Made by a program: the position numbers and the translations under genes | In this document: positions 1-64,000 of the stretch, one piece after another | Layout: each line of letters opens with the position of its first letter | Numbering within the stretch: position 1 is the stretch's first letter | DNA from: Spirochaetae bacterium HGW-Spirochaetae-1 | GTDB lineage: Bacteria; Spirochaetota; UBA4802; UBA5550 | Reading direction: 5' to 3' | DNA: 64,000 nt | Assembly: GCA_002839375.1 (NCBI GenBank) | Contig: PGXY01000007.1 | Location: 310,001-374,000, forward strand | The notes under the pieces: model-generated | The model's database searches: none | What the model saw: the letters and a program-made list of their open reading frames with translations, nothing else | What the model was told of the DNA's origin: nothing

Positions 1-1
1 T

Positions 2-1297
2 GCCTGCCCCACCTGCGGTTCCTGTTCCGGCATGTTTACGGCCAATTCCATGAACTGCCTCACCGAGGCCCTGGGCATGGCCCTTCCCGGCAACGGCACC
101 GTGGTAGCCACGCATAAAACCAGGAAGTTGCTGTTCGAGGAAGCTGCCCGCCACATTGTAGAAATGACAAAGCAGTATTACGACAGGGGCGATGATTCCG
201 TTCTGCCCCGGTCCATCGCCACTCGGCAGGCATTCCTCAATGCAATGTCCCTTGATATAGCCATGGGCGGATCAACCAATACGGTTCTCCATCTGCTCGC
301 CATTGCCGATGCCGGAGAGGTCGCCTTCAGCATGAAGGATATCGATACCCTCTCCCGCAAAATTCCCAACCTGTGCAAGGTGGCCCCCAGCTCCCATTAT
401 CACGTCGAAGATGTCAACCGTGCAGGAGGCATCATGTCCATCATGGGCGAGCTGGACCGCCAGGGCCTCATTGATAAATCAGTAAAAAGAGTGGATTCAC
501 CGAACCTTGGCGCGACCCTGGACCGGTACGATATAATGAGAAGCACCGTCACCAATGAGGCTGTCAGCATCTTCAAAAGCGGACCGGCACACGCCGGGCG
601 CAACCTTGTCATGGGGTCCCAGGAAACCATGTACGGTGAACTTGACAGAGACCGTTCAGCCGGCTGCATACGCGACCGTGAACACTGCTACAGTCCCGAT
701 GGCGGTCTCGCCGTGCTCTTCGGCAATCTGGCCCAGAACGGCTCTATTGTCAAAACGGCCGGGGTTGACCCATCCATTTATAAATTCAGCGGTCCTGCAC
801 GCGTTTTCTTCTCCCAGGAGGCAGCCGTTGATGCAATCATCGCCGGAGAAATCAAGGCGGGGGATGTGATGGTTATTCGATATGAAGGTCCCAAAGGCGG
901 TCCCGGCATGCAGGAGATGCTTTATCCCACTTCGTACATCAACTCCATGGGTCTGGGAAAATCCTGCGCTCTCATAACCGACGGTCGTTTCTCGGGCGGT
1001 ACGGCAGGTCTGTCCATCGGCCATGTTTCGCCCGAGGCTGCATCGGGAGGAAATATCGGCCTTGTTGAAAATGGCGATTTGATAGATATCGATATACCGG
1101 CCCGATCATTGAATGTGCGCGTCAGTGATTCCGATCTTGAAAAACGGCGGCAGAAGGAACTGGCCAGAGGGGAAAAGGCCTTTGCTCCCACAGGAAGGGA
1201 CAGAAAGGTGTCCAGGGCCTTACAGGCCTATTCGCTGCTGGTATCTTCGGCTGACCGTGGAGCGGTACGTATCATACCCGATTCCTGCGAAGAATAG
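2..1297 (+). CDS. ilvD: Dihydroxy-acid dehydratase, 3' part (5' end outside window)
   Basis: Dehydrates 2,3-dihydroxy-acids to 2-keto acids in valine, isoleucine and leucine synthesis, using an Fe-S cluster and Mg2+. The reading frame is open from base 2 and begins with [20 protein letters not shown], the conserved Fe-S cysteine segment of the IlvD family; the motifs GGSTNT and GRFSGG follow. About 431 residues are present, so roughly the first 185 of a typical 616-residue enzyme lie upstream of the window. The sister enzyme Edd (phosphogluconate dehydratase) is less likely, because the segment matches IlvD closely. The gene ends in a GC hairpin. Confidence 0.95.
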
Positions 1298-1318
1298 GCA
1301 GGGGCTCTGACCCCTGCC
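1297..1318 (+). terminator. GC hairpin after ilvD
   Basis: A perfect 8-bp stem (GGCAGGGG / CCCCTGCC) with a six-base loop starts on the last base of the ilvD stop codon. There is no T-run directly behind it, so it is an imperfect intrinsic terminator or a 3'-end-stabilising hairpin. The next gene is convergent. Confidence 0.45.
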
Positions 1319-1336
1319 CCGCGGACACCATTCTTT

Positions 1337-2143
1337 TCAGGGCCAGGGAACCCAGTCACCCCAGTTTTCATGGTATTCCTTCAAGGCGGGAATGCGCTCG
1401 ATATTTCCGGCAATAAAATCCCTGGCCTGACGTACAATGTCCTGCTCCCTGTTGATGGTCATCTCACCCAGTAAGACCCGGGTCCTGAGAAAAACAAAAT
1501 ATGTATCCAGGACGTCGTGGATGCAGTAATTATTGATTTCCCGAAGCTTCCCTTCGAGAAACATGTCGAAGACCTCGCTCCCCTTGGTAGACATCTTGCC
1601 GGGTTTACCGAGAATCTTTGCCAGGAGGTTCAACCCACCATTCATTCGGATAGCATTGTAGTTCGAAAGCCAGTCCTGCAGGTCGATATGTTTCGTGCCA
1701 AACCTGTTCCTGCCTGCAAATTTATCCTTAAAATGACGCTTTGCCGTATATCCGTACCGATAAGCCATGAGTTCCAGGAGAGGAATATCAAATCCCCTGC
1801 CGTTGAATGTCACCATTGAGGCGTGGTTATAGAGATCCTCTATGCCCAGCCAAAAGAGACGCACCATTTCCGCTGCACGAAATTTTGGTTCATCGAGACA
1901 GACCACGTCCTGGAGAGTAAAATCTTCCCTTACTTTCGCGATACAGATGGAAACAGGATACTGATATGTCACCGGTATAAAGTCCGATGTGCCGTTGTTC
2001 TGATCGAGAATCTCCTGCTGGTATTTCCTGATCACAGCCGTGTCATCAAGGTCTTCTTCGGGATACCTGGTCATTTTAATAAGCCTGGAATCGGGGACTG
2101 TTTCGACATCGAATACCAGGTACTGCGTCTCTTTATAATTCAT
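1337..2143 (-). CDS. PolB-type 3'-5' exonuclease domain protein
   Basis: Stand-alone DnaQ-like exonuclease of the family related to the proofreading domain of DNA polymerase B (DNA_pol_B_exo2 type). The N-terminal YLVFDVETVPD is the Exo I DxE motif, TFNGRGFDIPLL is Exo II with its Asp, and NYCIHDVLDTYFVF near residue 215 is Exo III with YxxxD-like spacing. At about 268 residues it is a complete single-domain enzyme; no polymerase domain follows. The ATG at 2143 is preferred to the TTG at 2146, because AAAGGA sits 7 bases upstream of the ATG. Its substrate in the cell is not known from sequence. Confidence 0.8.
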   Translation of the reverse strand: MNYKETQYLVFDVETVPDSRLIKMTRYPEEDLDDTAVIRKYQQEILDQNNGTSDFIPVTYQYPVSICIAKVREDFTLQDVVCLDEPKFRAAEMVRLFWLGIEDLYNHASMVTFNGRGFDIPLLELMAYRYGYTAKRHFKDKFAGRNRFGTKHIDLQDWLSNYNAIRMNGGLNLLAKILGKPGKMSTKGSEVFDMFLEGKLREINNYCIHDVLDTYFVFLRTRVLLGEMTINREQDIVRQARDFIAGNIERIPALKEYHENWGDWVPWP

Positions 2144-2202
2144 CAATTCGTCCTTTAATAATTTTTAATAATCATGGATATTCCCACATGGGGACTGCAA
2201 AT

Positions 2203-2238
2203 AAAAAAAGCATGTTGTCTCAACAGCAACATGCTTTT
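2203..2238 (-). terminator. Intrinsic terminator of the HEAT-repeat gene
   Basis: A 12-bp perfect stem (2206-2217 / 2227-2238) with a 9-base loop. On the minus strand it is followed by a T-run (A-run at 2203-2209 on plus). It lies just past the 3' end of the gene at 2267-2716 and separates it from the exonuclease gene. Confidence 0.8.
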
Positions 2239-2266
2239 GCATTTTTATACGGGAAAGACCGGTCAG

Positions 2267-2716
2267 CTATTTTCCCCGGGCTTTTTCTTCCATTTTAACG
2301 AGGAAATCCTTTATAAATGGATCATTTTCCTTTTCCTTTGCTTCCTTCCATGCTTCGAGGGATTTTTTTGAACCAATCCTTACTGTTGCCAGAACAGCCG
2401 CATAACGGACTTCAGCGCTTTCGTCGGTTAACAGTCTTTTATTGAGAGCGTCAACGGCATCTTCCTTGCCAATATAGCCAAGAGCCATTACGGCATGAAG
2501 GCGTACGGCTTCACGACTATCGGTGCATAAGGCCGTTAGACTTGATATAGCTCCCTTCTCTTTTTCTTTTCCGCACCAGTCAGCTGCCGCTACAATAACA
2601 GCCTCGTCTTTAGCCGGATCCAGGTCTGCGATATACTGCTTAGCGCTCTTATCCGCCGAATAAAGAAGCGTTGACATAAGCATGACACTCATAATAGCAA
2701 TAAAGAATTTTTTCAT
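2267..2716 (-). CDS. Exported HEAT-repeat protein
   Basis: About 149 residues. The N-terminus (MKKFFIAIMSVMLMSTLLYSA) is a signal peptide with likely cleavage after LYSA. The rest forms two to three HEAT/PBS-lyase-like helical repeats (AVRLHAVMALGYIGKEDAV, then AEVRYAAVLATVRIGSKKSL). Such repeats are binding scaffolds; no catalytic motif is seen. The start at 2716 is chosen because GGAGAG lies 6 bases upstream; the ATG 12 bases earlier sits inside that ribosome binding site. It is monocistronic, with its own promoter and terminator. Role unknown. Confidence 0.75.
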   Translation of the reverse strand: MKKFFIAIMSVMLMSTLLYSADKSAKQYIADLDPAKDEAVIVAAADWCGKEKEKGAISSLTALCTDSREAVRLHAVMALGYIGKEDAVDALNKRLLTDESAEVRYAAVLATVRIGSKKSLEAWKEAKEKENDPFIKDFLVKMEEKARGK

Positions 2717-2763
2717 ATTTCTCTCCATGATAGGTTTTTGCCGTAGATATATAATTCCCGGTA

Positions 2764-2792
2764 AATATAGTAACAGTTGCTGTTTATGTCAA
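2764..2792 (-). promoter_or_regulatory. Sigma-70-type promoter of the HEAT-repeat gene
   Basis: On the minus strand, TTGACA (2792-2787), a 17-base spacer and TATATT (2769-2764). The predicted start lies about 40 bases before the ATG at 2716. Confidence 0.7.
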
Positions 2793-3017
2793 TAATTTTA
2801 TGTCCAATTATGGTGCCGTGTGCCCCTGATTATCCCTGTTTTTTACTTTACTGAAATTAAAAATTGTTTACAATCCCTTTTTAAATTAAAATATTGACGC
2901 TGTGAATATTTTAAGATGAGCATATTCGGAACCATCGTTATCATCCTATTATTTCATTGGATTTTCGCAGACAAGATATATATATTGACCTCAAAGCAAT
3001 TCATTATTTTTTGATTC
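2793..3017. other. AT-rich intergenic stretch before rpsA
   Basis: The 2717-3075 gap between the divergent HEAT and S1 genes holds the two promoters listed separately. A weak second candidate (TTTACA at 2867, AATATT at 2890) lies between them. No open frame with a ribosome binding site and no structured RNA was recognised. Confidence 0.4.
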
Positions 3018-3045
3018 TTTACATATTAAGAACATCACGTACACT
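3018..3045 (+). promoter_or_regulatory. Possible promoter of the S1 gene
   Basis: TTTACA (3018-3023), a 16-base spacer and TACACT (3040-3045), giving a leader of about 25 bases. The match is moderate and other AT-rich candidates exist upstream. Confidence 0.35.
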
Positions 3046-3075
3046 ATCATTTTAATAGGCTAAAAGGATACTTCA

Positions 3076-4524
3076 ATGACCGAGAACAATGAACAATATA
3101 ATGATCTATCGCAGGAAGATTTCGAGAAGATGCTGGAACAATCCCTGAACGTTTCCGATAATTTTATTCCCGGCGACAGTGTGACAGGCACGATTGTGAG
3201 CATTTCGGATGAATTCGCTTTTATTGATATTAATGGAAAAAGTGAAGCCATAATGGAAACCAGGGAGCTCATGGATGATAAAGGCGAGCTTATTCATAAA
3301 AAGGGAGACAGGATCAACGCCTTCGTTGTATCGCTCCAGGGTGGTGAAATCCGCCTCACCTCGAGACTCGGAAAAGGTGCCGTCAACTCAGACCTGCTGG
3401 AAATAGCCTATAAGAATTCATACCCCGTTGAGGGAAAAGTGACAGGAACGACAAAGGGCGGTTATACCGTCTCTGTTTCCGATACCAACTGCTTCTGCCC
3501 CTTTTCCCAGATCGACCTCAAGGCCTCGGAGAATAATGCAGAGTATATTGACAAGACTTTCCCCTTCAAAATAATTCAGTACAGCGAGCGGGGACGGAAT
3601 ATCGTCCTGTCACGAAGGGCTCTCCAGGAGGAAAAGCGCAGAGAGAACGAGGCCCTGCTGAAAGACTCGCTGCAGATCGGTGACATGGTAACAGGAACCG
3701 TTATTTCACTTCAGAATTTCGGAATATTCGTTGATATAGGAGGTGTCGAGGCGCTGGTTCCAAAATCGGAAATATCCCGAAGCAGGACATCAGAAATCAG
3801 CGCATTCGCCTCCGGGCAGACGGTAACCGCGAAAGTCATCGACCTTGACTGGGACGGAAACCGCATAACATTGAGCATAAAACAAACCTTGCCCGAGCCG
3901 TGGGATGGAATCGACAGGTACAGCGAGAATGATAATCTTAACGGCAGGATCATGAAAATAATAAAAAGCGGGGCTTTCGTTGAACTGGAACCTGGACTTG
4001 AGGGCTTCATTCACGTTTCAAAAATGAGTTACACAAAACAGGTGAAATCTCCTGAAGAAGCGGTCAAAACAGGTGATCTGGTACAGGTAAAAATCATCAG
4101 CATTAACAAGGATGAAAAAAGAATAGGTCTTCAGCTTATAACGGGTGAAGCAGATCCCTGGCAGCTTCCCGAAAACGAATTTACCGGCAAGACCCATATT
4201 GGTATAATCGAGTTTGTCAAGGGAAACGGTGCCAACGTCAGGCTGGAAAACGGCATGCTGGGCTACATACCCAGGGATAAACTGGCAGCCAGGCAGACGG
4301 ATATACAGAAGGATTTCCCCGTTGGTTCGGAAATAAAAGTTGTTGTCGAGGAATTTGACAGGAACAATAAAAAGCTTATTCTCAGTGCTATCGGGGCACT
4401 GAGAAAGGAAGAACTGATTGAGCTGCAGGAATATCAAAAAAACAATGCTCCCCAGGGAGGATCAAGTCTGGGTAATCTCTTTAAGGATAAGTTTGATGAT
4501 CTCCAGAAAAAGATCAATAAATAG
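3076..4524 (+). CDS. rpsA: 30S ribosomal protein S1
   Basis: RNA-binding protein that helps the 30S subunit engage mRNA. Its 482 residues contain five S1/OB repeats at about 33-97, 116-181, 201-270, 288-355 and 371-440; the third (GTVISLQNFGIFVDIGGVEA) is the most canonical. E. coli S1 has six repeats in 557 residues, so this is a shorter form. The second repeat is divergent (CFCPFSQIDL) but aligns in position. AAAGGA lies 7 bases before the ATG. A small gene follows after 3 bases. A non-ribosomal S1-repeat RNA-binding protein cannot be fully excluded. Confidence 0.85.
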   Translation: MTENNEQYNDLSQEDFEKMLEQSLNVSDNFIPGDSVTGTIVSISDEFAFIDINGKSEAIMETRELMDDKGELIHKKGDRINAFVVSLQGGEIRLTSRLGKGAVNSDLLEIAYKNSYPVEGKVTGTTKGGYTVSVSDTNCFCPFSQIDLKASENNAEYIDKTFPFKIIQYSERGRNIVLSRRALQEEKRRENEALLKDSLQIGDMVTGTVISLQNFGIFVDIGGVEALVPKSEISRSRTSEISAFASGQTVTAKVIDLDWDGNRITLSIKQTLPEPWDGIDRYSENDNLNGRIMKIIKSGAFVELEPGLEGFIHVSKMSYTKQVKSPEEAVKTGDLVQVKIISINKDEKRIGLQLITGEADPWQLPENEFTGKTHIGIIEFVKGNGANVRLENGMLGYIPRDKLAARQTDIQKDFPVGSEIKVVVEEFDRNNKKLILSAIGALRKEELIELQEYQKNNAPQGGSSLGNLFKDKFDDLQKKINK

Positions 4525-4527
4525 CCT

Positions 4528-4869
4528 ATGATCAGATTAAAAAGCGGAGTTACCATTCCCTATAACAAGGATTTTGATTTCTTTTTCAAAAACCTGCTGG
4601 ATGGAATAATAGATGAATCACGAAAAATAGTGGATAACTCTGCAACTCCTGAAGATACGATGGAAGGCCTTAACGAGGTTTTCCTGAAAGAAATGATGGA
4701 TAACTGCATCTTCGTCACCCATCAGTTATTCGAACTTGCCAAAGAATATGAGGAAATGTCAAAATTTATGGTTTCGGGTTTTATTTTCAACAGTCTTCTG
4801 CTAGTAATTCAGACAAATAAAGTCCTGAGCGATGAAGCCGAGGAGGATAACGGCGAGACCATCCATTGA
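4528..4869 (+). CDS. Hypothetical protein downstream of S1
   Basis: 113 residues, not recognised. Acidic and mostly helical by composition, with a hydrophobic stretch near 80-97 (FMVSGFIFNSLLLVIQ) that is short for a membrane segment and may be a buried helix. It starts 3 bases after the rpsA stop with no clear ribosome binding site of its own, which points to translational coupling with rpsA. It converges on the ParB-like gene. Confidence 0.6.
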   Translation: MIRLKSGVTIPYNKDFDFFFKNLLDGIIDESRKIVDNSATPEDTMEGLNEVFLKEMMDNCIFVTHQLFELAKEYEEMSKFMVSGFIFNSLLLVIQTNKVLSDEAEEDNGETIH

Positions 4870-4882
4870 TCAGTCATACTGA

Positions 4883-5827
4883 CTATAAAAACCGAAGCAG
4901 TTTATCAAAAGAATCCTGGTCTATTTTTTGCATTTTCTTTTTAATATCAGCATATGTTTCGTCCCTCCGTATTTTCAGGACAACGCTTATTGCATCGCCC
5001 TCAAAGAACTCCGGGAACTTTATTTCCAGATCTTGCCCCTTCATGGAATCAAGCAGTACTTCCACATCGGCCCATAAAGACGCATACTCGGGATACCTTA
5101 TCCTATGCAGCGCCTCGAGTATATAATTTTCAGAACCGCGGGGGTCATCAATTAAAGTGGGATTTATCTTTTCCATCCATGCCACAGTACCATCACGCCG
5201 ATAGATATCCTGGATCATTTCAACGGCCTTTTTGAAAACATTCACCCGCAGCTGTACATGGCAAAGCCACTGCGCCATTATACCCTGCGCTTGCTCTGGC
5301 AGCCGTAGAAAATATTTTATTATTTTAAAGGATAAATCACGCGCATCAAAATATTCTCTCACGACCTGTGGAAGCCGGAACACGCCTTGAATATCCGGGG
5401 AGGTGCTGATAAAATCACGGGGAATGCCCAATCCTGCAGTTCCCGTATGAAGGCATTCCGTCATGGAAGCATTAAAATAATCTTTCATCACAAACAATAC
5501 CTTCATTTTCCCCGCAGGGCCCAGTTCATTATGATATGACTTTACTACTGCATTGGCTATGAATTCCTGTAACTCTATCCTATCCGACACATGGGCCTCT
5601 ACACGATCAATGCCGGCAAGAGAGGCGGCCTTCAGACGGTTGAATCCATCAATGATGCGGCATTCACCGCTCCCTGTCTTTAATAATACCGGCGACTGTA
5701 ATATCCCGTACTCCCGAACTGAACGCAGGAGGTCGTCACTGACCGCATTTCTGCTGATCCTGAAATACTCATCGGATACATTAATATCCTTTATCATTAG
5801 GGTCGACAATGATCTTCTGTTATGCAT
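4883..5827 (-). CDS. ParB-like N-terminal domain protein
   Basis: About 314 residues, last gene of the leftward seven-gene group. The N-terminal part carries the ParB/Srx fold: SDDLLRSVREYGILQSPVLL, then CRIIDGFNRLKAA, which corresponds to the ParB GxxRxxA (Box II) motif with F-N-R in place of E-R. The rest is helical and unrecognised; no obvious helix-turn-helix or CTPase GERR motif is seen, so it is probably not a chromosome-partition ParB. The ATG at 5827 has GGAA 7 bases upstream; an in-frame ATG at 5848 is possible. It lies 39 bases from the upstream TPR gene. Function unknown. Confidence 0.7.
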   Translation of the reverse strand: MHNRRSLSTLMIKDINVSDEYFRISRNAVSDDLLRSVREYGILQSPVLLKTGSGECRIIDGFNRLKAASLAGIDRVEAHVSDRIELQEFIANAVVKSYHNELGPAGKMKVLFVMKDYFNASMTECLHTGTAGLGIPRDFISTSPDIQGVFRLPQVVREYFDARDLSFKIIKYFLRLPEQAQGIMAQWLCHVQLRVNVFKKAVEMIQDIYRRDGTVAWMEKINPTLIDDPRGSENYILEALHRIRYPEYASLWADVEVLLDSMKGQDLEIKFPEFFEGDAISVVLKIRRDETYADIKKKMQKIDQDSFDKLLRFL

Positions 5828-5866
5828 AGGGTGTTTCCATTGCAGCATTACCGGAAAATTAGAATA

Positions 5867-7510
5867 TTAGATCAGACCTTCCAGGAGGCTTCCCACCTGA
5901 TCGGGATATATAACGGTTATCTTGGAAAGCCGGTTCAGCGTACCCTCAGCTGCGGGGGTCAGGTTGCTGGTGGTGACAAAAAGCCCCTTCACTGCCTTGG
6001 CGTCATTTATCGCCTGGGCAAAATTCCGAAGCGGTATCTCGCCTACATTTGTTCCCTTCCACCGCCGGACCCAAACAAGAACCTTCTTGCCGTCCTCATT
6101 GGAATGAACCATAAAATCCACACCATCGGCTTCCCTGTAGGTGAGAAGAATCTCATCAACAGTATATCCCAGCTTCTGAATCATTCTGCTTGCAATGATT
6201 CTGAATTTTTCCGTATCGGTTTCGCAGAGTACATCCATCCTTTCCGTATCATCATAGGACATATCATCACGAGAAGCACCCTGTTTTGACGATTTTGTTT
6301 CCGAAACTCTCGCCCTGACGATAATACTTTTAAGGTCAAAACGTTTCCCGCTTTTGAGCCCGCATATATTCCAGATAAAATTCTCCGGGAATGCATCCTT
6401 GATCCAGTCATCTATATAATTCATCACTGAATCATATAACGGCTCTGTTTTTTTTCTCGGATCTACATCCATCTCTTTCCTCAGGAGGGTGGTAAGCTTC
6501 TGTACATCCTTATAATTTCTATCTAACTGATACAACTGGTTCCAATAATCATAGGCCTGCTGCGTTTTTTCAGCTCTTATAGATGCAAAACCCAGGTCAT
6601 ACAGGAGTACTGATACTTCATCGTCATGCTCGGATTTTCCTGCCATTTCCAGCAGCTCTTCAAAATATTTGATCCCATTTTCCGGTTTCCGCGCCTGCAC
6701 ATATAAAAATGCCAGGAGCCGTTTGGCAATAATTATAGCATTCTTATCCTTCGAGTTTTCCGCCACCGCCTTTGCGTAATTTATGGCCGTTGAAAAATCT
6801 TTTTTCCTCTGGAGAGTAAAAGCCATGGAAATATTGCCGATATCGGAAAGAGGTTCAATAATCAGCGCTTCCTTGAAATAGTATTCCGCATCGGTCGTCT
6901 TATGATTTTGATAGCTGGCCATTCCAGCGCCAAAATACATTTCAAAGCTTTTATCCTTTGTGCTTTTTAACAGCCGATCAAAACTCTTATAAGCCAGATC
7001 AAATACTTCCTGCCCCAGGGAAATAAAACCGACCTGGTACTGCGCCTCAATATCGCCGGGATAGGCACGGGCTATTTCATAATAGCAATTAAAGGCCTTT
7101 TCGGTTTCTTCCCGGCTGAGATACGCTTCAGCAAGCTGTCTCAGCACTTCGAATTTATCCACTTCATGACTGAATTTATTGATCTTTATAATCTCTTCGA
7201 AGTGCAAAACTCCCTGGTCTATCATCTTATTGGCGAAATACAGTTCTCCCAGCTTGTAATGAACGACAGAATTGGCAGGATTGCTTTCGAGCATCTTTTT
7301 ATATTCGACAACAGCCTCATCGAACATGTTCTGGTCAATAAAGCCCTGCGCCCTGTTCAAGGGATTCAAACGGGGTGCCAGGTAATAAATGTAATATACT
7401 ATGGCACCCAGAATAATAATTAATGTGACCAAAATGGGAAACAACATTATAGTATCGCTTAGTTTTTTATTTTCCGAACCGGAAATACTGCACAGCTTCT
7501 TAATCAGCAT
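5867..7510 (-). CDS. Membrane-anchored TPR protein with degraded Mrr-type C-terminal domain (paralog 1)
   Basis: About 547 residues. Order: one transmembrane helix at about 22-45 (MLFPILVTLIIILGAIVYYI), TPR repeats over about 55-340, then an Mrr-cat/restriction-endonuclease-like fold at about 437-549. The fold is recognisable from FRIIASRMIQKLGYTVDEI, GVDFMV and KGLFVTTSNLTPAAEGTL. The usual QxK of the PD-(D/E)XK core reads VLVWVRRWKG: the catalytic Lys is Arg and the Gln is Trp. Nuclease activity is therefore doubtful, and the domain may only bind. It is a clear paralog of the gene at 12643-13995. The ATG at 7510 or the TTG at 7516 could be the start; neither has a good ribosome binding site. 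Confidence 0.8.
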   Translation of the reverse strand: MLIKKLCSISGSENKKLSDTIMLFPILVTLIIILGAIVYYIYYLAPRLNPLNRAQGFIDQNMFDEAVVEYKKMLESNPANSVVHYKLGELYFANKMIDQGVLHFEEIIKINKFSHEVDKFEVLRQLAEAYLSREETEKAFNCYYEIARAYPGDIEAQYQVGFISLGQEVFDLAYKSFDRLLKSTKDKSFEMYFGAGMASYQNHKTTDAEYYFKEALIIEPLSDIGNISMAFTLQRKKDFSTAINYAKAVAENSKDKNAIIIAKRLLAFLYVQARKPENGIKYFEELLEMAGKSEHDDEVSVLLYDLGFASIRAEKTQQAYDYWNQLYQLDRNYKDVQKLTTLLRKEMDVDPRKKTEPLYDSVMNYIDDWIKDAFPENFIWNICGLKSGKRFDLKSIIVRARVSETKSSKQGASRDDMSYDDTERMDVLCETDTEKFRIIASRMIQKLGYTVDEILLTYREADGVDFMVHSNEDGKKVLVWVRRWKGTNVGEIPLRNFAQAINDAKAVKGLFVTTSNLTPAAEGTLNRLSKITVIYPDQVGSLLEGLI

Positions 7511-7595
7511 GGGCAAAATATCCGGGAAAGAATATGCCTGCTTATATTTTCGTCAAAAAGTGCGGTGAATTATTACGAAAAAACGAAGAGTAAAC

Positions 7596-9800
7596 TCATT
7601 TTATAAAACGAATTATTGAAGGCCATCCATTAATCAGGAAGGAGTTGTCGTAAAATTTCTTTAAAATGAAATCATCCCCCTCCACTATTTTTGTCTTGAA
7701 GGGCAATGTAATCAGTATTTCCGGGGGAACATATTTCGGCAGTTTATCGAAATGAAATTGAACCTCATTCTGGGTCGTTGCCACCCTGAAGCTGATTCCA
7801 CCAAAACGCGATGGGGCATCTTCAATAATGATATCCTTACCCGGAATAAACCATTCCTCCAGGGGAACGGGGAATATCTCGAGTCGTTCCGGCAGATCAA
7901 TAAAAATAATATCCCTGAGCAGGGAAAAGAGTTCAGCACTTATTATTTTCGAACATCCATCACCCCAGACACCATTCATTGAACCGGGAGACACAAACTC
8001 CGGCAGGCAGAAAGTTTTACCGCCCACTTTAAATATTTTTTTCAGGATATCATAAATACGCTTATCATTCATCCTTAATATATTATGCGCGATAAGAATA
8101 CTGGAAAATATATCAATGCCCAGGGATTTAACGTGGATGGGGATGGACTTATAATATCCGAATATGGTATTGATAAGCTTCTCCAGTTCATTTCTGGAGA
8201 GTGATTCCGTAAGAAAAGGATATGCCGCATAAATATCCGTATAAAAGAAATCGTTGCTGATACTGCTCCCTTCCACGTATTTAGCGCGAACATGTTCAAC
8301 AAAAAGCCCCTGCAGACGCTTCGATTCCTGCAGGAATCTGTTCTCATCGCCAAAAATTCCCATACATCGCGAGATATACGAAAAATAATAAAGTGAACTG
8401 GCAGCCAGAACAAGATCATGATACTGGGGACTTTTGACGAGGTAGGTTTTCAGTGAATTTTCCGAAAGGTCCCTTATATTCTTTATAGGGCCAAAAAAAC
8501 GGAAAACATGCCCGGCCAGATCCTTCACGTATTGATAATTTTTCTGAATATAATCAAGATCCCTGGTATGCATGAAATAATCGGCAAAAATGCCAAGCAG
8601 ATAGCAACAATCGATGGCCCCATTGAATTGTGGTGATTTCTTATTAAAAGAAAATCTTTCTTTTATCTCTTCCATAATTTTAAGGGATTCACGGTAATAT
8701 GCCATGCGGTTAAGTCCCCGGGAAATATAGTACAGGGATCTGCAGTTCATTGCATTCTGCGTATCGCCGTCAGGATAAATATCCCTTTCAATCACACCCA
8801 GCATATTAATTTTTAAAGTGTTAAACCAATCCTGGATGTTCCTGTCAGGGAATTGCAGTACAGCCCCTTCCTTCATTCTCATTTTTATAAAAGATGAAAA
8901 TTCATTTTTCAATACGGCAGGATCACATGGTCCCGGAGAGATACCATCCTTTCCGCTCAAACCGATTCGGAAAACAATTCCCTTCTCATTTTTACTGAGT
9001 TTAAAACCAAGTCCCAGTGTGGCCAGCCCGTTCTCACACTGCGTTGATGTGGAATCTTCACGCAGCGCTACATCCACATCCCCCTTCGCACCGGACCCGG
9101 AAAGTACGAAATCAGGAGAAGTTTGCAATGCTATGGTGCTCCTGCCGTTTATGGTGACCACCCTGCTCGCGCTGTCGTAGGAAACGCTTTCGGCCGTTCC
9201 GAGATTCAGAATATTGTACGGGCGTACAACAATCATAATCGAGGCGTTCTTTGTCTTTTCCTTCAACCTGCACTGAACATCAATGACACTCTCATCGATA
9301 GTACTGCGCGCTCCTATCATCGTAGTAGTAACAGTGAAAAGCCTGTCCTTCCAGGCAATTTTACCCACACCGGTTTCCGTTTCTCTTTCAATAGTAACGG
9401 ATTGATGCCTGTCCTGGGCGCGATAGATATCACCACCGATAACCATCCATATTTCAATGGAGCAGCTACTGTCCGAGGTGCATATCATACCCGAGGGATC
9501 GATCTGCAGTTCTTCACGGGATATGAGATTTGAAAAGGCGACCCATTGATGCAGGTGATTGTTCAGGAGAAGCGGAGGATAAACGGGAACGATATTATTG
9601 CTGTTGACATCTTCAGAGTCTATCCAGGCGGGCCATTTAAATAAAGGGAAACGCTGAAAAAGGGAATAGTTATCTATTCCCTTTTTAATATTCTCAAGCG
9701 ATGGCAGCAGTTTTTCCGTATCTACTTTTTCGTTGTATCCGGCAGCATCAGTCATAAACTGAACAGGTCCATTCACTCTTTTGTTGATTCCAATTTTCAA
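7596..9800 (-). CDS. Six-hairpin-glycosidase-like protein
   Basis: 734 residues without a signal peptide, so cytoplasmic by prediction. The N-terminal ~300 residues look like a beta-sandwich. The middle (about 330-640) looks like an (alpha/alpha)6 barrel of the six-hairpin glycosidase superfamily: PDGDTQNAMNCRSLYYISRG, FNGAIDCCYLLGIFADYFMH and LVLAASSLYYFSYISRCMGI fall at helix-like spacing. A C-terminal beta domain follows. No exact GH family or catalytic acid was assigned. The frame begins with TTG at 9800; the next ATG is at 9755 and neither has a strong ribosome binding site. It sits between the STAS gene and TPR paralog 1, an unusual place for a sugar enzyme. The fold call is by pattern only. 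Confidence 0.6.
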   Translation of the reverse strand: MKIGINKRVNGPVQFMTDAAGYNEKVDTEKLLPSLENIKKGIDNYSLFQRFPLFKWPAWIDSEDVNSNNIVPVYPPLLLNNHLHQWVAFSNLISREELQIDPSGMICTSDSSCSIEIWMVIGGDIYRAQDRHQSVTIERETETGVGKIAWKDRLFTVTTTMIGARSTIDESVIDVQCRLKEKTKNASIMIVVRPYNILNLGTAESVSYDSASRVVTINGRSTIALQTSPDFVLSGSGAKGDVDVALREDSTSTQCENGLATLGLGFKLSKNEKGIVFRIGLSGKDGISPGPCDPAVLKNEFSSFIKMRMKEGAVLQFPDRNIQDWFNTLKINMLGVIERDIYPDGDTQNAMNCRSLYYISRGLNRMAYYRESLKIMEEIKERFSFNKKSPQFNGAIDCCYLLGIFADYFMHTRDLDYIQKNYQYVKDLAGHVFRFFGPIKNIRDLSENSLKTYLVKSPQYHDLVLAASSLYYFSYISRCMGIFGDENRFLQESKRLQGLFVEHVRAKYVEGSSISNDFFYTDIYAAYPFLTESLSRNELEKLINTIFGYYKSIPIHVKSLGIDIFSSILIAHNILRMNDKRIYDILKKIFKVGGKTFCLPEFVSPGSMNGVWGDGCSKIISAELFSLLRDIIFIDLPERLEIFPVPLEEWFIPGKDIIIEDAPSRFGGISFRVATTQNEVQFHFDKLPKYVPPEILITLPFKTKIVEGDDFILKKFYDNSFLINGWPSIIRFIK

Positions 9801-9824
9801 TTTTACTGCCAGGACAATTTCAAA

Positions 9825-10169
9825 CTATTCGTTTTTGAAGGATTGCAGGGCTTCTTCCTCGTTATCATAAATATCAAACATATCCATAAGTTCAACAACT
9901 TCAAAAATCTTCTTTACGGCATTATTCATGTTGGACAGCTTCAATTTACGCTTTGATTCCTTCAGAACTCTCATGGTGGAAACAAATATTCTAAGACCTG
10001 AACTGCTCATATATTCCACATCCTTCAGGTTCAGAAGCAGATGACATGCCGGATCATCCTGAATAATTTTATTTATTTCTTTTTCAATGTCCGCGGAAAG
10101 ATGTACATCTAGTCTACCGGCCAGGTAGATAACCGTTACATTCCCTGCTTTTTTAATATTCAATTCCAT
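9825..10169 (-). CDS. STAS-domain anti-sigma factor antagonist-like protein
   Basis: 114 residues, one complete STAS domain (SpoIIAA/RsbV type). LAGRLDVHLSADIEKEI is the first strand-helix, and LKDVEYMSSSGLRIFVSTM carries the phospho-acceptor Ser region (D-x-x-x-x-S-S-S-G-L). In partner switching such proteins, when unphosphorylated, bind an anti-sigma kinase and free its target. No cognate kinase is next to it. AGGAG lies 6 bases before the ATG. It is the fourth gene of the leftward group and probably gives that group a regulatory input. Confidence 0.88.
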   Translation of the reverse strand: MELNIKKAGNVTVIYLAGRLDVHLSADIEKEINKIIQDDPACHLLLNLKDVEYMSSSGLRIFVSTMRVLKESKRKLKLSNMNNAVKKIFEVVELMDMFDIYDNEEEALQSFKNE

Positions 10170-10264
10170 TGTGGTCTCCTAATCCCCCTCGACATTCTAT
10201 TCCTGATCAACAATACTAAATCAGAGATAATTATAAATCAACAAAAAAATTCCAATTACAACAA

Positions 10265-10771
10265 TTATTCAAGTCCCTCTCTGGACTGTTTTTTAGTTAT
10301 AACCAGCCCAAAAACAGTGATTAGTGTGATAGCGATAAAAATAATGCCCAGAATAATAACTATCATATGTCCCTGCTGGCCCAACATAGCGGCACCTGAA
10401 GAAATTGCCTCAGCTTCACTTCTTTTAATTAGCACAACAATGCTCTGTTTGATAAACAAAATCGAAGCCAGAAAAGGAAACAGCAGTCCGTTATAATAAA
10501 TAAGCCCCCTGTATTTGAGCGGATCAAAAAGCGGCAATACCATGGCAACACCGCTGGAAAACAGGAGAGCTGCCGAGGCCCTGGAGATATAATAGAGTGG
10601 ACTCACCAGTTCATGGTCCTTAACAAGATCAAGCCAGTTTTCCGATACGTTTTCAGCAAAAAACTCTATAACTGTCAGTGGTGAAATATAAAACAATGCA
10701 CCCATTATGATATATACCAGGCCTGTTATCAACACAATTACCTGTAAAATATTTGTAGACCTTGATCTCAT
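10265..10771 (-). CDS. Four-helix membrane protein of unknown function
   Basis: 168 residues with four hydrophobic segments at about 10-32, 62-85, 92-112 and 133-160. A loop with charged residues (ENVSENWLDLVKDHEL) lies between the first two. No known domain was recognised. GGGAG stands 9 bases before the ATG. It lies between the pseudo-patatin gene and the STAS gene in the leftward group and could be its membrane partner. Confidence 0.65.
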   Translation of the reverse strand: MRSRSTNILQVIVLITGLVYIIMGALFYISPLTVIEFFAENVSENWLDLVKDHELVSPLYYISRASAALLFSSGVAMVLPLFDPLKYRGLIYYNGLLFPFLASILFIKQSIVVLIKRSEAEAISSGAAMLGQQGHMIVIILGIIFIAITLITVFGLVITKKQSREGLE

Positions 10772-10812
10772 AGAAAAAATCTCCCTCGTGTTTTTAGCGT
10801 TCCCTTTTCCAG

Positions 10813-12624
10813 TTATTTCGATAAAATTGCCCGCGATAGTTCCGATGATCGTTCCAGCAGGCTCTCAAGCCTGAATTCTTCTTCATCAACCTCTATCACA
10901 TAATTTCCATCGGCAAGGTCACTGTATTTTTCATCATATTGTCCATCTTCCAGAAAATCAATATATTTCTTATAAAATTCGAGGACTTTGCCGCTTCTGT
11001 ACCTGAGGGTGCTCCTGTTATTTATAGAGACAAATGATATCTCATCAACATCGGTTCTGTACAGATCCTCCACCATGGCCTTGTGGAGGGGATACCCTGA
11101 ACTATACATAGTACCGCCAATATTTTTCGATTCAAAAATCGGGTGTATCAGGAACGACGCTTCAAATAGATCCTTTATGTATCCGGTACTGAAAATTCTC
11201 CGGGCATTCTTTTCCGTATCATGCAGAAGCACTGTCGGAACGGTATTGTACATTTCTATCCTGTTTTTACCGCATAAATCAGCGGCAATCCGGGAAATGC
11301 CCCCGTTTTTAAAAATATGTTTTTCGGGAAAAGTGATATCAAGATATCCGTTTACCTTTTCCTCGTCAAAGAACCGGCTTATGTTTTTTATGAATCCTTC
11401 AGGATCGTTGCTGACGACATAGAGTGCCGATACAAGGTAACTAAATGAAGAGGTATACAGCATGTCAAAGCTTTTATCAAATTCATCTAACGTTTTTATA
11501 AAGCCGCTCAGTATAACGGACTCCAGCATATTGGGCTCGAGAACAAGGGCTTTTCGTTTTTTGTTAATGAGCCCGGTAAAAATACCGCAGGCTCCTTTTT
11601 CAGTGATGGTGCGAAGCGTCTTCATTTCTATTGATTCAGTAAAATTAAATTTCTCCAGGATGTATCCCCCGGAGAAATTCCTGATCTCACCCTCATTGTA
11701 TTCATTAGCCACATAATAGACCCGTTGCCCGTCATTGAGAACACTGTCGAATAAGGAGTAAACCTCCTCCCGCTCTTTCTTCTTAATAATCGTGAACAGG
11801 ACGTCCGTATCTTCAAAGGCGCTGTTACGCAGCTCGGTATCAAAATCTGACAGGTCCAGGATTATATATTTATATTCCTTGGACAGATAAAAAAGTATGG
11901 GGGAAATAATTCCTGGATCGACCTTCACCTTTGATCCCGAGGCGATATTAAAAAGAAAAAGATTATCATCGACCTTTTCAATCCGCTCCTTCAGGACCTG
12001 CTCCATTGATGAGCCTTCTTTCTGCTTCTGTGAAAAGGGAGAGGTGATTTTTGCATCAAGATAATCAAAAACGGATTTTCCCGAGTATGACATATCAAGA
12101 ATGATGGTCTTGCCGTGCCTGGAAAGATCGAGTCCCAGGAGTGAGGCAAAAAATGATTTTCCCGATTTTTCATGGGAGCTGTAAATCGTGACAATCCTGC
12201 TCCTCTCGGTAAAATATTTTTTTCCCACATCGGATATTTCCAGCCCGATACGGTTTATTGTCCTGACATATCCCCGCAGCGCTTTATATGAAGTAACAAA
12301 AAACCTGTACAGATCCTCCTCGTTTATAATGAGAAGAGACGCATCGATGACAGCTCGTACCGAACCGTGCTGCCGGTTGTCCGTCAAAGGAATGTTCCCG
12401 AAGAAAGATCCGGGTGACAGGTATACAACATCGCTTCCGGCGATTGCCTCTATTTCGAAAACACCGTTGATGACAATATTAAATGAATTTATTTTTTTCA
12501 GTTCGAATCGCTGGCCTTTTTTAATATGAGATATCCTGGCGACCTTTTGCAGATAAAAAATTTCATCATCGGAGCAATGCCGGAAAAGTGGAACGTTTCT
12601 GAGTAATTTATTTGCGATATCCAT
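10813..12624 (-). CDS. cNMP-like / P-loop / degenerate patatin protein (NTE-like architecture)
   Basis: 603 residues. Residues 1-130 resemble a cyclic-nucleotide-binding beta-roll (VPLFRHCSDDEIFYLQK, then SPGSFFGNI). Residues 143-300 form a MinD/ParA-like P-loop: EKSGKS at 152-157, Walker B YIILDLSD at 253-260. Residues 358-550 follow the patatin pattern of neuropathy-target-esterase homologs: KALVLEPNMLESVILSGFIK replaces the GGGxRG oxyanion segment, and YTSSFSYLVSALY (390-402) replaces GxSxG, keeping Ser393 but losing both glycines. The Asp of the DG(G/A) motif is absent near 507-511. This looks like a catalytically dead relative used for sensing or scaffolding. The alignment is by eye. Confidence 0.65.
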   Translation of the reverse strand: MDIANKLLRNVPLFRHCSDDEIFYLQKVARISHIKKGQRFELKKINSFNIVINGVFEIEAIAGSDVVYLSPGSFFGNIPLTDNRQHGSVRAVIDASLLIINEEDLYRFFVTSYKALRGYVRTINRIGLEISDVGKKYFTERSRIVTIYSSHEKSGKSFFASLLGLDLSRHGKTIILDMSYSGKSVFDYLDAKITSPFSQKQKEGSSMEQVLKERIEKVDDNLFLFNIASGSKVKVDPGIISPILFYLSKEYKYIILDLSDFDTELRNSAFEDTDVLFTIIKKKEREEVYSLFDSVLNDGQRVYYVANEYNEGEIRNFSGGYILEKFNFTESIEMKTLRTITEKGACGIFTGLINKKRKALVLEPNMLESVILSGFIKTLDEFDKSFDMLYTSSFSYLVSALYVVSNDPEGFIKNISRFFDEEKVNGYLDITFPEKHIFKNGGISRIAADLCGKNRIEMYNTVPTVLLHDTEKNARRIFSTGYIKDLFEASFLIHPIFESKNIGGTMYSSGYPLHKAMVEDLYRTDVDEISFVSINNRSTLRYRSGKVLEFYKKYIDFLEDGQYDEKYSDLADGNYVIEVDEEEFRLESLLERSSELSRAILSK

Positions 12625-12642
12625 TTTATTTGACGGAATGCA

Positions 12643-13995
12643 TTATATTTTTTTTAGCATCTCAACCAGGTCCGCTTTAGTCAATGTCTCGATGGGACGA
12701 GTATTAGCGAATTCCAGGGCCTTGGGGGAATATTCACCCGTGGTGATTATCATGATGCGGGTGGCATTACGTGGTTTCATAGTCTGATATAACTTCCGGA
12801 GAACTGAGTCCTGAATGATTTCAGTTGTCCTGATAATGCGTATTATCCTGTTGGATTGCCGGGCGTTTCTCCACTTTCCCTCTATCTCTGTCGCAATCAT
12901 TTCGATTTCCGTATCGCTGATTATATCAACATCGGTGATGGTATATCCCAGTGCCGTAATCATTTTTCTGCACATATGTTCAAACTGTGAAAGTCCGGCG
13001 ATGAGGAAATCCTTTATGCGGTCATCCTGCCGGAATTCTGAAAAACCTTTCAATTTCTCCTGGACATCACGGAAATTCTTGTTCACTTCTACTATCTTTT
13101 CCCAGTTATGTATCGCCGCATGTATATCCCGCATTTTTTCCTGACACTCAGCCAGGAAATAACGAAGATTAAGCTCCGTCTCACTGCCTGACCGGGCGAA
13201 TTTTAATCCCCTTTCAAATTCAGTGGCGGCCTTGGGATACTGCCCCCGCTCGAGGTGACATGATCCCTTGGCGAGAAAGCTCTTCACTTTCAGGTCATCG
13301 CTCTTCTGGGCCGTTTCAAATTCCTTAATAGCCCACTCGTAATCTCCCTGCTGACGAAGCACAAGTCCCAGAAAATAATGAGCCTTGTAATTCGCCGGAT
13401 TAAACTTTATAGTATTGATAAGCATCTGTTTCGCATCGGCATAGGCTCCATTCCTGTAATACGTCTGCCCCAGGAAATAATATGACATCTCGTGCTTGCT
13501 GTTATTGGATATGCTTTTCTTGAAGAAACCGACGGCCTTGTCCAGTTGATTGGAATTAAAAAATATCTGGCCCAACTCGTAATAATGCTCATAATTGGCC
13601 GGATCAATTTTTGTCAGTATAAGGTATTCCTTGCGCGCCTCTTCAATAGCCTTTTTCTCTTTAAACATTCTTCCAAGAGTCGATCGTACATATATTTCAC
13701 TTATCATATCATCATAGCGTCCAAGCTTTAACACCTGCCGGTACTCAACGATGGCATATTGACTATTTCCCTCTTTTGCATAAGCCTCGGCCATGAGGAA
13801 ATGGGCATGGGGATTCCTATCATCTTTTTCAATAATTTCGGTCAGTTTTTTTATAGCCAGCTTGGTCTGTCCGGCCTCGATCATAGTGGCTATTTCATCA
13901 ATTTTTTTGGGGAATACAATGGTGTTCAGGACATAGTAAATTATCAGTCCCAGCACGATGAAAAACATGAAAATTATTGCATAAGTAAAAATCAT
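12643..13995 (-). CDS. Membrane-anchored TPR protein with degraded Mrr-type C-terminal domain (paralog 2)
   Basis: About 450 residues from the ATG at 13995 (AAAAGGA 11 bases upstream); a TTG start at 14034 would add 13 residues. Residue numbers here count from the TTG. One transmembrane helix at 14-36, then TPR repeats (for example MSYYFLGQTYYRNGAYADA) to about 335. The C-terminal domain (350-463) aligns with paralog 1: CRKMITALGYTITDVD and RIMIITTGEYSPKALEFA. The PD-(D/E)XK core is more eroded here, with RIIRIIRTTE where QxK belongs. It is the first gene of the leftward group, directly behind its promoter. Confidence 0.8.
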   Translation of the reverse strand: MIFTYAIIFMFFIVLGLIIYYVLNTIVFPKKIDEIATMIEAGQTKLAIKKLTEIIEKDDRNPHAHFLMAEAYAKEGNSQYAIVEYRQVLKLGRYDDMISEIYVRSTLGRMFKEKKAIEEARKEYLILTKIDPANYEHYYELGQIFFNSNQLDKAVGFFKKSISNNSKHEMSYYFLGQTYYRNGAYADAKQMLINTIKFNPANYKAHYFLGLVLRQQGDYEWAIKEFETAQKSDDLKVKSFLAKGSCHLERGQYPKAATEFERGLKFARSGSETELNLRYFLAECQEKMRDIHAAIHNWEKIVEVNKNFRDVQEKLKGFSEFRQDDRIKDFLIAGLSQFEHMCRKMITALGYTITDVDIISDTEIEMIATEIEGKWRNARQSNRIIRIIRTTEIIQDSVLRKLYQTMKPRNATRIMIITTGEYSPKALEFANTRPIETLTKADLVEMLKKI

Positions 13996-14083
13996 ATCGA
14001 TTGAAATCCTTTTCTCCCGATTCCCCGCTTGCAAGGGAATAACAATCCCGATTTAACGGTTTTTCATATATCCTGATTTAATC

Positions 14084-14110
14084 ATTATACTAAAAAGGTA
14101 TATATGTCAA
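14084..14110 (-). promoter_or_regulatory. Near-consensus promoter of the seven-gene leftward group
   Basis: On the minus strand, a perfect TTGACA (14110-14105) and a perfect TATAAT (14089-14084), separated by 15 bases. The short spacer is the only deviation from consensus; it could lower basal activity or mark activator control. It is positioned to drive the genes from 13995 down to 4883. Confidence 0.55.
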
Positions 14111-14226
14111 CACACTTACTGAATATATGCCAACAACCCACTACATTATTTTGCATATATGATTCCGATGTATTTAAAATATTGTCTTTCAAAAATCTCA
14201 TATCCCGAAAGAACAAAAAATTTATA

Positions 14227-14255
14227 TTGACAAAAACACCATTCCAAAAAATATT
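14227..14255 (+). promoter_or_regulatory. Promoter of tRNA-Ala
   Basis: TTGACA (14227-14232), a 17-base spacer and AATATT (14250-14255). The tRNA starts about 10 bases after the predicted initiation point. Confidence 0.55.
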
Positions 14256-14271
14256 ACCTATCGATCTTAAA

Positions 14272-14344
<73 letters not shown>

Positions 14345-14356
14345 CATTAACCCGCC

Positions 14357-14872
14357 TTATTCGGCTTTCTTCTCCAGTTCGTTCCCATGCAATGTAACGA
14401 GCTTTTCCAGATAATATGTTCTTTTCCCCGTGGGAATAACAACCTGCACCTCATCGCCTACGGTCTTATTCTGCAATGCAAGTCCCACCGGCGATGAAAG
14501 TGATATCTTCCCTTCCGATGGATTTACTTCGTTTGAAGACACAAAGGTAAACTCTACCCGGTCATCGGTATCGCGGCTGATAACCGTTACGGTGGAACCA
14601 TACCCGACCCTGTCGGCGGGCAGGCTGGACAGGTCTATATCATTGAGCTGAGCCAGCTGCTGTCCCAACTGACCAATCCGGGCCTGGACAAAAGACTGTC
14701 GTTCCCTTGCCGCATGATATTCGGCGTTTTCCTTCAGATCGCCATAGGCCCGTGCCTCGGCTATCACTTTGGGCAGTTCAATCTTGAATTCATATTTGAG
14801 CTTATCCAGCTCCGCTTTTATCTTCTTTTTCTTCTGTTCTATTTCATTGCTTTCATTGCTTTCATTGCTCAT
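14357..14872 (-). CDS. greA: Transcription elongation factor GreA
   Basis: Rescues backtracked RNA polymerase by stimulating transcript cleavage. Its 171 residues have the N-terminal coiled coil (EARAYGDLKENAEYHAARER, which holds the acidic tip D-x-x-E-N) and the C-terminal FKBP-like domain (ISLSSPVGLALQNKTVGDEV). It is about 13 residues longer than E. coli GreA because of an N-terminal S-N-E tripeptide repeat coded by three perfect 9-base repeats. GreB is an alternative name for relatives, but the overall pattern fits GreA. Confidence 0.95.
   Translation of the reverse strand: MSNESNESNEIEQKKKKIKAELDKLKYEFKIELPKVIAEARAYGDLKENAEYHAARERQSFVQARIGQLGQQLAQLNDIDLSSLPADRVGYGSTVTVISRDTDDRVEFTFVSSNEVNPSEGKISLSSPVGLALQNKTVGDEVQVVIPTGKRTYYLEKLVTLHGNELEKKAE
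14842..14868 (-). repeat. Three perfect 9-base coding repeats at the start of greA
   Basis: TTTCATTGC occurs three times in tandem on the plus strand, encoding (Ser-Asn-Glu)3 just after the GreA start. Copy number changes would keep the frame. Confidence 0.9.
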
Positions 14873-14914
14873 GGACTGTCCCCTGTTATGTAATATTTAT
14901 CACCAAGAATGCCT

Positions 14915-15043
14915 TCAATTGGAATTATTGATTTTAATGAGAATTTTGATTTTTTTATCCTGATCTTTTTTTACGGTAAATCCGTTATCTTTTAAAGATT
15001 TTTCAATCTTATAAGTCATTAAATCAACAATTTTTTTATTCAT
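14915..15043 (-). CDS. Small basic protein (42 residues)
   Basis: An open frame for 42 residues starting MNKKIVDLMTYKIEKSLKDN and ending in IKINNSN, rich in Lys and Ile. AAGGAAG stands 8 bases before the ATG, as good as any ribosome binding site nearby. It lies 42 bases upstream of greA on the same strand and may be co-transcribed with it. No family was recognised, and coding status rests on the ribosome binding site and the lack of other content. Confidence 0.45.
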   Translation of the reverse strand: MNKKIVDLMTYKIEKSLKDNGFTVKKDQDKKIKILIKINNSN

Positions 15044-15172
15044 GCTGTTCTTCCTTGAACTTTTATAGGTGGGCAGAGATGCCCATAAAATCCGTTTTCC
15101 GGCATATATTATGCCATTATTTTATTTTCGGCTTAAAGGCGGTATGAATTGAGGTTGAATACTCCGGTTCAG

Positions 15173-15622
15173 TCAAAAAACCTGCCGGGAAGGCGCCAAG
15201 ATTTCCAGCAATACGGGGCTGAACAGATTTTTCATGCGTCTAATCTTTGAAACCATGTAAATAAACATAAATGCCAGGATAATTCCCGCAATACCGCCCA
15301 CGGCGGAACCTGATTCCGTTTCCATGGCCATAGCGGGCGCCAGCATGGACCCTGCTACCGCCCCCCCGATAAGAAATATAACCGGTAAAAGGTACAACAG
15401 GACCGATGCCAGAACAACACCTTTTTCTTCTATTCTGAAGGACACCATATCGCCGGGAGAAGCCCCGAGGGTATTTTCTATCCACAATCTTTTTTTCCGG
15501 GAATCACCTCCTGTCAGACAGGTATCTTTTGCTGCGCAGGAACTGCATCCCGTTTCGGGAGCCGATTCCACGAGAATCTTTCCCTTGTTTAGTTCAATTA
15601 CTTTTCCACATTCAATATGCAT
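15173..15622 (-). CDS. rseC: SoxR-reducing system protein RseC family
   Basis: 149 residues. The N-terminal part has the RseC cysteine cluster (CSSCAAKDTC) in a short beta domain, followed by two transmembrane helices at about 70-92 and 107-127. The family includes E. coli RseC, linked to the sigma-E response and to reduction of SoxR, and subunits near Rnf complexes. No rnf gene is in the window, so the electron partner here is unknown. Confidence 0.85.
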   Translation of the reverse strand: MHIECGKVIELNKGKILVESAPETGCSSCAAKDTCLTGGDSRKKRLWIENTLGASPGDMVSFRIEEKGVVLASVLLYLLPVIFLIGGAVAGSMLAPAMAMETESGSAVGGIAGIILAFMFIYMVSKIRRMKNLFSPVLLEILAPSRQVF

Positions 15623-15663
15623 GCCACCTATCCTTTACAGCCTTGCTCCCCGGCCACTACTCA

Positions 15664-17085
15664 TCATTGCTGATCTACGGGCAGAACAACAACTTTACCA
15701 TATTGTGCCAGTTTTTCCGCCAGTTCTTTTTTTCCTATAACCACTTTAATCAGTCCGTATTGCAGCAATTCACGGTCAAATTTCATAATATCGGCGGCAG
15801 AGACCCCTTCCACTTTCAGGGGATAGGTGCTGAAGTAATCCACGGGTAGTCGGTTGTACGCCATTTCAATATAGTTATTGAGCAGATTCAGCGTCGTATC
15901 AAAATTAAATATGTAGCTGTTGTTGATACTGTTTTTCGCCCAGGTTAGCTCCTCATCAGACACCGGTTCACTGGCCATTTTGTTGATATTTTCAAGAAGA
16001 AGAGATAAAACCGTTCCAGCCTCGTCATTCCTGGTCTGCGCATAGGCAAGAAACACACCGCTTCTGAACCGGGCCTTGTAAATCGAGGCAACAGCGTATG
16101 CCAGGCCCCGTTTAACCCGGATCTCACGCATCAGATGTGAATTGAAGGAACCGGCCCCCAGTATATAGTTCATCACGATCATGGAATGATGACCGGGATG
16201 GTTGATATCGGGAGCTGCTGTTCCCACTACAACCGTCGCCTGGGGCAGATCCTTGGGATATAAAAAAACAGTAGTGCTGTTAGCCTTCACAGACTGCAGT
16301 GCTTCTTCATTTTGCGATGGATATTCAATTGCCACTCCCTTTTTCAGGGATGAAAAAGCAAGGGTAACATTGCCGCTTACGCTCTGCAGATCCGAAGGCG
16401 ATGAGATGCCCATAATAAGGTTGCTCCCGATAAAATACCGCGCCCAGGCATTTTTCATATCCTCCATACTGTAAGATTGAACTTTCCCGGCCGTGGGAAC
16501 GGAACCGTAACCCTTCCCCTGGAATATTATCTCCCTCGTTTTCTCAAAGGCAATAGTGGCCGGATCATCGTAACGCCGTATGATATCATCGGCTACAAGA
16601 TTTTTTGCCATTTTCCAGTGCCGTTCATCAAAGTTGGGCCTGTTGATGATATCCCCGACAATATCAAAGGCCTCTCTCTCAAAGCGGCGCAGCACCTGCA
16701 GAACAATAACCGTATTTTCCCACGATGCCTGGACGGAAAAATTACCCCCCATGGCATCAATTTTTTCATGGAGTTTTTTTCCGGGATATTTTTCCGAACC
16801 TGCAAGGTTGATCATCCGGGCAATGCAGTCTGCCATCCCGGCATTGTCCCCCGATTCGTAGAGCCGTCCAAAACCAAAGGAAGCGGCAATCACCACCTGG
16901 GGCACATCATCATGGATATAAAAAGCCCTGACGCCATTCGCAAGATTGATGGATTTAACCTCGGGGAGATTAAAAGCACCGGGCACAGAATCATTTCCCG
17001 CGGCCGGCCTGCTATCGGAAAGAAAAACCAGCACGACGACCGGCAGGATTAGCAATGATAATTTTTTTATATGTGCTCTGATCAT
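15664..17085 (-). CDS. M16 peptidase-like protein, inactive partner subunit
   Basis: 473 residues with an N-terminal signal sequence. Two M16 (insulinase/processing-peptidase) domains. The zinc motif HxxEH is missing: the aligned segment reads MADCIARMI. The second half keeps MREIRVKRGLAYAVAS, the R/Y substrate-binding motif of M16B inactive subunits. Its start overlaps the stop of the upstream M16 gene by 4 bases, so the two are coupled and probably form a heterodimer in the periplasm. Confidence 0.85.
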   Translation of the reverse strand: MIRAHIKKLSLLILPVVVLVFLSDSRPAAGNDSVPGAFNLPEVKSINLANGVRAFYIHDDVPQVVIAASFGFGRLYESGDNAGMADCIARMINLAGSEKYPGKKLHEKIDAMGGNFSVQASWENTVIVLQVLRRFEREAFDIVGDIINRPNFDERHWKMAKNLVADDIIRRYDDPATIAFEKTREIIFQGKGYGSVPTAGKVQSYSMEDMKNAWARYFIGSNLIMGISSPSDLQSVSGNVTLAFSSLKKGVAIEYPSQNEEALQSVKANSTTVFLYPKDLPQATVVVGTAAPDINHPGHHSMIVMNYILGAGSFNSHLMREIRVKRGLAYAVASIYKARFRSGVFLAYAQTRNDEAGTVLSLLLENINKMASEPVSDEELTWAKNSINNSYIFNFDTTLNLLNNYIEMAYNRLPVDYFSTYPLKVEGVSAADIMKFDRELLQYGLIKVVIGKKELAEKLAQYGKVVVLPVDQQ

Positions 17086-18605
17086 TGTTTCTTCTCCTTC
17101 CTGCTGTCCTCCAGGATGCCCACTATCCGGTTTTCAGCCTTGATATATTTCCGCATAACTGTTCGAATATCCTTAATGTTGGTCTTTTTAATATTCTCCA
17201 GGTATGAGCTCACATAATGCCAGTCATTGAATACAGTCTGATAATGGCTGAGAAGACCGGAAATCTGTTTACTGGAGGAGAGACCGAAAACCATCTGTGA
17301 TTCCATCTTGTTGACGGCCTTTTGTATTTCATCTTCGGTCACATTCTTCATCATATCCTCAAGCACTTCATACACGGCCTTTTCCATATCCTGAGGCGCC
17401 GTTCCATTTTTTGGCGCGGCATAGATAATGAATAGATTGTCATACCTGGAACCGGGAGCACCGTTCCATGATTCGACCGAGGTGGCCAACTGTTTATCCA
17501 GCACAAGGGTCCTGTAGAGCCTTGATGAATCACCGCCCGTGAGAATCTCGGAAATCACATCAAAGGTGTAATCGTCCACCTGGGGATAGGTCGGTTTATG
17601 CCAGCCCATTATAATATAGGGACTCGATTCGAATGTGACTGTAAATCTCTTTTCACCTCTCTGCGGCGGTTCAGCGATGGTGATCGACGGGGGATCGGGC
17701 CTCGATTCCATGCTGCCGAAATATTTTTCCACCACGCCGAATGTTTTCTCCACATCCTGGCTTCCCACGATGGTTATGGTCATTCTTGACGGCGTGTAAT
17801 ATGTCCGGTAAAAATTTCTCACATCGCGGATTGAAAGAAAGGGAATGTTGGATTCCCACCCGATTGTGGGATGCCTGTAGGGATGCGCCGAGAAGGCCTG
17901 GGAAAGAAACTGCTCGAAAAGCAGGCCCGTTCCGCTTGATTCATACCGCATGAGCCGTTCCTGGATGACATTATTCCTCTCAAGATAATATTCGCGAAAA
18001 ATGGGGTTCCTCAGCCTTTCCGATTCAATACGGGCCCAAAGATCCAGTTTCGATGCAGGAAGTTCTATATAGTATCCCGTGCTGTCGCGCGATGTGGAAG
18101 CATTGAAGCCGACCCCGCCGTTTTCACTGTATAATTTATCATAGGGAGAGTTTACCACAAGGGGGCTGTGCCTTGCCTGCAGTTCCTTCAACTCCTTTTC
18201 AAGACCGGGGATCATCATGTTCCCGGGATTCACGAGACGAAGCCGGTCCAGTGTTTCTCCCACTGCCTCGATCCTGTCAAGAATGACCTTTTCCTTTTCA
18301 AAGTCCACGGTGCCCAGCCGGTCAGTCCCCTTGAAAAGCATATGTTCCAGCAGGTGTGCCGCTCCGGCCGTTCTGTAATTTTCATCGGACGATCCAACCC
18401 GGAAAGAGATTTCAAAGGCAAGCGTGGGTGTATATCCCCGGTTGAGCATGATAACCGTTATGCCGTTCTTCAGTTTCCTTTCCACGACATTTTTATTCAG
18501 ATACTCGCCGGCATCCCGTATTTCCCCGTAGCCCGTTCCCGCAAGAAAGGGCACCACACAGGCTATAACCAGCGCAGTTTTTATTTTCCGCATATTCCGC
18601 CTCAT
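17082..18605 (-). CDS. M16 zinc peptidase, catalytic subunit
   Basis: 507 residues with a signal peptide (MRKIKTALVIACVVPFLAGT). The zinc motif is intact, H84-L-L-E-H88 in AAHLLEHMLFKGT, and a further Glu-rich helix follows. It pairs with the motif-less gene downstream, an arrangement typical of bacterial M16B peptidases. Likely a periplasmic peptide or protein degrader; the substrate is unknown. Confidence 0.88.
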   Translation of the reverse strand: MRRNMRKIKTALVIACVVPFLAGTGYGEIRDAGEYLNKNVVERKLKNGITVIMLNRGYTPTLAFEISFRVGSSDENYRTAGAAHLLEHMLFKGTDRLGTVDFEKEKVILDRIEAVGETLDRLRLVNPGNMMIPGLEKELKELQARHSPLVVNSPYDKLYSENGGVGFNASTSRDSTGYYIELPASKLDLWARIESERLRNPIFREYYLERNNVIQERLMRYESSGTGLLFEQFLSQAFSAHPYRHPTIGWESNIPFLSIRDVRNFYRTYYTPSRMTITIVGSQDVEKTFGVVEKYFGSMESRPDPPSITIAEPPQRGEKRFTVTFESSPYIIMGWHKPTYPQVDDYTFDVISEILTGGDSSRLYRTLVLDKQLATSVESWNGAPGSRYDNLFIIYAAPKNGTAPQDMEKAVYEVLEDMMKNVTEDEIQKAVNKMESQMVFGLSSSKQISGLLSHYQTVFNDWHYVSSYLENIKKTNIKDIRTVMRKYIKAENRIVGILEDSRKEKKQ

Positions 18606-18653
18606 TTAATAATTTTATCTCAGCGACAGTTCACGTACACAGACAGGGGTATT

Positions 18654-19031
18654 TCACGATTGGCGTTCCGCTTCGTTCTTTTCATCGCGCAGTATTTCCT
18701 CGGCTAGTATCTTCAGCTTTGGAGAGACCTTGACCGGAGGAAGTTCCATCTTCTGTTCCTTGTTCTTTCCCATGAGTCTTCCCAGGGCAAAGACCATCCG
18801 TTCATAAATCTCCTGCACCTTGTCCTGGCGATTGACCATCTTATAGAACTTCAGCGCGAAAAGGGGCTGCCTTTTATCATAAAAAAAATGGTCAGCCACA
18901 CGGGTCAGACCGTCGCGATATCCCGTCTGTGCAAAAATTTTTGCCGCCATTTCAATATCACCCTTATTGAACAGCTCATTCCCCTTCCGGATCAGCTCCA
19001 CTCTCATTTTCGTATCCATATTGTTATCCAT
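18654..19031 (-). CDS. Small conserved-looking helical protein
   Basis: 125 residues. The core (RKGNELFNKGDIEMAAKIFA, YRDGLTRVADHFFYDKRQPL, ALKFYKMVNRQDKVQEIYER) has TPR-like helix pairs. I have the impression that similar proteins occur in spirochaetes, but no name or function is known to me. It is cytoplasmic by composition. It lies upstream of the M16 pair on the same strand, 48 bases apart. Confidence 0.65.
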   Translation of the reverse strand: MDNNMDTKMRVELIRKGNELFNKGDIEMAAKIFAQTGYRDGLTRVADHFFYDKRQPLFALKFYKMVNRQDKVQEIYERMVFALGRLMGKNKEQKMELPPVKVSPKLKILAEEILRDEKNEAERQS

Positions 19032-19128
19032 CCCTTTTATAAGGCAATCCTCTCAATTAAGTATCGATCCTTTTGCTCAAAAAAAGAATTTCTTTATACC
19101 GGAAGAGGTTTTTTCATCCAAATTTACC

Positions 19129-19145
19129 TTGACAAACCCGGTTTG
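19129..19145 (+). promoter_or_regulatory. TTGACA box overlapping a small inverted repeat, upstream of lgt
   Basis: TTGACA at 19129-19134 overlaps the palindrome CAAACC-C-GGTTTG (19133-19145). No good -10 sits at normal spacing. It could be an operator over a promoter; the evidence is weak. Confidence 0.25.
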
Positions 19146-19227
19146 GTATAAGCCTTTATTTGAAAAAACAACATGTATTATTCAGTGCTCCCTGGGGAGT
19201 AATAGTTACAATATTGCGGAGTTAGGC

Positions 19228-19983
19228 ATGTATCCAATAATATTCAAGTACAAATTTCTTACCGTGGGCGGCTACGGAATAATGCTGGGGCTGGGTTTTT
19301 ACATAGCCTTTCTTCTCCTCGAAAGAGAGTTCAAACTTCGCAAAATGGACCCTGAGCTGGCATACAAAATCCTGCTTACGGTAATCCCTTCAGCCATTGT
19401 AGGCGCAAAGATATTCCATATTTTTGAAAACCTGGATCAGTTTTTTCAGGACCCCGCCGGCATGATCTTTTCCGGTGCCGGGCTTTCCGTTTATGGCGGA
19501 TATATCGTGGCCATCCTCGCTTCCATAGTAGTTATCATCAAAAACAAGGAAAATGTGCTCAATGTGCTTGATATTGCCTCAGCTCCCATGGCCCTGGGAT
19601 ACGCCATTGGAAGAATCGGCTGCCACGTTTCAGGAGACGGCTGTTACGGTATCACCACAACATCTTTTCTCGCTACGGCCTATCCCAACGGCATTGTACC
19701 TTCAACAGCAGCGGTTATCCCCGCCCCGCTCTTTGAATCACTCGTATCCTTCATTATTCTGATAGTGCTTCTCCAGCTGAGAAAGCGCGAGCTTCCTTTC
19801 GGTTTGATTTTCTTCACCTATCTCATCATGAACGGCATGGCTCGTTTCAGCGTCGAATTCTTCCGCCTCAACCCGAAAGCGGCCTTCAGCATGACCCAGG
19901 CGCAGATAATTGCCATTTTCTTCTGCATTACGGGGATAATCGGTATATATCTTGTCAGAACAAGATCGGGAAAACAGGTGTGA
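19228..19983 (+). CDS. lgt: Prolipoprotein diacylglyceryl transferase
   Basis: Inner-membrane enzyme that attaches diacylglycerol to the lipobox cysteine of prolipoproteins. 251 residues, about seven membrane helices. The motif GRIGCHVSGDGCYG replaces the textbook GR(x)GNF(x)N(x)E signature; the invariant Arg and Gly are kept, and such variants occur in some phyla. The start at 19228 has CGGAG 6 bases upstream. The frame stays open further upstream, but those residues look non-coding. Lipoprotein candidates elsewhere in the window fit its role. Confidence 0.88.
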   Translation: MYPIIFKYKFLTVGGYGIMLGLGFYIAFLLLEREFKLRKMDPELAYKILLTVIPSAIVGAKIFHIFENLDQFFQDPAGMIFSGAGLSVYGGYIVAILASIVVIIKNKENVLNVLDIASAPMALGYAIGRIGCHVSGDGCYGITTTSFLATAYPNGIVPSTAAVIPAPLFESLVSFIILIVLLQLRKRELPFGLIFFTYLIMNGMARFSVEFFRLNPKAAFSMTQAQIIAIFFCITGIIGIYLVRTRSGKQV

Positions 19984-20870
19984 TAAAGGGTGTACTGTTT
20001 CTCCTGTCATCAGCAATAGGTTTTGCCGCATCAACGGCCTTTGCCAAAATCGTTACCCGCGGGTCACAGGTACAGGCCGTTGAAATCACCTTCTTCCGCT
20101 TTCTATTGGGCCTCGGTGTAGTTTCCCTTTTTGTCATCAAAGAAGAAAAATCCCTGAGACCCAACAACATAAAGTATATTCTTCTGCGGGCCGTATTCAA
20201 CACCGCCGCCGTTATCTTTTTCTTCCTGGGCGTCCAACACACCACCATCACCAAGGCGAACCTGCTGAACATGACCTATCCCATTTTCGTTTTTCTCCTG
20301 TCACCTTTTATAAACAGGGAGAAAACATCCATGATATATTTTTTGTTTCTCCTGTGCACCATGGCGGGACTATATCTTGTCGTAATTCCGCAAAACGGTC
20401 TTTCCCAGTTTTCCCAAATAAACGCCGGTGACACCTATGCTCTCATTTCCGGTATTCTGGCCGCATTCGCCATCACATCGCTTCGCGAGGCCCGCAAGCA
20501 TGATTCCAGCTATATAATTCTCTTTTATCTCATGCTCATCGGCACCGTTTGCAATGCCCTGATCGTCGTTCCCTGCTTTATCATCCCCCGGGGCATGATA
20601 CTTTTTTACGTCATCCTGTCGGCCCTATTCGCGGTTCTTGGTCAGATCTTCATTACCGTGGGATACAAATACATCGATGCAGCGGCCGGTTCTCTCATTT
20701 CATCGAGCAGAATTATTTTCGCCCTGCTGCTGGGGGTCATTTTTCTATCGGAAGAGCTGAACGCACGAATTATGTTGGGTGGGACAGTCATCATAATTTC
20801 CCTCTTCGGCGTCAGTGGAATCTGGAAAAAGTGGGTTAGGCAGGAGAAAGCCGCAACCGGCAATCAATAA
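19980..20870 (+). CDS. EamA-family (DMT) transporter
   Basis: 296 residues with about ten transmembrane helices and the two EamA repeats; the second ends in SSSRIIFALLLGVIFLSEEL, the usual signature. Substrate unknown: metabolite or drug export is typical. It starts with GTG overlapping the lgt stop, so it is translated with lgt. Confidence 0.88.
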   Translation: MIKGVLFLLSSAIGFAASTAFAKIVTRGSQVQAVEITFFRFLLGLGVVSLFVIKEEKSLRPNNIKYILLRAVFNTAAVIFFFLGVQHTTITKANLLNMTYPIFVFLLSPFINREKTSMIYFLFLLCTMAGLYLVVIPQNGLSQFSQINAGDTYALISGILAAFAITSLREARKHDSSYIILFYLMLIGTVCNALIVVPCFIIPRGMILFYVILSALFAVLGQIFITVGYKYIDAAAGSLISSSRIIFALLLGVIFLSEELNARIMLGGTVIIISLFGVSGIWKKWVRQEKAATGNQ

Positions 20871-20898
20871 AAAAAGGCATGGTTTATAGCCATGCCTT
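20870..20898 (-). terminator. Terminator of rho-rpmE
   Basis: A 9-bp perfect stem (20874-20882 / 20890-20898) with a 7-base loop. On the minus strand it is followed by a T-run, so it suits rpmE. It also sits just after the EamA gene on plus, where the T-run is weak. Confidence 0.75.
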
Positions 20899-20923
20899 CC
20901 CGAATCAAATCAAAAAAATATTC

Positions 20924-21124
20924 CTATTTGATATTATACTTCTTCTTAAATTTCTCAACACGTCCGGCCGTATCAACAAGCTTCTGTTTTTTGGTATAAA
21001 ACGGATGACAGTTGGAACAGATCTCCACATGCAGATCCTTTACTGTGGAGCGGGTCTTAATTTCATTGCCGCATGCACATTTAACCACCGTTTCGTTATA
21101 TACGGGATGTATTCCTTCTTTCAT
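20924..21124 (-). CDS. rpmE: 50S ribosomal protein L31
   Basis: 66 residues with the zinc-type cysteines C16, C18, C36 and C39 (VKCACGNEI and [10 protein letters not shown]). It lies 29 bases after rho, the common rho-rpmE pair. Confidence 0.97.
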
Positions 21125-21153
21125 TTCCTTACTCCTTTTAGCCTGTGCTAATC

Positions 21154-22593
21154 TTATGAATTCATAGCCTTAAAGAAAGCCTTGTTATTCTTTGTAGATC
21201 TCATTTTGTCAATAAGCAGTTCCATGGCCTCTGTCGAACTAAGCGATGAAAGAGCCTTTCTCAATACCCATAATTTATTTAACTCTTCTTCGTCAAGTAA
21301 TAATTCTTCTTTTCTTGTTCCCGATTTATTGATATCAATCGCCGGGAATATGCGCCTGTCGGCCAGTTTTCTGTCCAGATGAAGCTCACAGTTACCGGTT
21401 CCTTTGAACTCCTCAAAAATAACCTCGTCCATGCGGCTTCCCGTATCAATAAGGGCCGTTGCCAGAATTGTGAGGCTTCCGCCCTCCTCAATGTTACGGG
21501 CTGCCCCGAAAAATCTCTTCGGTTTATGAAGGGCGTTGGAATCAACACCACCTGAGAGTATCTTGCCGCTGGTGGGAACCACCTGGTTATAGGCCCTGGC
21601 AAGCCTGGTTATGGAATCAAGAAGTATAACCACATCCATTTTCCGCTCAACAAGTCTTCTGGCCTTTTGAATGACCATCTCGGCAACCTGAACGTGCCGG
21701 CTTGCCTGCTCATCAAATGTGGAGGATATGACCTCACCTTTGACCGAGCGCTGCATGTCCGTTACCTCTTCAGGCCTTTCATCAATAAGCAGGACGATGA
21801 GATATATTTCTGGATGGTTGCTGGTAATGGCATTAGCCATTTTCTGAAGCAGTATTGTTTTACCCGTTCGGGGAGGAGCGACAATAAGGGCGCGCTGTCC
21901 CTTCCCGATGGGAGTCATTATGTTCATTATCCGCATCTCAATAATATCCGCCGTGGTTTCCAGGTTGATGCGTTCCAGGGGATACAACGGTGTGAGGTTG
22001 TCAAATAGCACACGTTTATGAAGATTTTCCGGGTTCTCAAAGTTTACCGCCTCAACCCGCAGGAGGGCAAAAAACCTTTCATTATCCTTGGGCGGTCTGA
22101 TTTGGCCCGTGATTGTATCACCGGTTTTTAATCCGAACAGCCGTATCTGTGAGGGGGATACATAAATATCATCTGGGCCGGGAAGATAGTTATAGTTGGG
22201 AGACCTGAGAAAACCGTAACCGTCATTAAGAATTTCCAGTACACCGCTGGAAAAAATAAGTCCCTTCTGTTCGGTCTGAAGTTTTAATATTTCAAATATT
22301 AAATCCTGTTTTTTCAGACCCGAGACTCTTTCCACCCCCAGGTCCCTGGCCAGAGTGGTCAGTTCCGAGATAGTCTTTGTTTTCAGTTCCGCCAGGTCGA
22401 GTTTCGGCCCTGCTACGGTTCCTTCTGTAAAAACCTGGGCTTCTATTTCAACATCAATATCGTTTGCTGAATTATCTTCTGTTTTTTGGTCACCGGCATC
22501 ATTTTTTGAGCCGTTATTCATTGAACCATTTGAGCTACCGTTGGACACATTGCGAGTTCTGCCATTGGTGCTGTTACTGTGAGTTCTTGCCAT
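21154..22593 (-). CDS. rho: Transcription termination factor Rho
   Basis: Hexameric RNA helicase that terminates transcripts. 479 residues: an Asn/Ser/Gly-rich low-complexity N-terminus (about 1-45) not found in E. coli Rho, the Rho N-domain near 65-105, a cold-shock-like RNA-binding domain near 112-185, and the ATPase core with P-loop APPRTGKT (239-246). Q-loop and arginine-finger regions are present. AAAGGT lies before the ATG. Low-complexity N-terminal insertions in Rho have been linked to phase behaviour in other bacteria; whether that holds here is unknown. Confidence 0.97.
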
Positions 22594-22800
22594 AGAACAC
22601 CTTTAATTATTAATTTGATTTTTGTCACGAGAAGACGGATAAAAGTTCTGTTTTTGAGTTATATTGAACGTAAATAAACCTGTTATTTTTGGAATTATTA
22701 CCTGATGAGGTAAGGAGGCGAAAAAAAGAATCTGTTAACCGATCAAGTCACTGTTTCCATATTCTTAATATATGTCAAGATAAAATGAATAATAATTTTG

Positions 22801-23796
22801 TTAATTATTGGATTTTTTGAGGTCAATATTGAATTTTTTCATCTTCGTAGTCAAAGCCTGCCGGGAAATATGCAGTGAGTCGGCAACAACTTTCAGGTCT
22901 TTATTCCCCTTCAGTGCATTTACCAGCAAACGACGTTCCACGGAACTCATAATTTCATCAAGAGACATACCTCTTATATCTCCACCGGAAATTACAAGAT
23001 CATCGGTACTTATCTGTTTGCTGTTACAGTAAATAAGAAATCCAATCTTTTTCTTTTTACTTATGAGCGGGATTTTTTCGTAATAGATATCCAGATCTTT
23101 ATTATAAAAGTATACTTCTTTTGAATTTTTTCCAGTAAAAAAATCATTTTTATCGGAATCTTTCAAGGAATTTTCCACAAATACGGTATCTACCTCATTA
23201 TTCTGCTTCTTTTTATATGCATCTTCGAAATGACTGTTATAAAAAATAGTCTTTCCCGTGTCATTTATGGCATACAGCGCGCGGGGAACATGCTCCAGAA
23301 TAAGATAAATGATCCATTCCAGTACCTGTTCCTCTTTATGATTCTCAGCCTCATTCTGTATATCGGGAGTTTTTACCAGCGACTCACTGGCCATAAAAAG
23401 CTGCATTCTTGACCAGCGCCCCTGAACCTCACCAAAAAGATTGATGATGACAAATTCCCTGATTTTCCCGTATTCCAGGAGATCATCGAGGTTCATTTTC
23501 TGCGACAGCCTGGATATGAATTCATCTATTTTATAATGACTGGCCCTGTCTATATCACTGAGCTCGGAAACTACATCATCTTTTTTCAGTATACCCAGAA
23601 GCATTCCGCGTTTGGAAATCACCGGTATTATCGGCGTATTATGAGCGTAAAAAAGCCTCAAGATGTCTTCAGGCTTTTTATCATCCTTGGCATAGGGATT
23701 TTCTTCAAACTCGCGGAGTTCATCTTCCGGCGCCGATACATTCTCCACCGGCTTGTCCGAAGTAAAACCCTTTTGATCCTTATCGTTGTCTACCAT
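22801..23796 (-). CDS. CBS / PAS-like / Fis-type helix-turn-helix regulator
   Basis: 331 residues. An incomplete CBS-like segment (about 40-75: DILRLFYAHNTPIIPVISKR, then GMLLGILKKDDVV), a PAS-like middle (about 165-260: ALYAINDTGKTIFYNSHFED) and a C-terminal Fis-type helix-turn-helix (about 285-327: LKVVADSLHISRQALTTKMK). It is probably a ligand-sensing DNA-binding regulator; there is no AAA+ domain, so it is not a classical sigma-54 activator. Its ATG overlaps the dapB stop (TAATG), so it is made with dapA-dapB. The target is unknown. Confidence 0.75.
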   Translation of the reverse strand: MVDNDKDQKGFTSDKPVENVSAPEDELREFEENPYAKDDKKPEDILRLFYAHNTPIIPVISKRGMLLGILKKDDVVSELSDIDRASHYKIDEFISRLSQKMNLDDLLEYGKIREFVIINLFGEVQGRWSRMQLFMASESLVKTPDIQNEAENHKEEQVLEWIIYLILEHVPRALYAINDTGKTIFYNSHFEDAYKKKQNNEVDTVFVENSLKDSDKNDFFTGKNSKEVYFYNKDLDIYYEKIPLISKKKKIGFLIYCNSKQISTDDLVISGGDIRGMSLDEIMSSVERRLLVNALKGNKDLKVVADSLHISRQALTTKMKKFNIDLKKSNN

Positions 23797-24590
23797 TACA
23801 GACCCAGTACATCGTACATTGAATAGAGACCGGCCCCTTTCCCTTTCAAGAATTCAGCGGCCATAACCGCTCCCCTGGACAGGGTTTCCCTGTTGGTGGA
23901 ACGAATGGTCAGCTCGATCCTTTCTCCCTGGCCGATAAAATAAACGGTATGCTCGCCCACAATGTCACCGCCCCTCAAGGCCATGACTGCAATTTCTTTA
24001 TTGGTACGTTCGCCCACCAGGCCGTCACGGCCCGTGATTATTTGTGCATCTTCCATGCCGACCATGCTATTTTTTACTATTTCCGCCAGATGTTTTGCCG
24101 TGCCCGACGGAGCATCCTTCTTAAGACGGTGGTGCGATTCCAGAATTTCCACGTCATAAAACTCATTCAGTGCGCCCGCGGCCATTTCGGTCAGCTTAAA
24201 CAGGACATTTACTCCCACTGCCATATTGGGAGAAAAAACCACGGGGATTTTCTCCGCCGCTTTTTTAATTATCCCCACCTGTTCGTCGGAAAATCCCGTA
24301 GTGCCGATAACCAGCCCCTTGCCATGCTCCTCCAGACAGGGAATGAGCTTCATGGTAGCTGCCGGCGAGGAAAAATCGAGGATACAATCGGCTGTGCCCG
24401 CATCTCCGGCATTTATGGGTTTAATGGTGACGCCGAAGGGATTTCCATGGACAAGGGTGTTCACGTCCCTGCCAATACAGGGTGAGGAAGCGGAGTCAAA
24501 AGCCACGGTAAGTTCGTGTCCCCGCTCCAGCGCCAGTTCCAGGATGGAAATGCCCATCCTGCCGCATATACCGCAGATTCCTATTTTCAT
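23796..24590 (-). CDS. dapB: 4-hydroxy-tetrahydrodipicolinate reductase
   Basis: Second step of the dap branch to lysine and diaminopimelate. 264 residues: N-terminal NAD(P)-binding GICGRMG, and the signature HHRLKKDAPSGTA. Start and dapA stop overlap as ATGA. Confidence 0.96.
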   Translation of the reverse strand: MKIGICGICGRMGISILELALERGHELTVAFDSASSPCIGRDVNTLVHGNPFGVTIKPINAGDAGTADCILDFSSPAATMKLIPCLEEHGKGLVIGTTGFSDEQVGIIKKAAEKIPVVFSPNMAVGVNVLFKLTEMAAGALNEFYDVEILESHHRLKKDAPSGTAKHLAEIVKNSMVGMEDAQIITGRDGLVGERTNKEIAVMALRGGDIVGEHTVYFIGQGERIELTIRSTNRETLSRGAVMAAEFLKGKGAGLYSMYDVLGL

Positions 24591-25468
24591 GACAGTTTAA
24601 CTCCATAATCGGTGAGCGCCCTGCGCAGAATAGCCCTGTTCTCATCGGAGATCTCGACCATGGGAAGCCTGAGGGTCCCCTCGCAATATCCTGCCATTTC
24701 CATGGCAGCCTTTATCGGGATGGGATTGGTTTCAATAAACATGGCCCGGCACAGGGGAAGCATCCGGTAAAAAAGTTCCCGGGCTCCCTCGATATCGCCT
24801 TCATTGTACAGGGTCACTACTTTCTTCACATCGGCGGGCAGAATGTTGGATAATACGGATATGACTCCCTTGCCGCCGATGGAAAGAACGGGCAGCAGGA
24901 GATTATCATCGCCGGAAAGAATAGTCAGATCCCCGCCGCAAAGTTCATGGAGATGCATCATCTGGACGATATCTCCCGAGGCTTCTTTCATGGCTACAAC
25001 ATTATCGACACGACTGATCAGCTCTTTCACGCTTGCGGGCAGAAAATTGACGCCGGTTCTACCGGGGATGTTATACAGGATAATGGGTATCTTGATAGAA
25101 CGGGCCACCTTCTCAAAGTGGGCAATAAGGCCGCGCTGGGTCGGTTTATTGTAATAGGGATTGACCAGCAGCACACCGTCCACGCCGGAATCTTCGGCTG
25201 ACCGGGAAAGACACACTGCCTCTTCCGTGGAATTGGCCCCGGTTCCCGCTATGACCTTCACGCGTTTATTGACAATTCTCACCACTTCTTTAATGAACTC
25301 CTTGTGTTCATTAAAAGACATGGTGGGCGATTCGCCCGTGGTTCCCATAGGAACAATGCCGTCTATACCGCCGGCTATCTGCATTTCAATGAGCCCTTCC
25401 AGGGCCTTTTGGTCTATTGCGTTATTTCTAAATGGTGTTATTAACGCAGTATTTACGCCTTCAAACAT
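24587..25468 (-). CDS. dapA: 4-hydroxy-tetrahydrodipicolinate synthase
   Basis: Condenses pyruvate and aspartate semialdehyde. 293 residues in a TIM barrel: GTTGESPT, the Tyr of NIPGRTG and the Schiff-base Lys of VAMKEASGD are all present. The ATG at 25468 has AGG 7 bases upstream; an ATG two codons earlier is too close to it. Confidence 0.96.
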   Translation of the reverse strand: MFEGVNTALITPFRNNAIDQKALEGLIEMQIAGGIDGIVPMGTTGESPTMSFNEHKEFIKEVVRIVNKRVKVIAGTGANSTEEAVCLSRSAEDSGVDGVLLVNPYYNKPTQRGLIAHFEKVARSIKIPIILYNIPGRTGVNFLPASVKELISRVDNVVAMKEASGDIVQMMHLHELCGGDLTILSGDDNLLLPVLSIGGKGVISVLSNILPADVKKVVTLYNEGDIEGARELFYRMLPLCRAMFIETNPIPIKAAMEMAGYCEGTLRLPMVEISDENRAILRRALTDYGVKLS

Positions 25469-25528
25469 GGTCATACCTTTTATATAGTATCTGAATATAA
25501 TCTCAGTGATGATCCATGCGGATCATCA

Positions 25529-25957
25529 CTATTTAGTCTTTTTCCTGAGAGTCTGAGTCTTCTTTGTCTTGGCAGTATTATCAGCCTTCTTCCCGGGAAC
25601 CTCTTCGGTTTTCAGGCTTGCCATGGCAGCCAGTTTTTCCCTGAATACATCCATATCGAAGAGTTCATCCTTGAAGTCTTCGGGGAAAAGATATATGATG
25701 AGGACGCGGGGCGCTCTCAGTTTATCCTCATTGGCAGGATAGCCGTAAACCTTTATCCAGTCATCACCGCCGTTCACCACCAGCCTGATTTCCTGGTTTT
25801 TTTTCAGTAATACCCCGCTCATTTCCACATCTTCATGCAGGATATAAATACCGCTTTCCAACTCCCTCAGCAGGGGCTGCTCGGTCTCTTTTACGAATGA
25901 AGAGCATGATGCGCCGAAAAGAAAAACGAGAAAAATAAATGTTGCTTTTTTAATCAT
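25529..25957 (-). CDS. Putative lipoprotein
   Basis: 142 residues. MIKKATFIFLVFLFGASC ends in a relaxed lipobox with Cys18. The mature part is unrecognised, with a Lys/Thr-rich tail (KKADNTAKTKKTQTLRKKTK). It lies upstream of dapA on the same strand. Confidence 0.65.
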   Translation of the reverse strand: MIKKATFIFLVFLFGASCSSFVKETEQPLLRELESGIYILHEDVEMSGVLLKKNQEIRLVVNGGDDWIKVYGYPANEDKLRAPRVLIIYLFPEDFKDELFDMDVFREKLAAMASLKTEEVPGKKADNTAKTKKTQTLRKKTK

Positions 25958-26082
25958 TAAGAGACCGCCCTTTTCAATATATAAGGAAACCTCTATAAAT
26001 TAGATTTTGGAGGCACCCATAAACTATTCTTTAAACAGTGAATCATTCTCAATTGTCAAGGAATAAATTATCCGGTTAAGGC

Positions 26083-26490
26083 TTATTTGTGATACGCTAT
26101 TCCTTCACCCGTGGCCAGCAGCTTGTCTTCGGCCCCCCGGACCTCAACACGCCACACGCTCACCTTTTTCCCCACATTTACCGGCGAGGCCTCGGCGAAT
26201 ATTTTCTCTCCATCGGCGGCTGACGAGATATAGCTGATATTAAAATGCATGGACAGGGCCATGACACCCGTAGAATTGGAAGCCACTGCAAAGGCCTGGT
26301 CGGCGATGGCATAGATAATGGCGCCATGGGCCCTCTCAACGGCATTCAGGTATTCCGACTTGATCGTCAGAGAACAGAGGGCATATCCCTCCCGTACGTT
26401 TTCCACGTGTATCCCGAGAAAGCGCGCCATGGGGTCGGTGCCCACGACGTTTCGTGCGTATTCCACGGCATTGTCTACTATATTGCTCAT
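26083..26490 (-). CDS. PaaI-like hotdog-fold thioesterase
   Basis: 135 residues of a single hotdog domain. NAVERAHGAIIYAIADQAFA is the central helix with the HGG-like motif written HGA. Likely hydrolyses an acyl-CoA; the substrate is unknown. Confidence 0.85.
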   Translation of the reverse strand: MSNIVDNAVEYARNVVGTDPMARFLGIHVENVREGYALCSLTIKSEYLNAVERAHGAIIYAIADQAFAVASNSTGVMALSMHFNISYISSAADGEKIFAEASPVNVGKKVSVWRVEVRGAEDKLLATGEGIAYHK

Positions 26491-26538
26491 TGCATGCTCC
26501 TGCCCTGAAAAAATAATTATATTCTGCGGTAGTACGGT

Positions 26539-28692
26539 TTATTCCTGGTTCGCATCAATGATGATCTGGGAATCGTAGGAACCATTATTGCCGAAAACCA
26601 GCATGGGGATGCCCGACGGGAAGGGCAACAGGGGACCGTAATTGAACAGATAATATTCCTTTGCCGACGCATCATCACCGTCATGGAAAAAATCGTAGCT
26701 GTCGTCATCGAGAATGAAATAGCTGCTGGTATTGCCGATCCTGTCCGGGAGGGTTACTTCTGTTACAGCCCAGTTGTTGTCGCTTTCGGGCAGTACAATC
26801 TCCCCTTTGAGTCCTCTGCCCAGTTTATAATACTTTTCCGTCAGCCAAATCCTGGCAAAATAATACCCATTCTCATTGTCGTAGCGGAGCATGATATCGG
26901 CTTCCCGGGGATCGCTTCTTTGTCCGGCGGGGATGACCTCGCGGATAACCGCCCTGCCGGCCGATTTCCCGGAATCCCCGAAGGCATTGTCATCATCGGC
27001 CCTGAAAACCAGTTTCAAAAAAGGATCTGACTCCTGTGATATTTCCTCCAGGCTCAGCAGCTGCGGACCGTCTATATCGGGACTCTCTGTTTTAACATCG
27101 GCTATGTCCGCCACGGGAATCCTGGTCTGTCTCCGGAAAACGTATCCCCTGCGGCCTTTGAGCTCTTCGCGATAGTAATAGGTATCTTTCCAGGATTTAT
27201 CGTCCCTGTTGGAAAAAGTAAAGGAGCCCCTCTCCCCTGCCCCGGTGGTGAAAGACGCCGAGACCTGGGCCAGCTCCCAGACCCCCGATTCATGATAGTT
27301 CTTCAGGCGCGCCGTACCGGTATAATAACCGTTCCCGGCGGGATTCAGGGGACAGAGCAATTCCTGGCCGTACTGCCTGCTTGCCCGGGCGCTCACCGAT
27401 ACCTTTCCCGGAGCAAAAATACGGGCCTGCATGGCAGTGATATCAATATCCCTCGTTTTGACCTTAACCGACACCGTTATGGAATCGGTCCAGCCGTCGC
27501 CGTCATCATCACCGGCATGGGCAGCCGCTTTATCGAGCAAAGCCCTGACCGCTCCCTCGTCCCATTCATGGGCGTCATTGAACACAACACGGGCCGTGGC
27601 CACGGTTCCGTCAAAGGATAGAATCTCCGGATCACCGGAAAACTCATCACCGGTCATGAAAACATTCCCGTTTATCCAGTGACTGTCGCCGCTGCCGGGA
27701 TTGCGAATCAGGCCATGCTGGGGACGATAGACAATGAAGGAATAATCTGTCGAAGGATCAAGGCCGGGAACGGTGACTTTCCCCGATGCAGCTGTAAGAA
27801 CCGTGGCGGAAACCCTCTTCCAGGCATGGGCATTGGAAACATTGTAAACCATGACCACCAGGGGATGCACCCTGTTTATCCGCTTCTTTCCTTTATAGTG
27901 GACGGACACCTCGAGACTGCCCGACTGGGACGAATCGCCGGCAAAATCCCCTTCGAGATTGCCAATTTCAATGAGCCCCTTCAGTTCTTCTTCGGAAATC
28001 TCCCGGAACCTGCCGGAAAGGGATTCAACACGGGAAAGCTCATAAAATTCCCAGTACCGGGTCTCATGGCGGAAGGCGCCCAGGTATCCCGTGACATCGG
28101 CCAGAAAGAGGTATCCCTTCAGCCATTCCATTACGGCAAGCTGTCCCGTTTCCGCATCATAGTCATTATAGGATATGCCCCTGCCGATTTTGTACAGGGT
28201 GTCGTCCCATCCCAGCCTGACGTAGATGTTTATTTTCTCATCGCCGAAATGAAAAAAATAGCGGACATCCACATCATGATAATTTTTGACCTGTTCCGGA
28301 GAGAAAAAATCGCGGTAGTACGAATTGCTTTGCCAGAGTGAATACAGGCCGTGTGCATTGATATCCCCTTCTAAGTTAAGAGACGCTGCCGCGACCGGCG
28401 CAGCGCTCACAACGGGCTTTTTTTTGACGGCAGGCGCCGGTTCGGTTCCCGTATTGAGCCGGTCTCTCCTGATGGCCTCCTCGTCGATGGTGATGAGCAT
28501 GTTTTCCCTGCTGAAATATTCATCGCCGTCCATATCATCGCCGCGTTCCACCGATTCAGCGGCACCGCTGTTCCGGGCCCTTCCGTCGCTGCCGTCACCG
28601 GAACATCCACCGATTGCCGTCATGACCATGAATAACAGCACTATACATGTCGGGGAAGATAATAATTTTTTCATATTTGACGCACGACGCAT
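26539..28692 (-). CDS. Large lipoprotein of unknown function
   Basis: About 717 residues. The signal peptide ends with the lipobox AIGGC (Cys30 from the chosen start). A Gly/Asp/Glu-rich linker follows, then beta-rich segments with Tyr/Trp-rich strands; an Asp-rich GDDDGDGWTD loop could bind calcium. I recognise no catalytic family. GAGG lies 11 bases before the ATG at 28692; the frame also has a TTG at 28728 and an ATG at 28674. Membrane-anchored on the outside by prediction. Confidence 0.65.
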   Translation of the reverse strand: MRRASNMKKLLSSPTCIVLLFMVMTAIGGCSGDGSDGRARNSGAAESVERGDDMDGDEYFSRENMLITIDEEAIRRDRLNTGTEPAPAVKKKPVVSAAPVAAASLNLEGDINAHGLYSLWQSNSYYRDFFSPEQVKNYHDVDVRYFFHFGDEKINIYVRLGWDDTLYKIGRGISYNDYDAETGQLAVMEWLKGYLFLADVTGYLGAFRHETRYWEFYELSRVESLSGRFREISEEELKGLIEIGNLEGDFAGDSSQSGSLEVSVHYKGKKRINRVHPLVVMVYNVSNAHAWKRVSATVLTAASGKVTVPGLDPSTDYSFIVYRPQHGLIRNPGSGDSHWINGNVFMTGDEFSGDPEILSFDGTVATARVVFNDAHEWDEGAVRALLDKAAAHAGDDDGDGWTDSITVSVKVKTRDIDITAMQARIFAPGKVSVSARASRQYGQELLCPLNPAGNGYYTGTARLKNYHESGVWELAQVSASFTTGAGERGSFTFSNRDDKSWKDTYYYREELKGRRGYVFRRQTRIPVADIADVKTESPDIDGPQLLSLEEISQESDPFLKLVFRADDDNAFGDSGKSAGRAVIREVIPAGQRSDPREADIMLRYDNENGYYFARIWLTEKYYKLGRGLKGEIVLPESDNNWAVTEVTLPDRIGNTSSYFILDDDSYDFFHDGDDASAKEYYLFNYGPLLPFPSGIPMLVFGNNGSYDSQIIIDANQE

Positions 28693-28810
28693 TTCCCGTA
28701 GAACCTCTATACTGCGTTGATCCAGCAATCCGCTGCAAAATCCATGAAATGAATTTTTCAGGAAACCGCCATATTAATCAACATCTTTTTATTTTTGCCC
28801 ATACACGCTA

Positions 28811-30097
28811 TCACCATTTTTCCTTTGGCGGGTTATAATATCCCAGTTTCATGGCGGGATATTTCTCCCGCAGGAGTCCCAGCAGATTGCCTATGCCCCG
28901 ATGAGGCTCTTCAGGCTCTGACCCCGTTATCCCCATAGTTTCGAAATACAGGTCGGGATCGATATTCATGTTGCGCGTTTGGATCATATTTACCGGAAAT
29001 GTATCTAAAAATTTTAATAGTGAGGTCACTTCGCTCTCCCTGTCGGTAAAACCCGGCATAAAAAAGAGATTGATCGACACAAATATCCCCCTGCCCAGGG
29101 CGATATCCAGGGATTTTTTTACATCATCAAAGGTATAATTGCGCGGTTTGTGATACAGGGTATAATATTTTTCCGTGGGAGAACTCATGCTGATACGGAT
29201 CGAATCAAGGCCCGCGTCGATGAGATCGCGCACGACTCCGGGGTCAGAGCCGTTTGTATTGATATTGATGGTGCCCCGGGTCTCCTTTTTCCTCACCATG
29301 TCCACGGCCCTGACAATATCACCGCCTCGCAGCAGGGGCTCCCCTTCACAACCCTGACCGAAACTGGCCACGGCCTCATTAACATGGCTGAAGTGATACA
29401 GGATCACCTGGGATATCTCGCCGGGATCGGGACTGAAATTCAGGCGCGGCTGCGATTCGGCAAATCCCGAATCCTCCTGATAGGAAAGGCATCCCAGGCA
29501 GTCGGCATTGCAGGCCGGTGACGTGGGCACCGGGGCCTCGTAACGGCCGATGAAAAAATTGCGGGCGCACAGGCAGTTGTATTGAGTTGAACAGGTTTTC
29601 AGCTGATTCACCAGCCTGTTCTGCGGATACAGTGCCGATACTTCCTTTATGCCGCGCTTCAGTTCTTTGCCGTCCTGGTGCAGGGACGGATCAGAGCGCG
29701 GATCATCGTCGATGCGGACCGCGGGAACATAGAACTCGCCGTCCATGATGACAACACCGGCATAAGCCCAGAGAGGCAGCACAGGAGTCTTTTTTTTCGG
29801 CCTGGAGGCGGAAAGATAGGTCCGGAGATATCCCGATGCCAGAAAGGACGACACAGCCTGTATATCTTCACCCTCCATGGATTTTTTAATGACATCAAAA
29901 GTTCCGGTTTTTTTGTTATGACTGACGGGATATCGTTCCGGCAGGGAAAAGAGATAGCTCCCGAAGGGCAGCTTTATGAGTTCATCGCGGTTAACGGGGA
30001 CAAAACGGTTGCCGCTCCTGAACGCCGGCTCGAGCCCTTCATACTCGTAAACATTTCCGGATTGATCCGCATAGGGGAGAATGATTTTCTTTTTCAT
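28811..30097 (-). CDS. Radical SAM protein
   Basis: 428 residues. The radical SAM cluster is C196-NAD-C200-LG-C203 (CxxxCxxC), placed late because of a ~190-residue N-terminal extension. More cysteines (C169, C175, C177: CSTQYNCLC) may hold another cluster. Later motifs include TININTNG and IRISMSSPTE. It starts right at the thiE stop, so it is translated with it, but it is not ThiH or ThiC by sequence. Reaction unknown. Confidence 0.75.
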   Translation of the reverse strand: MKKKIILPYADQSGNVYEYEGLEPAFRSGNRFVPVNRDELIKLPFGSYLFSLPERYPVSHNKKTGTFDVIKKSMEGEDIQAVSSFLASGYLRTYLSASRPKKKTPVLPLWAYAGVVIMDGEFYVPAVRIDDDPRSDPSLHQDGKELKRGIKEVSALYPQNRLVNQLKTCSTQYNCLCARNFFIGRYEAPVPTSPACNADCLGCLSYQEDSGFAESQPRLNFSPDPGEISQVILYHFSHVNEAVASFGQGCEGEPLLRGGDIVRAVDMVRKKETRGTININTNGSDPGVVRDLIDAGLDSIRISMSSPTEKYYTLYHKPRNYTFDDVKKSLDIALGRGIFVSINLFFMPGFTDRESEVTSLLKFLDTFPVNMIQTRNMNIDPDLYFETMGITGSEPEEPHRGIGNLLGLLREKYPAMKLGYYNPPKEKW

Positions 30098-30099
30098 GA

Positions 30100-31161
30100 T
30101 CAGCGCAGTTTATCTATAATGGTACGGCAGTTTTCTTCCACACTGTCATCTTTATACAGGGCCGATATCACGGCCGGGCAGGTACATCCCGCTACGGCTG
30201 TTTCCGCCGTATTGGCGCCGGTGATGCCGCCGATGCACACCAGGGGAATATCAACGGCGTCCCGGATTTTCCCGATCACGGCCGTGCCGATGCCCCGGAT
30301 CAGGTCACCGTTTTTGCTCGATGTATCGAAAATGGGACCGATGGCGATATAATCAGGCCCTTCAGCCGCCGCTGCAATGGCCTGTTCAACGGAATGGGTC
30401 GATATCCCGATGATGCGGTCCGCCGCGAGGATCCCCCGCGCTACAGCAAGAGGGATATCATCCTGGCCAAGATGGATTCCGTCGGCATCAACGGCTTCGG
30501 CGATGTCGGGATAGTCATTGACGATGAAAAGCCTTCCCTGTTCGTGGCAGAGGCGGCACAGGTTCCCGGCGGCGCTGTATATTTCGCGGCGCGGTTCATT
30601 TTTCATTCTCAGCTGTATCACGGCAGCGCCGCCCTTGATGAGGCGGAGACAGGTTTCTTCCAGCCTGCTTTTTTCCACGAAGGCCGAATCAAGGATGGCA
30701 TACAGGGCGTTCCTGAAGACATCTCTTTTCTCTTGCCTGCAAAGGCCCAGGATAACGACCTTCTCAAGATCATATAATTCAAAACGCAGCCTCTGGAAGG
30801 CGCCGCTCCGGCCTGCAAGTCCCGCAGCTTCAGTGCCCTGGATTTTCGAATATTCCTCAATGCAGCGGATCGCTTCAATGGCACGGTGGATGTTGGCCCG
30901 CACCAGGTCCGGGACCGCTTCCCTGGTCTGCTCCGTGGGGAGATCGACGAATTTCTGGCCGTCACCCTCCACGTCCCGGGCCCGGAGCAGCCTGTGGGGG
31001 GGAATCCCCTTCATTAGGGAATTCAGCGCGTGCCGGAGCTCCTTGAATTTCACGGAATGGGGGGAATGGGCGGCGAAACGAAGGGCGTCCTCGCACACGC
31101 GGAGCCCCTCCATGGCGCGGTTGAAATTGGCGTCAACGGCCGTTAAAATGGCATCAGTCAT
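30100..31161 (-). CDS. thiE: ThiD2-ThiE fusion, thiamine-phosphate synthase
   Basis: 353 residues. The N-terminal ~130 (DANFNRAMEGLRVCEDALRF, LKELRHALNSLMK-like) match the ThiD2 domain, reported in the literature as an alternative HMP-P kinase. Residues ~145-353 are ThiE: VIQLRMK, VNDYPDIAEAVDADGIHLGQ, GISTHS, IGPIFDTSSK, CIGGI. It joins pyrimidine and thiazole phosphates into thiamine phosphate. GGAG is 7 bases before the ATG. Confidence 0.9.
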   Translation of the reverse strand: MTDAILTAVDANFNRAMEGLRVCEDALRFAAHSPHSVKFKELRHALNSLMKGIPPHRLLRARDVEGDGQKFVDLPTEQTREAVPDLVRANIHRAIEAIRCIEEYSKIQGTEAAGLAGRSGAFQRLRFELYDLEKVVILGLCRQEKRDVFRNALYAILDSAFVEKSRLEETCLRLIKGGAAVIQLRMKNEPRREIYSAAGNLCRLCHEQGRLFIVNDYPDIAEAVDADGIHLGQDDIPLAVARGILAADRIIGISTHSVEQAIAAAAEGPDYIAIGPIFDTSSKNGDLIRGIGTAVIGKIRDAVDIPLVCIGGITGANTAETAVAGCTCPAVISALYKDDSVEENCRTIIDKLR

Positions 31162-31190
31162 TTAATCGCTCCGGCACGAAAATCATTCTC

Positions 31191-31388
31191 TCAACCGCCG
31201 CCGACAAATTTCACCAGCTCTATGATATCACCGTCCTGAACAGCGGTTTTTCCATAGACCTCGCGGTGAACAATTTCACCGTTTCTCTCAACGGCAATGC
31301 GTCGCGGGTCCAGTTTATATTCCTTTATGAGATCCATGATGGTCCCGCCGTCAAATGCTTTATCTTTCCCGTTAAGCCGGATATTCAC
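31191..31388 (-). CDS. thiS: Sulfur carrier protein ThiS
   Basis: 65 residues, ubiquitin-like fold, ending in the Gly-Gly tail (VGGG) that is thiocarboxylated for thiazole synthesis. It lies between rsmE and thiE. ThiF, ThiG and ThiH/O are not in the window. Confidence 0.93.
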   Translation of the reverse strand: MNIRLNGKDKAFDGGTIMDLIKEYKLDPRRIAVERNGEIVHREVYGKTAVQDGDIIELVKFVGGG

Positions 31389-31389
31389 T

Positions 31390-32133
31390 TCATATACTCC
31401 ACTCGTAAATTATAATCGACGCCAGCACCAGGGCCGCAGTCTCGGCCCGAAGCTGGGTAAACCCGAACTGGAGGCTCTGCCAATTCCGGGATTCGGCGCT
31501 TTCCGTTTCCGCCGGGGAAAAACCGCCCTCGGGACCTATCATGAGGCTGATACTCCGCCCTTCCCGGTGTTCCTCCAGGTAGGACCTGATGCTCTGTCCC
31601 TTTCCGGGATTGGCGATGATCTTCATATCGGAAGCATCATTATCCGCGGCGTCCCGAAAGGACATGATATGCTCGACGGGGATGACCGTGTTTCGCAGCG
31701 ACTGCTTGGCCGCCTCAAGAGCGATCCTGTTCCACCGGTCCAGCCTGTTTTTTTCTTTTTCTTCGTAATCGGGGATGGACCGTTCCGTCACGATAGGGAT
31801 GATCCGGCTCACGCCCAGCTCCACGAGTTTCTGAACGACAACATCGAACTTCTTTCCCTTCAGAAGGCTCATATACACGGTGAAATCAAGTCCCGTCTTT
31901 TCATCGGCCGGAAAGGTACCGGGCCCCGGATCGGCAAAAAGAATTTTTGCCCTGATCCGCTCCCTGCCGACCTCGATTATTTCACAGGACATCTTCTTTT
32001 TATCTTCGCCGATGAGTGATATCTTCTGACCCACCTTCACCCGCCGGACCCTGGTGAGATGATGAAAATCATCGCCGCCGATAACACAGATATCGCCGGA
32101 GATATCGCTCCTGTTGATGAAAAAATGGGGCAC
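31390..32133 (-). CDS. rsmE: 16S rRNA m3U1498 methyltransferase
   Basis: 247 residues: N-terminal PUA-like domain (HHLTRVRRVKVGQKI) and SPOUT domain with MIGPEGGFSPAE and the knot LRAETAAL. It starts with GTG; GGGAG stands 7 bases upstream, inside the end of the preceding gene. Confidence 0.93.
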   Translation of the reverse strand: MPHFFINRSDISGDICVIGGDDFHHLTRVRRVKVGQKISLIGEDKKKMSCEIIEVGRERIRAKILFADPGPGTFPADEKTGLDFTVYMSLLKGKKFDVVVQKLVELGVSRIIPIVTERSIPDYEEKEKNRLDRWNRIALEAAKQSLRNTVIPVEHIMSFRDAADNDASDMKIIANPGKGQSIRSYLEEHREGRSISLMIGPEGGFSPAETESAESRNWQSLQFGFTQLRAETAALVLASIIIYEWSI

Positions 32134-32136
32134 GTG

Positions 32137-32913
32137 TCATTCTCCCAGCAGTTCCGACCTGAATATTTGCTTTTTGAATTTCACATCCTCATCAAAGCTG
32201 TGGAAGGATAGGATGGTGATTGTTCCCGTCCGAATGTCCATCATATCATATCTCAGCGGAATTATCCGGTCGTCTTTTTTCTTTATTTTCGCAATGGTCA
32301 TGAATTTATAGATGGCTTTGTCCCGGTCATGGAAGTCGATCCGCAGGGGGATAAACTCATCCTTGGTTACATAGAGTGTCAGAAGACCGTACTCTCCGCC
32401 CTTGAAGATGGGCTTCAGCACCAGTTTGTAGGCCTCGTAGCCTTTCACCATGGCATTGCCCGTGATAGCTGCCGTATAATTGCTCTGCAAATCATAGTTC
32501 GACAAATCGATAAAGCTGAAGTTTGTTGCCATGATGGGATCATATTTGTCGATGCCCAGCTTATGATAGAGTTTTATGGAGTGGATATTATAGACCCAGA
32601 TATCCTCACCGCCAAGATTATAGAGCACCTTCAGCGATTCGCCCCGTTCCCTGCTGCTGAAGACAAAGAGGAAATCCTCCGGGGTGACCGAGGCATTTAT
32701 TTCAATTGTATAGGAACTGCCGTCGGGTTTCACATGCTTCATCCTGCCCAGCACCTGTCCTACGGGATATTCCAGTATCCTGTCAACGCGTGCCAGTATT
32801 CCCTGTGCGGTCAGTTCTATCTTCCGTTCTTCCTGGGAGAAAGCAAGGGACGAGTAAAGGGTCAGAGCTCCCAGAAACAGAACAGGTATTGCCGATAATC
32901 TCTTTTTTTTCAT
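32137..32913 (-). CDS. LolA-like outer-membrane lipoprotein-sorting family protein
   Basis: About 258 residues with a signal peptide ending SLAFSQ. The mature part has the LolA-like half-barrel pattern (ILARVDRILEYPVGQVLGRM, VYNIHSIKL, MVKGYEAYKLVLKP). Members of this group are periplasmic or outer-membrane associated with unclear cargo. An upstream ATG at 32961 would give a longer, less signal-like N-terminus. Confidence 0.8.
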   Translation of the reverse strand: MKKKRLSAIPVLFLGALTLYSSLAFSQEERKIELTAQGILARVDRILEYPVGQVLGRMKHVKPDGSSYTIEINASVTPEDFLFVFSSRERGESLKVLYNLGGEDIWVYNIHSIKLYHKLGIDKYDPIMATNFSFIDLSNYDLQSNYTAAITGNAMVKGYEAYKLVLKPIFKGGEYGLLTLYVTKDEFIPLRIDFHDRDKAIYKFMTIAKIKKKDDRIIPLRYDMMDIRTGTITILSFHSFDEDVKFKKQIFRSELLGE

Positions 32914-33092
32914 TATATCCCGATGCCGAAAGGGCGATTTTAGTGAGCAGGCGAAAAACATACTGCCTTCTTACTCTTTTTTTGACACATTTAATCGTAT
33001 AGTAAAAAAATCAATTTTTTTATGAAATTTTCACCTGTTCACCGTTAAAAACTTCATTTCGGCCCACCATCATCCGCACTATACAATTTATC

Positions 33093-33128
33093 ATTAGGTC
33101 ATAATAACGCATTATGTATATTAGGTCA
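33093..33128 (+). promoter_or_regulatory. Direct repeats and a small palindrome upstream of the partner-switch pair
   Basis: ATTAGGTCA occurs at 33093-33101 and 33120-33128 (27-base spacing). An inverted repeat, CATAAT / ATTATG (33100-33105 and 33111-33116), lies between them. This could be a two-site operator; no good promoter boxes were found around it. Confidence 0.35.
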
Positions 33129-33179
33129 ACAAGGGAATTTTAAGAATTTTTATTGAACATTTAACAGGGGTCCCATAGA

Positions 33180-33791
33180 ATGATCCCATCAATATCAGGA
33201 GCAACGGCAAAAACCGCTATGAATATCACAGATCCGGAGATGAATGGAACGGAATACATGACCCTGGATACCATCATAGGCGATTCAATCGATCTTGACA
33301 AGGCGTACAATAATAAGCTGTACCTTTCCCTGGTGCCGGAAAACGTCCTTAGTCAATGGTCCAGGGTGAGCGATGTGGCCAATTTTATCGCCGATTTCTA
33401 TAACCATGATCTGCCGAGCCCGTTGGCCCACAATACCATATCCACCGTACTCAATGAATTGATAGAAAACGCCGTCAAATTCGCCCACGACAAAAGCGTA
33501 CCCATCGATATTTACACATTTAAAAACAACAATGAATTTATTTTCCGCGTCACCAATACCGTCTCCGAAGGGGCCATCGATGACTTCAGCAGGCTCTGCA
33601 GCACCCTTTTCTCCCAGGACCTCAACAGGCTCTATATCCAGAGAATTGAGGACCTGTTTCATAACAGGGCAAAAACCGGCATAGGGCTCATACTGCTGAA
33701 AAAAGACTACAGGATGGACATCAATTTTGGATTTTCCAGAATGGGCGGTCGCCTTGCTCTTACGGTTACGGCAAAAATCAAGGTTGAGTGA
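33180..33791 (+). CDS. GHKL-type ATP-binding regulator (slr1658 family)
   Basis: 203 residues. The histidine-kinase-like ATPase fold shows an N box (NELIENAVKFAHD) and a G box (TGIGLILLKKDY). There is no dimerisation/His domain, so it is an anti-sigma-kinase-like protein of the slr1658 group. It is followed after 12 bases by its STAS-like partner. AGGGG stands 9 bases before the ATG. Confidence 0.8.
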   Translation: MIPSISGATAKTAMNITDPEMNGTEYMTLDTIIGDSIDLDKAYNNKLYLSLVPENVLSQWSRVSDVANFIADFYNHDLPSPLAHNTISTVLNELIENAVKFAHDKSVPIDIYTFKNNNEFIFRVTNTVSEGAIDDFSRLCSTLFSQDLNRLYIQRIEDLFHNRAKTGIGLILLKKDYRMDINFGFSRMGGRLALTVTAKIKVE

Positions 33792-33803
33792 TGGAGGTCC
33801 GCT

Positions 33804-34157
33804 ATGGATAAAACAGGCATCATTAAGAACGACAATTACTCCATACAGTTCCTCGAGAAGGAACACCGGATCATATTCAGGGGAACCATGCGCCTGAAGG
33901 ATCATGAATACCGGAAAACAATCAATACTGACCTTATTTCCCTTTCATCGCGTCTCGAAGGTTTCATCGAGCTCGATGTATCGCAGCTTGAATACCTGAA
34001 TAGCTGCGGCATAGCTTCCCTCAGCGTGTACCTGACACAGATGAAGGAATTTGATACGAGCATCCGTATCGTTGGATCGAACAGCATTTCCTGGCAGGTC
34101 ATGTCGCTGGATAATTTTCCACTCTGTCACGACAGGGTGGAAATCATAATGCAGTAG
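33804..34157 (+). CDS. STAS-like regulator (slr1659 family)
   Basis: 117 residues. IELDVSQLEYLNSCGIASLS is the STAS strand-helix with a Ser at the acceptor position. Together with the preceding gene it forms a partner-switch pair; its downstream effector is unknown. Confidence 0.82.
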   Translation: MDKTGIIKNDNYSIQFLEKEHRIIFRGTMRLKDHEYRKTINTDLISLSSRLEGFIELDVSQLEYLNSCGIASLSVYLTQMKEFDTSIRIVGSNSISWQVMSLDNFPLCHDRVEIIMQ

Positions 34158-34161
34158 CCCC

Positions 34162-34551
34162 TTATTCCGATGAATAATACCTGCTTCCCCCTTCTTCCAG
34201 GTCCGGCCGCAGCTTCCTGGCATCATGGAGATATATCTGCATGAGCTCCTCCTGACGCTTATCGGAGTTGACATGCATGAGGACCCTGATAACGCTCTTC
34301 AGGCTGCCCTTCACGGGAATTTCCCTCGTACAGAAAAGTGGTGTATAAATCCAGCCCATTGCACGCGCCGCAACCGCCGGGAATTCCGCATCAACATCCT
34401 CCGTGACGGAAAATATCACCGAGGCTATATCATCGGCATGCAGGTCATTCCTGGTCACCAGGGCCCTCAGGAGTTCCTCGGTTTTGGAAATTATCTCTTC
34501 TTTAGTATTTGCGGCGACTGTTGTCGCTCCACGGACACCACGTACGGCCAT
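34162..34551 (-). CDS. aroH: Chorismate mutase, AroH class
   Basis: 129 residues. VRGVRGATTVAANTKEEI at the start and FSVTEDVDAEFPAVAARAMG match the B. subtilis AroH type. Converts chorismate to prephenate for Phe/Tyr. GGAG lies 7 bases before the ATG, inside the end of aroA. Confidence 0.95.
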   Translation of the reverse strand: MAVRGVRGATTVAANTKEEIISKTEELLRALVTRNDLHADDIASVIFSVTEDVDAEFPAVAARAMGWIYTPLFCTREIPVKGSLKSVIRVLMHVNSDKRQEELMQIYLHDARKLRPDLEEGGSRYYSSE

Positions 34552-34555
34552 CGTT

Positions 34556-35830
34556 TCACTCCTCTATTTCTTTTATATTGGCACCGATTTTTTTCATAAG
34601 CCCCATGAACCCGGGAAAGGTAACGGCCACGGCCTCGGCCGTTTCCACGATCATCTCGCCCTCGGCGGCCATGCCGGCGACCGACAGAGCCATGACAACG
34701 CGATGGTCATGATGCCCGTTCACACGGGCCCCTTTAAGCTCACTCCGCCGGACTACCAGGCCGTCGGGAAGCTCCTCCACGTTGGCACCCAGCTTCCGCA
34801 GTTCTTCATACATCACGCGTATCCTGTCCGTTTCCTTCAGGCGGGCCTGGGCCACGTTTACCAGGCGTGTCTCTCCTGCGGCAAAACACCCGGCCACGGC
34901 AAGTGCCGGCAGCGCATCGGGGATCGCATTGAGGTCAAAGACCCCGCCCGTGAGCTCTCCTCCCCTGATGCGGATATTTCTTTCGCCGATTACCACTTCG
35001 GCTCCCATTTTTTTCAGGATATTCACCACTTCCCTGTCACCCTGGGTATCGTTGAAATCCAGGCCCAGGAGGTTCAGCTCGGCACCGCAAATAGCGGCGG
35101 CCACGAGAAAAAACGTGGCCGATGAAAAATCGGCGGCCACGGCCGCCCTGAAGGGACGATAGGCCTGCCCTCCCGGCACGGTAAACTGCCGGTAATCCCT
35201 GTTCTCATACTGTATACCAAGCCGGTCAAGCCATGCCAGGGTCATGGTCACATAGGGCTGCTCGTTCAGCAGTGGGACATCAATGATTGTTTCTCCTTCA
35301 GCCAGGGGTGCGGCAATGAGGAGCGATGACAGATACTGCGAGGTCACGGCTTCCACAGCGGTCCGGCCTCCCTTTATCCGGCCCTCTATGACCAGGGGCG
35401 GCTTTCCGTTTCCCCTTGTGGACTGTGCCTTCCCGCCCAGGTCATTGATGGAGGCAAGGAGCGCGTCGGCCGGCCGGTTCCGGATCTGGTGATCGCCGGT
35501 GAAAATGGTCATGCCGTCAATAAGCGAGGCGATGCCCAGACCGATATAGAGGGAAGTGCCGGAATTCCCCACGTCAATGACATCGTCGGGAACGGGCAGC
35601 CTGTTCCCGGCACCCGTTACCCTCCAGGCGTCCTTCTCCTCTACGATGCGGCCGCCCAGCCGGCGGACCATGTCCATGCATGATTCCGTGTCGGAGGAAT
35701 AGAGGGGGAATTCCACAACGGACTCCCCTTCGGCCAGCAGGGCGAAGGCAAGGGCCCGGATGGTATGGGATTTCGAGCCGGGAATTTTCACATCCCCGTG
35801 TATTGTGGAGCCTTTCACTGAAAACATCAT
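34556..35830 (-). CDS. aroA: 3-phosphoshikimate 1-carboxyvinyltransferase (EPSP synthase)
   Basis: 424 residues: KIPGSKSHTIRALAFALL, GNSGTS, and the later RLKETDRI and HDHRVVMAL motifs are intact. Shikimate pathway step six. aroH follows after 4 bases. Confidence 0.96.
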   Translation of the reverse strand: MMFSVKGSTIHGDVKIPGSKSHTIRALAFALLAEGESVVEFPLYSSDTESCMDMVRRLGGRIVEEKDAWRVTGAGNRLPVPDDVIDVGNSGTSLYIGLGIASLIDGMTIFTGDHQIRNRPADALLASINDLGGKAQSTRGNGKPPLVIEGRIKGGRTAVEAVTSQYLSSLLIAAPLAEGETIIDVPLLNEQPYVTMTLAWLDRLGIQYENRDYRQFTVPGGQAYRPFRAAVAADFSSATFFLVAAAICGAELNLLGLDFNDTQGDREVVNILKKMGAEVVIGERNIRIRGGELTGGVFDLNAIPDALPALAVAGCFAAGETRLVNVAQARLKETDRIRVMYEELRKLGANVEELPDGLVVRRSELKGARVNGHHDHRVVMALSVAGMAAEGEMIVETAEAVAVTFPGFMGLMKKIGANIKEIEE

Positions 35831-35843
35831 AACGGGATTTTCC

Positions 35844-36626
35844 TTATACTTTGAGATGGTCGGGTTTTATCCGCATGAAAACACCGCTGTAATAGGGAAC
35901 GCTGATCTTCCCCTCATGAAGACCGTAGTACCGGTTAAAAGCATCATTGTTTTCGCCCAGAAGCTCGCCGGTTTCCTTTTCCGCCCCGCCGAAGTGTCCA
36001 CTGAAAAAAAGCCGGGCAGCCTGCATATCGCTCTCATAGCTGTCCATGCTTCCCTTGATAAACTTGAATTCATTGAGGGTAAGCACGGTCCTGAGCTCAT
36101 CGGGCATGTAATACTCGTTATGGAGGGGGAACATGTTTCGGGTATACTCATCGAGGAGGCCGTCCATATCCTCTTCATTCAGGACTGTTGTTGCTACAAA
36201 GAGTATACCGTCAAACTGCAGCGCGCGCCGGAACTCATCAATTACTTTTCCCGATTCGACAAAATTCAGGTAATCGATGCATACAATAAGGTCGGCGGCG
36301 TAATAATCCACGGGAAAGTTGTTGAATTCGCCGTTGATGAACCGTATCTTCTCCAGGATGTCCGATCCGGCATGGTCTTGTATAAAGGATTCGATGACCT
36401 CCAGGGAGGGTTCAACCACGACAAGAAAGGCCTTCGTGGCTGCGGCCATATCGGCGAGAAGCCTGCCGCTGCCGACACCGGTTTTTACAATAACCTCGGG
36501 ATTATAGGCACTGAGCACTTCCATGACCTTTTCACTGTTCATGGCATAGTGCGTATCAGGCTCAATAATCCCGCTGCGCGAATAGCTGTACTGGGCAAAC
36601 TTCCGAATATCATCGAACCGTGTCAT
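35844..36626 (-). CDS. Class I SAM-dependent methyltransferase-like protein
   Basis: 260 residues. VIVKTGVGSGRLLADMA is a motif I-like nucleotide-binding loop, and DLIVCIDYLNFVESGKVIDEFRRAL fits the motif IV/V region. It lies upstream of aroA on the same strand, 13 bases apart. Substrate unknown. Confidence 0.7.
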   Translation of the reverse strand: MTRFDDIRKFAQYSYSRSGIIEPDTHYAMNSEKVMEVLSAYNPEVIVKTGVGSGRLLADMAAATKAFLVVVEPSLEVIESFIQDHAGSDILEKIRFINGEFNNFPVDYYAADLIVCIDYLNFVESGKVIDEFRRALQFDGILFVATTVLNEEDMDGLLDEYTRNMFPLHNEYYMPDELRTVLTLNEFKFIKGSMDSYESDMQAARLFFSGHFGGAEKETGELLGENNDAFNRYYGLHEGKISVPYYSGVFMRIKPDHLKV

Positions 36627-36985
36627 GATTGTACCTCGCCACTTGTTTTTTTTGCAGTCACTTGAAATAGGCTCAGCATATGGGTACCTTACTGAGTACG
36701 GGAATCAGGGAAAACGGACCCTGAAGTAATGCTTTTAATGAAAATTTATACATTGTGTCAAGATTTTAATTGAAAATTAAAGGATATCTACCATACTTTT
36801 TATGCATCGGGGAGAAATATTATTGACACGGTGAAAGAATACTAAAGTATCTCATACATATCCAGACACTGTGTGCCGCCCGTTCAAGACATGGCCCGGT
36901 TCAGCCGGGGCCCTTAGCTTCACCCAGTCCATATCGACGCGTGCATGGCGCGTGGAATTAAAAAGCATTAACAAGGATTGATACG
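36627..36985 (+). promoter_or_regulatory. thiC upstream region with GC-rich structured leader
   Basis: TTGACA at 36823-36828 has no good -10 at normal spacing. The region before thiC has two hairpins: GGCCCGG / CCGGGGCC with one bulge (36893-36912) and ACGCG / CGCGT (36937-36953). The CTGAGA and ACCTGA/GGxTAAT blocks of a TPP riboswitch were looked for and not found. Confidence 0.4.
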
Positions 36986-38251
36986 ATGAATATTTTTGTA
37001 CAAGCACGCCAGGGAATAGTGACCCCTGAAGTCAACTACGTCGCCGGAAAGGAAGTGCTCTCCATAGAACATGTCATGACTCACTTCGCCCGGGGCGAAA
37101 TCGTCATTTTTAAAAATAAAAAAAGAGATATCAATCCCGTGGGAGTGGGAAAAGGACTCACCACGAAGATCAATGCCAATATAGGCACCTCGCCGGATCT
37201 TTTCAACCTGGATACAGAGCTGGAAAAGCTGAAAATGGCCGTCAAGTACGGCGCCGACGCGGTCATGGATCTCAGCATCGGCGGCGATGTTACCTTCTTC
37301 CGCCGGAAGATACTGGAAAATTCATCGGTGCCCCTGGGAACAGTCCCCCTGTATGAAACTGCCAAGGAAATGACCGATCAAAAAAAATCCATCATGGAAA
37401 TGACTATAAAGGATTTCCTGAAGGTAATACAGCGCCAGGCCGAGGAAGGCGTCGACTTCATGACCATTCATTCAGGCGTAACGCGGCAGTCCGTGGAATC
37501 ACTCCGTTCCCAGAAACGCATCATAGGCATTACCAGCAGGGGCGGCTCCATACTGGGAGAATGGATGAAACTGAACAAAAAAGAGAATCCTCTCTACGAA
37601 CATTATGACGAAATTCTCGACATACTTGCCGAATATAATATAGTCATCAGCCTGGGCGACGGTTTGCGCCCCGGGGCCACTCATGAAGCCAACGACCGGG
37701 GACAGATCCACGAGATGGTTATCCTGGGAGACCTGGCCCGCAGGGCCCGGGAAAAAGGCGTCCAGGCCATCATTGAAGGACCGGGACACATGCCGCTGAA
37801 CATGATCGCCGACAACATGCGGCTGGAGAAAACCCTCTGCGACGGTGCGCCCTATTACGTGCTGGGCCCCCTGGTGACGGATGTCGCCCCGGGATACGAT
37901 CACATTACCGGGGCCATCGGCGGCGCCATTGCCGCGGCCAGCGGCGCCGACTTTCTCTGCTACGTCACCCCGGCGGAACACCTGAGACTCCCCACCGTCG
38001 AAGACGTACGGGAAGGGGTCATTGCCTCAAAAATCGCCGCCCACGCGGGAGACATAGTCAAGCTGGGTGACAAGGCCCGCGCCTGGGACGATGAAATGTC
38101 CAGGGCCAGGAAAAGCCGGAACTGGGAAGAGATGTACCGCCTGGCCCTCGACGAGGACAAGGCGCGCAAATATAGAAGTGATTTGCCCTCGGACATGGAT
38201 GATCAGTGTTCCATGTGCGGGGAATTTTGTGCGATAAAGCGGGATTATTAA
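36986..38251 (+). CDS. thiC: Phosphomethylpyrimidine synthase
   Basis: Radical SAM enzyme that turns aminoimidazole ribotide into HMP-P, the pyrimidine of thiamine. 421 residues, the short form without the N-terminal extension of E. coli ThiC. The C-terminal CSMCGEFCAIK holds the cluster cysteines; ATHEANDRGQ and IEGPGHMP are conserved. Its product would feed the ThiD2-ThiE fusion at 30100-31161. Confidence 0.97.
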   Translation: MNIFVQARQGIVTPEVNYVAGKEVLSIEHVMTHFARGEIVIFKNKKRDINPVGVGKGLTTKINANIGTSPDLFNLDTELEKLKMAVKYGADAVMDLSIGGDVTFFRRKILENSSVPLGTVPLYETAKEMTDQKKSIMEMTIKDFLKVIQRQAEEGVDFMTIHSGVTRQSVESLRSQKRIIGITSRGGSILGEWMKLNKKENPLYEHYDEILDILAEYNIVISLGDGLRPGATHEANDRGQIHEMVILGDLARRAREKGVQAIIEGPGHMPLNMIADNMRLEKTLCDGAPYYVLGPLVTDVAPGYDHITGAIGGAIAAASGADFLCYVTPAEHLRLPTVEDVREGVIASKIAAHAGDIVKLGDKARAWDDEMSRARKSRNWEEMYRLALDEDKARKYRSDLPSDMDDQCSMCGEFCAIKRDY

Positions 38252-38265
38252 GGAGGAAACGGTCT

Positions 38266-39090
38266 ATGGCCGGCGAAACAAAGGATCTTCACTATTATGA
38301 TTCATACAAGCAGGATCGCGATCTAATCCTTGAATACAACCAGATAACCCTTGATGACGTCAATGTTGTCAATATACTGGGGATCGGCGTCAATAACCTT
38401 ACGCGCGAACAGGCCGTGGTGAAAATCATGAACATGATCAAGGATGGCGGCGTGTACCATGTAATACCGCTCAATCCCTACAAGCTGCACCGGATTAAAA
38501 CCAACACGGACCTGCGCCTCATCTCCAGCAAAGCCCACATGCATTTTGCCAGCGGCGCAGGACTGATGTGGGCCGCGCGAAGACTGAAAACACCGCTGAA
38601 GGAGCAGATATCCATACTGAGCTTCATGATGGATATCATCCGCATAGCCGAAATCAATGAATATTCCATCTTCATCGTGGGCGGGCGGCCCGAAATAGCG
38701 GAAAAGGCCTTTTTCAACATTAAAAAATCCTTTCCCAACATCCGTATCGTGGGAAGGCACGGCGGATATTTCAACGCTGACCGGGAAAAATCCGTCATCG
38801 AGGCCATGCGCAAATCCGAGGCTAACATCGTCTTCGTTGGACTGGGTTTTCCCAAGGAAGAAAAATGGATCGAAAGCATAAAGAAAGAATTTACAAATAC
38901 GATCTTTGTCAGCGTGGGCGGCAGTATCGATATTATTTCGGGAGAAATACGGAAGGCGCCCCCCTTCTTCATGGACAGGGGGCTGGACTGGTTTTACCGG
39001 ATAATAACCAAACCCTGGCGGATCGGCCGGCTCATGAGGACCATGTGGTTTTTCATCCACGTATTATTCAAGGGATTGTTCACTAAATAA
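38266..39090 (+). CDS. WecG/TagA/CpsF-family glycosyltransferase
   Basis: 274 residues. The N-terminal INNLTREQAVVKIMN, then HFASGAGLMWAAR, FIVGGRPEIAEKAF and NIVFVGLGFPKEEKWI are typical. It likely transfers an N-acetylmannosamine-like sugar to a lipid-linked acceptor at the inner face of the membrane. The start at 38266 has a perfect AGGAGG upstream; the earlier in-frame ATG lies inside thiC. Confidence 0.88.
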   Translation: MAGETKDLHYYDSYKQDRDLILEYNQITLDDVNVVNILGIGVNNLTREQAVVKIMNMIKDGGVYHVIPLNPYKLHRIKTNTDLRLISSKAHMHFASGAGLMWAARRLKTPLKEQISILSFMMDIIRIAEINEYSIFIVGGRPEIAEKAFFNIKKSFPNIRIVGRHGGYFNADREKSVIEAMRKSEANIVFVGLGFPKEEKWIESIKKEFTNTIFVSVGGSIDIISGEIRKAPPFFMDRGLDWFYRIITKPWRIGRLMRTMWFFIHVLFKGLFTK

Positions 39091-39098
39091 TCCCCCGG

Positions 39099-39317
39099 CT
39101 ATTTCTCATACTTGTTTTTTTTAGCCATGGTATCGCGGGCGGACTGAAGTTCAACGTTGGAGACTCGGCATCTTCCCAGCGTAAAGCCCTTCAGTTCCTC
39201 GCGGTAACCGCAGCTCCTGCACTGGAGAATGGCGTTTCCCTCGTCGCTCCACTGTGAAATGTCCACATACCGCGACGTGCACCTTCTGCAGAAAATAACC
39301 GAAATAAACTCACTCAT
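39099..39317 (-). CDS. Small zinc-ribbon-like protein
   Basis: 72 residues with two CxxC pairs (FCRRCTSRY and LQCRSCGYRE) that could bind one zinc, then a charged tail. Family unknown. It converges on the glycosyltransferase gene. Confidence 0.6.
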   Translation of the reverse strand: MSEFISVIFCRRCTSRYVDISQWSDEGNAILQCRSCGYREELKGFTLGRCRVSNVELQSARDTMAKKNKYEK

Positions 39318-39345
39318 AGCGAACCTGTTTTCCTTGACTCAAATT

Positions 39346-40644
39346 CTACGCTGCCGGCCCCTGTTTCGCCAGGACAGCCAGTATGGAAATATCCTCTCTC
39401 CGTTCAAGACCGCCGGAGAAATCCACGGAAAAACGTACCAGGCCGTCGATGATGCTCTCGGAAGAATCGTAATTTCCCTGCAGTTCTTCCATGATCCGCT
39501 TCAGTCCCAGGACCTGCCCCGCCCTGTTCCTGATATTCAGGATACCGTCGGTGACAACAACAAAAACATCACCGGGCCGCAGCAGGAGCCTTACCCTCTT
39601 GATCTCCTTTTCCTCGTCGCCGATGCTCATGACTCCCAGGCGGAGATACCGGGCTATTCCGTCGCGCACCAGGATGGGATAGGTCACACCGGCATTGGAG
39701 AAAAGCATTTCCCCGCTCTCCCTGTCTATGACGCCAAAAAACAGGGACATGCGCTTAACAAAATCCACATCGCGGGCCGCAGTGTTGCGGATATACTGGA
39801 GAAGGGCAGCCGGATCATGGCCCTTGAGACCCGAAAGCATCTTCAGCGCCCCATTGGCCGTGGAGGCCCGGAGCCCGCCGGGGATGCCCTTTTCATGGAT
39901 GTCGCCCATGGCCATGGCCATTTTATCATCATCAAGCCTGTACAGGCCGTGAAACTCACCGCCCACCTCCCGGGCCGAAAGGGACCGCGCGGCGATCTCA
40001 AAATTGCCGTGAGTCACATTGAAACTGGGAACCAGCGTCTCCTGGATTGAACGGGCCGATACCAGCTCGCCCTTGATGCGCTCCTCTTCCAGGGCGCTCT
40101 GAAAAAATATAGCGTTCTGTACTGCCAGGGCCGCCTGGTCGGAGAAAATCTTGAAAAGGTTCTGGTCTTCGACGGTGAACTGGGGCCTGTTCACGGGATT
40201 GATGGCCTGGATGACCCCCAGGAGCTTTCCCTTAAAAAGAAGGGGCGAACACAGGATAGCCCGGGTCACAAAACCCGTGCTTTTATCGAAATTGGGATCA
40301 AAACGCTCATCACTGTAGACATCATTCACGATAAGGGGCTTGCGGTTGCTGGCAACCCATCCGGCGATGCCCTGCCCCATACGGACGCGGTATTTTTCCA
40401 TTAACTCGTCACCGGCACTGCCCAGGGCCACCTTGAAAACGAGGTCGCCCGAATCCTCTTCGAGAAGCAGCAGGGTACTGGTTTCGGTCTCCATTATATC
40501 CTTGATGATTTCCATGATGATGGTGAGGAGCTTCCCGATATCCAGTGTCGAGTTGATGATGCTGTTTATGTCCACGAGCTTGCTCAGGTTGAGAAGCTGG
40601 CGCTCCAGGTACGCGAGGTTATGTTTGGTTTCCTGATCTTCCAT
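39346..40644 (-). CDS. GAF-domain PP2C (SpoIIE-type) phosphatase
   Basis: About 432 residues. N-terminal GAF domain (about 25-175), then a PP2C/SpoIIE domain with GDIHEKGIPGGLRAS, VVTDGILN and REDISILAV. The usual GGDFxD metal motif reads GGEFHGL: Asp to Glu, and the second Asp is lost. Such proteins dephosphorylate STAS antagonists; STAS proteins at 9825 and 33804 are possible partners. The start at 40644 has AGGAAACC just upstream; the earlier in-frame start has none. Confidence 0.82.
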   Translation of the reverse strand: MEDQETKHNLAYLERQLLNLSKLVDINSIINSTLDIGKLLTIIMEIIKDIMETETSTLLLLEEDSGDLVFKVALGSAGDELMEKYRVRMGQGIAGWVASNRKPLIVNDVYSDERFDPNFDKSTGFVTRAILCSPLLFKGKLLGVIQAINPVNRPQFTVEDQNLFKIFSDQAALAVQNAIFFQSALEEERIKGELVSARSIQETLVPSFNVTHGNFEIAARSLSAREVGGEFHGLYRLDDDKMAMAMGDIHEKGIPGGLRASTANGALKMLSGLKGHDPAALLQYIRNTAARDVDFVKRMSLFFGVIDRESGEMLFSNAGVTYPILVRDGIARYLRLGVMSIGDEEKEIKRVRLLLRPGDVFVVVTDGILNIRNRAGQVLGLKRIMEELQGNYDSSESIIDGLVRFSVDFSGGLERREDISILAVLAKQGPAA

Positions 40645-40905
40645 TGGTTTCCTGTCTGTATTAATGGCTGAAATAGAACTGTATTGCCATGCCCTCCTGC
40701 TCCGCAGCGGGAAAAGCAACTGTATATTAAATGATGACTCTTATGTGATGTAAAGTAAAAAATGTATATTTTTATTAATATTCAGGATATGGGCGCACAC
40801 CTGTTCATATACTGATTATCGCCACCCCGACGCGAGGTTTATTTACCTGCTTGTTCCGGAAGATTCTCAGAGGAAGAGCACGGAGGAAGGATGTAATTTT
40901 ACCTG

Positions 40906-41169
40906 TTACTCGTAGTGAGTCCACATCCGGATTATCTTGACAATCTTTTCATCATCTAAAACCTGATAGACAAGACGATGCTGTATATTTATTCTCCGGG
41001 AATAAGCCCCTGACAGGTCGCCGGTAAGTTTCTCAAATGAAGGGGGATATCGGTAAGGGTCTTCAGTAAGGATATCCAATAATTCCTGAGCTTTCTCTTT
41101 CAATCCGGATTTACCAAGCTTTTTTGCGTCGGCCCGGGCCTGACTGGTAAACACCAGTTTATACTTCAC
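40906..41169 (-). CDS. yoeB: YoeB-family toxin (mRNA interferase)
   Basis: 87 residues. RelE-fold: PSFEKLTGDLSGAYSRRINI carries the Glu and Arg positions, and the tail WTHYE carries the His and Tyr of the YoeB active site. It overlaps the antitoxin gene by 4 bases. Confidence 0.93.
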   Translation of the reverse strand: MKYKLVFTSQARADAKKLGKSGLKEKAQELLDILTEDPYRYPPSFEKLTGDLSGAYSRRINIQHRLVYQVLDDEKIVKIIRMWTHYE

Positions 41170-41408
41170 CAGTCAAGATCCCCGGTGCACTCTGAAACAG
41201 GGGTTTTTAACCCTTTCATTATAGACTCCCTCATACCCGGGATGGATATCAAAAAAAGTGTTTCCTGAATGGCATTCCAGTCAGCTTCCGAAATCAACAC
41301 TGCGCTTGTTCTCTTGCCGGTTATATGAATCGGTTCATGGGAAGCGTTTGCTTCATCGATTAAATGATACAAGCTGTCACGGGCTTTTGTGGCATTTATT
41401 GTTTTCAT
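41166..41408 (-). CDS. yefM: YefM/Phd-family antitoxin
   Basis: 80 residues. The N-terminal DNA-binding Phd fold is KTINATKARDSLYHLIDEAN, HITGKRTSAVLISEADW; the C-terminal tail would neutralise YoeB. GAGAGG stands 5 bases before the ATG. Confidence 0.93.
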   Translation of the reverse strand: MKTINATKARDSLYHLIDEANASHEPIHITGKRTSAVLISEADWNAIQETLFLISIPGMRESIMKGLKTPVSECTGDLDW

Positions 41409-41425
41409 ATCAACCTCTCTACTGC

Positions 41426-41454
41426 AATATAGCGTACGTTATTCCGAACGTCAA
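41426..41454 (-). promoter_or_regulatory. Promoter and likely operator of yefM-yoeB
   Basis: Minus strand: TTGACG (41454-41449), 17 bases, TATATT (41431-41426). The spacer holds the inverted repeat ACGTT-attccg-AACGT (41436-41451), a likely autorepression site. Confidence 0.7.
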
Positions 41455-41485
41455 GTATATTATGGATACCTCTAAAAACCCTCCC

Positions 41486-41517
41486 CTTCACGCTCTTCGC
41501 GGCCTTCCTGTGACATC
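41486..41517. repeat. 32-base interspersed repeat, copy A
   Basis: 29 of 32 bases match copy B at 52344-52375; differences are at positions 8, 17 and 29. It lies between yefM and the heptad-repeat gene, and a T-rich tract follows. Confidence 0.7.
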
Positions 41518-41591
41518 ATTCTGTCTTTTTTTTCACACAAACGGCTTGACAAATCGTATTAATATTAAAATCATTAATTCAGGAGCATCCC

Positions 41592-41960
41592 ATGCCGGAA
41601 AAAGCAAAAAAATCCACCCGACAGGTTTCTTTCAGCGACTACAAGGCCCTGAAGGATGAAATCATTGAAATCAGCGAACAGCGCTTTGAGAACATCCTGA
41701 CAAAACGCCTGAAAGAGAACAACCGTAAGCTCATTGATGAGATATTCGCGCGCCTTGAACCACGTTTTGACGCAATTGACGCAAAATTCAACGCCATTGA
41801 CTCAAGATTCGGCGCAGTGGATGCCAAATTCGCGGCAAATGACACAAAATTTGCCGCTATTGACATCCGCTTCGATTCCCTGGAAAAACGCATGACCTTC
41901 ATGACCTGGTTTATCCCCATAGTTATTACCCTGGTCATGACAGTGTTGAAGGTGTTTTAA
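41592..41960 (+). CDS. Coiled-coil heptad-repeat membrane protein
   Basis: 122 residues. Six near-perfect 7-residue repeats at 59-100 (FDAIDAK, FNAIDSR, FGAVDAK, FAANDTK, FAAIDIR, FDSLEKR) predict a coiled coil, followed by one transmembrane helix near 103-119. The layout recalls Borrelia Bdr-type proteins with tropomyosin-like repeats and a C-terminal anchor, but homology is not shown. It has a TTGACA at 41546 upstream but a poor -10. Confidence 0.75.
   Translation: MPEKAKKSTRQVSFSDYKALKDEIIEISEQRFENILTKRLKENNRKLIDEIFARLEPRFDAIDAKFNAIDSRFGAVDAKFAANDTKFAAIDIRFDSLEKRMTFMTWFIPIVITLVMTVLKVF
41766..41891 (+). repeat. 21-base tandem repeats coding the heptads
   Basis: Six diverged 21-base units in frame, each coding F-x-x-x-D/E-x-K/R. 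Confidence 0.8.
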
Positions 41961-42024
41961 AGAACATTGACATCCCCGTATACTTTTTCAAACAATACCT
42001 GATTATATAAAAGGAGATACACCA

Positions 42025-42912
42025 TTGAAAGGAATCATCCTTGCCGGAGGTAAAGGGACACGGCTTTATCCCATAACATTAACGGCATGCAAACAGCTTC
42101 TCCCCATCTATGATAAACCCATGATTTATTATCCCCTGTCCACCCTGATGCTGGCGGGTATACGTGACATCCTGATTATATCCAATCCTGAGGACTTGCC
42201 TATACTTAAAAAAATTCTGGGAAACGGCAGCAGCCTGGGAATAAGCCTCACCTACAGGGAACAGGCCAGGCCGCGAGGCATACCTGAAGCCTTTATTATA
42301 GGCGAAGATTTTATTGCCGATGAACCGGTGTGCCTTATACTGGGCGACAATATTTTCTTCGGCATGGGGCTGCCGGAACTGCTGACCAGGGCAGCCGATA
42401 ATTTGACGGGCGCGACGGTATTCTCTTATTATGTAAATGACCCTGAACGCTATGGTGTTCTTGAGTATGATAAAAAATATAAGATCAAATCCATTAAAGA
42501 AAAACCTGATAAGCCCCTGTCTAATTACGCCATAACCGGCCTTTATTTTTTCGACAACAACGTTATCTCCATTGCAAAGATTCTGAAGCCCTCCCGGCGG
42601 CACGAGACTGAAATTACCGATGTATTAAAATATTACTTGAAAAATAAATCCCTTAAGGCCACAGTAATGGGGCGTGGTTTTGCCTGGCTGGATACGGGGA
42701 CACATGACGCCATGATAGAGGCTTCACAGTATGTCAGGACTATCGAGCACAGACAAGGACTTAAAATAGCCTGTATAGAGGAAGTAGCCTACCGCATGGG
42801 GTATATCGATAAAAATGATCTCATAAAGCTGGCTTCAAAAATAAAAAATTCATCGTATGGTAAATATTTATTGAGAATTATCGAGCAGGATAACCTGATT
42901 AGGGGAAAATAA
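42025..42912 (+). CDS. rmlA: Glucose-1-phosphate thymidylyltransferase
   Basis: 295 residues. [11 protein letters not shown] at the N-terminus, then ILGDNIFFG and [12 protein letters not shown]. Makes dTDP-glucose. TTG start with AAAGGAGA 7 bases upstream. RmlB, C and D are not in the window. Confidence 0.95.
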
Positions 42913-42993
42913 CAAAGTACCACATCACAGTGATTGCAAACGAAATTTTATGAAATTCCAAACCCCTTATAACGATTGAACATTAAAACCATC

Positions 42994-43698
42994 ATGGATC
43001 AAAAGAAAGTAGCAATACTGCAATCCAATTATATCCCCTGGAAGGGTTATTTTGATCTCATCAACATGGTGGATGAGTTCATACTTTATGATGATGTGCA
43101 GTATACCAAAAATGATTGGAGAAACCGCAACAGAATAAAAACTGTTCAGGGTGTGCAGTGGCTCAGCATTCCCGTATTTAAAGAAAGCCTTTCACAAAAA
43201 ATTAAGGACACAAAAATAATACAACAGGATTGGAATAAAAAACACTGGAAGACGATAAAAATAAATTATGCAAAGGCGCAATATTTTAAAGATTATTCCG
43301 ACAATTTTGAAAATGCATACATGACATGCACATATAAAAACCTCAGCGCAATTAATTATTCATTCATAAAGGCCATCAACAACATCCTGGGAATAACCAC
43401 AAAAATATCTTTTTCCAGTGAATATTCATTTAAAGGTGATAAGACAGAAAAAATAATCTCAATTTTAAAAGAAGCGAAAGCAACAGAATATCTCTCAGGA
43501 CCGGCAGCACGCGATTATATTGATGAAAATTTATTTCAGCAGGAAGGAATAACGCTTGCATGGATGAATTATTCCGGTTACAGGGAATACACACAGCTTT
43601 ATCCCCCTTTTGAACATGCGGTGAGTGTTATTGATTTGATTTTTAATGAAGGGCCGAAGGCTAATAGGTATCTAAAAAGTTTTAAGGAAGTTATATGA
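42994..43698 (+). CDS. WbqC-family protein
   Basis: About 234 residues. KKVAILQSNYIPWKGYFDLI, DEFILYDDVQYTKNDWRNRN and YLSGPAARDYIDENLF match WbqC, common in O-antigen and glycan clusters and probably an acyl or amide transferase. The ATG at 42994 fits the family N-terminus; a TTG at 42976 is also open. It overlaps the GT2 gene by 4 bases. Confidence 0.88.
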   Translation: MDQKKVAILQSNYIPWKGYFDLINMVDEFILYDDVQYTKNDWRNRNRIKTVQGVQWLSIPVFKESLSQKIKDTKIIQQDWNKKHWKTIKINYAKAQYFKDYSDNFENAYMTCTYKNLSAINYSFIKAINNILGITTKISFSSEYSFKGDKTEKIISILKEAKATEYLSGPAARDYIDENLFQQEGITLAWMNYSGYREYTQLYPPFEHAVSVIDLIFNEGPKANRYLKSFKEVI

Positions 43699-44612
43699 AA
43701 CTCTCAATTGTTACGACTATGTATTATTCGGAACCCTACCTAAAAGATTTTCATACCAGGGTCAAGGCATCAGCGGAAGCAATCACAAAAAGCTACGAGA
43801 TCATTTTTGTTGATGACGGCTCACCGGATAATTCGCTACAGACAGTCATGGCACTTAAAAAAAAGAATGATAAAAAAATTAAAATAATTGAACTCTCCAG
43901 AAATTTCGGACACCATAAAGCTATGATGACCGGTTTGTCACATGCGAAAGGAGACTATGTTTTTCTTATTGATTCGGACCTTGAAGAAGAACCTGAACTG
44001 CTGGAGATATTCTGGAAGGAAATAAATGAAGACACGACATTGGATGTTATATATGGGGTACAAAAATTCCGTAAGGGCTACTTTTTAGAAAAGACATTCG
44101 GATATCTTTTTTATTCACTCTTTAACTACTTCTCAGATTATAAGCTTACGAGAAATCTGGTAGTAGCTCGTTTAATGAAAAAACAGTATGTCAAGTCTCT
44201 TTCTCAATATAACGAAGAGCACCCTCTTTTTGCCGGTTTATGTGTCCTGGCCGGTTATAACCAGAAAGAATATTACATAACCAAAGGACACAAAAAGCAG
44301 ACGAGTTATTCATTTCGAAAAAAGTTATCTCTCGTTATTAATTCTATAACATCATTCAGTGCAAAACCGCTTGTATCTATATTTTATCTTGGGCTGATCA
44401 TTCTTCTAATTTCGACTTTGTTTATTATTCGAATGCTTTATCAGAAAATTTTCCTTGGTGCTTCTATCGGATGGACCTCTATTGTAATTTCAATCTGGTT
44501 TTTTGGCGGACTGGTTATCTTCTGTCTTGGAATCCTTGGCATTTATCTCGCAAAAATATATGAACAGTCCAAACACCGTCCCTATACTGTAATAAAAAAT
44601 TTTTATAAATGA
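43695..44612 (+). CDS. GT2 glycosyltransferase with two C-terminal membrane helices
   Basis: 305 residues. GT-A domain with FVDDGSPDNS and IDSDLEEEPEL (DxD-like), then two C-terminal transmembrane helices near 235-290. The shape fits polyprenyl-phosphate sugar transferases such as ArnC/DPM1. Acceptor and sugar unknown. Confidence 0.9.
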   Translation: MKLSIVTTMYYSEPYLKDFHTRVKASAEAITKSYEIIFVDDGSPDNSLQTVMALKKKNDKKIKIIELSRNFGHHKAMMTGLSHAKGDYVFLIDSDLEEEPELLEIFWKEINEDTTLDVIYGVQKFRKGYFLEKTFGYLFYSLFNYFSDYKLTRNLVVARLMKKQYVKSLSQYNEEHPLFAGLCVLAGYNQKEYYITKGHKKQTSYSFRKKLSLVINSITSFSAKPLVSIFYLGLIILLISTLFIIRMLYQKIFLGASIGWTSIVISIWFFGGLVIFCLGILGIYLAKIYEQSKHRPYTVIKNFYK

Positions 44613-44630
44613 TAGCAGAACCTGGAAGCT

Positions 44631-45806
44631 TCACATTAATGAAGTAAATGGAATATGAAAATCCTTTAATTTTTCCATTATTGCGTATTTATATGCCGGT
44701 CTTGTGCAGAGCAATACATGCAGTTTGTCATTTGAAGCGGCAGTTTCCAGATTTATCACCTCTTTATTTAAATAATTTTCTCCTTTCTTTATTTCGTCAA
44801 TAATAAATATTACATCATTAAATCGTCCTGAATTCATCAGTAAAATAGCACTATACATACCCGCACCAAACAACGCTAAATTACCCCCATTCACTTTTTC
44901 AAGCTCTTCCCGGAATCCAGACAAAATACCATCCCACCATTTTTGATGAAAGGAGTATATATCACCAGTACTCCTGATAATATCTTCAGAAAATGTTGTA
45001 GAATTTTTGCTTCCAGGGACTGATACGCATCGACATATATAATGATAGCTTGAAGCAAGATTTCTTTTATATATTATTTCATAACCAACAACCTTTAAAT
45101 AATCATCCATTACACTCTTTTTATACATAAAGGAATGATCCCATATATAAGGTGTACACTCCGATTCCTCAAGAACCATAAATTCCAAACTGAGCAGAGT
45201 TCCGATATCTGAACACTCCCGAATTTTGAACAATTCAGGGAGCACGGGACTCCTGTTAAGCAATCCGTGAGCGATAATCACATCAAACTTTACGTCGGAA
45301 AAATAAGATGCTTTAAAAAAATCGTTAATAAAGATTATATTAGTATTTAATTCAATGTTTTGAATACTGTCCATCGATGGATCTATTCCATAACAATTCC
45401 ATCCCGGAAAATGTTCACTAAAATTTTTTATCAATTCTCCCTTACCACAAGCAATTTCCAGCATATTCCCCTGTTTTTGTTGAAAAATACTAAAATTAGA
45501 AAAAAGATTGTTTAGAATATACTCATGTTTATTGAATACTTGGTTGTTTACAACGATAAAATGATTCTGTACTTTCTCCGATAAAGAGTATTCTTTGTGA
45601 TAAAAATCATTTAATCTTTTTTCAGGGAAAAAATGCACCTCGATACACGCACAACGTAAACACAGTGTCCTTATCGCTTCTGCTTCACTTATTACTTTTG
45701 CATCTGATGTTAGAATTTGCTCATTTCTAGAGTTAATTGACTTCAACACCGTAAGGTCAGTATGGTTGCAGTTTGAACATTTAATATTTTTCAATGATGA
45801 AAGCAT
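44631..45806 (-). CDS. Three-part SAM methyltransferase (C-methyltransferase type)
   Basis: About 391 residues: an N-terminal zinc-like part (CSNCNHTDL plus CLRCACIE), a class I fold (MLEIACGKGELIKNF, WNCYGIDPS) and a C-terminal NAD-like fold (LALFGAGMYSAILLMN). This resembles sugar C-methyltransferases. GGGAG lies 7 bases before the ATG at 45806. Last gene of the leftward cassette. Confidence 0.78.
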   Translation of the reverse strand: MLSSLKNIKCSNCNHTDLTVLKSINSRNEQILTSDAKVISEAEAIRTLCLRCACIEVHFFPEKRLNDFYHKEYSLSEKVQNHFIVVNNQVFNKHEYILNNLFSNFSIFQQKQGNMLEIACGKGELIKNFSEHFPGWNCYGIDPSMDSIQNIELNTNIIFINDFFKASYFSDVKFDVIIAHGLLNRSPVLPELFKIRECSDIGTLLSLEFMVLEESECTPYIWDHSFMYKKSVMDDYLKVVGYEIIYKRNLASSYHYICRCVSVPGSKNSTTFSEDIIRSTGDIYSFHQKWWDGILSGFREELEKVNGGNLALFGAGMYSAILLMNSGRFNDVIFIIDEIKKGENYLNKEVINLETAASNDKLHVLLCTRPAYKYAIMEKLKDFHIPFTSLM

Positions 45807-45834
45807 CGGCATTCTCCCGCATTACTACAGAGTT

Positions 45835-46632
45835 TTATTCACTTACACGTCCGCAACCAATAAGCGTCAAACCCAGATTTGTATGATAGAACAGTTTCTG
45901 AAAATTAACTACGGGAAACATTGTATACCTGTTCAATAACAATTTCACCCATGCCGGGAAGAGTGTCTTATAAGGAACATTTTTTAGACCGCTGTTTTTT
46001 GTTTTCTCCATCATATCAAAAGCATTCATTTCTTCGTAAAGGCTTCTCCGGGTCATAAGATTACCTAAATTAAACAGGATATTAGAAACAGGAAATCCGA
46101 CGGAATTAATTATTATATCTTTCAAACAAACTTCTTCCATAACTCTGAAAAGATCCTTCCTGTCATATCTCCTATAGTGACCATATACTTCATCCTCAAT
46201 ACCCCATTTATCAACACGTCCCGGCACGGCGATAATGATATAACCATTATTTCTCGCCAACATTTTCAGTCGATCAAGAAACAGTAAATCATCTTCCAAA
46301 TGTTCCATCACCAGCATGCTAAATACCAGGTCTGCTTCGACACCATGGCTACCTGTCATCACATCGGCTTCGATAATTGAATACACCCCTCTATCGATAT
46401 ACTCCTGCATGTTTTTTTTCAGGATTTCAATCATGGCTTGAGAAAAATCAATACCATATCCTTTAATCGATTTATTGCATAATCTGGCAGAAAGGTGACC
46501 TTCTCCGGGACCGACTTCGATAAAGGAGTGAGGACAAATTTTCCCAATCAATTGGAAAAATGTTTCATTCAGACACCATGTACCTGGCGGATCAATCTGC
46601 AGCATCTTTTTTTGTTTTATGTCAGTTCCCAC
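45835..46632 (-). CDS. Class I SAM methyltransferase
   Basis: 265 residues. FIEVGPGEGHLSARL is motif I, GIDFS motif II and SMLVMEHLEDDLLFL motif IV-like. It overlaps the end of the ATP-grasp gene by 16 bases. Confidence 0.85.
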   Translation of the reverse strand: MGTDIKQKKMLQIDPPGTWCLNETFFQLIGKICPHSFIEVGPGEGHLSARLCNKSIKGYGIDFSQAMIEILKKNMQEYIDRGVYSIIEADVMTGSHGVEADLVFSMLVMEHLEDDLLFLDRLKMLARNNGYIIIAVPGRVDKWGIEDEVYGHYRRYDRKDLFRVMEEVCLKDIIINSVGFPVSNILFNLGNLMTRRSLYEEMNAFDMMEKTKNSGLKNVPYKTLFPAWVKLLLNRYTMFPVVNFQKLFYHTNLGLTLIGCGRVSE

Positions 46633-48284
46633 AACAACTCCCGCAGCGATCCGATTTTTCTATACGATGGTCTTCCAAGTTTTAGATAATTTTGTTCAGA
46701 AAAATTAAAAAAAGTCCCATCACGCTGTATCCAGTACTTAAGCCGAAACCCGGCATCAGCCGCTCCGGCAATATCCCTAAAAAGATTATCTCCGACCATA
46801 GCAAGATTGGCAGCATCAATGCACATTTTACCAGCAATATTTAAAAAAGCTCCTTTATCCGGTTTTTCTTTACCGCATTCACGCGTAAAAACAACGGCAT
46901 CAAATAAAGATTCAAGCCCGGATACACGAAGTTTCTGTTTCTGTGAATCAGGTGGATTATCAGTTAGTAAAGCGAGCTTATAGCCTCTCGTTTTCAGTTC
47001 AACAAGCGTCAGTTCAGCATCTTTGTAAAGGCAAGTATCGACGGGTTCAATTCTGCGATATGTATCGATAAATATATCTCTTGAACTTTGTTCAAGTGAA
47101 AGATAGTCACATACGGCGTCTATGGTTTTACTCCTGTTACCCTCCTCAAGCATCCATAAAACCAGGGATAAAAAATCTTCTCGGGGAGGCAGAATATGTG
47201 AATGTTTTTCCCAGAGAATTTCAAATTTATTCATAATCCACTTTTTTTGATCCAGCAATGTGTCATCAAGATCGAAGACAACACCCTTGATATTCCCTGC
47301 AGGTTCTCTGAAATAATACATCTCTTCAAGATATCGCACCATGATCATGCTTTTTCTATCATTTAAGTGTACCGATGAACCAAACTTTAAAAATTTTCCA
47401 TCAATGGATGAGCAAAAGAAAAGAGGCAGGTTAATTGCGACACCATAAGTAAAGACCATCGAAGTTCCCACTCGGGGATTGATATCCGAAATGTAAACAT
47501 AATCATCAGTTTTCAAAATTTGAAAATTGAAAAGACCAATTGCGCCACGAGACACCAGCTTTAAAATTAAATGATTTGCCAGATTTTGCAGGTCCTCATC
47601 AAAAACAGACTCGGAGATAATCGCAAATCCCCCCGATGTCCGGTTCCGTCTTCTGATGACAGGATCTGACGCTATGGTTTGACTATTAACTGCAAAATCT
47701 ATTGAATACTCTAAAAAATTTTGAAGCAATGGCTGAAAAATATAATCCTTTTTCAGTTTATCAATACTGTAATTAATCAAATCACTTTCATGATGTATTT
47801 CAATAAAGCCTTTTCCTCCAAAACCAGATAAAGGCTTCCCGATAACAGGCAATCTTTCTACATTATCAATATCAATCTCAGGTATGAACGGCAATCCTTC
47901 ATCCATGAGAAATTGTTTAAGCAATCGTTTATCCTGCAATGTTCCAAGCAGAGCAGAAGACGACACGGCAACATGAATATTTTTCGATTCAAAATATCTT
48001 TTTTGCAAAGATAAAAGGCGCAGTTCATACTCCATGGATGGGAAGATTATGTTTATTGATTCCTTTTCACAGATATCCTGAAGAAAATCAATGAAAACAT
48101 CCTCATCCTTAATTAATGGGGCCTGATAAAATACATCAACAAAATATCTGCTGGTATTTTCTTCATAACAATCAATGAGAATTGTTCTGATAAATTCGGA
48201 TTTAATCAAGCCCTTGATGATAGCAAGACCTGAAAAACCACCTCCTGATACGACTAATGCATTGATCATGTCAGTAACGATCAC
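46617..48284 (-). CDS. ATP-grasp / HAD hydrolase fusion protein
   Basis: 555 residues. Residues about 110-315 are a carbamoyl-phosphate-synthase-like ATP-grasp: PVIGKPLSGFGGKGFIEI and DINPRVGTSM. Residues 334-530 are a HAD phosphatase with all four motifs: FDLDDT (337-342), LLTDN (439-443), KEKPD (472-476), MVGDN (496-500). It may ligate an amino or carboxyl group and also remove a phosphate. Start and radical SAM stop overlap as ATGA. Confidence 0.85.
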   Translation of the reverse strand: MIVTDMINALVVSGGGFSGLAIIKGLIKSEFIRTILIDCYEENTSRYFVDVFYQAPLIKDEDVFIDFLQDICEKESINIIFPSMEYELRLLSLQKRYFESKNIHVAVSSSALLGTLQDKRLLKQFLMDEGLPFIPEIDIDNVERLPVIGKPLSGFGGKGFIEIHHESDLINYSIDKLKKDYIFQPLLQNFLEYSIDFAVNSQTIASDPVIRRRNRTSGGFAIISESVFDEDLQNLANHLILKLVSRGAIGLFNFQILKTDDYVYISDINPRVGTSMVFTYGVAINLPLFFCSSIDGKFLKFGSSVHLNDRKSMIMVRYLEEMYYFREPAGNIKGVVFDLDDTLLDQKKWIMNKFEILWEKHSHILPPREDFLSLVLWMLEEGNRSKTIDAVCDYLSLEQSSRDIFIDTYRRIEPVDTCLYKDAELTLVELKTRGYKLALLTDNPPDSQKQKLRVSGLESLFDAVVFTRECGKEKPDKGAFLNIAGKMCIDAANLAMVGDNLFRDIAGAADAGFRLKYWIQRDGTFFNFSEQNYLKLGRPSYRKIGSLRELLWELT

Positions 48285-49207
48285 CGGGCTTCAGGTTCAA
48301 AAAAAAGAGAACGCCCTGTTTGCCAATCACGGCAGTTTTTGCACAAATCATGGCTAAAATCTCCTTTCCAGTGCTGTTCCCTTCTTTTTGCAAGCTCCCC
48401 GTTCCACACTTCCTTAATCGACATGTTTTTAATATTCCCTGGACTGTATTCACCTTCGAAATCGGCATCGCTGCAATGTGCAAAATTGCCGTTCCAGTGT
48501 ATTGCACAATTACGTATGAGCATTGGGCATGGGAAAGTCCGAGCCGCAGGAGGAAGATTAAGTGAACGATGCGTGTCTACAGCAGTGCCCCAACCGATTT
48601 TAGGACGCACTTTAAGTTTGGCCCCGAGATTCAGCCAGAATTGTTTGAAGTCCTCGAACTCTTCCTCATTTTCATCCATTAAGATATATTGAAGGTACAA
48701 CCGAGGCTGGCTTAATTTCCGCTCTTTAATAACATCCAGCAGATACTTGATATTTTCAACGACTGTGGTTAAATCCCCTCCCACCCTGATTTTATCATAG
48801 GTCTCTTCTCTATATGAATCTATACCGATTATTATTTCGCTTACACCGGCCATAATCAGTTTTTCACACAAATCCGGTTTCATTAAAACTGCATTTGTGT
48901 TAAGATGTATATTTATTACACCGGCCTTTTTTGCATATAAAATCATTTCGATAAGTTTATCTCCCAGCAAAAGCGCTTCACCCATAATAGCAAGCCATAA
49001 CCGTGTATCCGGACTCTCACGTGCGATCTCATCAACAATTTTTTTAAAGGTATCAAAGGACATTTCTCCTTTGGCTCTTTTCAAGGTCTTTTGCGGACAC
49101 ATAGAACATTTCAGATTACAATAGGCCGTCGTTTCGACCAGGACTTCAACAGGAAAATCTGTTTTTTTCAAAGTTGGAATAATAGCATCGAATTGAGGTT
49201 CCCACAT
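48281..49207 (-). CDS. Radical SAM/SPASM-type protein
   Basis: 308 residues. Radical SAM cluster C30-NLK-C34-SM-C37, then IMGEALLLGDKLIEM. C-terminal cysteines (FPCPMLIRNC, FAHCSD, LCKNC) suggest SPASM auxiliary clusters. First gene of a leftward cassette with the ATP-grasp-HAD protein and two methyltransferases. Confidence 0.85.
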   Translation of the reverse strand: MWEPQFDAIIPTLKKTDFPVEVLVETTAYCNLKCSMCPQKTLKRAKGEMSFDTFKKIVDEIARESPDTRLWLAIMGEALLLGDKLIEMILYAKKAGVINIHLNTNAVLMKPDLCEKLIMAGVSEIIIGIDSYREETYDKIRVGGDLTTVVENIKYLLDVIKERKLSQPRLYLQYILMDENEEEFEDFKQFWLNLGAKLKVRPKIGWGTAVDTHRSLNLPPAARTFPCPMLIRNCAIHWNGNFAHCSDADFEGEYSPGNIKNMSIKEVWNGELAKRREQHWKGDFSHDLCKNCRDWQTGRSLFFEPEAR

Positions 49208-49464
49208 AGTACACCATCACTGTGAATTATTTAAATATTAAAAGAATGATTTAAAAAAATAAAAGTCAAGAATTATTCCATAGATAAAATAAATTTAAAC
49301 TCCATGGAATGGAAATTCAATTACGAGGATAATAATTTGTCGGCCATATCAAGAATACCTGAAAAATGATTTTATTATTTCAAGACATTTTTTCTCTTGA
49401 ATATTTCCACTAATATGTAAGTGTTTGCATTAAAGATACATATTTTAACACAGAAAATAAATCA

Positions 49465-49824
49465 ATGTCCCACATATATATTATAATATCCATCGCATGC
49501 GTGATAATCAGTCAGGTTTTATTAAAATGGCGCATGACAATACTTGGTCATTTGCCGACAACCATATCCGAAAAACTGATTTTCCTGATTACATCGCTTT
49601 TTGATCCCTATGTATTCATCTGCATAGTGTTGACCTTCATATCAGGCCTTTCGTGGATAGCCGCCATGACCAAATTCGAGCTGAGCTATGCTTTCCCTTT
49701 CACCAGTCTGTCCTATATTGCGATACTTGTTCTCTCATCATTTTTATTCCACGAACAGATGACCCTGTCAAAAATTTCCGGCCTGATATTCATTATTATA
49801 GGCATAATTATAAGCAGCAGATAA
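49465..49824 (+). CDS. SMR/EamA-type small membrane transporter
   Basis: 119 residues, four transmembrane helices, with ELSYAFPFTSLSYIAILVLS as the second-half signature. ArnE/ArnF-like flippases for lipid-linked sugars are of this size. Weak ribosome binding site. Confidence 0.8.
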   Translation: MSHIYIIISIACVIISQVLLKWRMTILGHLPTTISEKLIFLITSLFDPYVFICIVLTFISGLSWIAAMTKFELSYAFPFTSLSYIAILVLSSFLFHEQMTLSKISGLIFIIIGIIISSR

Positions 49825-49844
49825 TAAAGCGACGTGAGATAAAC

Positions 49845-50693
49845 ATGAGCAAGCCGATTCCGGAAAACATTCTTCAATGTCCAGCGTGCGGAAGTGATCA
49901 ATTGCTGATGAAAGAAAATTCCATTGAATGCCACGCGTGCAAAATGATTTATCTGAAAAACGGGAAAAGGTTCTATTTTGTTGAAAAGAATCCTGCAATA
50001 CATGACACTCTGGATGGCATCAAACATGCCTTAAAACCCTTCGCTAAAATATATAATTTTATGATATGGCTGGCAAGTCCTGTTTTCAGTTTTGCACATC
50101 ATAAACACTTTATACAAAAATATATCGCGCATAACGACATCGTCGCCATAAACCTGGGCAGCGGCAACAGCAATATCTCCGATAACATCTCCAACATTGA
50201 CCTCTTCCCCTATGAAAACGTCGATCTCACCTGCGACATGCTCAACATCCCCTTCAGTGACAACTCAGTGGACTGCGTCATAACCCTGGCCGCTCTCGAG
50301 CATGTTCCCCACCCTGAAAAGGCCGTACAGGACATGCACCGCATCCTGAAACCGGGCGGTATGGTATGCTGTTATATGCCTTTCATTGTCGGCTTCCACG
50401 CAAGCCCCGGAGACTATACCCGTCTGACTACTGAAGGATTGAAAACCTTATTCGAAAATTTTGATCTCATCGACATGAAAGTAGGCGGCGGCCCCACCAG
50501 CGGCCTGCTCTGGATACTGCAGGAGTGGCTGGCCCTCGTCCTTTCGTTTGGCTCGAAAAAACTGCATTTGATCCTTTATATTATCATCATGCTCCTGACC
50601 TTTCCTCTGAAATTTTTGGATATAATTCTAATCCATCATCCCATGGCGCATAACATCGCCAGCGGCTTCTTTATAACAGCCAGGAAAAAATAA
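49845..50693 (+). CDS. Class I methyltransferase with N-terminal zinc ribbon
   Basis: 282 residues. CPACGSDQL and CHACKMIYL form an N-terminal zinc ribbon; AINLGSGNSNISDNISNIDL is motif I and LAALEHVPHPEKAV motif IV. A hydrophobic C-terminal stretch may touch the membrane. The start at 49845 is chosen; the longer open frame overlaps the SMR gene. Confidence 0.82.
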   Translation: MSKPIPENILQCPACGSDQLLMKENSIECHACKMIYLKNGKRFYFVEKNPAIHDTLDGIKHALKPFAKIYNFMIWLASPVFSFAHHKHFIQKYIAHNDIVAINLGSGNSNISDNISNIDLFPYENVDLTCDMLNIPFSDNSVDCVITLAALEHVPHPEKAVQDMHRILKPGGMVCCYMPFIVGFHASPGDYTRLTTEGLKTLFENFDLIDMKVGGGPTSGLLWILQEWLALVLSFGSKKLHLILYIIIMLLTFPLKFLDIILIHHPMAHNIASGFFITARKK

Positions 50694-50695
50694 CG

Positions 50696-51559
50696 ATGGT
50701 AGTCTGTCCACGCTGCTATATTCAAATACAAACCGCTGGTGATATATACCGATGCGGCGAATGCGGATATACGGCAAAAACGATGAATTCCATAATAATC
50801 TTTGAGCCGGATATGGCCCATGATAATCGGGACTATCCCCAGGATGGCCTGCATTCCCTTTATAAAATTGAGAACAGCCACTTCTGGTTCCTGAACCGAA
50901 AGGAATATATTGCCGACCTCTTTGACCGATATATATCGAAAAACAATAAAATCATAGAGGTGGGTGCCGGAACCGGAAATGTTTCCAACATGCTCCGGAG
51001 CCGGGGATATTCTATAGCGGCAGGAGAGCTGCACATCGAAGGTCTGCGTATGGCCCGCGGGCACGGCCTGTGTGAATTATACCAGTTCGATATTTTCAAT
51101 CCGCCATTCCGGGAGCACTTTGACACCGTTTGCGCCTTCGACGTAATAGAGCATTTTGATAATGATACCGGGGCACTGAAAAAAATCCACGGGATGCTGA
51201 AAAATGACGGCCAGGTAATCATAACCGTCCCGGCCCACCGGTGGCTCTGGAACTCCGAAGACGTACTGGCCCGTCACAAACGACGATACGACCTGAAAAG
51301 GATACGCTCCATTTTCACTGCATCGGGATTCGAGATCATTGAAACACGGCATTTTTTCACTTTCATAATTCCCCTGCTCTTCATTCGAAGATTCATCAAC
51401 AGAGACATGGTAGAAGATCGACAGCATGAAATAAAAATAAACCCGGTGATAAACGGAATATTATATTATATAACAAAACTGGAGTTTTTCCTCACCCGGC
51501 GGCTGAAGCCGCGCCTCGGCGGCAGCATTTCCGTTGTAGCCATGAAGGTAAAAAGTTAA
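50696..51559 (+). CDS. Class I methyltransferase with N-terminal zinc ribbon
   Basis: 287 residues. CPRCYIQIQ and CGECGY-like (CGEC) pairs, then IIEVGAGTGNVSNML and FDVIEHFDNDTGALKKIH. It starts 2 bases after the previous stop. Probably paired with the preceding methyltransferase in glycan decoration. Confidence 0.84.
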   Translation: MVVCPRCYIQIQTAGDIYRCGECGYTAKTMNSIIIFEPDMAHDNRDYPQDGLHSLYKIENSHFWFLNRKEYIADLFDRYISKNNKIIEVGAGTGNVSNMLRSRGYSIAAGELHIEGLRMARGHGLCELYQFDIFNPPFREHFDTVCAFDVIEHFDNDTGALKKIHGMLKNDGQVIITVPAHRWLWNSEDVLARHKRRYDLKRIRSIFTASGFEIIETRHFFTFIIPLLFIRRFINRDMVEDRQHEIKINPVINGILYYITKLEFFLTRRLKPRLGGSISVVAMKVKS

Positions 51560-51636
51560 ATTGCTTGAAATTTATTCTTATAATTAATATCCTTGGTATA
51601 CTTATCCACATCACCGGAATAAATTAAGAGGCTGGC

Positions 51637-51942
51637 ATGTATTTAAATACTACGGAAAAAGAAATGATTAAAGAAGACATTATCTCCTCACTTAAGACCA
51701 ATAAAGAAGTGAAAAAAATAATCGTCTTCGGATCATTTTTTAAAACTGAAAATCCCGGGGATATAGATGTAGCTTTATTTGAAGATAGTGATGATGACTA
51801 CCTGACCCTCGCGTTGAAATACAGGAAACAGCTGAGAAAAATATCAAAAATATTGCCTATTGATATAATTCCGTTAAAGGCAGGCAAAGAATCATCCTTT
51901 TTAGATGAAATCAACCATGGTACTGTCATCTATGAAAGGTGA
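51637..51942 (+). CDS. MNT-family nucleotidyltransferase (antitoxin-like)
   Basis: 101 residues. VFGSFFKTENPGDIDVALFE is the GS...DxD nucleotidyltransferase signature. Partner of the HEPN gene; in MntA-HepT systems it adds nucleotides to the toxin. AAGAGG is 5 bases before the ATG. Confidence 0.88.
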   Translation: MYLNTTEKEMIKEDIISSLKTNKEVKKIIVFGSFFKTENPGDIDVALFEDSDDDYLTLALKYRKQLRKISKILPIDIIPLKAGKESSFLDEINHGTVIYER

Positions 51943-52324
51943 AACCGCCTCCTGGCTCGCTTATGCGCAAGATAATGTGGATGCAGCTGAAATCCTTATC
52001 ACAAGCGAGCTATATAATCCGGCATTGCAGAATATTCAACAGGTTATTGAAAAATATCTAAAGGCATTATTACTGGATACTGGCACCAGGCTTAAGAGGA
52101 CTCATAGTATAAATGAATTGGTCTCTCTATTGAAGGACAACAGTATAATGGTTAAAATAGATGACGATGAAATTGACTTGATTGACTCAATATACCTTCC
52201 TTCGAAATACCCCGGAGGAAGCGCTCTCCCGGATTTTATTCCCGATAAAATAATCTGTAATAAATGTTTTGATATATTAATGAAAGTTAAACAATCCGTA
52301 TCTGACTACCTGAATGCCGCATGA
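51932..52324 (+). CDS. HEPN-domain protein (toxin-like)
   Basis: 130 residues from the chosen ATG at 51932. NPALQNIQQVIEKYLKALLL is the HEPN helix; RLKRTH gives the Rx4H RNase motif. The ATG at 51905 would add 9 residues. Overlaps the MNT gene. MNT-HEPN pairs act as toxin-antitoxin or abortive-infection modules. Confidence 0.86.
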   Translation: MKGETASWLAYAQDNVDAAEILITSELYNPALQNIQQVIEKYLKALLLDTGTRLKRTHSINELVSLLKDNSIMVKIDDDEIDLIDSIYLPSKYPGGSALPDFIPDKIICNKCFDILMKVKQSVSDYLNAA

Positions 52325-52343
52325 AACATAAAACGAAACATCT

Positions 52344-52375
52344 CTTCACGATCTTCGCGCCCTTCCTGTGATATC
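52344..52375. repeat. 32-base interspersed repeat, copy B
   Basis: 29 of 32 bases match copy A at 41486-41517. It lies 19 bases after the HEPN stop and before the aminotransferase, followed by a T-run. Confidence 0.7.
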
Positions 52376-52419
52376 TTTTTTTGATAACAGGAAAGTATTT
52401 TAAAACTATTGGAGCAGCC

Positions 52420-53547
52420 ATGATACCCTTCAACAAACCCTGTGTGACCGGAAAGGAAGAACAATACCTGAAAAAAGTCATTGAAAACGGCATCTTCGCA
52501 GGCGACAACGAATTCACTAAAAAATGCCATGCATGGTTCGACAATGTATTCCCCGGATCACGAAGCCTCATGACTCCCTCGGCCACCCATGCCCTGGACA
52601 TGTCGTGCATCCTCATCGACCTGAGGCCCGGCGACGAGGTGATAGTTCCCTCCTTCACCTTCCCGGCCACGGCCACCTGCGCCACCATGCGCGGCGCAAC
52701 ACCGGTCTTTGTAGACATACGGCCCGATACTTTAAACATAAACGAAAATCTCATTGAAGAGGCTATAACGGGCCGCACCAGGGCCATCCTGCCGGTGCAC
52801 TACGCGGGAGTTGGCTGTGAGATGGAGGCCATCATGGACATTGCCCGTCGCCACAATCTGCCGATCATCGAGGACTCGGCCCAGGCGATCCTCTGTTCAT
52901 ACAAGGGCAAACCCCTGGGAACCTTTGGGCTCTTCGGCTGCTTCAGCTTTCATGAGACCAAGAACCTTCAGTGCGGCGAAGGGGGCGCCATGATCATTAA
53001 TGATCCCGCATACTTTGAACGGGCCGAAATTCTCAGGGAAAAGGGAACAAACCGCTCTAAGTTCTGGCGCGGCGAGATAGACAAGTATTCCTGGGTGGAT
53101 ACGGGATCATCCTATATCCCTTCAGAACTCACCTCGGCCTTTTTATACGCGCAGCTTGAACAGGCTGAAACGATCATGAAGGACCGGTTGAAAAGCTGGG
53201 ACCTGTATTATAAAGGGCTTACTCCCCTTGAAGATAAGGGACACATCGAACTGCCTCGTATCCCGGAACACTGCAAGCACAACGGTCATATTTTTTATAT
53301 TAAGGTAAGAGATCTTAAAGAGCGAGACGCGATTATTAAATTTCTCCGTGAAAAGGGCATATACAGTGTGTTTCACTATGTGCCTCTGCACAGCTCCCAG
53401 GCCGGTCGTAAATATGGGCGCATGCACGGCGAGGACTGCTACACCACGAAGGAAAGCGACCGGCTTGTGCGGCTGCCCATGTATTATCAATTAACAAATG
53501 AAGAAATACATAAAGTCATTGATAATGTGCAATCATTTTTCGCTTAA
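52420..53547 (+). CDS. rffA: dTDP-4-amino-4,6-dideoxygalactose transaminase (RffA/WecE)
   Basis: 375 residues, DegT/DnrJ/EryC1 fold. IPFNKPCVTGKEEQYL and SFHETKN (PLP Lys) match RffA/WecE. Turns dTDP-4-keto-6-deoxyglucose into dTDP-Fuc4N. GGAG lies 5 bases before the ATG. It overlaps the convergent GT-C gene by 15 bases. Confidence 0.92.
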   Translation: MIPFNKPCVTGKEEQYLKKVIENGIFAGDNEFTKKCHAWFDNVFPGSRSLMTPSATHALDMSCILIDLRPGDEVIVPSFTFPATATCATMRGATPVFVDIRPDTLNINENLIEEAITGRTRAILPVHYAGVGCEMEAIMDIARRHNLPIIEDSAQAILCSYKGKPLGTFGLFGCFSFHETKNLQCGEGGAMIINDPAYFERAEILREKGTNRSKFWRGEIDKYSWVDTGSSYIPSELTSAFLYAQLEQAETIMKDRLKSWDLYYKGLTPLEDKGHIELPRIPEHCKHNGHIFYIKVRDLKERDAIIKFLREKGIYSVFHYVPLHSSQAGRKYGRMHGEDCYTTKESDRLVRLPMYYQLTNEEIHKVIDNVQSFFA

Positions 53548-55773
53548 CTTTTTAAAAGGATCACCGATAACAGCCGGTTCGGGCGGATATATAAGGGGCG
53601 GTTTGCCGGTATATGTTCCCTTCAAAACACCCTGCACTATCATTCGCGCCCCGGCTGCGCTCCTTACGCCTTCAGTTTTCTCCATAAAAAATTCAAGAGC
53701 CTTATACCATTTTGTGTTTTTGATTGAATTAACATCTCCTGTCTTCATCTCCGACAAAGGAGCCGGGGAAAATACGCTGTTGCCGGCATTAAAAATTGAA
53801 CCAGGCAACGATGCGCCGGTTCCGGGCTCTGTTTCTGTATTTTTCCAAATCCAATAGTTGATAATGCCATAGTTATACGCACCGTACAGGTCATCGGATT
53901 CCTTCTCCAGGGCCTTATTGACATATTCAAGCGCTTTGCGGTCAATATTTCCAGTCCATGATTCAACGGCTTTATGGTAATACATAGATATAAGCAGATA
54001 TTTATCCACAAAAACCGTATCGGATACGTTTTCAAATATCCCGATTGCGTTGGAGTAATCACGGTTATAATAGGCCACAACACCTTTTATATAGTCGCCC
54101 ATCTTCTGGACGACTTCCACCTGATCCGCCAGTCCAAACCGCCGACTCATACTGGTAAATATTATTTGCACACCCTCCCAGTCCCGAATGCTCAGAGCAA
54201 AAGCGCATGCCTCTGCCGCGCTATGAAGGTTCTTTATGTTTCCCAATGATGATCCCCGGACAATACTGTTTTGAGGCAGCGGCACTTCCTTCTTTACGAA
54301 TACCGGCCCTGAAGGGCCGTAGTAGGCCAGTTTCCAATCCGCAGATTCGTAAAAATAGGTAATGAGTACCTGATTCATATATTGAAGATTAATTACATCA
54401 AAGGGATACTTTTTAACAAAGGATTCAATGCTTTTACCGCTATCGAAATCTAAAAATTCCCTGTACATATCCTTAAAAGGAAAATAACGCGGATCGATCA
54501 TTATTTTAACATCCGGCCCCAGCCTCCAGAGCATATAACCGCCGTTATTATATACATTGCCTATTTTATAAGCTGAATAATTCTGTTTTATAAATTCCGT
54601 TTCATCCATGGAGTTAATATAGCCATTTCCCAGTCCCAGCCACTGTTCCCTCGGAGGGGTAAACAGGGCATTGTAAACGGTCCAGCGGACCTGATCGAGA
54701 CTGATCAGCACTACGATGATGATGTAAACCCACACGACAGCCTTGCGTTTAATTTTCGCAATCAAAGCGTCATCGGCCAGCATATACAGGGTATTGAATG
54801 CAAAGACAGGAGCCCAGAAAAAAGTGGTCCGTAAAAACTTGAGATACAGCGCGATATAAAACAAGTTTGTTAAAATAATAGCAAAATCATACTTTTTAGT
54901 TTTCTTAACGGCAATAAAAGCATACAATGTCACCAAAAGCGAGATGATAATATAAAGTGTTGGGTTTGTAATTCCAAAAGTGGCGCTGTATGCGGATATT
55001 CTCTCAAAATCCCCGGATACCGCATCATACTGAAACGTCATTTGGAATAACTGTACAGGATATTTCCACCCATAAGGCGTTATAAATAAAGCTATTCCCG
55101 AGAGAATGAACGCTATTAAAAGATGTTTCCGTACCTCTGCTTCGAGGGCCTCTGTTGGATTAAACCGAGAATTTATAATATCTCCGAGAAGGACAAGCCC
55201 GAGGAAAGGAAAACCGAATATAAAAGCGCCATGAGTGTTGACCCACAGGAGCATGATTACGGGAAACAGGTATACAGCTTTATAATATTTCTTCCCCTCA
55301 ACCCTGATAAACCACCACAGAAAGACCGTTATAAACATGAATAAAAAAGAAATTATCTCCGGCTTAATCAATGTTGCTCCAATTCCTGCAATGAGCAGAG
55401 AAACAAGCCCGGTCAATCCTGAAAGGGGATGAAAAGCTACCCCTGTTTTGATGGCTGCCCAGACAAATAAAAACAGGGAAAGCAGCGGGATTATATAGCG
55501 CAACGCATACAGGGCATTGACCCCCCCCCATTGATATAATTTATAGAAACATATCTCGGGCAGCCATGCACAATAAATAATATCGTTTGTCGCCTTTGTC
55601 CATGTGTATATGGTATGATCCGGTATCAATGTTTTATTTTCGAGAAGATATTTGCCATAGGACATGTGCCACCATGTATCGCCATCACCAATGGGGCGTG
55701 TGTACATGAAAAAAATAACGATAACGCAGAGTAGTATTGAAAAAACAAACACGCCCTTCTTAAGCAGTTCCAT
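53533..55773 (-). CDS. Polytopic GT-C-like membrane protein with TPR-like tail
   Basis: 746 residues. Ten or so transmembrane helices in residues 1-370, a loop GDGDTWWHMSYGKYLLEN after helix 1 (the DTWWH motif of a widespread uncharacterised family), NVYNNGGYMLWRLGPDVKIM after the membrane part, then helical repeats near 520-690. Likely lipid-linked glycan transfer at the outer face; unproven. Confidence 0.75.
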   Translation of the reverse strand: MELLKKGVFVFSILLCVIVIFFMYTRPIGDGDTWWHMSYGKYLLENKTLIPDHTIYTWTKATNDIIYCAWLPEICFYKLYQWGGVNALYALRYIIPLLSLFLFVWAAIKTGVAFHPLSGLTGLVSLLIAGIGATLIKPEIISFLFMFITVFLWWFIRVEGKKYYKAVYLFPVIMLLWVNTHGAFIFGFPFLGLVLLGDIINSRFNPTEALEAEVRKHLLIAFILSGIALFITPYGWKYPVQLFQMTFQYDAVSGDFERISAYSATFGITNPTLYIIISLLVTLYAFIAVKKTKKYDFAIILTNLFYIALYLKFLRTTFFWAPVFAFNTLYMLADDALIAKIKRKAVVWVYIIIVVLISLDQVRWTVYNALFTPPREQWLGLGNGYINSMDETEFIKQNYSAYKIGNVYNNGGYMLWRLGPDVKIMIDPRYFPFKDMYREFLDFDSGKSIESFVKKYPFDVINLQYMNQVLITYFYESADWKLAYYGPSGPVFVKKEVPLPQNSIVRGSSLGNIKNLHSAAEACAFALSIRDWEGVQIIFTSMSRRFGLADQVEVVQKMGDYIKGVVAYYNRDYSNAIGIFENVSDTVFVDKYLLISMYYHKAVESWTGNIDRKALEYVNKALEKESDDLYGAYNYGIINYWIWKNTETEPGTGASLPGSIFNAGNSVFSPAPLSEMKTGDVNSIKNTKWYKALEFFMEKTEGVRSAAGARMIVQGVLKGTYTGKPPLIYPPEPAVIGDPFKKLSEK

Positions 55774-56150
55774 TGTATAGCAGCACTCCTTCTTAACAAA
55801 AATAATACGATCGAGTCGATAATAACTCCATGATATTTTTATACTGTCAAGAAAAAATGAACAGATATTTCTTATAATCTCACTGGATTGAAAAATTAAT
55901 TATTAAAAACTTTTTTATCGAGCATTGAATATCAAAACAACCACATAATATTAATCATTTAATTAATATTTAAACAACATTATGTCTCTTTTTGTGCATA
56001 TTTAAACAAATACATTCAAATTTTTGGTTATTTTTGTTACAAAAAAGATTGACTTTATAATTTACGTATGGCTAAATCACTGCTAGCGTATGTTCTTTTT
56101 ACGCTATCATTTAAAGTATATAATAAATAAAAAAATGGAGGTCTCACTAC
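55774..56150. other. AT-rich divergent intergenic region
   Basis: Very AT-rich. Apart from the promoter and ribosome binding site listed for the barrel gene, no ORF, hairpin or repeat of note was seen. It must also hold the promoter of the GT-C gene. Confidence 0.4.
56096..56124 (+). promoter_or_regulatory. Promoter of the small barrel gene
   Basis: TTTTTA (56096-56101), 17 bases, perfect TATAAT (56119-56124). GGAGG at 56137-56141 is the ribosome binding site. Confidence 0.6.
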
Positions 56151-57029
56151 ATGAAGAAAGTTAACATTCTTCTAATGGCACTGGTCATTGCTCTGGCATT
56201 CGGCACAACTGCCTTCGCCAAAAACGGTCTGTCCGTGGGTGTTGGTTTTGGTACAAAATTTGACTGTAATAGTCTCGGCGACACCATATCCAATGATGGT
56301 CTTGACAAAATTGATGACGATGGTACGAATTACGGCTCGGCGATTATTCCCGAAAACACACTTATTGCAATGGATAAATTGGGCTACGTCAAAAATGTCA
56401 AAGATGCTGGATCAATCACAGCTTTCGATTTCGCCATCAATGCACGTTACGATATGCTCAATTACCTCTTCGTCAGGACCGGATTCAACTATAACAGTAA
56501 TTTCGGCATGACGAAAACGTCATGGAAATATGATGGAACAAATGGAACTGTTTCTGCATTGGGTCTTATCGATGCCAAGCAGTCCCAAACATGGGAATAT
56601 TCCTCATGGGCCATTCCTATTCAGTTAGGTCTCAATATTCCCATCAGCGAAGGCAAATATAACATCTATATGGGAATGGGTATCACCATGGCCAAAGGTA
56701 CATGGTCTCTTAAAGTAAAGGCCCCTGCCCAGGCTTATCAATTATTTACCGGTGATGCTAATGGCGCCATTGATACCAAAGTTACATTTGATAACTTCGG
56801 TGTTGGCCTCAACTATCTTCTTGGTGTTGATGCAGAAGTGTATGACAACCTTTTCGTCTTTGTTGAAATGGAGTATCAGTTTGTTGCCGGTATGAGCAAA
56901 GCGGAAACCGTTAAAGACGCTGATGCAATACCAGTTCTCGGAACAAACACAATGGCATACCCGGTTGTTTCCGGCGGTGCTATTTATCGCGTTGGCGTGA
57001 AATACCATCTGGGATTTGCGTCAATATAA
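56151..57029 (+). CDS. Outer-membrane beta-barrel protein
   Basis: 292 residues. Signal peptide (MKKVNILLMALVIALAFGTT, cleavage after AFA). Alternating strands such as IPIQLGLNIPISEGKYNIYM and the C-terminal YRVGVKYHLGFASI suggest an 8- to 12-stranded barrel. Not an obvious OmpW. Strong expression is likely given its promoter, ribosome binding site and terminator. Confidence 0.75.
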   Translation: MKKVNILLMALVIALAFGTTAFAKNGLSVGVGFGTKFDCNSLGDTISNDGLDKIDDDGTNYGSAIIPENTLIAMDKLGYVKNVKDAGSITAFDFAINARYDMLNYLFVRTGFNYNSNFGMTKTSWKYDGTNGTVSALGLIDAKQSQTWEYSSWAIPIQLGLNIPISEGKYNIYMGMGITMAKGTWSLKVKAPAQAYQLFTGDANGAIDTKVTFDNFGVGLNYLLGVDAEVYDNLFVFVEMEYQFVAGMSKAETVKDADAIPVLGTNTMAYPVVSGGAIYRVGVKYHLGFASI

Positions 57030-57052
57030 GCTCTTTTCCATTTAAATTACAA

Positions 57053-57087
57053 AAAAATCCGCCCTCCTCCCGAGGGCGGATTTTTTT
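57053..57087 (+). terminator. Strong intrinsic terminator of the barrel gene
   Basis: A 14-bp stem (57053-57066 / 57072-57085) with a 5-base loop and a T-run. A-rich on the left, so it works on both strands. Confidence 0.9.
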
Positions 57088-57251
57088 ATATGCTTGCATT
57101 GAGCTATAAAGGCGACGGGTAAAAAAACAGAGTTTTTGTAAATAATCCCTGTTATATCAGTTAAGGAAGAAAAATAGAAAACTTTACAGGAAGATTATAA
57201 TCTACGAAAGCAAGGTCTCCAATATAACGGTTTTGTGATAACATATTCATT

Positions 57252-58163
57252 TTAAAATCTTAACGAAACCGCAGCATCAAATCCTTCATACGGACCTATT
57301 TCCCGCGCCCTCTCATTCCTCTGAGTTGCCATGGAAACCCGCGAGAAAAACGATACTGATATTCTTTGTTCCGCTACGGAATTCAAACCGTTTTCTTCAT
57401 TGAGCTTATCAATATACTTATATGAATAGATCATGTCTCCGATAGTCAGGGCCAGCCATATTGACGCCGAAGTGATGGCCCATATCTGATACGTCTTTCT
57501 CTTAAAATATCTATCTACTACTGAATTATTACTCATACCGGAATCCGATTTGGAAACAGTTCCTATCATTGGTACGACAAGGGGAGTAAAGAAAAAAATG
57601 CTCTTTGAAACGGCAAAAGTCATTCCCATTACCGGTTTGGTTCCCGCCCAGAGACTCCCGCTGTACATGGGAATCAACGAAATCCACATGGCCGTCTTCG
57701 GCGAATAATACTTTTTCTCTCCGGAAACCATCTGCCTGTGCTTCACCTTCATCTTCCTCGCCCGGTTCTTCTCATCCACTACGGTGTAAACCGAATCCTT
57801 TTTAATCACTGTTTCATCAGAAGAGGAAAGCTCCTTCCGCACGGTGTAGGCAGTCTCGTCCTCATCAACAATATAGGCCTTCATCCGGGTATTATCGTTC
57901 ATGAAAAACTCATACTGTACTTTATAATCTTCCCCTTCCAGGACCCGGAGCACCGAATCTGCCGGAATTTCCATTTTAATGTTATTTTTCCCCTTAAAAG
58001 ATACGGTCTTGTCGGTTTCTCCCGTGACTGTCCCTTCCATGATAGTCCCGTCTTTCAAAAACAGGGCTTCGGCAAAAAGATTTTGCGTCGATAAAAACAT
58101 GCAGGCCAGCATGGTGATTATTCCCATGGCCGGTACGATTGATTTTTGAATGCTCTGTTTCAT
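57252..58163 (-). CDS. Membrane protein of unknown function
   Basis: 303 residues. Signal-like N-terminus; a beta-rich part (FLKDGTIMEGTVTGETDKTV), then hydrophobic segments near 158-200 and 225-245. No family recognised. AGGAAGGA lies 3 to 10 bases before the ATG. Confidence 0.6.
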   Translation of the reverse strand: MKQSIQKSIVPAMGIITMLACMFLSTQNLFAEALFLKDGTIMEGTVTGETDKTVSFKGKNNIKMEIPADSVLRVLEGEDYKVQYEFFMNDNTRMKAYIVDEDETAYTVRKELSSSDETVIKKDSVYTVVDEKNRARKMKVKHRQMVSGEKKYYSPKTAMWISLIPMYSGSLWAGTKPVMGMTFAVSKSIFFFTPLVVPMIGTVSKSDSGMSNNSVVDRYFKRKTYQIWAITSASIWLALTIGDMIYSYKYIDKLNEENGLNSVAEQRISVSFFSRVSMATQRNERAREIGPYEGFDAAVSLRF

Positions 58164-58522
58164 GTATCCTTCCTGTGATTGCGCCTGACTCCCTCCCTCT
58201 GCCGTATAGACGCGATTAATCGCGTCTGTACGGGTGAAAGAAGGCTGCGCCGTAAATTTATATAGCTCTTAATATGGGACGAGCATGGCGTGATTCATCT
58301 TTTATTGCAATTATTTTTTGCTATAACGGGGCAGACTGGAAACCTTAAATCAGGTTTTAAAACAATACTGGGAAATATTTGCCGAGTTCCCGTATAGCCT
58401 GATCTTTCTTTAATAAATAACATTATTCTCACTGATACAAAATCCAGGATATGTTGATTTCGTATCGCGGTATCAGTACTATGAGATATGATTAAAAAAC
58501 TTTACTGACCATAAATTTTATA
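58164..58522. other. Intergenic region with a palindromic repeat
   Basis: The 58164-58885 gap holds the palindrome at 58202-58233, the promoter at 58523 and the paired repeats at 58553/58599. No gene is seen. Confidence 0.4.
58202..58233. repeat. Palindromic repeat (32 bp, one mismatch pair)
   Basis: The perfect 20-bp palindrome AGACGCGATTAATCGCGTCT (58208-58227), extended by CCGTA / TACGG arms with one mismatched pair. In RNA it would form a 16-bp hairpin with one U-G pair. Confidence 0.85.
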
Positions 58523-58551
58523 TTGACACGTGAAGATACTTTCTATATTCT
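58523..58551 (+). promoter_or_regulatory. Promoter of the FadL-like gene
   Basis: TTGACA (58523-58528), 17 bases, TATTCT (58546-58551). The leader would be about 330 bases, unusually long. Confidence 0.5.
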
Positions 58552-58552
58552 A

Positions 58553-58612
58553 TAATATAGATTATATAGTTTTTTTTATCTTTATTATGATGCCTTTTTA
58601 ATATAGATTATA
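58553..58612 (+). repeat. 14-base direct repeat pair in the FadL-like gene leader
   Basis: TAATATAGATTATA occurs exactly at 58553-58566 and 58599-58612 (46-base period). Confidence 0.7.
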
Positions 58613-58885
58613 CCGTATCTGTCTTAATAGAATTGATTTTATTGAATTTATTTGCAATAAGCTTCACATCTTCGGATTCTCGTTTTGTTTTTTTCAATTG
58701 ATAGGTCTAAGCCGGAACAAAGGTTATTATTTATAAGTCCGGCAAAATGAATTAAATAATCATTCTAAACCCAAATCAAAATCAGTCCTGACAATGAGCA
58801 GACTATATATAATCATTTATTCAAAATAATTCAGGGATAAAAGTGTATTCCTGTTAAAATAATATTTAAATTAAAGAGGTGTAAA

Positions 58886-60058
58886 ATGAAGAAGTATAAG
58901 GTTATGAGTTTACTATCCGTCTTATCGCTGCTGATTGCAAGCAACGCATTTGCTACAAATGGTATGCGGCTCATAGGTTTCGGACCCGTACAGAGGGCCA
59001 TGGGGGGCGTAGGCGTCAGTGCCACCCTTGATGGAGCTTCCACTCTGACGAATCCTGCCGGCATGGTAGATCTGAAAGGAAGGATCGATTTTGGTGCTAC
59101 GTATTTTTCTCCTTTTGTAACACTGGAAACCGGTGGCGGCGATATCGACTCGGACAAAGGAGCCTCACCGGTCCCGGCTTTCGGGCTTATTATTCCGACT
59201 GCTATTGACAATCTCAGCTTCGGTGTAGGGGCATACGGTGTTTCAGGCATGGGTGTTGATTTCAATCTGTCTGCCATGAGCATGATCATGTATACCTCCT
59301 ATTCACTGATGCGTTTCACTCCCGGCGTTGCCTACAAAATCATGGATATGATTTCCGTCGGCGCGACCGCAAATATCATGTACGCCACTATGGAATATTC
59401 CATGAATCTTGGTGGCGGTCAGATGTCCGATATGGGCGCTTCGGCCTTCGGGGGAGGATTCACTCTAGGCGTGCAGGTAAAACCAATCGAAATGGTTACC
59501 ATAGGCTTCGTATATGAATCGACAAGCTGGTTCCAGAATTTCAAATTCAACCAGTACATCGACGGCGGCACGGTAACTGAAAACTCTATGGACTTTAACC
59601 AGCCCATGAACCTTACTGCCGGGGTGAGCGCCGAACCGATAAAGGGCCTCATCATCGCCTTCGATCTTCAGTGGATCCAGTGGTCCGAAACGAACGGCAA
59701 CAATAAGCCCGCCTTTACCGGCGGCAACATGGATATGGACTGGGAAGACCAGATTGTATACAAGGTCGGCGTTCAATACGCAGTTATACCTCTCGTCACG
59801 GTCCGGGCTGGAGTCAACTACGGCAAGAGCCCCGTACCGTCATCTTCCAAGGACGCCAATCAGTACGGCGTGAATGCCGCTTTTCCCGCCATTACCGAAT
59901 GGCATATTACGGGAGGTCTTGGCCTGAACCTCTCAGAAAAACTTGAAGTAAATCTTGGCGCGATGTTCGCACCTGAAGCATCACTGGCCGTCGGTGCTTT
60001 AGGCAAAGTGAAAATGACCCAGTATTCACTTGATGCAGGTGTAGGATACAAATTCTAA
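58886..60058 (+). CDS. FadL/OmpP1-family outer-membrane protein
   Basis: 390 residues. Signal peptide ending NAFAT; NGMRLIGFGPVQRAMGGVGV and LTNPAGMVDLKGR are the FadL N-terminal hatch and NPAG motif. Ends YSLDAGVGYKF. Imports hydrophobic compounds in the family. Confidence 0.88.
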   Translation: MKKYKVMSLLSVLSLLIASNAFATNGMRLIGFGPVQRAMGGVGVSATLDGASTLTNPAGMVDLKGRIDFGATYFSPFVTLETGGGDIDSDKGASPVPAFGLIIPTAIDNLSFGVGAYGVSGMGVDFNLSAMSMIMYTSYSLMRFTPGVAYKIMDMISVGATANIMYATMEYSMNLGGGQMSDMGASAFGGGFTLGVQVKPIEMVTIGFVYESTSWFQNFKFNQYIDGGTVTENSMDFNQPMNLTAGVSAEPIKGLIIAFDLQWIQWSETNGNNKPAFTGGNMDMDWEDQIVYKVGVQYAVIPLVTVRAGVNYGKSPVPSSSKDANQYGVNAAFPAITEWHITGGLGLNLSEKLEVNLGAMFAPEASLAVGALGKVKMTQYSLDAGVGYKF

Positions 60059-60085
60059 TTATCTGCTTTAATCAACAAGCAATAC

Positions 60086-60119
60086 AAAAAGGGGTAGCTT
60101 TCCGGGATACCCCTTTTTT
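60086..60119. terminator. Bidirectional intrinsic terminator (FadL-like / pyrG)
   Basis: 11-bp stem AAAAAGGGGTA / TACCCCTTTTT (60086-60096, 60108-60118) between convergent genes, T-run on both strands. Confidence 0.85.
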
Positions 60120-60165
60120 GCCTTATAGGTACGGACAGGTCGCGACCTGTCCGTACCTATAAGGC
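60120..60165. repeat. 46-bp perfect palindrome
   Basis: Perfect inverted repeat centred between 60142 and 60143 with no spacer; core GGACAGGTCGCGACCTGTCC. It lies directly after the terminator and before the pyrG stop. Confidence 0.95.
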
Positions 60166-60182
60166 CCATAGATCGATATTTA

Positions 60183-62091
<1,909 letters not shown>

Positions 62092-62120
62092 TTGACATTA
62101 TTTCTGTCATAAATTACATT
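62092..62120 (+). promoter_or_regulatory. Promoter of the PilZ gene pair
   Basis: TTGACA (62092-62097), 17 bases, TACATT (62115-62120); about 80-base leader. Confidence 0.65.
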
Positions 62121-62206
62121 TTCTACACTGCGCTTCCCCCAGGATAGCGCCGGTTCTGACTGCAACAGTGCCTTTGCACAACGAGAAGCTTCTGAGTGAG
62201 GATAAA

Positions 62207-62584
62207 ATGGCTGAAAAAAGGAAATACCAGCGGTATGCCTGCAAGCTGAAAGCAAAATACGACTATTATGAAGGCAATCCCGATGATATGGACATTGCAA
62301 CAATCACTCCCATAAAAGGGGATGGATATATTCTTGATATAAGCCAGGGCGGGCTTTTTATTATTACAAATGAGCGGGTCGCCATAGGCATGCCCATACG
62401 AATTAACTTCAAGACTAAAAAAGAAGACCATAGCATAATGGGCAAAATCATCCGGACGGGCCTTTTAAAAAACAACCCGTCGGAAGTAGCGCTGAAATTC
62501 GCCCGTTTTTCCGCCAAGGGAGATGCCTATATCGCCATCGAGTTCGATGAAACCATTCCCGAAATCTCGGACAAGGACATATGA
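62207..62584 (+). CDS. PilZ-domain protein
   Basis: 125 residues. RKYQRY (the RxxxR-type c-di-GMP binding start) and DISQGGLFI (the (D/N)xSxxG motif) are both present, so it may bind c-di-GMP. GAGG lies 5 bases before the ATG; an upstream GTG at 62168 is unlikely. Overlaps the next gene by 4 bases. Confidence 0.85.
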   Translation: MAEKRKYQRYACKLKAKYDYYEGNPDDMDIATITPIKGDGYILDISQGGLFIITNERVAIGMPIRINFKTKKEDHSIMGKIIRTGLLKNNPSEVALKFARFSAKGDAYIAIEFDETIPEISDKDI

Positions 62585-63438
62585 AGCACAAGATTATCCG
62601 GATAGACAGCATTGCTGAAATCGATACATCAAAAATCAACGTGTATGACCTCAATAACCGCTATATCGATCCCCGGGGAAACATATACGGACTTAAATAT
62701 GACCGCCTCAGGAAAAAAATTGAGATAATCCGTCTTGTCAGAACCCTTACCGATGAAGCACCGGTCATGCAGCATAAAATCATCCAGAAAAAAATCGATG
62801 ATACCCGTAATATAGTCGAGGAAGAGGACTATGAGGAGGAGCTTGACGGGGATATGTCCGTGGAAGAAGAACGTATCTTTGATCCTCTCACCCTTGTCAA
62901 CGAAACGCTGCGCATGATGGACTCACACCGGGAACGGCTCAAGGGCATCATGATGAACATAAAGAATTCCAATGTATTCCCCAAGGAGAACAAATCGGAA
63001 AGCATCGAGCTGGAAAACATCTTCCGAAACATGGAAATAGACGGCATCCAGCATTTTGAAAAAGTTGACAACTATGAACGCGAACTGACCAGTTATCCCC
63101 GGTCCATCACCTATTACCAGGCGAAAGTGGATACCCACGGCCGGCAGGTAATCGAGATGCTGGGCGGCAACAATGAACGCATCCTCCGTTTCATCCACTT
63201 TTACGAGATGTACAATTCCATCACCGCCCTGTACAGAAACCTGCGGAAAATCCTAACAACCCTGATAGAATTCGTGGCTGTCAAGGACGTGGAAAACATG
63301 AAAACACTTACAGCCTTTGAACGGCAGAGCTTTGAGGATGCCACGGTTTCCATCGATAATACTATGCGTGAGATTGACCGTATTCTCGACAGCATGGTAC
63401 CCATGGGCGAATACCTGCAGGATCCCGAAAACTTCTGA
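62581..63438 (+). CDS. Hypothetical partner of the PilZ protein
   Basis: 285 residues, unrecognised. Acidic stretch near 80-97 (EEEDYEEELDGD), then mostly helical, with AVKDVENMKTLTAFERQSFE near the end. Coupled to the PilZ gene by ATGA overlap. Confidence 0.65.
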   Translation: MKHKIIRIDSIAEIDTSKINVYDLNNRYIDPRGNIYGLKYDRLRKKIEIIRLVRTLTDEAPVMQHKIIQKKIDDTRNIVEEEDYEEELDGDMSVEEERIFDPLTLVNETLRMMDSHRERLKGIMMNIKNSNVFPKENKSESIELENIFRNMEIDGIQHFEKVDNYERELTSYPRSITYYQAKVDTHGRQVIEMLGGNNERILRFIHFYEMYNSITALYRNLRKILTTLIEFVAVKDVENMKTLTAFERQSFEDATVSIDNTMREIDRILDSMVPMGEYLQDPENF

Positions 63439-63445
63439 TCAGAAG
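63432..63445. repeat. 14-bp palindrome joining convergent stop codons
   Basis: CTTCTGATCAGAAG holds the TGA stops of both neighbouring genes, back to back. Confidence 0.8.
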
Positions 63446-63999
63446 CTGCCCGATACGGCAAAGTACACCCCACCGTGGCTGGGATTTTTCGTTATGTCCC
63501 AGGCATACATGAGGTTCAGGATGACACGGCTGTACAGGGCCGTTAACCGCAAACCGGTCCCTCCTTTATAGTCCCATTCCCGCGTTTCCTGCCGGAACAG
63601 GCTGCCGTCGATGAAGGGGCCCATAAAAAGATAATTTTTGGAAACTTCGAATTCCAGATCCAGCCCTGCAGTGTTGATAATCTGTGCCGCAGTATAATCG
63701 CCGAAAAAACCCAGAAGGTGTTCGTTATATACATAGGCAAGGTGCATTCGATCCGCCGATGACGTGAAAAACCCGTAGTATCCGGGAACAAGCCGGAGCC
63801 ATGTCACGGGAAAAACCGGGTACTCCGCAGTGACAACGGCGTCGGCGTAAAAAATATCGTTGTATGTCTCATATCCGCCGCCGCCCTTCAGCCTGACATG
63901 CCAGGTGTCACGCCGCTTTCCCGACTCCTCACCGTTGCCCAGGGACGCTTCGCCGTTCAGCCGTATATCGGAATAAAGACGCCTTGTCTCGCCGCGGTA
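63439..63999 (-). CDS. Outer-membrane beta-barrel protein, C-terminal fragment (5' end outside window)
   Basis: About 186 residues visible. Alternating aromatic strands and a final YFAVSGSF with a C-terminal Phe, the BAM-recognition style ending. A surface-antigen (BamA/D15) type barrel is possible but not shown. Confidence 0.7.
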   Translation of the reverse strand, partial: YRGETRRLYSDIRLNGEASLGNGEESGKRRDTWHVRLKGGGGYETYNDIFYADAVVTAEYPVFPVTWLRLVPGYYGFFTSSADRMHLAYVYNEHLLGFFGDYTAAQIINTAGLDLEFEVSKNYLFMGPFIDGSLFRQETREWDYKGGTGLRLTALYSRVILNLMYAWDITKNPSHGGVYFAVSGSF

Positions 64000-64000
64000 A

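Follow-up and report, generated by a model that had tools for sequence, protein, structure and literature searches.

Layout and promoter of the seven-gene block

The analysed stretch of Spirochaetota DNA, hereafter the window, is 64,000 nt long and carries seven minus-strand ORFs placed head to tail at positions 4883–14034. Read from the promoter, they encode a first TPR-Mrr protein (TPR-Mrr1), a cNMP/P-loop/pseudo-patatin protein, a four-transmembrane (four-TM) protein, a STAS protein, a six-hairpin protein, a second TPR-Mrr protein (TPR-Mrr2) and a ParB-like protein. The numbering of the two TPR-Mrr paralogues is the reverse of that in the preliminary description, whose leftward seven-gene locus proves to be a real, co-directional and conserved multi-gene unit. 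With the starts as first called, the intergenic gaps measure 18, 79, 24, 95, 41 and 18 nt by increasing coordinate. Alignment with homologues moved the start of TPR-Mrr1 from TTG 14034 to ATG 13995, which has AAGGA upstream, and that of TPR-Mrr2 from TTG 7516 to ATG 7447, so that the gap before TPR-Mrr2 becomes 148 nt; the range of mostly 18–95 bases given earlier holds for the first-called starts, and this one gap now falls outside it.

A candidate sigma-70 promoter lies at 14084–14110 on the minus strand, where direct reading gives two perfect hexamers, TTGACA (14110–14105) and TATAAT (14089–14084), separated by 15 nt. The usual sigma-70 spacer is 16–18 nt, so that the promoter described earlier as near-consensus is borne out in its hexamers and falls short in its spacing. 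A consensus scan recovers the same −35 box, with an alternative −10 at 18-nt spacing as its sole result, and the promoter stays a candidate because promoter-like matches abound in the surrounding AT-rich region (40 versus 25 expected). Between GreA and the block, and opposite in direction to both, is a plus-strand tRNA-Ala (GGC) at 14272–14345. Elsewhere in the window, a low-GC stretch (0.34–0.38) at 43695–49207 encodes a glycosyltransferase, two methyltransferases, an ATP-grasp/HAD fusion and a radical-SAM SPASM protein, and resembles a gene cluster for surface glycans or modification that may have been acquired.

Enzyme folds and active sites of the block proteins

Active-site columns were assigned from the established motifs of each enzyme family, Mrr included. 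Three of the seven proteins had been proposed to carry enzyme folds with lost active-site residues, and the motif table extends this: within the uncultured order to which the window's genome belongs, both Mrr domains, the patatin, the six-hairpin protein and the cyclic-nucleotide cassette are degenerate, as is the P-loop lysine in several genomes.

TPR-Mrr1 (450 aa, 12643–13995) and TPR-Mrr2 (526 aa from ATG 7447, 5867–7447) each consist of one N-terminal TM helix, as detected by hydropathy and as expected of the two membrane-anchored scaffolds first suggested, a TPR array and a catalytically degenerate Mrr domain, with Pfam matches to TPR and Mrr_cat in both (7.9e-15 and 1.8e-12). Basic residues directly after the TM helix of TPR-Mrr1 suggest that the TPR and Mrr domains are on the cytoplasmic side. 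The PD-(D/E)xK signature is broken, QxKR being replaced by VRRW in TPR-Mrr2 and by RxxRTT in TPR-Mrr1; the two proteins share the Mrr_cat fold of Mrr and type IV restriction endonucleases, but they lack the catalytic lysine and are fused to a TM-TPR region. They also match weakly the NACHT-associated inactive REase family (PF22722), although the block contains no NACHT domain. An assignment of TPR-Mrr1 and TPR neighbours to FlcA or the periplasmic collar was rejected on the scores (34–82 bits against a cut-off of 300) and on the basic residues after the TM helix, while a MamA match of one neighbouring TPR protein (L132), barely over its cut-off, was taken as generic TPR similarity. A third full-length TPR-Mrr paralogue, 24% identical to TPR-Mrr1, is encoded elsewhere in the window's genome (G000:C5:344090-345391; L002, L057).

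The second gene (10813–12624) encodes a 603-aa protein with a cNMP-like domain, a ParA/BY-kinase-like P-loop domain and a pseudo-patatin domain. Its predicted structure (pLDDT 90) confirms the folds, with Foldseek matches to the PlpD and CapE patatins and to HCN-type CNB domains; the P-loop domain matches ParA/BY-kinase proteins by PDB profile, and the Pfam cNMP match is marginal (2.6e-6). In the patatin domain, the DGG motif of the Ser-Asp dyad has become SGY or SGF, with Ser or a different residue in place of Asp, and not every sequence retains the GxSxG serine. The phosphate-binding cassette of cNMP domains (FGE...PRA) has mostly lost its Glu, with a displaced Arg in most rows, and the P-loop lacks the signature lysine of the ParA/MinD deviant Walker A, GKS reading GGT, GTS or GNS in several genomes. 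The protein thus has the patatin fold and N-terminal CNB-like domain of NTE-like cNMP-patatin proteins and CBASS CapE, but differs from them by the missing catalytic Asp, the unconserved Ser, the degenerate CNB cassette and the central ParA/BY-kinase-like domain. A 770-aa protein encoded elsewhere in the genome (L164:8658-10970, G000:C4) has strong cNMP-binding domains weakly similar to this CNB region, and no Pfam patatin match.

The 734-aa six-hairpin protein (7596–9800) carries neither a signal peptide nor a TM helix, and its model (pLDDT 87.5) likewise confirms the fold, with Foldseek matches to GH94 phosphorylases, GH15 glucoamylase and GH95. It shares the β-sandwich and (α/α)6 fold of GH94/GH15-type glycosidases with a TM-score of about 0.55, but the Asp of the RD motif is absent in nearly all members of the order, along with other active-site residues; the motif and these residues are present in Leptospirales-labelled relatives, and WFRDAAYM is kept in L130 and L129. 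The four-TM protein (168 aa, 10265–10771), with helices predicted from hydropathy, matches no Pfam family and bears the conserved motifs MRSxxTNxLQ and PLFDPLKYRG. The ParB-like protein (321 aa, 4883–5848) has a ParB/Srx N-domain with a Pfam ParB_N match just under the cut-off (1.1e-5), and its profile matches ParB and Noc structures over profile positions 29–188, through the helix-turn-helix region; a GhNR box stands at the GERR-type position, and the ENLQR-type motif is altered. As in ParABS, a ParA-like P-loop and a ParB-like N-domain occur in one operon, but the block differs from ParABS in its missing signature Walker lysine, in the absence of the P-loop lysine in several genomes and in the altered ENLQR motif.

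The STAS-only protein (9825–10169; Pfam 4.2e-21) is of the anti-sigma-antagonist type. It aligns with the TM1442, SpoIIAA and RsbV structures, and S56, S57 and G58 are at least 90% conserved, Ser56 (YMSS*SGLR) being the candidate phospho-acceptor; the block would thus hold an antagonist with a phosphorylatable serine, as in the Rsb/SpoII modules (RsbV/SpoIIAA, RsbW/SpoIIAB, RsbU/SpoIIE). The block differs from these modules in that neither a SpoIIE/PP2C phosphatase nor a GHKL anti-sigma kinase lies beside the STAS gene within it, its companions being the TPR-Mrr, pseudo-patatin, pseudo-glycosidase and ParB-like genes. Most genomes of the order encode an orphan GAF-GAF-SpoIIE protein (in the window's genome at G000:C1:140744-142336), and none of the loci inspected showed a recognisable STAS gene next to it; pairing with any single phosphatase is uncertain because the window's genome has 14 STAS-like matches.

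The patatin and six-hairpin folds, together with the membrane proteins of the block, might point to envelope lipid or carbohydrate homeostasis, in which the patatin-like and glycosidase-like proteins would sense a lipid or glycan and the STAS protein would act as an MlaB-like partner. We consider this very unlikely: both active sites are lost, no Mla transporter gene was recognised beside the STAS gene, and by NCBIfam scores the STAS protein falls well short of MlaB (17 bits, cut-off 90) and passes as an anti-sigma antagonist (84 bits, cut-off 53).

Conservation of the block and neighbours of TPR-Mrr1

About 20 kb around the pseudo-patatin gene was compared across most genomes of the order, adjacencies being counted in testable cases only because some contigs end inside the block. 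The six internal same-strand adjacencies are kept in 39/39, 36/37, 37/37, 32/35, 30/32 and 35/35 cases, whereas the flanking ones are broken in more than half (GreA–TPR-Mrr1 kept in 14/32, ParB–S1 in 14/35). Linkage of the seven genes is far above chance; all seven co-occur within the order, well over the four whose conserved co-occurrence had been proposed as support for a system, and the dispersal in relatives that would have spoken against one is not seen at this level. The three exceptions at the STAS/six-hairpin junction agree with the lack of a six-hairpin gene in family f3. In family f6 the block is split into two intact pieces, TPR-Mrr1–pseudo-patatin and four-TM–STAS–six-hairpin–TPR-Mrr2–ParB, and in one genome (G007) the last two genes have been relocated about 40 kb away.

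Such linkage could reflect a conserved neighbourhood of separately acting regulatory genes kept adjacent by slow rearrangement. Beyond the order several components are indeed unlinked or absent, TPR-Mrr2 being unlinked in family f34 and the six-hairpin protein in family f22, but the labile flanks around a nearly invariant interior, and an f6 break that leaves two intact pieces, make this explanation rather improbable.

The block proteins show correlated pairwise identities, among themselves and with GreA (0.58–0.95), as vertical inheritance predicts. The nominally highest correlations join the pseudo-patatin, six-hairpin and ParB-like proteins (0.94–0.95), and the slowest-evolving members are STAS and TPR-Mrr1 (75% and 63% mean pairwise identity). 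By these comparisons the block belongs to the vertically inherited core genome, rather than to a mobile or defence island. A defence role is therefore unlikely, and the specific proposal of an anti-phage or surveillance system related to CBASS or type IV restriction is hardly credible to us: the patatin fold is near CapE and PlpD and the Mrr domains give weak hits to type IV restriction models, but the nuclease and lipase catalytic residues are lost, inheritance is that of core genes, and neither an active effector nor a nucleotide cyclase or other defence gene was recognised at the block. PADLOC yielded nothing beyond weak, generic hits to nucleases or methyltransferases. Of the membrane-linked sensing or surveillance complex first suggested, the surveillance part finds no support, given the core-genome inheritance, the lost residues and the weak PADLOC matches, and the sensing part remains plausible.

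TPR-Mrr1 extends far beyond the order: of 296 Spirochaetota genomes, 221 have a match with an E-value of 1e-20 or lower. After it in family f34, labelled Leptospirales, come a GAF-GAF-SpoIIE-HATPase gene, a STAS gene whose product is 57–61% identical to the block STAS, and a six-hairpin gene whose product appears intact. In one Treponema-family locus (L137) it precedes a ParB-like gene, a GAF-SpoIIE gene, a STAS gene and an RsbW-like HATPase kinase gene, beyond which lie csrA, fliW, flgL and flgK (named from sequence); the phosphatase, STAS and RsbW-like genes recur in a second such locus (L138). SpoIIE phosphatase and GHKL kinase genes, the kinase being fused or linked in f34 and L137, thus belong to this neighbourhood in two other spirochaete groups. 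Many other Spirochaetales loci combine TPR-Mrr1 with a metallophosphatase and a ParB-like gene, and no STAS gene was found adjacent to it there. Orthology of the Treponema ParB-like protein to that of the block finds no support past the fold (hhalign 20%, E 1e-3). The gene after TPR-Mrr1 in several additional families encodes a relative of the cNMP/P-loop/patatin protein that is more degenerate still (hhalign 99.5%, E 2.6e-22).

The same pair occurs on a 3.9-kb contig labelled Hydrogenedentota (L114), which is probably a mis-binned spirochaete contig. A short coiled-coil gene with a conserved YENVLKLNE-type motif lies directly upstream of TPR-Mrr1 at L075:12299-12619, in L076, L114, L115, L125 and L127, and in families f5, f6, f22 and others; a search for it in the window's genome found none, an empty result that is weak evidence of absence.

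In the Treponema pallidum genome (G096, 1,139,633 bp), TPR-Mrr1 is located at 499,927–501,234 and adjoins a gene with 17 EAEEARRK repeats, which is TP0470. A published single-nucleotide variant at nt 500905 gives D357N in TP0471 (PMC10013896); this nucleotide falls in codon 357 of the TPR-Mrr1 ORF, which our translation reads as aspartate. Position and sequence identify TP0471, described solely as a hypothetical protein with a TPR domain (PMC10013896), as the TPR-Mrr1 orthologue. The region has this core protein in common with the block, but no STAS, phosphatase, pseudo-patatin, six-hairpin or ParB-like gene was recognised beside it.

A possible partner-switching complex and its significance

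With moderate confidence, we read the block as coding for a regulatory complex, anchored in the membrane and working by partner switching, in which pseudoenzymes would serve as binding modules; the assembly of the proteins into one complex, its membrane topology, its signal, the phosphatase pairing and the regulated target are inferred. The reading is preferred because STAS, phosphatase and kinase partners recur and the STAS serine is retained. In its favour are also the order-wide linkage within labile flanks and the split of f6 into intact pieces, the association of TPR-Mrr1 with SpoIIE-HATPase and STAS in f34 and with SpoIIE, STAS and an RsbW-like kinase in two Treponema-family genomes, the slow evolution of STAS and TPR-Mrr1, the orphan GAF-GAF-SpoIIE of most order genomes, the degenerate pseudo-patatin relative that follows TPR-Mrr1 in other families, and degenerate modules that are structurally intact in the models. 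Against it, the block itself holds no phosphatase, kinase or sigma factor, many Spirochaetales TPR-Mrr1 loci have a metallophosphatase and a ParB-like gene instead of an adjacent STAS gene, and the Treponema ParB-like protein is related to that of the block by fold only.

In such a complex, the two TPR proteins and the four-TM protein would form a platform, held at the inner membrane by the N-terminal helices, with the TPR and dead Mrr domains in the cytoplasm. The cNMP/P-loop/pseudo-patatin protein and the pseudo-glycosidase would bind ligands or proteins rather than act as enzymes, and would set the state of the platform. Output would pass through STAS, whose Ser56 an RsbW-like kinase would phosphorylate and a SpoIIE-type phosphatase would dephosphorylate, its phosphorylation state leading to capture or release of a partner; the orphan GAF-GAF-SpoIIE (G000:C1:140744-142336) is a candidate phosphatase in the order. 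The ParB-like protein would be the likely nucleic-acid or nucleotide-binding end. The complex appears specific to spirochaetes, the profile searches having covered Spirochaetota.

The main rival of the partner-switching reading is a structural scaffold, that is, an inner-membrane architectural or positioning apparatus of the cell pole, nucleoid or envelope, in which ParA-like and ParB-like domains would have been recruited for assembly and STAS would link parts physically instead of switching by phosphorylation. A ParA/BY-kinase-like domain and a ParB-like protein in one operon, the TPR scaffolds, the unconserved P-loop lysine and other catalytic residues, as would be expected of structural parts, and the retention of TPR-Mrr1 in the reduced T. 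pallidum genome with no adjacent STAS or phosphatase gene all agree with it, but conservation is highest in a STAS protein with an intact acceptor serine, and SpoIIE and HATPase genes are linked in other families; we regard it as a serious possibility, though a doubtful one.

Limited literature searches found no published description of the seven-gene set, in keeping with the preliminary statement that no such system was known. A bolder reading, which we hold to be somewhat less likely than not, is that the block encodes a spirochaete-specific signalling or organising complex made almost entirely of pseudoenzymes (two nucleases, a lipase, a glycosidase and a nucleotide-binding module), held by TPR proteins at the inner membrane; it would have been present in the ancestor of most of the phylum and been cut down in T. 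pallidum to the TPR-Mrr core, TP0471. If true, nothing described so far would be comparable to this complex. The operon also appears unusually complete in its reuse of enzyme folds as binding modules, and for one of them, the six-hairpin protein, apparently active relatives survive in a related lineage and are available for comparison. For a protein of three-quarters of the sampled Spirochaetota, still hypothetical in the reduced genome of T. pallidum, the block supplies a genomic setting and with it a function that can be tested.

Follow-up and report, generated by a model that had tools for sequence, protein, structure and literature searches.

NTEx, the protein analysed here, has the domain order of neuropathy target esterase (NTE)-type phospholipases. 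We found that its patatin-like lipase domain has lost the catalytic site in every orthologue examined, while its P-loop domain has kept its nucleotide-site residues almost throughout, and that the gene sits in a conserved operon with a STAS protein. That NTEx is a dead phospholipase is well supported. Our best explanation is that it acts as a noncatalytic adaptor, probably a nucleotide-binding one, in a STAS partner-switch module, a reading to which we give about an even chance. The gene occupies 10813..12624 on the minus strand of the window (the whole 64,000-nucleotide stretch of Spirochaetae bacterium HGW-Spirochaetae-1 that was analysed), and its frame of 603 codons, with an ATG start and read from 12624 to 10813, encodes 603 amino acids; unless a strand is given, all features below are also on the minus strand. 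NTEx is built from parts of known kinds in an NTE-type architecture. The open-access literature searched contained no description of the family itself or of a dead patatin combined with a kept Walker A motif in a conserved spirochaete STAS operon.

NTEx is present as a single copy in the window's genome. Among 59 related genomes searched, 44 had a match, mostly as a full-length open frame, and NTEx is therefore not a chance frame. The matches extend to all sampled families of the same order, and none was found in the 13 genomes outside the order. An earlier sequence-only reading had marked out this frame without giving its strand, and its reality is borne out by this conservation in relatives. 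Named records of the relatives are nearly all uncultured Spirochaetes/Spirochaetota metagenome assemblies. A scan of genome contigs with the single NTEx protein as the query returned no relatives; one with a closer NTEx subset returned 14 loci, namely, 12 spirochaete relatives (one of them titled only "uncultured bacterium") and 2 weak P-loop matches from other bacteria. The degraded active sites described below might suggest a decaying gene or an artefact. However, the full-length frames in most of the 44 genomes, the fixed synteny and the invariant residues refute this, and we attach next to no probability to it. Since full-length frames and gene order have long been conserved, NTEx must be a protein in use.

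NTE is a lipid-cutting enzyme, and the NTE type includes PNPLA6/7 and Swiss cheese; the bacterial representatives combine a cyclic-nucleotide (cNMP)-binding domain, an NTE_Ploop domain (PF24179) and a patatin domain. Searched with Pfam as a single sequence, NTEx showed its cNMP-binding-like domain (PF00027; residues 1 to 125, 12250..12624) barely above the cut-off (27.7 versus 27.5 bits) and Patatin (E 0.076) and ParA (E 0.3) as traces only. Because these matches were weak, family profiles were used. Over an alignment of 39 orthologues (A1), the cNMP domain was matched in 36, Patatin in 20 (best E 1.5e-8), and ParA, CbiA and AAA_31 in 12 to 15 each. When A1 was compared by hhalign with the profile of canonical NTE-type proteins (A3), a single collinear match ran through all three domains (493 columns, P 99.5%, E 3.9e-22); the patatin parts alone gave P 97.7% and E 1.7e-12, and the P-loop parts alone E 4.4e-5. 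The P-loop domain (residues 140 to 330, 11635..12207) also drew matches in the PDB to a PF-32 ParA-type protein (E 9.5e-12) and to many ParA, MinD and BY-kinase chains. Almost the whole AlphaFold model has high confidence (mean pLDDT 90.2, pTM 0.91). Against the PDB, Foldseek ranked the patatin PlpD first (5fya; E 6.6e-10, TM 0.72 by target length), and most of the next matches were cNMP-binding domains. The C-terminal domain (residues 355 to 540, 11005..11562) therefore superposes on a solved patatin, and the N-terminal domain has the cNMP-binding fold as well as the Pfam match. The NTE-type domain order proposed by the sequence-only reading thus extends to collinearity over the whole length, and the HMM-HMM comparison and structure prediction that it had suggested for the C-terminal region both led to patatins.

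The catalytic site of this patatin fold is no longer present. In the profile alignment to canonical NTE-type proteins (residue numbers of locus L055), EPNMLES (residues 363 to 369, 11518..11538) stands in place of the glycine-rich oxyanion loop SGGGARG (469 to 475), TSSFS (391 to 395, 11440..11454) in place of the nucleophile elbow GASIG (497 to 501), and Ser509 (11098..11100) in place of the catalytic Asp613. The replacement of the oxyanion glycines, the GxSxG glycines and the catalytic Asp, noticed earlier from the letters alone, thereby receives its alignment. The same reading had held that Ser393 (11446-11448) remains, and this residue, which pairs with the nucleophile Ser499, is indeed present in the window's protein. 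However, it is no conserved remnant: the position is Ser in 22 orthologues, Gly in 11, Ala in 4, Cys in 1 and Phe in 1, so that the serine is missing from 17 of 39, and a maximum-likelihood tree (made by a quick search with the scored columns masked and long branches flagged) requires no fewer than six switches between Ser and other residues. At position 509, 34 orthologues have Ser, 4 have Ala, 1 has Asn and none has Asp. No orthologue has the Ser and the Asp of the dyad (GxSxG and DG[GA]) together, and realignment recovered none. In a first alignment the catalytic Asp fell at residue 508 (Asp in 1 of 39) before a domain-only alignment moved it to 509; the choice between the two does not affect the conclusion. 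Because the Asp is lost in every orthologue, the Ser drifts and the oxyanion loop is gone, phospholipase activity of the known kind would be very unlikely, and by these residues NTEx does not belong among the NTE-type phospholipases.

One could argue instead that NTEx is still an enzyme whose catalysis has moved, for example, to the S479-T480-G481 loop (11182..11190) acting with E457 or R455 (R455-I-E457, 11254..11262) or to Ser393 paired with another acid. Within residues 340 to 603, a reactive or charged side chain is strongly conserved at six columns, namely, 392, R455, E457, 479, 480 and R523. Position 479 is Ser or Thr in all 39 orthologues, position 480 is Ser, Thr or Cys in 38 (Ser or Thr, 100% and 97%, respectively), G481 is invariant, and R455 and E457 are each found in 39 of 39; Ser393, as noted, persists in more than half. 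Against this, E457 aligns with E561, which is invariant in active NTE-type proteins and is probably structural, Ser393 has been lost repeatedly along with the oxyanion glycines, and the dyad position never carries an Asp. The only Ser/Thr/Cys columns of the patatin region with at least 88% conservation are 392 and 479-480, and the nucleophile position is not among them. None of the six strongly conserved columns restores the known dyad, and we regard relocated catalysis as improbable.

The canonical NTE-type proteins of the same phylum, collected through the Pfam NTE_Ploop family (L049-L060; 12 of 198 genomes), present the opposite picture. They share with NTEx the order of cNMP, P-loop and patatin domains and the collinear profile, but they keep GxSxG and DG[GA] at the expected places, whereas NTEx has neither the Ser-Asp dyad nor the oxyanion glycines. 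Conversely, the Walker A motif (GxxxxGK[ST]) is present in NTEx and in none of these 12 proteins. Within the phylum, therefore, the two lines have degenerated at opposite sites. By eye, most of the canonical relatives also have two cNMP-like domains, in contrast to the single one in NTEx, and NTE_Ploop itself found nothing at E <= 1 in the window's genome. PlpD resembles NTEx in the fold of the C-terminal domain but differs in catalytic residues and domain context.

In the P-loop domain, the Walker A segment reads SHEKSGKS (residues 150 to 157, 12154..12177, with GKS at 155 to 157), and among the orthologues G155 is kept in 39 of 39, K156 in 32 and S/T157 in 39. Asp177, the Walker A' or switch Asp (12094..12096), and the Walker B Asp257 (11854..11856) are each present in all 39, Q300 is likewise invariant (39/39), and N307 is found in 38. 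GK[ST], both Asp residues and the fold are thus held in common with MinD/ParA proteins and BY-kinases. Unlike these, NTEx has its P-loop fused between cNMP-like and patatin-like domains and lacks the signature Lys of the deviant Walker A motif (KGGxGK[ST]); position 151, the site of that Lys, is His in the window's protein and Lys in only 3 of 39 orthologues. The sequence-only reading of a MinD-like P-loop that keeps GKS but not the signature Lys was therefore sound, and the change that it had placed in the "His150-region" falls at 151. NTEx could still be a ParA/MinD-like positioning ATPase, partnered by the operon's ParB_N-like protein and with the patatin and cNMP parts as add-ons, as might be expected from the ParA/MinD profile matches and from the ParB_N-like gene at the end of the conserved cluster. 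However, the rarity of the signature Lys, the loss of K156 in 7 orthologues over at least five changes on the tree and the complete loss of the site in distant homologues all weigh against a positioning ATPase, which we consider distinctly unlikely. The cNMP-binding-like domain, for its part, does not have the phosphate-binding cassette with its conserved Glu and Arg (Glu77 in 7 of 39; Arg84 in 20 of 39, with shifted spacing), which, on the strength of these pocket residues, argues against cyclic-nucleotide sensing. Of the "pseudoenzyme sensor" proposed earlier, then, the dead patatin stands, whereas the sensor was a conjecture that fits poorly with a cNMP pocket lacking the Glu/Arg pair and with a P-loop site lost in distant members.

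The strongest pointer to what NTEx does is its conserved operon, which the sequence-only reading did not pick up. The cluster that contains NTEx reads, all on one strand, TPRMrr1, NTEx, membrane protein, STAS, GH94-like, TPRMrr2 and ParB_N-like, with gaps in that order of 18, 41, 95, 24, 79 and 18 bases. TPRMrr1 (12643..14034), placed by Pfam and synteny, is a TPR protein (2e-26) with an N-terminal hydrophobic segment and a degenerate Mrr-fold domain (Mrr_cat, 1.8e-12) in which the usual QxK nuclease motif was not found. Adjoining NTEx is a conserved hydrophobic protein of 168 amino acids (10265..10771) that matches no Pfam family and that, to judge from its sequence, is probably a membrane protein. 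The STAS protein (9825..10169; PF01740, 4.2e-21) is of the anti-sigma-factor-antagonist type, and its orthologues share 68 to 83% identity and keep the motif YMSSSGLR. The 734-residue product of the next gene (7596..9800) gave almost no Pfam signal and no clear family, and its fold was therefore predicted (AlphaFold pLDDT 86); it resembles the cellobiose-phosphorylase fold of GH94 phosphorylases (Foldseek 8hob, E 2.9e-15). TPRMrr2 (5867..7516; Mrr_cat 7.9e-15, NA-iREase1 3.4e-6) has WxR where Mrr nucleases have QxK, with the Arg (R484) in 21 of 21 orthologues and the GVD motif kept; the two TPR proteins are paralogues, both ending in Mrr-fold domains without QxK. The last conserved gene (4883..5848) is assigned by synteny and by a ParB_N match in 15 of 21 orthologues (best 1.7e-7). 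A tRNA-Ala (GGC) gene at 14272-14345 on the plus strand, the only tRNA of the window, separates GreA from the cluster, to which it lies on the opposite strand.

The same arrangement recurs across the order to which Spirochaetae bacterium HGW-Spirochaetae-1 belongs, at the majority of fetched loci whose flanks were long enough. The GH94-like gene is absent from the three deepest members (G026, G021 and G030), and at L081 just the first two cluster genes were seen. In the nearest orthologue (L003/L065), NTEx directly follows GreA with no TPRMrr1 between them, and TPRMrr1 was not found in the L065 genome (a 1.5-Mb assembly, 72% complete); the TPR partner is therefore not obligatory. The nearby GH94-like and membrane genes suggest an envelope process, and together with the kept patatin fold and pocket-forming segments they would suit a lipid sensor in which a lipid or acyl chain occupies the dead patatin pocket and is reported through the N-terminal domains. 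Yet the patatin part is the less conserved one (mean pairwise identity among orthologues, 34% versus 39% for the other two domains), and we hold a lipid sensor to be possible but rather unlikely.

With STAS/SpoIIE partner-switching systems, the operon has the STAS gene in common; it differs from them in having no kinase or phosphatase. In the known partner switch, SpoIIE dephosphorylates a conserved serine of the STAS protein (PMC8256260). The window's genome encodes many SpoIIE-type and HATPase proteins at dispersed sites outside the operon, and a partner switch could therefore act in trans. A 457-residue frame in the window (39346-40719) matches a partner-switch protein in the GAF and SpoIIE-phosphatase parts (genome C7:349367-350587). 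Two long frames (26539-28728, 729 amino acids; 53533-55773, 746 amino acids) had no Pfam match at 1e-5. Four loci of another spirochaete family (L156, L157, L162 and L163) have TPRMrr1, then a long protein, then STAS, with a GH94-like gene behind STAS in three of the four. None has an NTE-like protein between TPRMrr1 and STAS, and in the three loci scanned the long protein is a GAF-SpoIIE-phosphatase-HATPase protein. NTEx therefore occupies the place that a switch regulator has in this other family.

Outside the order, the NTEx profile found proteins of 560 to 630 amino acids in three other families, and in six genomes TPRMrr1 directly precedes the homologue. These distant members have neither GK[ST] nor GxSxG at the aligned positions, and Walker A, D177 and Walker B are absent altogether; given this absence and the scattered loss of K156 within the order, nucleotide binding is not essential family-wide. 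What they do keep (G76, P79, S184, N226 and P433 invariant; G54, G182, G481 and R523 nearly so) are not known catalytic residues. This suggests that the family as a whole shares a structural or adaptor role, to which nucleotide binding may be an addition made in this order.

We therefore return to NTEx as an adaptor. It would descend from, or share an ancestor with, the NTE-type cNMP-P-loop-patatin proteins, and its patatin domain may be a pseudo-phospholipase kept for its surface. The P-loop most likely still binds nucleotide in this lineage, presumably without a MinD-type hydrolysis cycle. From the gene order, we infer that NTEx probably docks on TPRMrr1 at the membrane and that it may couple the STAS switch protein, encoded two genes downstream, to a nucleotide or lipid state. 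A more tentative reading, which we hold at well below even chances, is that this is an undescribed spirochaete module, a STAS-switched envelope machine whose structural parts include degenerate enzymes (the pseudo-NTE, the two Mrr-fold proteins that lack the nuclease motif and perhaps a pseudo-glycosidase of GH94 type), and that the NTE type has split into forms with a live patatin and a dead P-loop and forms with the reverse.

To our knowledge, the role of the regulatory half of NTE-type proteins is poorly understood. The survival of this half, together with the operon, next to a dead lipase half in NTEx suggests that the regulatory scaffold is useful in its own right, and NTEx offers a system for working out its role. 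Moreover, TPRMrr1-type C-terminal domains occur in 211 of 296 sampled spirochaete genomes, so that the finding also concerns a protein family that spans the phylum and has apparently not been studied.

Follow-up and report, generated by a model that had tools for sequence, protein, structure and literature searches.

The minus-strand genes at positions 44631-49207 of the window, by which we mean the whole 64,000-nucleotide stretch of Spirochaetae bacterium HGW-Spirochaetae-1 DNA that was analyzed, form a cassette of four intact genes encoding a radical SAM protein, an ATP-grasp-HAD fusion and two methyltransferases (MT1 and MT2). We lean, with modest confidence, towards the reading that this cassette N-acylates the 4-amino-4,6-dideoxysugar predicted from the surrounding genes, and that methylation accompanies this step. 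The cassette probably varies a theme that is already known and does not amount to a system of a new kind. Since the four long open frames match known families over curated Pfam cut-offs, we do not regard it as a chance arrangement.

Table. The cassette, the two halves of its fusion protein and the neighboring genes, in window coordinates
Feature	Position	Strand	Remarks
RmlA, glucose-1-phosphate thymidylyltransferase	42025-42912	+	TIGR01207 441 bits (cut-off 360.65)
WbqC family	42976-43698	+	PF08889, E 2.8e-80
GT2 glycosyltransferase resembling PgfS/ArnC	43695-44612	+	under equivalog cut-offs
MT2, class I methyltransferase	44631-45806 (45812 from first ATG)	-	391 aa; Pfam methyltransferase domain
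MT1, class I SAM methyltransferase	45835-46632	-	265 aa; Pfam methyltransferase domain
ATP-grasp-HAD fusion	46617-48284	-	555 aa; Pfam domains of both halves in one frame
HAD half of fusion, TIGR02253 (CTE7)-like	46617-47297	-	motifs intact
Ligase half of fusion, PylC-like_N + ATP-grasp	47298-48284	-	D267 where aligned relatives have E
Radical SAM protein	48281-49207	-	308 aa; Pfam Radical_SAM + SPASM
ArnF-like flippase subunit	49465-49824	+	EamA over cut-off; ArnF model below its cut-off of 99 (49.4 bits)
Methyltransferase MT3	49842-50693	+	Pfam
Methyltransferase MT4	50696-51559	+	Pfam; relative of MT1
WecE/RffA-type dTDP-4-amino-4,6-dideoxyhexose transaminase	52381-53547	+	NF008687 588 bits (cut-off 375); TIGR02379 573 bits (cut-off 434.85)

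The open reading frames agree with the preliminary description, which had four leftward genes, the first three overlapping and the fourth 28 bases further on, if MT2 starts at its second ATG (45806), upstream of which stands GGGAG; a start at the first ATG (45812) would leave 22 bases between MT1 and MT2. The overlaps measure 4 bases between the radical SAM and fusion genes and 16 bases between the fusion and MT1. The cassette splits a plus-strand set made up of RmlA, WbqC, GT2, the ArnF-like subunit and the WecE transaminase, so that amino-sugar genes do lie beside it, with RmlA and WecE both over curated cut-offs; RmlB, also over its cut-off, is located elsewhere in the genome. The strand of the cassette, opposite to that of the flanking genes, was counted against the N-acylation reading, and co-expression with WecE is putative.

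In the fusion protein, Pfam finds PylC-like_N, ATPgrasp_Ter, ATP-grasp_3 and HAD_2/Hydrolase in a single frame, and the HAD motifs, described beforehand as intact, are indeed complete: FDLDDT (residue 337), LLTDN (439), EKPDK (473) and GDN (498). The best score of its HAD half against a HAD model, 92.6 bits, does not reach the family cut-off (169.75), nor do the scores of the other paired HADs that were tested. The ATP-grasp ExN motif reads D267-x-N269, with Asp replacing the catalytic Glu, a change that may be tolerated. The ATP-grasp is only 20-29% identical to its aligned relatives, and it sits on a long branch with no firm place in the tree. A joint alignment of ligase and HAD with 50 rows aligned badly (812 columns) and was replaced by one of 27 rows. 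The AlphaFold2 model of the fusion has a mean pLDDT of 79 and a pTM of 0.58, and the nearest PDB fold to the ligase half is 2pn1, an ATP-grasp protein annotated as carbamoylphosphate synthase large subunit, which, unlike the fusion, has no HAD domain and for which we know of no assay. Both the distance of the ligase and the Glu-to-Asp change were counted against the N-acylation reading, as was the lack of a phosphoglycosyl transferase (PGT): none was found among the neighbors scanned at 42025-55773, unlike in 70 of 80 relatives.

These 80 relatives are those kept from a search with a Phocaeicola ATP-grasp, together with their loci. A HAD gene is adjacent to the ATP-grasp gene in 73 of them, fused to it in three, about 1 kb away in two and absent from two; besides the PGT homologue, DegT is found in 55 loci and a PglF-like gene in 40. 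The pairs and the window fusion share PylC-like_N, ATPgrasp_Ter, ATP-grasp_3 and a CTE7-like HAD. Three further fusions occur in three species of one genus in the window's own phylum, where they adjoin FdtA/FdtC/FdtB-like genes; their HAD belongs to a different lineage, the HAD lineages separating in the tree at 100/100 support. The preliminary description had considered the fusion rare, which is true of fusion as such (three of the 80) but not of the pairing of the two domains, given the adjacent pairs and the additional fusions in the phylum. Other loci pair the ATP-grasp with a metallophosphoesterase or with a PHP protein. On the strength of the HAD pairing, the fusions and these exchanges of partner, we read the ligase as working with a phosphatase. 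A HAD was absent in 12 of 17 other genomes of the phylum with a related ATP-grasp (for eight of the 12, within the approximately 1.5 kb checked), and three Haloferax loci had none beside the related ATP-grasp; both findings count against the N-acylation reading. More broadly, relatives of the ligase are located in amino-sugar, legionaminic/pseudaminic-type and glycosylation loci.

Linkage of the whole set in other genomes, which the preliminary description had proposed to look for, was not found: homologues of the radical SAM protein, MT1 and MT2 occurred in none of the 80 ATP-grasp loci, which was counted against the N-acylation reading, the cassette recurred only as partial combinations, and the complete cassette was found nowhere else in the searched genomes. 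The fusion as sole query found no relative in the genome-contig search, plasmids gave no MT1 or MT2 match at 1e-10, and a search of the family's 19 other genomes with the window WbqC gave nothing at 1e-30.

The radical SAM protein carries CxxxCxxC at C30/C34/C37 and an auxiliary four-cysteine site at C227, C245, C289 and C292. A PDB search with it returned five matches, among them BtrN (4m7s/4m7t), an AdoMet dehydrogenase. The BtrN match is weak (1.5e-6 for the full sequence and i-E values of 0.26 and 0.062 per domain), but both proteins have CxxxCxxC, and the auxiliary cysteines are spaced C-x17-C-x43-C-x2-C in the window protein and C-x17-C-x44-C-x2-C in BtrN. The single-sequence model was poor (pLDDT 46.7). 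We regard a BtrN-like AdoMet-dependent dehydrogenase as its most likely identity.

MT2, aligned with Brachyspira and Smac51 proteins, consists of N-terminal Cys pairs, a methyltransferase core and a C-terminal GxG domain, and its family scores are weak. We considered the TylC3/TcaB9 type of sugar C-methyltransferase and rejected MT2 as a certain C-methyltransferase, since MT2 itself had no match at E 0.5 to the Pfam zinc-binding or C-terminal C-methyltransferase end domains; the latter shows up only weakly in the two relatives (E 0.029 and 0.18). MT4 is related to MT1 (28%, E 1.7e-12).

The nearest experimental precedents are Neisseria PglB2 and Shewanella SfmD/SfmE. PglB2, an ATP grasp/phosphoglycosyltransferase, is reported to be responsible for a glyceramido-acetamido-trideoxyhexose (PMC11130364), and N. 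oralis carries this glyceramido sugar and has a HAD hydrolase among its pgl genes (PMC6959607). As predicted for the window, the ATP-grasp is tied to an amino-sugar glycosylation pathway, a comparison made through the N. dentiae relative; the N. dentiae locus has the order PGT, ATP-grasp, HAD, DegT, PglF-like, and its ATP-grasp has the same Pfam domains as ours. The fusion partner is a phosphoglycosyl transferase in PglB2 and a HAD in the window, and the sugar genes are of the UDP/bacillosamine type in the PglB2 pathway and of the dTDP/WecE type in the window. In Shewanella oneidensis, a methylated flagellin glycan changes in mass when sfmD, which encodes a methyltransferase, or sfmE, which encodes an ATP-grasp protein, is deleted (PMC3765264). 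SfmD is a methyltransferase of 395 aa whose gene shares an operon with an ATP-grasp gene, and by description this resembles the cassette; unlike in the window, the ATP-grasp is described as ATP-grasp_4 type, with neither a HAD fusion nor a radical SAM gene (PMC3765264). A methylated glycerate on an amino sugar does exist, as Campylobacter pseudaminic acid bears 2,3-di-O-methylglycerate, but the gene concerned, Cj1295, with an aminopeptidase-like domain, is of a different kind from the cassette genes and serves as an analogy only (PMC3068675). Also close is the two-gene ATP-grasp and HAD pair of glycan loci in Bacteroidota and other groups, which matches the fusion in domains, order and CTE7-like HAD; the window differs in the fusion itself, in the divergence of its ligase and in the added radical SAM protein and methyltransferases. 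No assay of an ATP-grasp and phosphatase pair was found in the literature searched, which excluded most subscription papers; in the text available to that search, ATP-grasp did not appear together with bacillosamine, and ATP-grasp with O-antigen and aminotransferase gave nothing related.

From these genes we infer the substrates, the order of steps and the roles of the methyltransferases and the radical SAM enzyme as follows. RmlA, RmlB and WecE would supply a dTDP-linked 4-amino sugar, and the ATP-grasp half would convert a carboxylic acid to its acyl phosphate and then couple the activated acid to the free amine, forming an amide. The HAD half, as a phosphatase, might either dephosphorylate a precursor to give the acid (for example, glycerate from phosphoglycerate) or remove a phosphate from the acyl group once ligation is complete. 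The methyl groups added by MT1 and MT2 would go to the sugar or its acyl group, the radical SAM enzyme would oxidize a hydroxyl of a sugar or polyol, and transfer of the sugar onto and across the membrane would fall to GT2 and the ArnF-like subunit. With RmlA and WecE alongside and ligase relatives in amino-sugar and glycosylation loci, the sugar-linked decoration with methylation proposed earlier stands as the best reading.

An unlikely alternative is that the cassette makes a modified hydroxy or amino acid as a small building block, free or lipid-linked, and does not put it on the WecE-derived amine, the ligase joining two acids or an acid and another amine. This would suit the PDB matches to the ligase profile, which include amino-acid ligases and PylC besides 2pn1, as well as the generic NCBIfam names for the ligase ('carbamoyl phosphate synthase-like') and the opposite strands taken by the cassette and amino-sugar genes; yet RmlA and WecE flank the cassette, and the HAD-linked relatives mostly adjoin DegT, PglF and PGT genes. 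Quite improbable is that the cassette was acquired horizontally and is now decaying, one or more of its enzymes being impaired, a view consistent with its low GC content (0.33-0.41, against 0.45 for the window), the absence of matches in relatives at the search thresholds used, the ExN change and the weak MT2 scores, but opposed by four open, tightly packed frames, by intact HAD and radical SAM motifs and by the adjoining WbqC and GT2 genes, which are just as AT-rich. A ribosomal peptide matured by radical SAM/SPASM and ATP-grasp enzymes, in line with the peptide-like product first suggested, is hardly credible and was rejected for want of a precursor: peptide maturation uses both enzyme classes (PMC8939145) and peptide-maturase models matched weakly, all far below cut-off, but the 257-base upstream gap holds no precursor ORF (down to 20 aa; the longest unassigned ORF within or just beyond it is 27 aa), and the ligase has a PylC-like_N domain, a HAD and relatives in glycan loci.

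Within the N-acylation reading, a more specific proposal, which we regard as speculative and rather doubtful, is that the fusion would act as an N-acylase in two steps, first ligating a phosphorylated hydroxy acid to the dTDP-4-amino sugar and then cleaving off the phosphate in cis. The phosphate would serve as a recognition handle for the ligase, this shared step would account for the exchange among four kinds of partner, and the radical SAM enzyme would put a ketone or second amine on the same sugar; we know of no case in which radical chemistry is put to such use in a surface polysaccharide.

Under the N-acylation reading, the common pair of an ATP-grasp and a phosphatase of varying fold gains a testable role, and the recurrence of fusion and of partner exchange suggests that a single chemical step in sugar N-acylation is shared. 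Once this role is settled, it would become easier to predict from sequence which acyl groups capsules, O-antigens and glycoproteins carry.

The four genes of the cassette run leftward and, as the preliminary description had it, the first three overlap, by 4 bases (radical SAM gene and ATP-grasp-HAD fusion) and by 16 bases (fusion and the methyltransferase gene MT1). Its 28-base gap before the second methyltransferase gene, MT2, holds from the second ATG, which has GGGAG upstream; from the first ATG the gap is 22 bases. Pfam assigned radical SAM and SPASM domains to the first gene, PylC-like_N, ATP-grasp and HAD domains within a single frame to the fusion, whose HAD motifs are complete, as claimed, and methyltransferase domains to the remaining two. 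The GC content of the cassette (0.33-0.41, compared with 0.45 for the window) is near that of the WbqC and GT2 genes (0.34-0.35). RmlB, over its cut-off, is encoded elsewhere in the genome; with RmlA and WecE in the window, the genome thus has dTDP-4-amino-4,6-dideoxysugar genes.

Features around the cassette (window positions) and in three loci of relatives (locus positions)
Feature	Position	Strand	Remark
RmlA		+	score over TIGR01207 cut-off
WbqC		+	same side of cassette as RmlA
GT2 resembling PgfS/ArnC		+	RmlA/WbqC side of cassette
YoeB/ParE-like and Phd/YefM-like toxin-antitoxin pair	40906-41408		left edge of glycan region
ArnF-like subunit		+	far side of cassette from RmlA
Two methyltransferases		+	past cassette, after ArnF-like subunit
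Nucleotidyltransferase/HEPN gene pair	51637-52324	+	inside amino-sugar region
Predicted 746 aa protein	53533-55773		no Pfam or NCBIfam match at limits used; could be a membrane glycosyltransferase, judged by eye
WecE-type transaminase		+	past cassette; over two curated cut-offs
L040, Prevotellaceae MAG	7935-10286		three-part fusion of ATP-grasp, HAD and PglD-like acetyltransferase (PglD label by eye)
L096, cockroach-gut deltaproteobacterial plasmid	12949-15835		ATP-grasp, metallophosphoesterase and three-part methyltransferase, overlapping in a row
L133, Halobaculum	3291-5640		PIG-L deacetylase, ATP-grasp and PHP protein, overlapping

The fusion is a known gene pair, joined. Its matches in plasmid records of Haloarcula, Ensifer, Priestia, Acetoanaerobium and Phocaeicola are separate, neighbouring ATP-grasp and HAD genes, and a scan with four plasmid ATP-grasps confirmed 517 relatives. 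The best 80 were retained; they lie near the Phocaeicola protein, come mostly from Bacteroidota and therefore form a biased sample. In 73 of these best 80 loci a HAD gene lay no more than 150 bases from the ATP-grasp; in three (L033, L036 and L040) the two were fused, in two they stood about 1 kb apart, and two had no HAD, one of these at a contig end. PGT homologues were present in at least 70 of the 80, DegT in at least 55 and PglF-like proteins in at least 40, counts that are lower bounds because contig ends interrupt many loci; homologues of the radical SAM protein, MT1 and MT2 were found in none of the 80, many of which end at contig ends. In L024, a domain labelled PglD-like by eye is fused ahead of the ATP-grasp.

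Within the phylum, a profile of the ligase (the ATP-grasp half of the fusion) detected 17 of 392 genomes besides the window's at E 1e-25 or better. Larger stretches were inspected for nine: three encode a 521-531 aa ATP-grasp-HAD fusion adjoining FdtA/FdtC/FdtB-like genes, another places a HAD next to the ligase within a locus of legionaminic-acid type (both labels being a reading of translations rather than a family search), and four are without HAD, as are the other eight genomes within the 1.5 kb or less, approximately, inspected on each side. The ninth, G047, has a row of ligase, epimerase, MT1-like methyltransferase, HAD and DegT; it alone, besides the window itself, was retrieved at 1e-20 when the whole fusion was the query, and G013 alone at 1e-40 with the radical SAM protein.

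The HAD tree divides with full support into two groups, one CTE7-like and holding the window and the canonical pairs, the other holding the three phylum fusions and G047, with phosphoglycolate-phosphatase/PpaX-like best models; thus, the ligase has met HADs of two lineages. Separate fusion events are probable for the window, for the genus behind the three phylum fusions and for the Opitutales/Prevotellaceae set, although the window's ligase is not firmly placed in its own tree. In Smac51 a calcineurin-type metallophosphoesterase replaces the HAD, and in Halobaculum and S. meliloti the partner is a PHP protein, annotated in the latter as histidinol-phosphatase. Phosphatases occur within all these kinds of partner, and the case for a phosphatase step leans chiefly on this. 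The coupling is not universal, since related ligases at three Haloferax loci lack a phosphatase partner next door. The Halobaculum order reads as an amine freed, then acylated, then dephosphorylated. A haloarchaeal ATP-grasp of this kind also matches 2435 plasmid records, mostly enterobacterial; the enterobacterial matches, at ~30% identity over 57-61% of the query in those sampled, are perhaps the Ter-linked gene that gives PF15632 its name.

The window's ligase keeps the conserved K150-P151, E192, R213, Q255, N269 and R271, with Asp267 replacing the Glu of ExN. The AlphaFold2 model, of fair quality overall (pLDDT 79, pTM 0.58) but poor at residues 294-326, has 2pn1 as its nearest fold.

The radical SAM protein matches only five PDB sequences at 0.01, tetraether synthase first and then two BtrN entries. 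Its auxiliary cysteines are spaced C227-x17-C245-x43-C289-x2-C292, compared with C169-x17-C187-x44-C232-x2-C235 counted in the alignment for BtrN, and we infer a dehydrogenase activity. Relatives at about 28-30% identity are encoded in Solidesulfovibrio, next to DegT, WbqC and methyltransferase genes; in Smac51, next to DegT and AsnB; and in Brachyspira, where the neighbours are a three-part methyltransferase and an ATP-grasp of a different type from the window ligase, ATP-grasp_4. These loci resemble the cassette in part but do not reproduce it. MT1 resembles both MT4, a plus-strand methyltransferase of the window (50696-51559; 28%, E 1.7e-12), and the G047 methyltransferase (25%, E 1.2e-9). 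The N-terminal cysteines of MT2 are paired, as in the Brachyspira and Smac51 proteins, with which it also shares a GxG domain at the C-terminus, but identity is restricted in extent (33% across 82 residues for Smac51).

Precedents come from bacterial glycans. PMC11130364 describes PglB2 as an ATP grasp/phosphoglycosyltransferase to which glyceramido-acetamido-trideoxyhexose is due, and figure legends in PMC6959607 include a HAD hydrolase among the N. oralis pgl genes and place this sugar on an N. oralis glycopeptide. According to PMC3765264, the Shewanella flagellin glycan bears additional methyl groups, and deleting either a methyltransferase gene or an ATP-grasp gene shifts flagellin mass. 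The putative function of the cassette is amino-sugar N-acylation and methylation in a glycan locus. The parts were already known, and the novelty is their combination; of wider note is the coupling of a ligase to a phosphatase.
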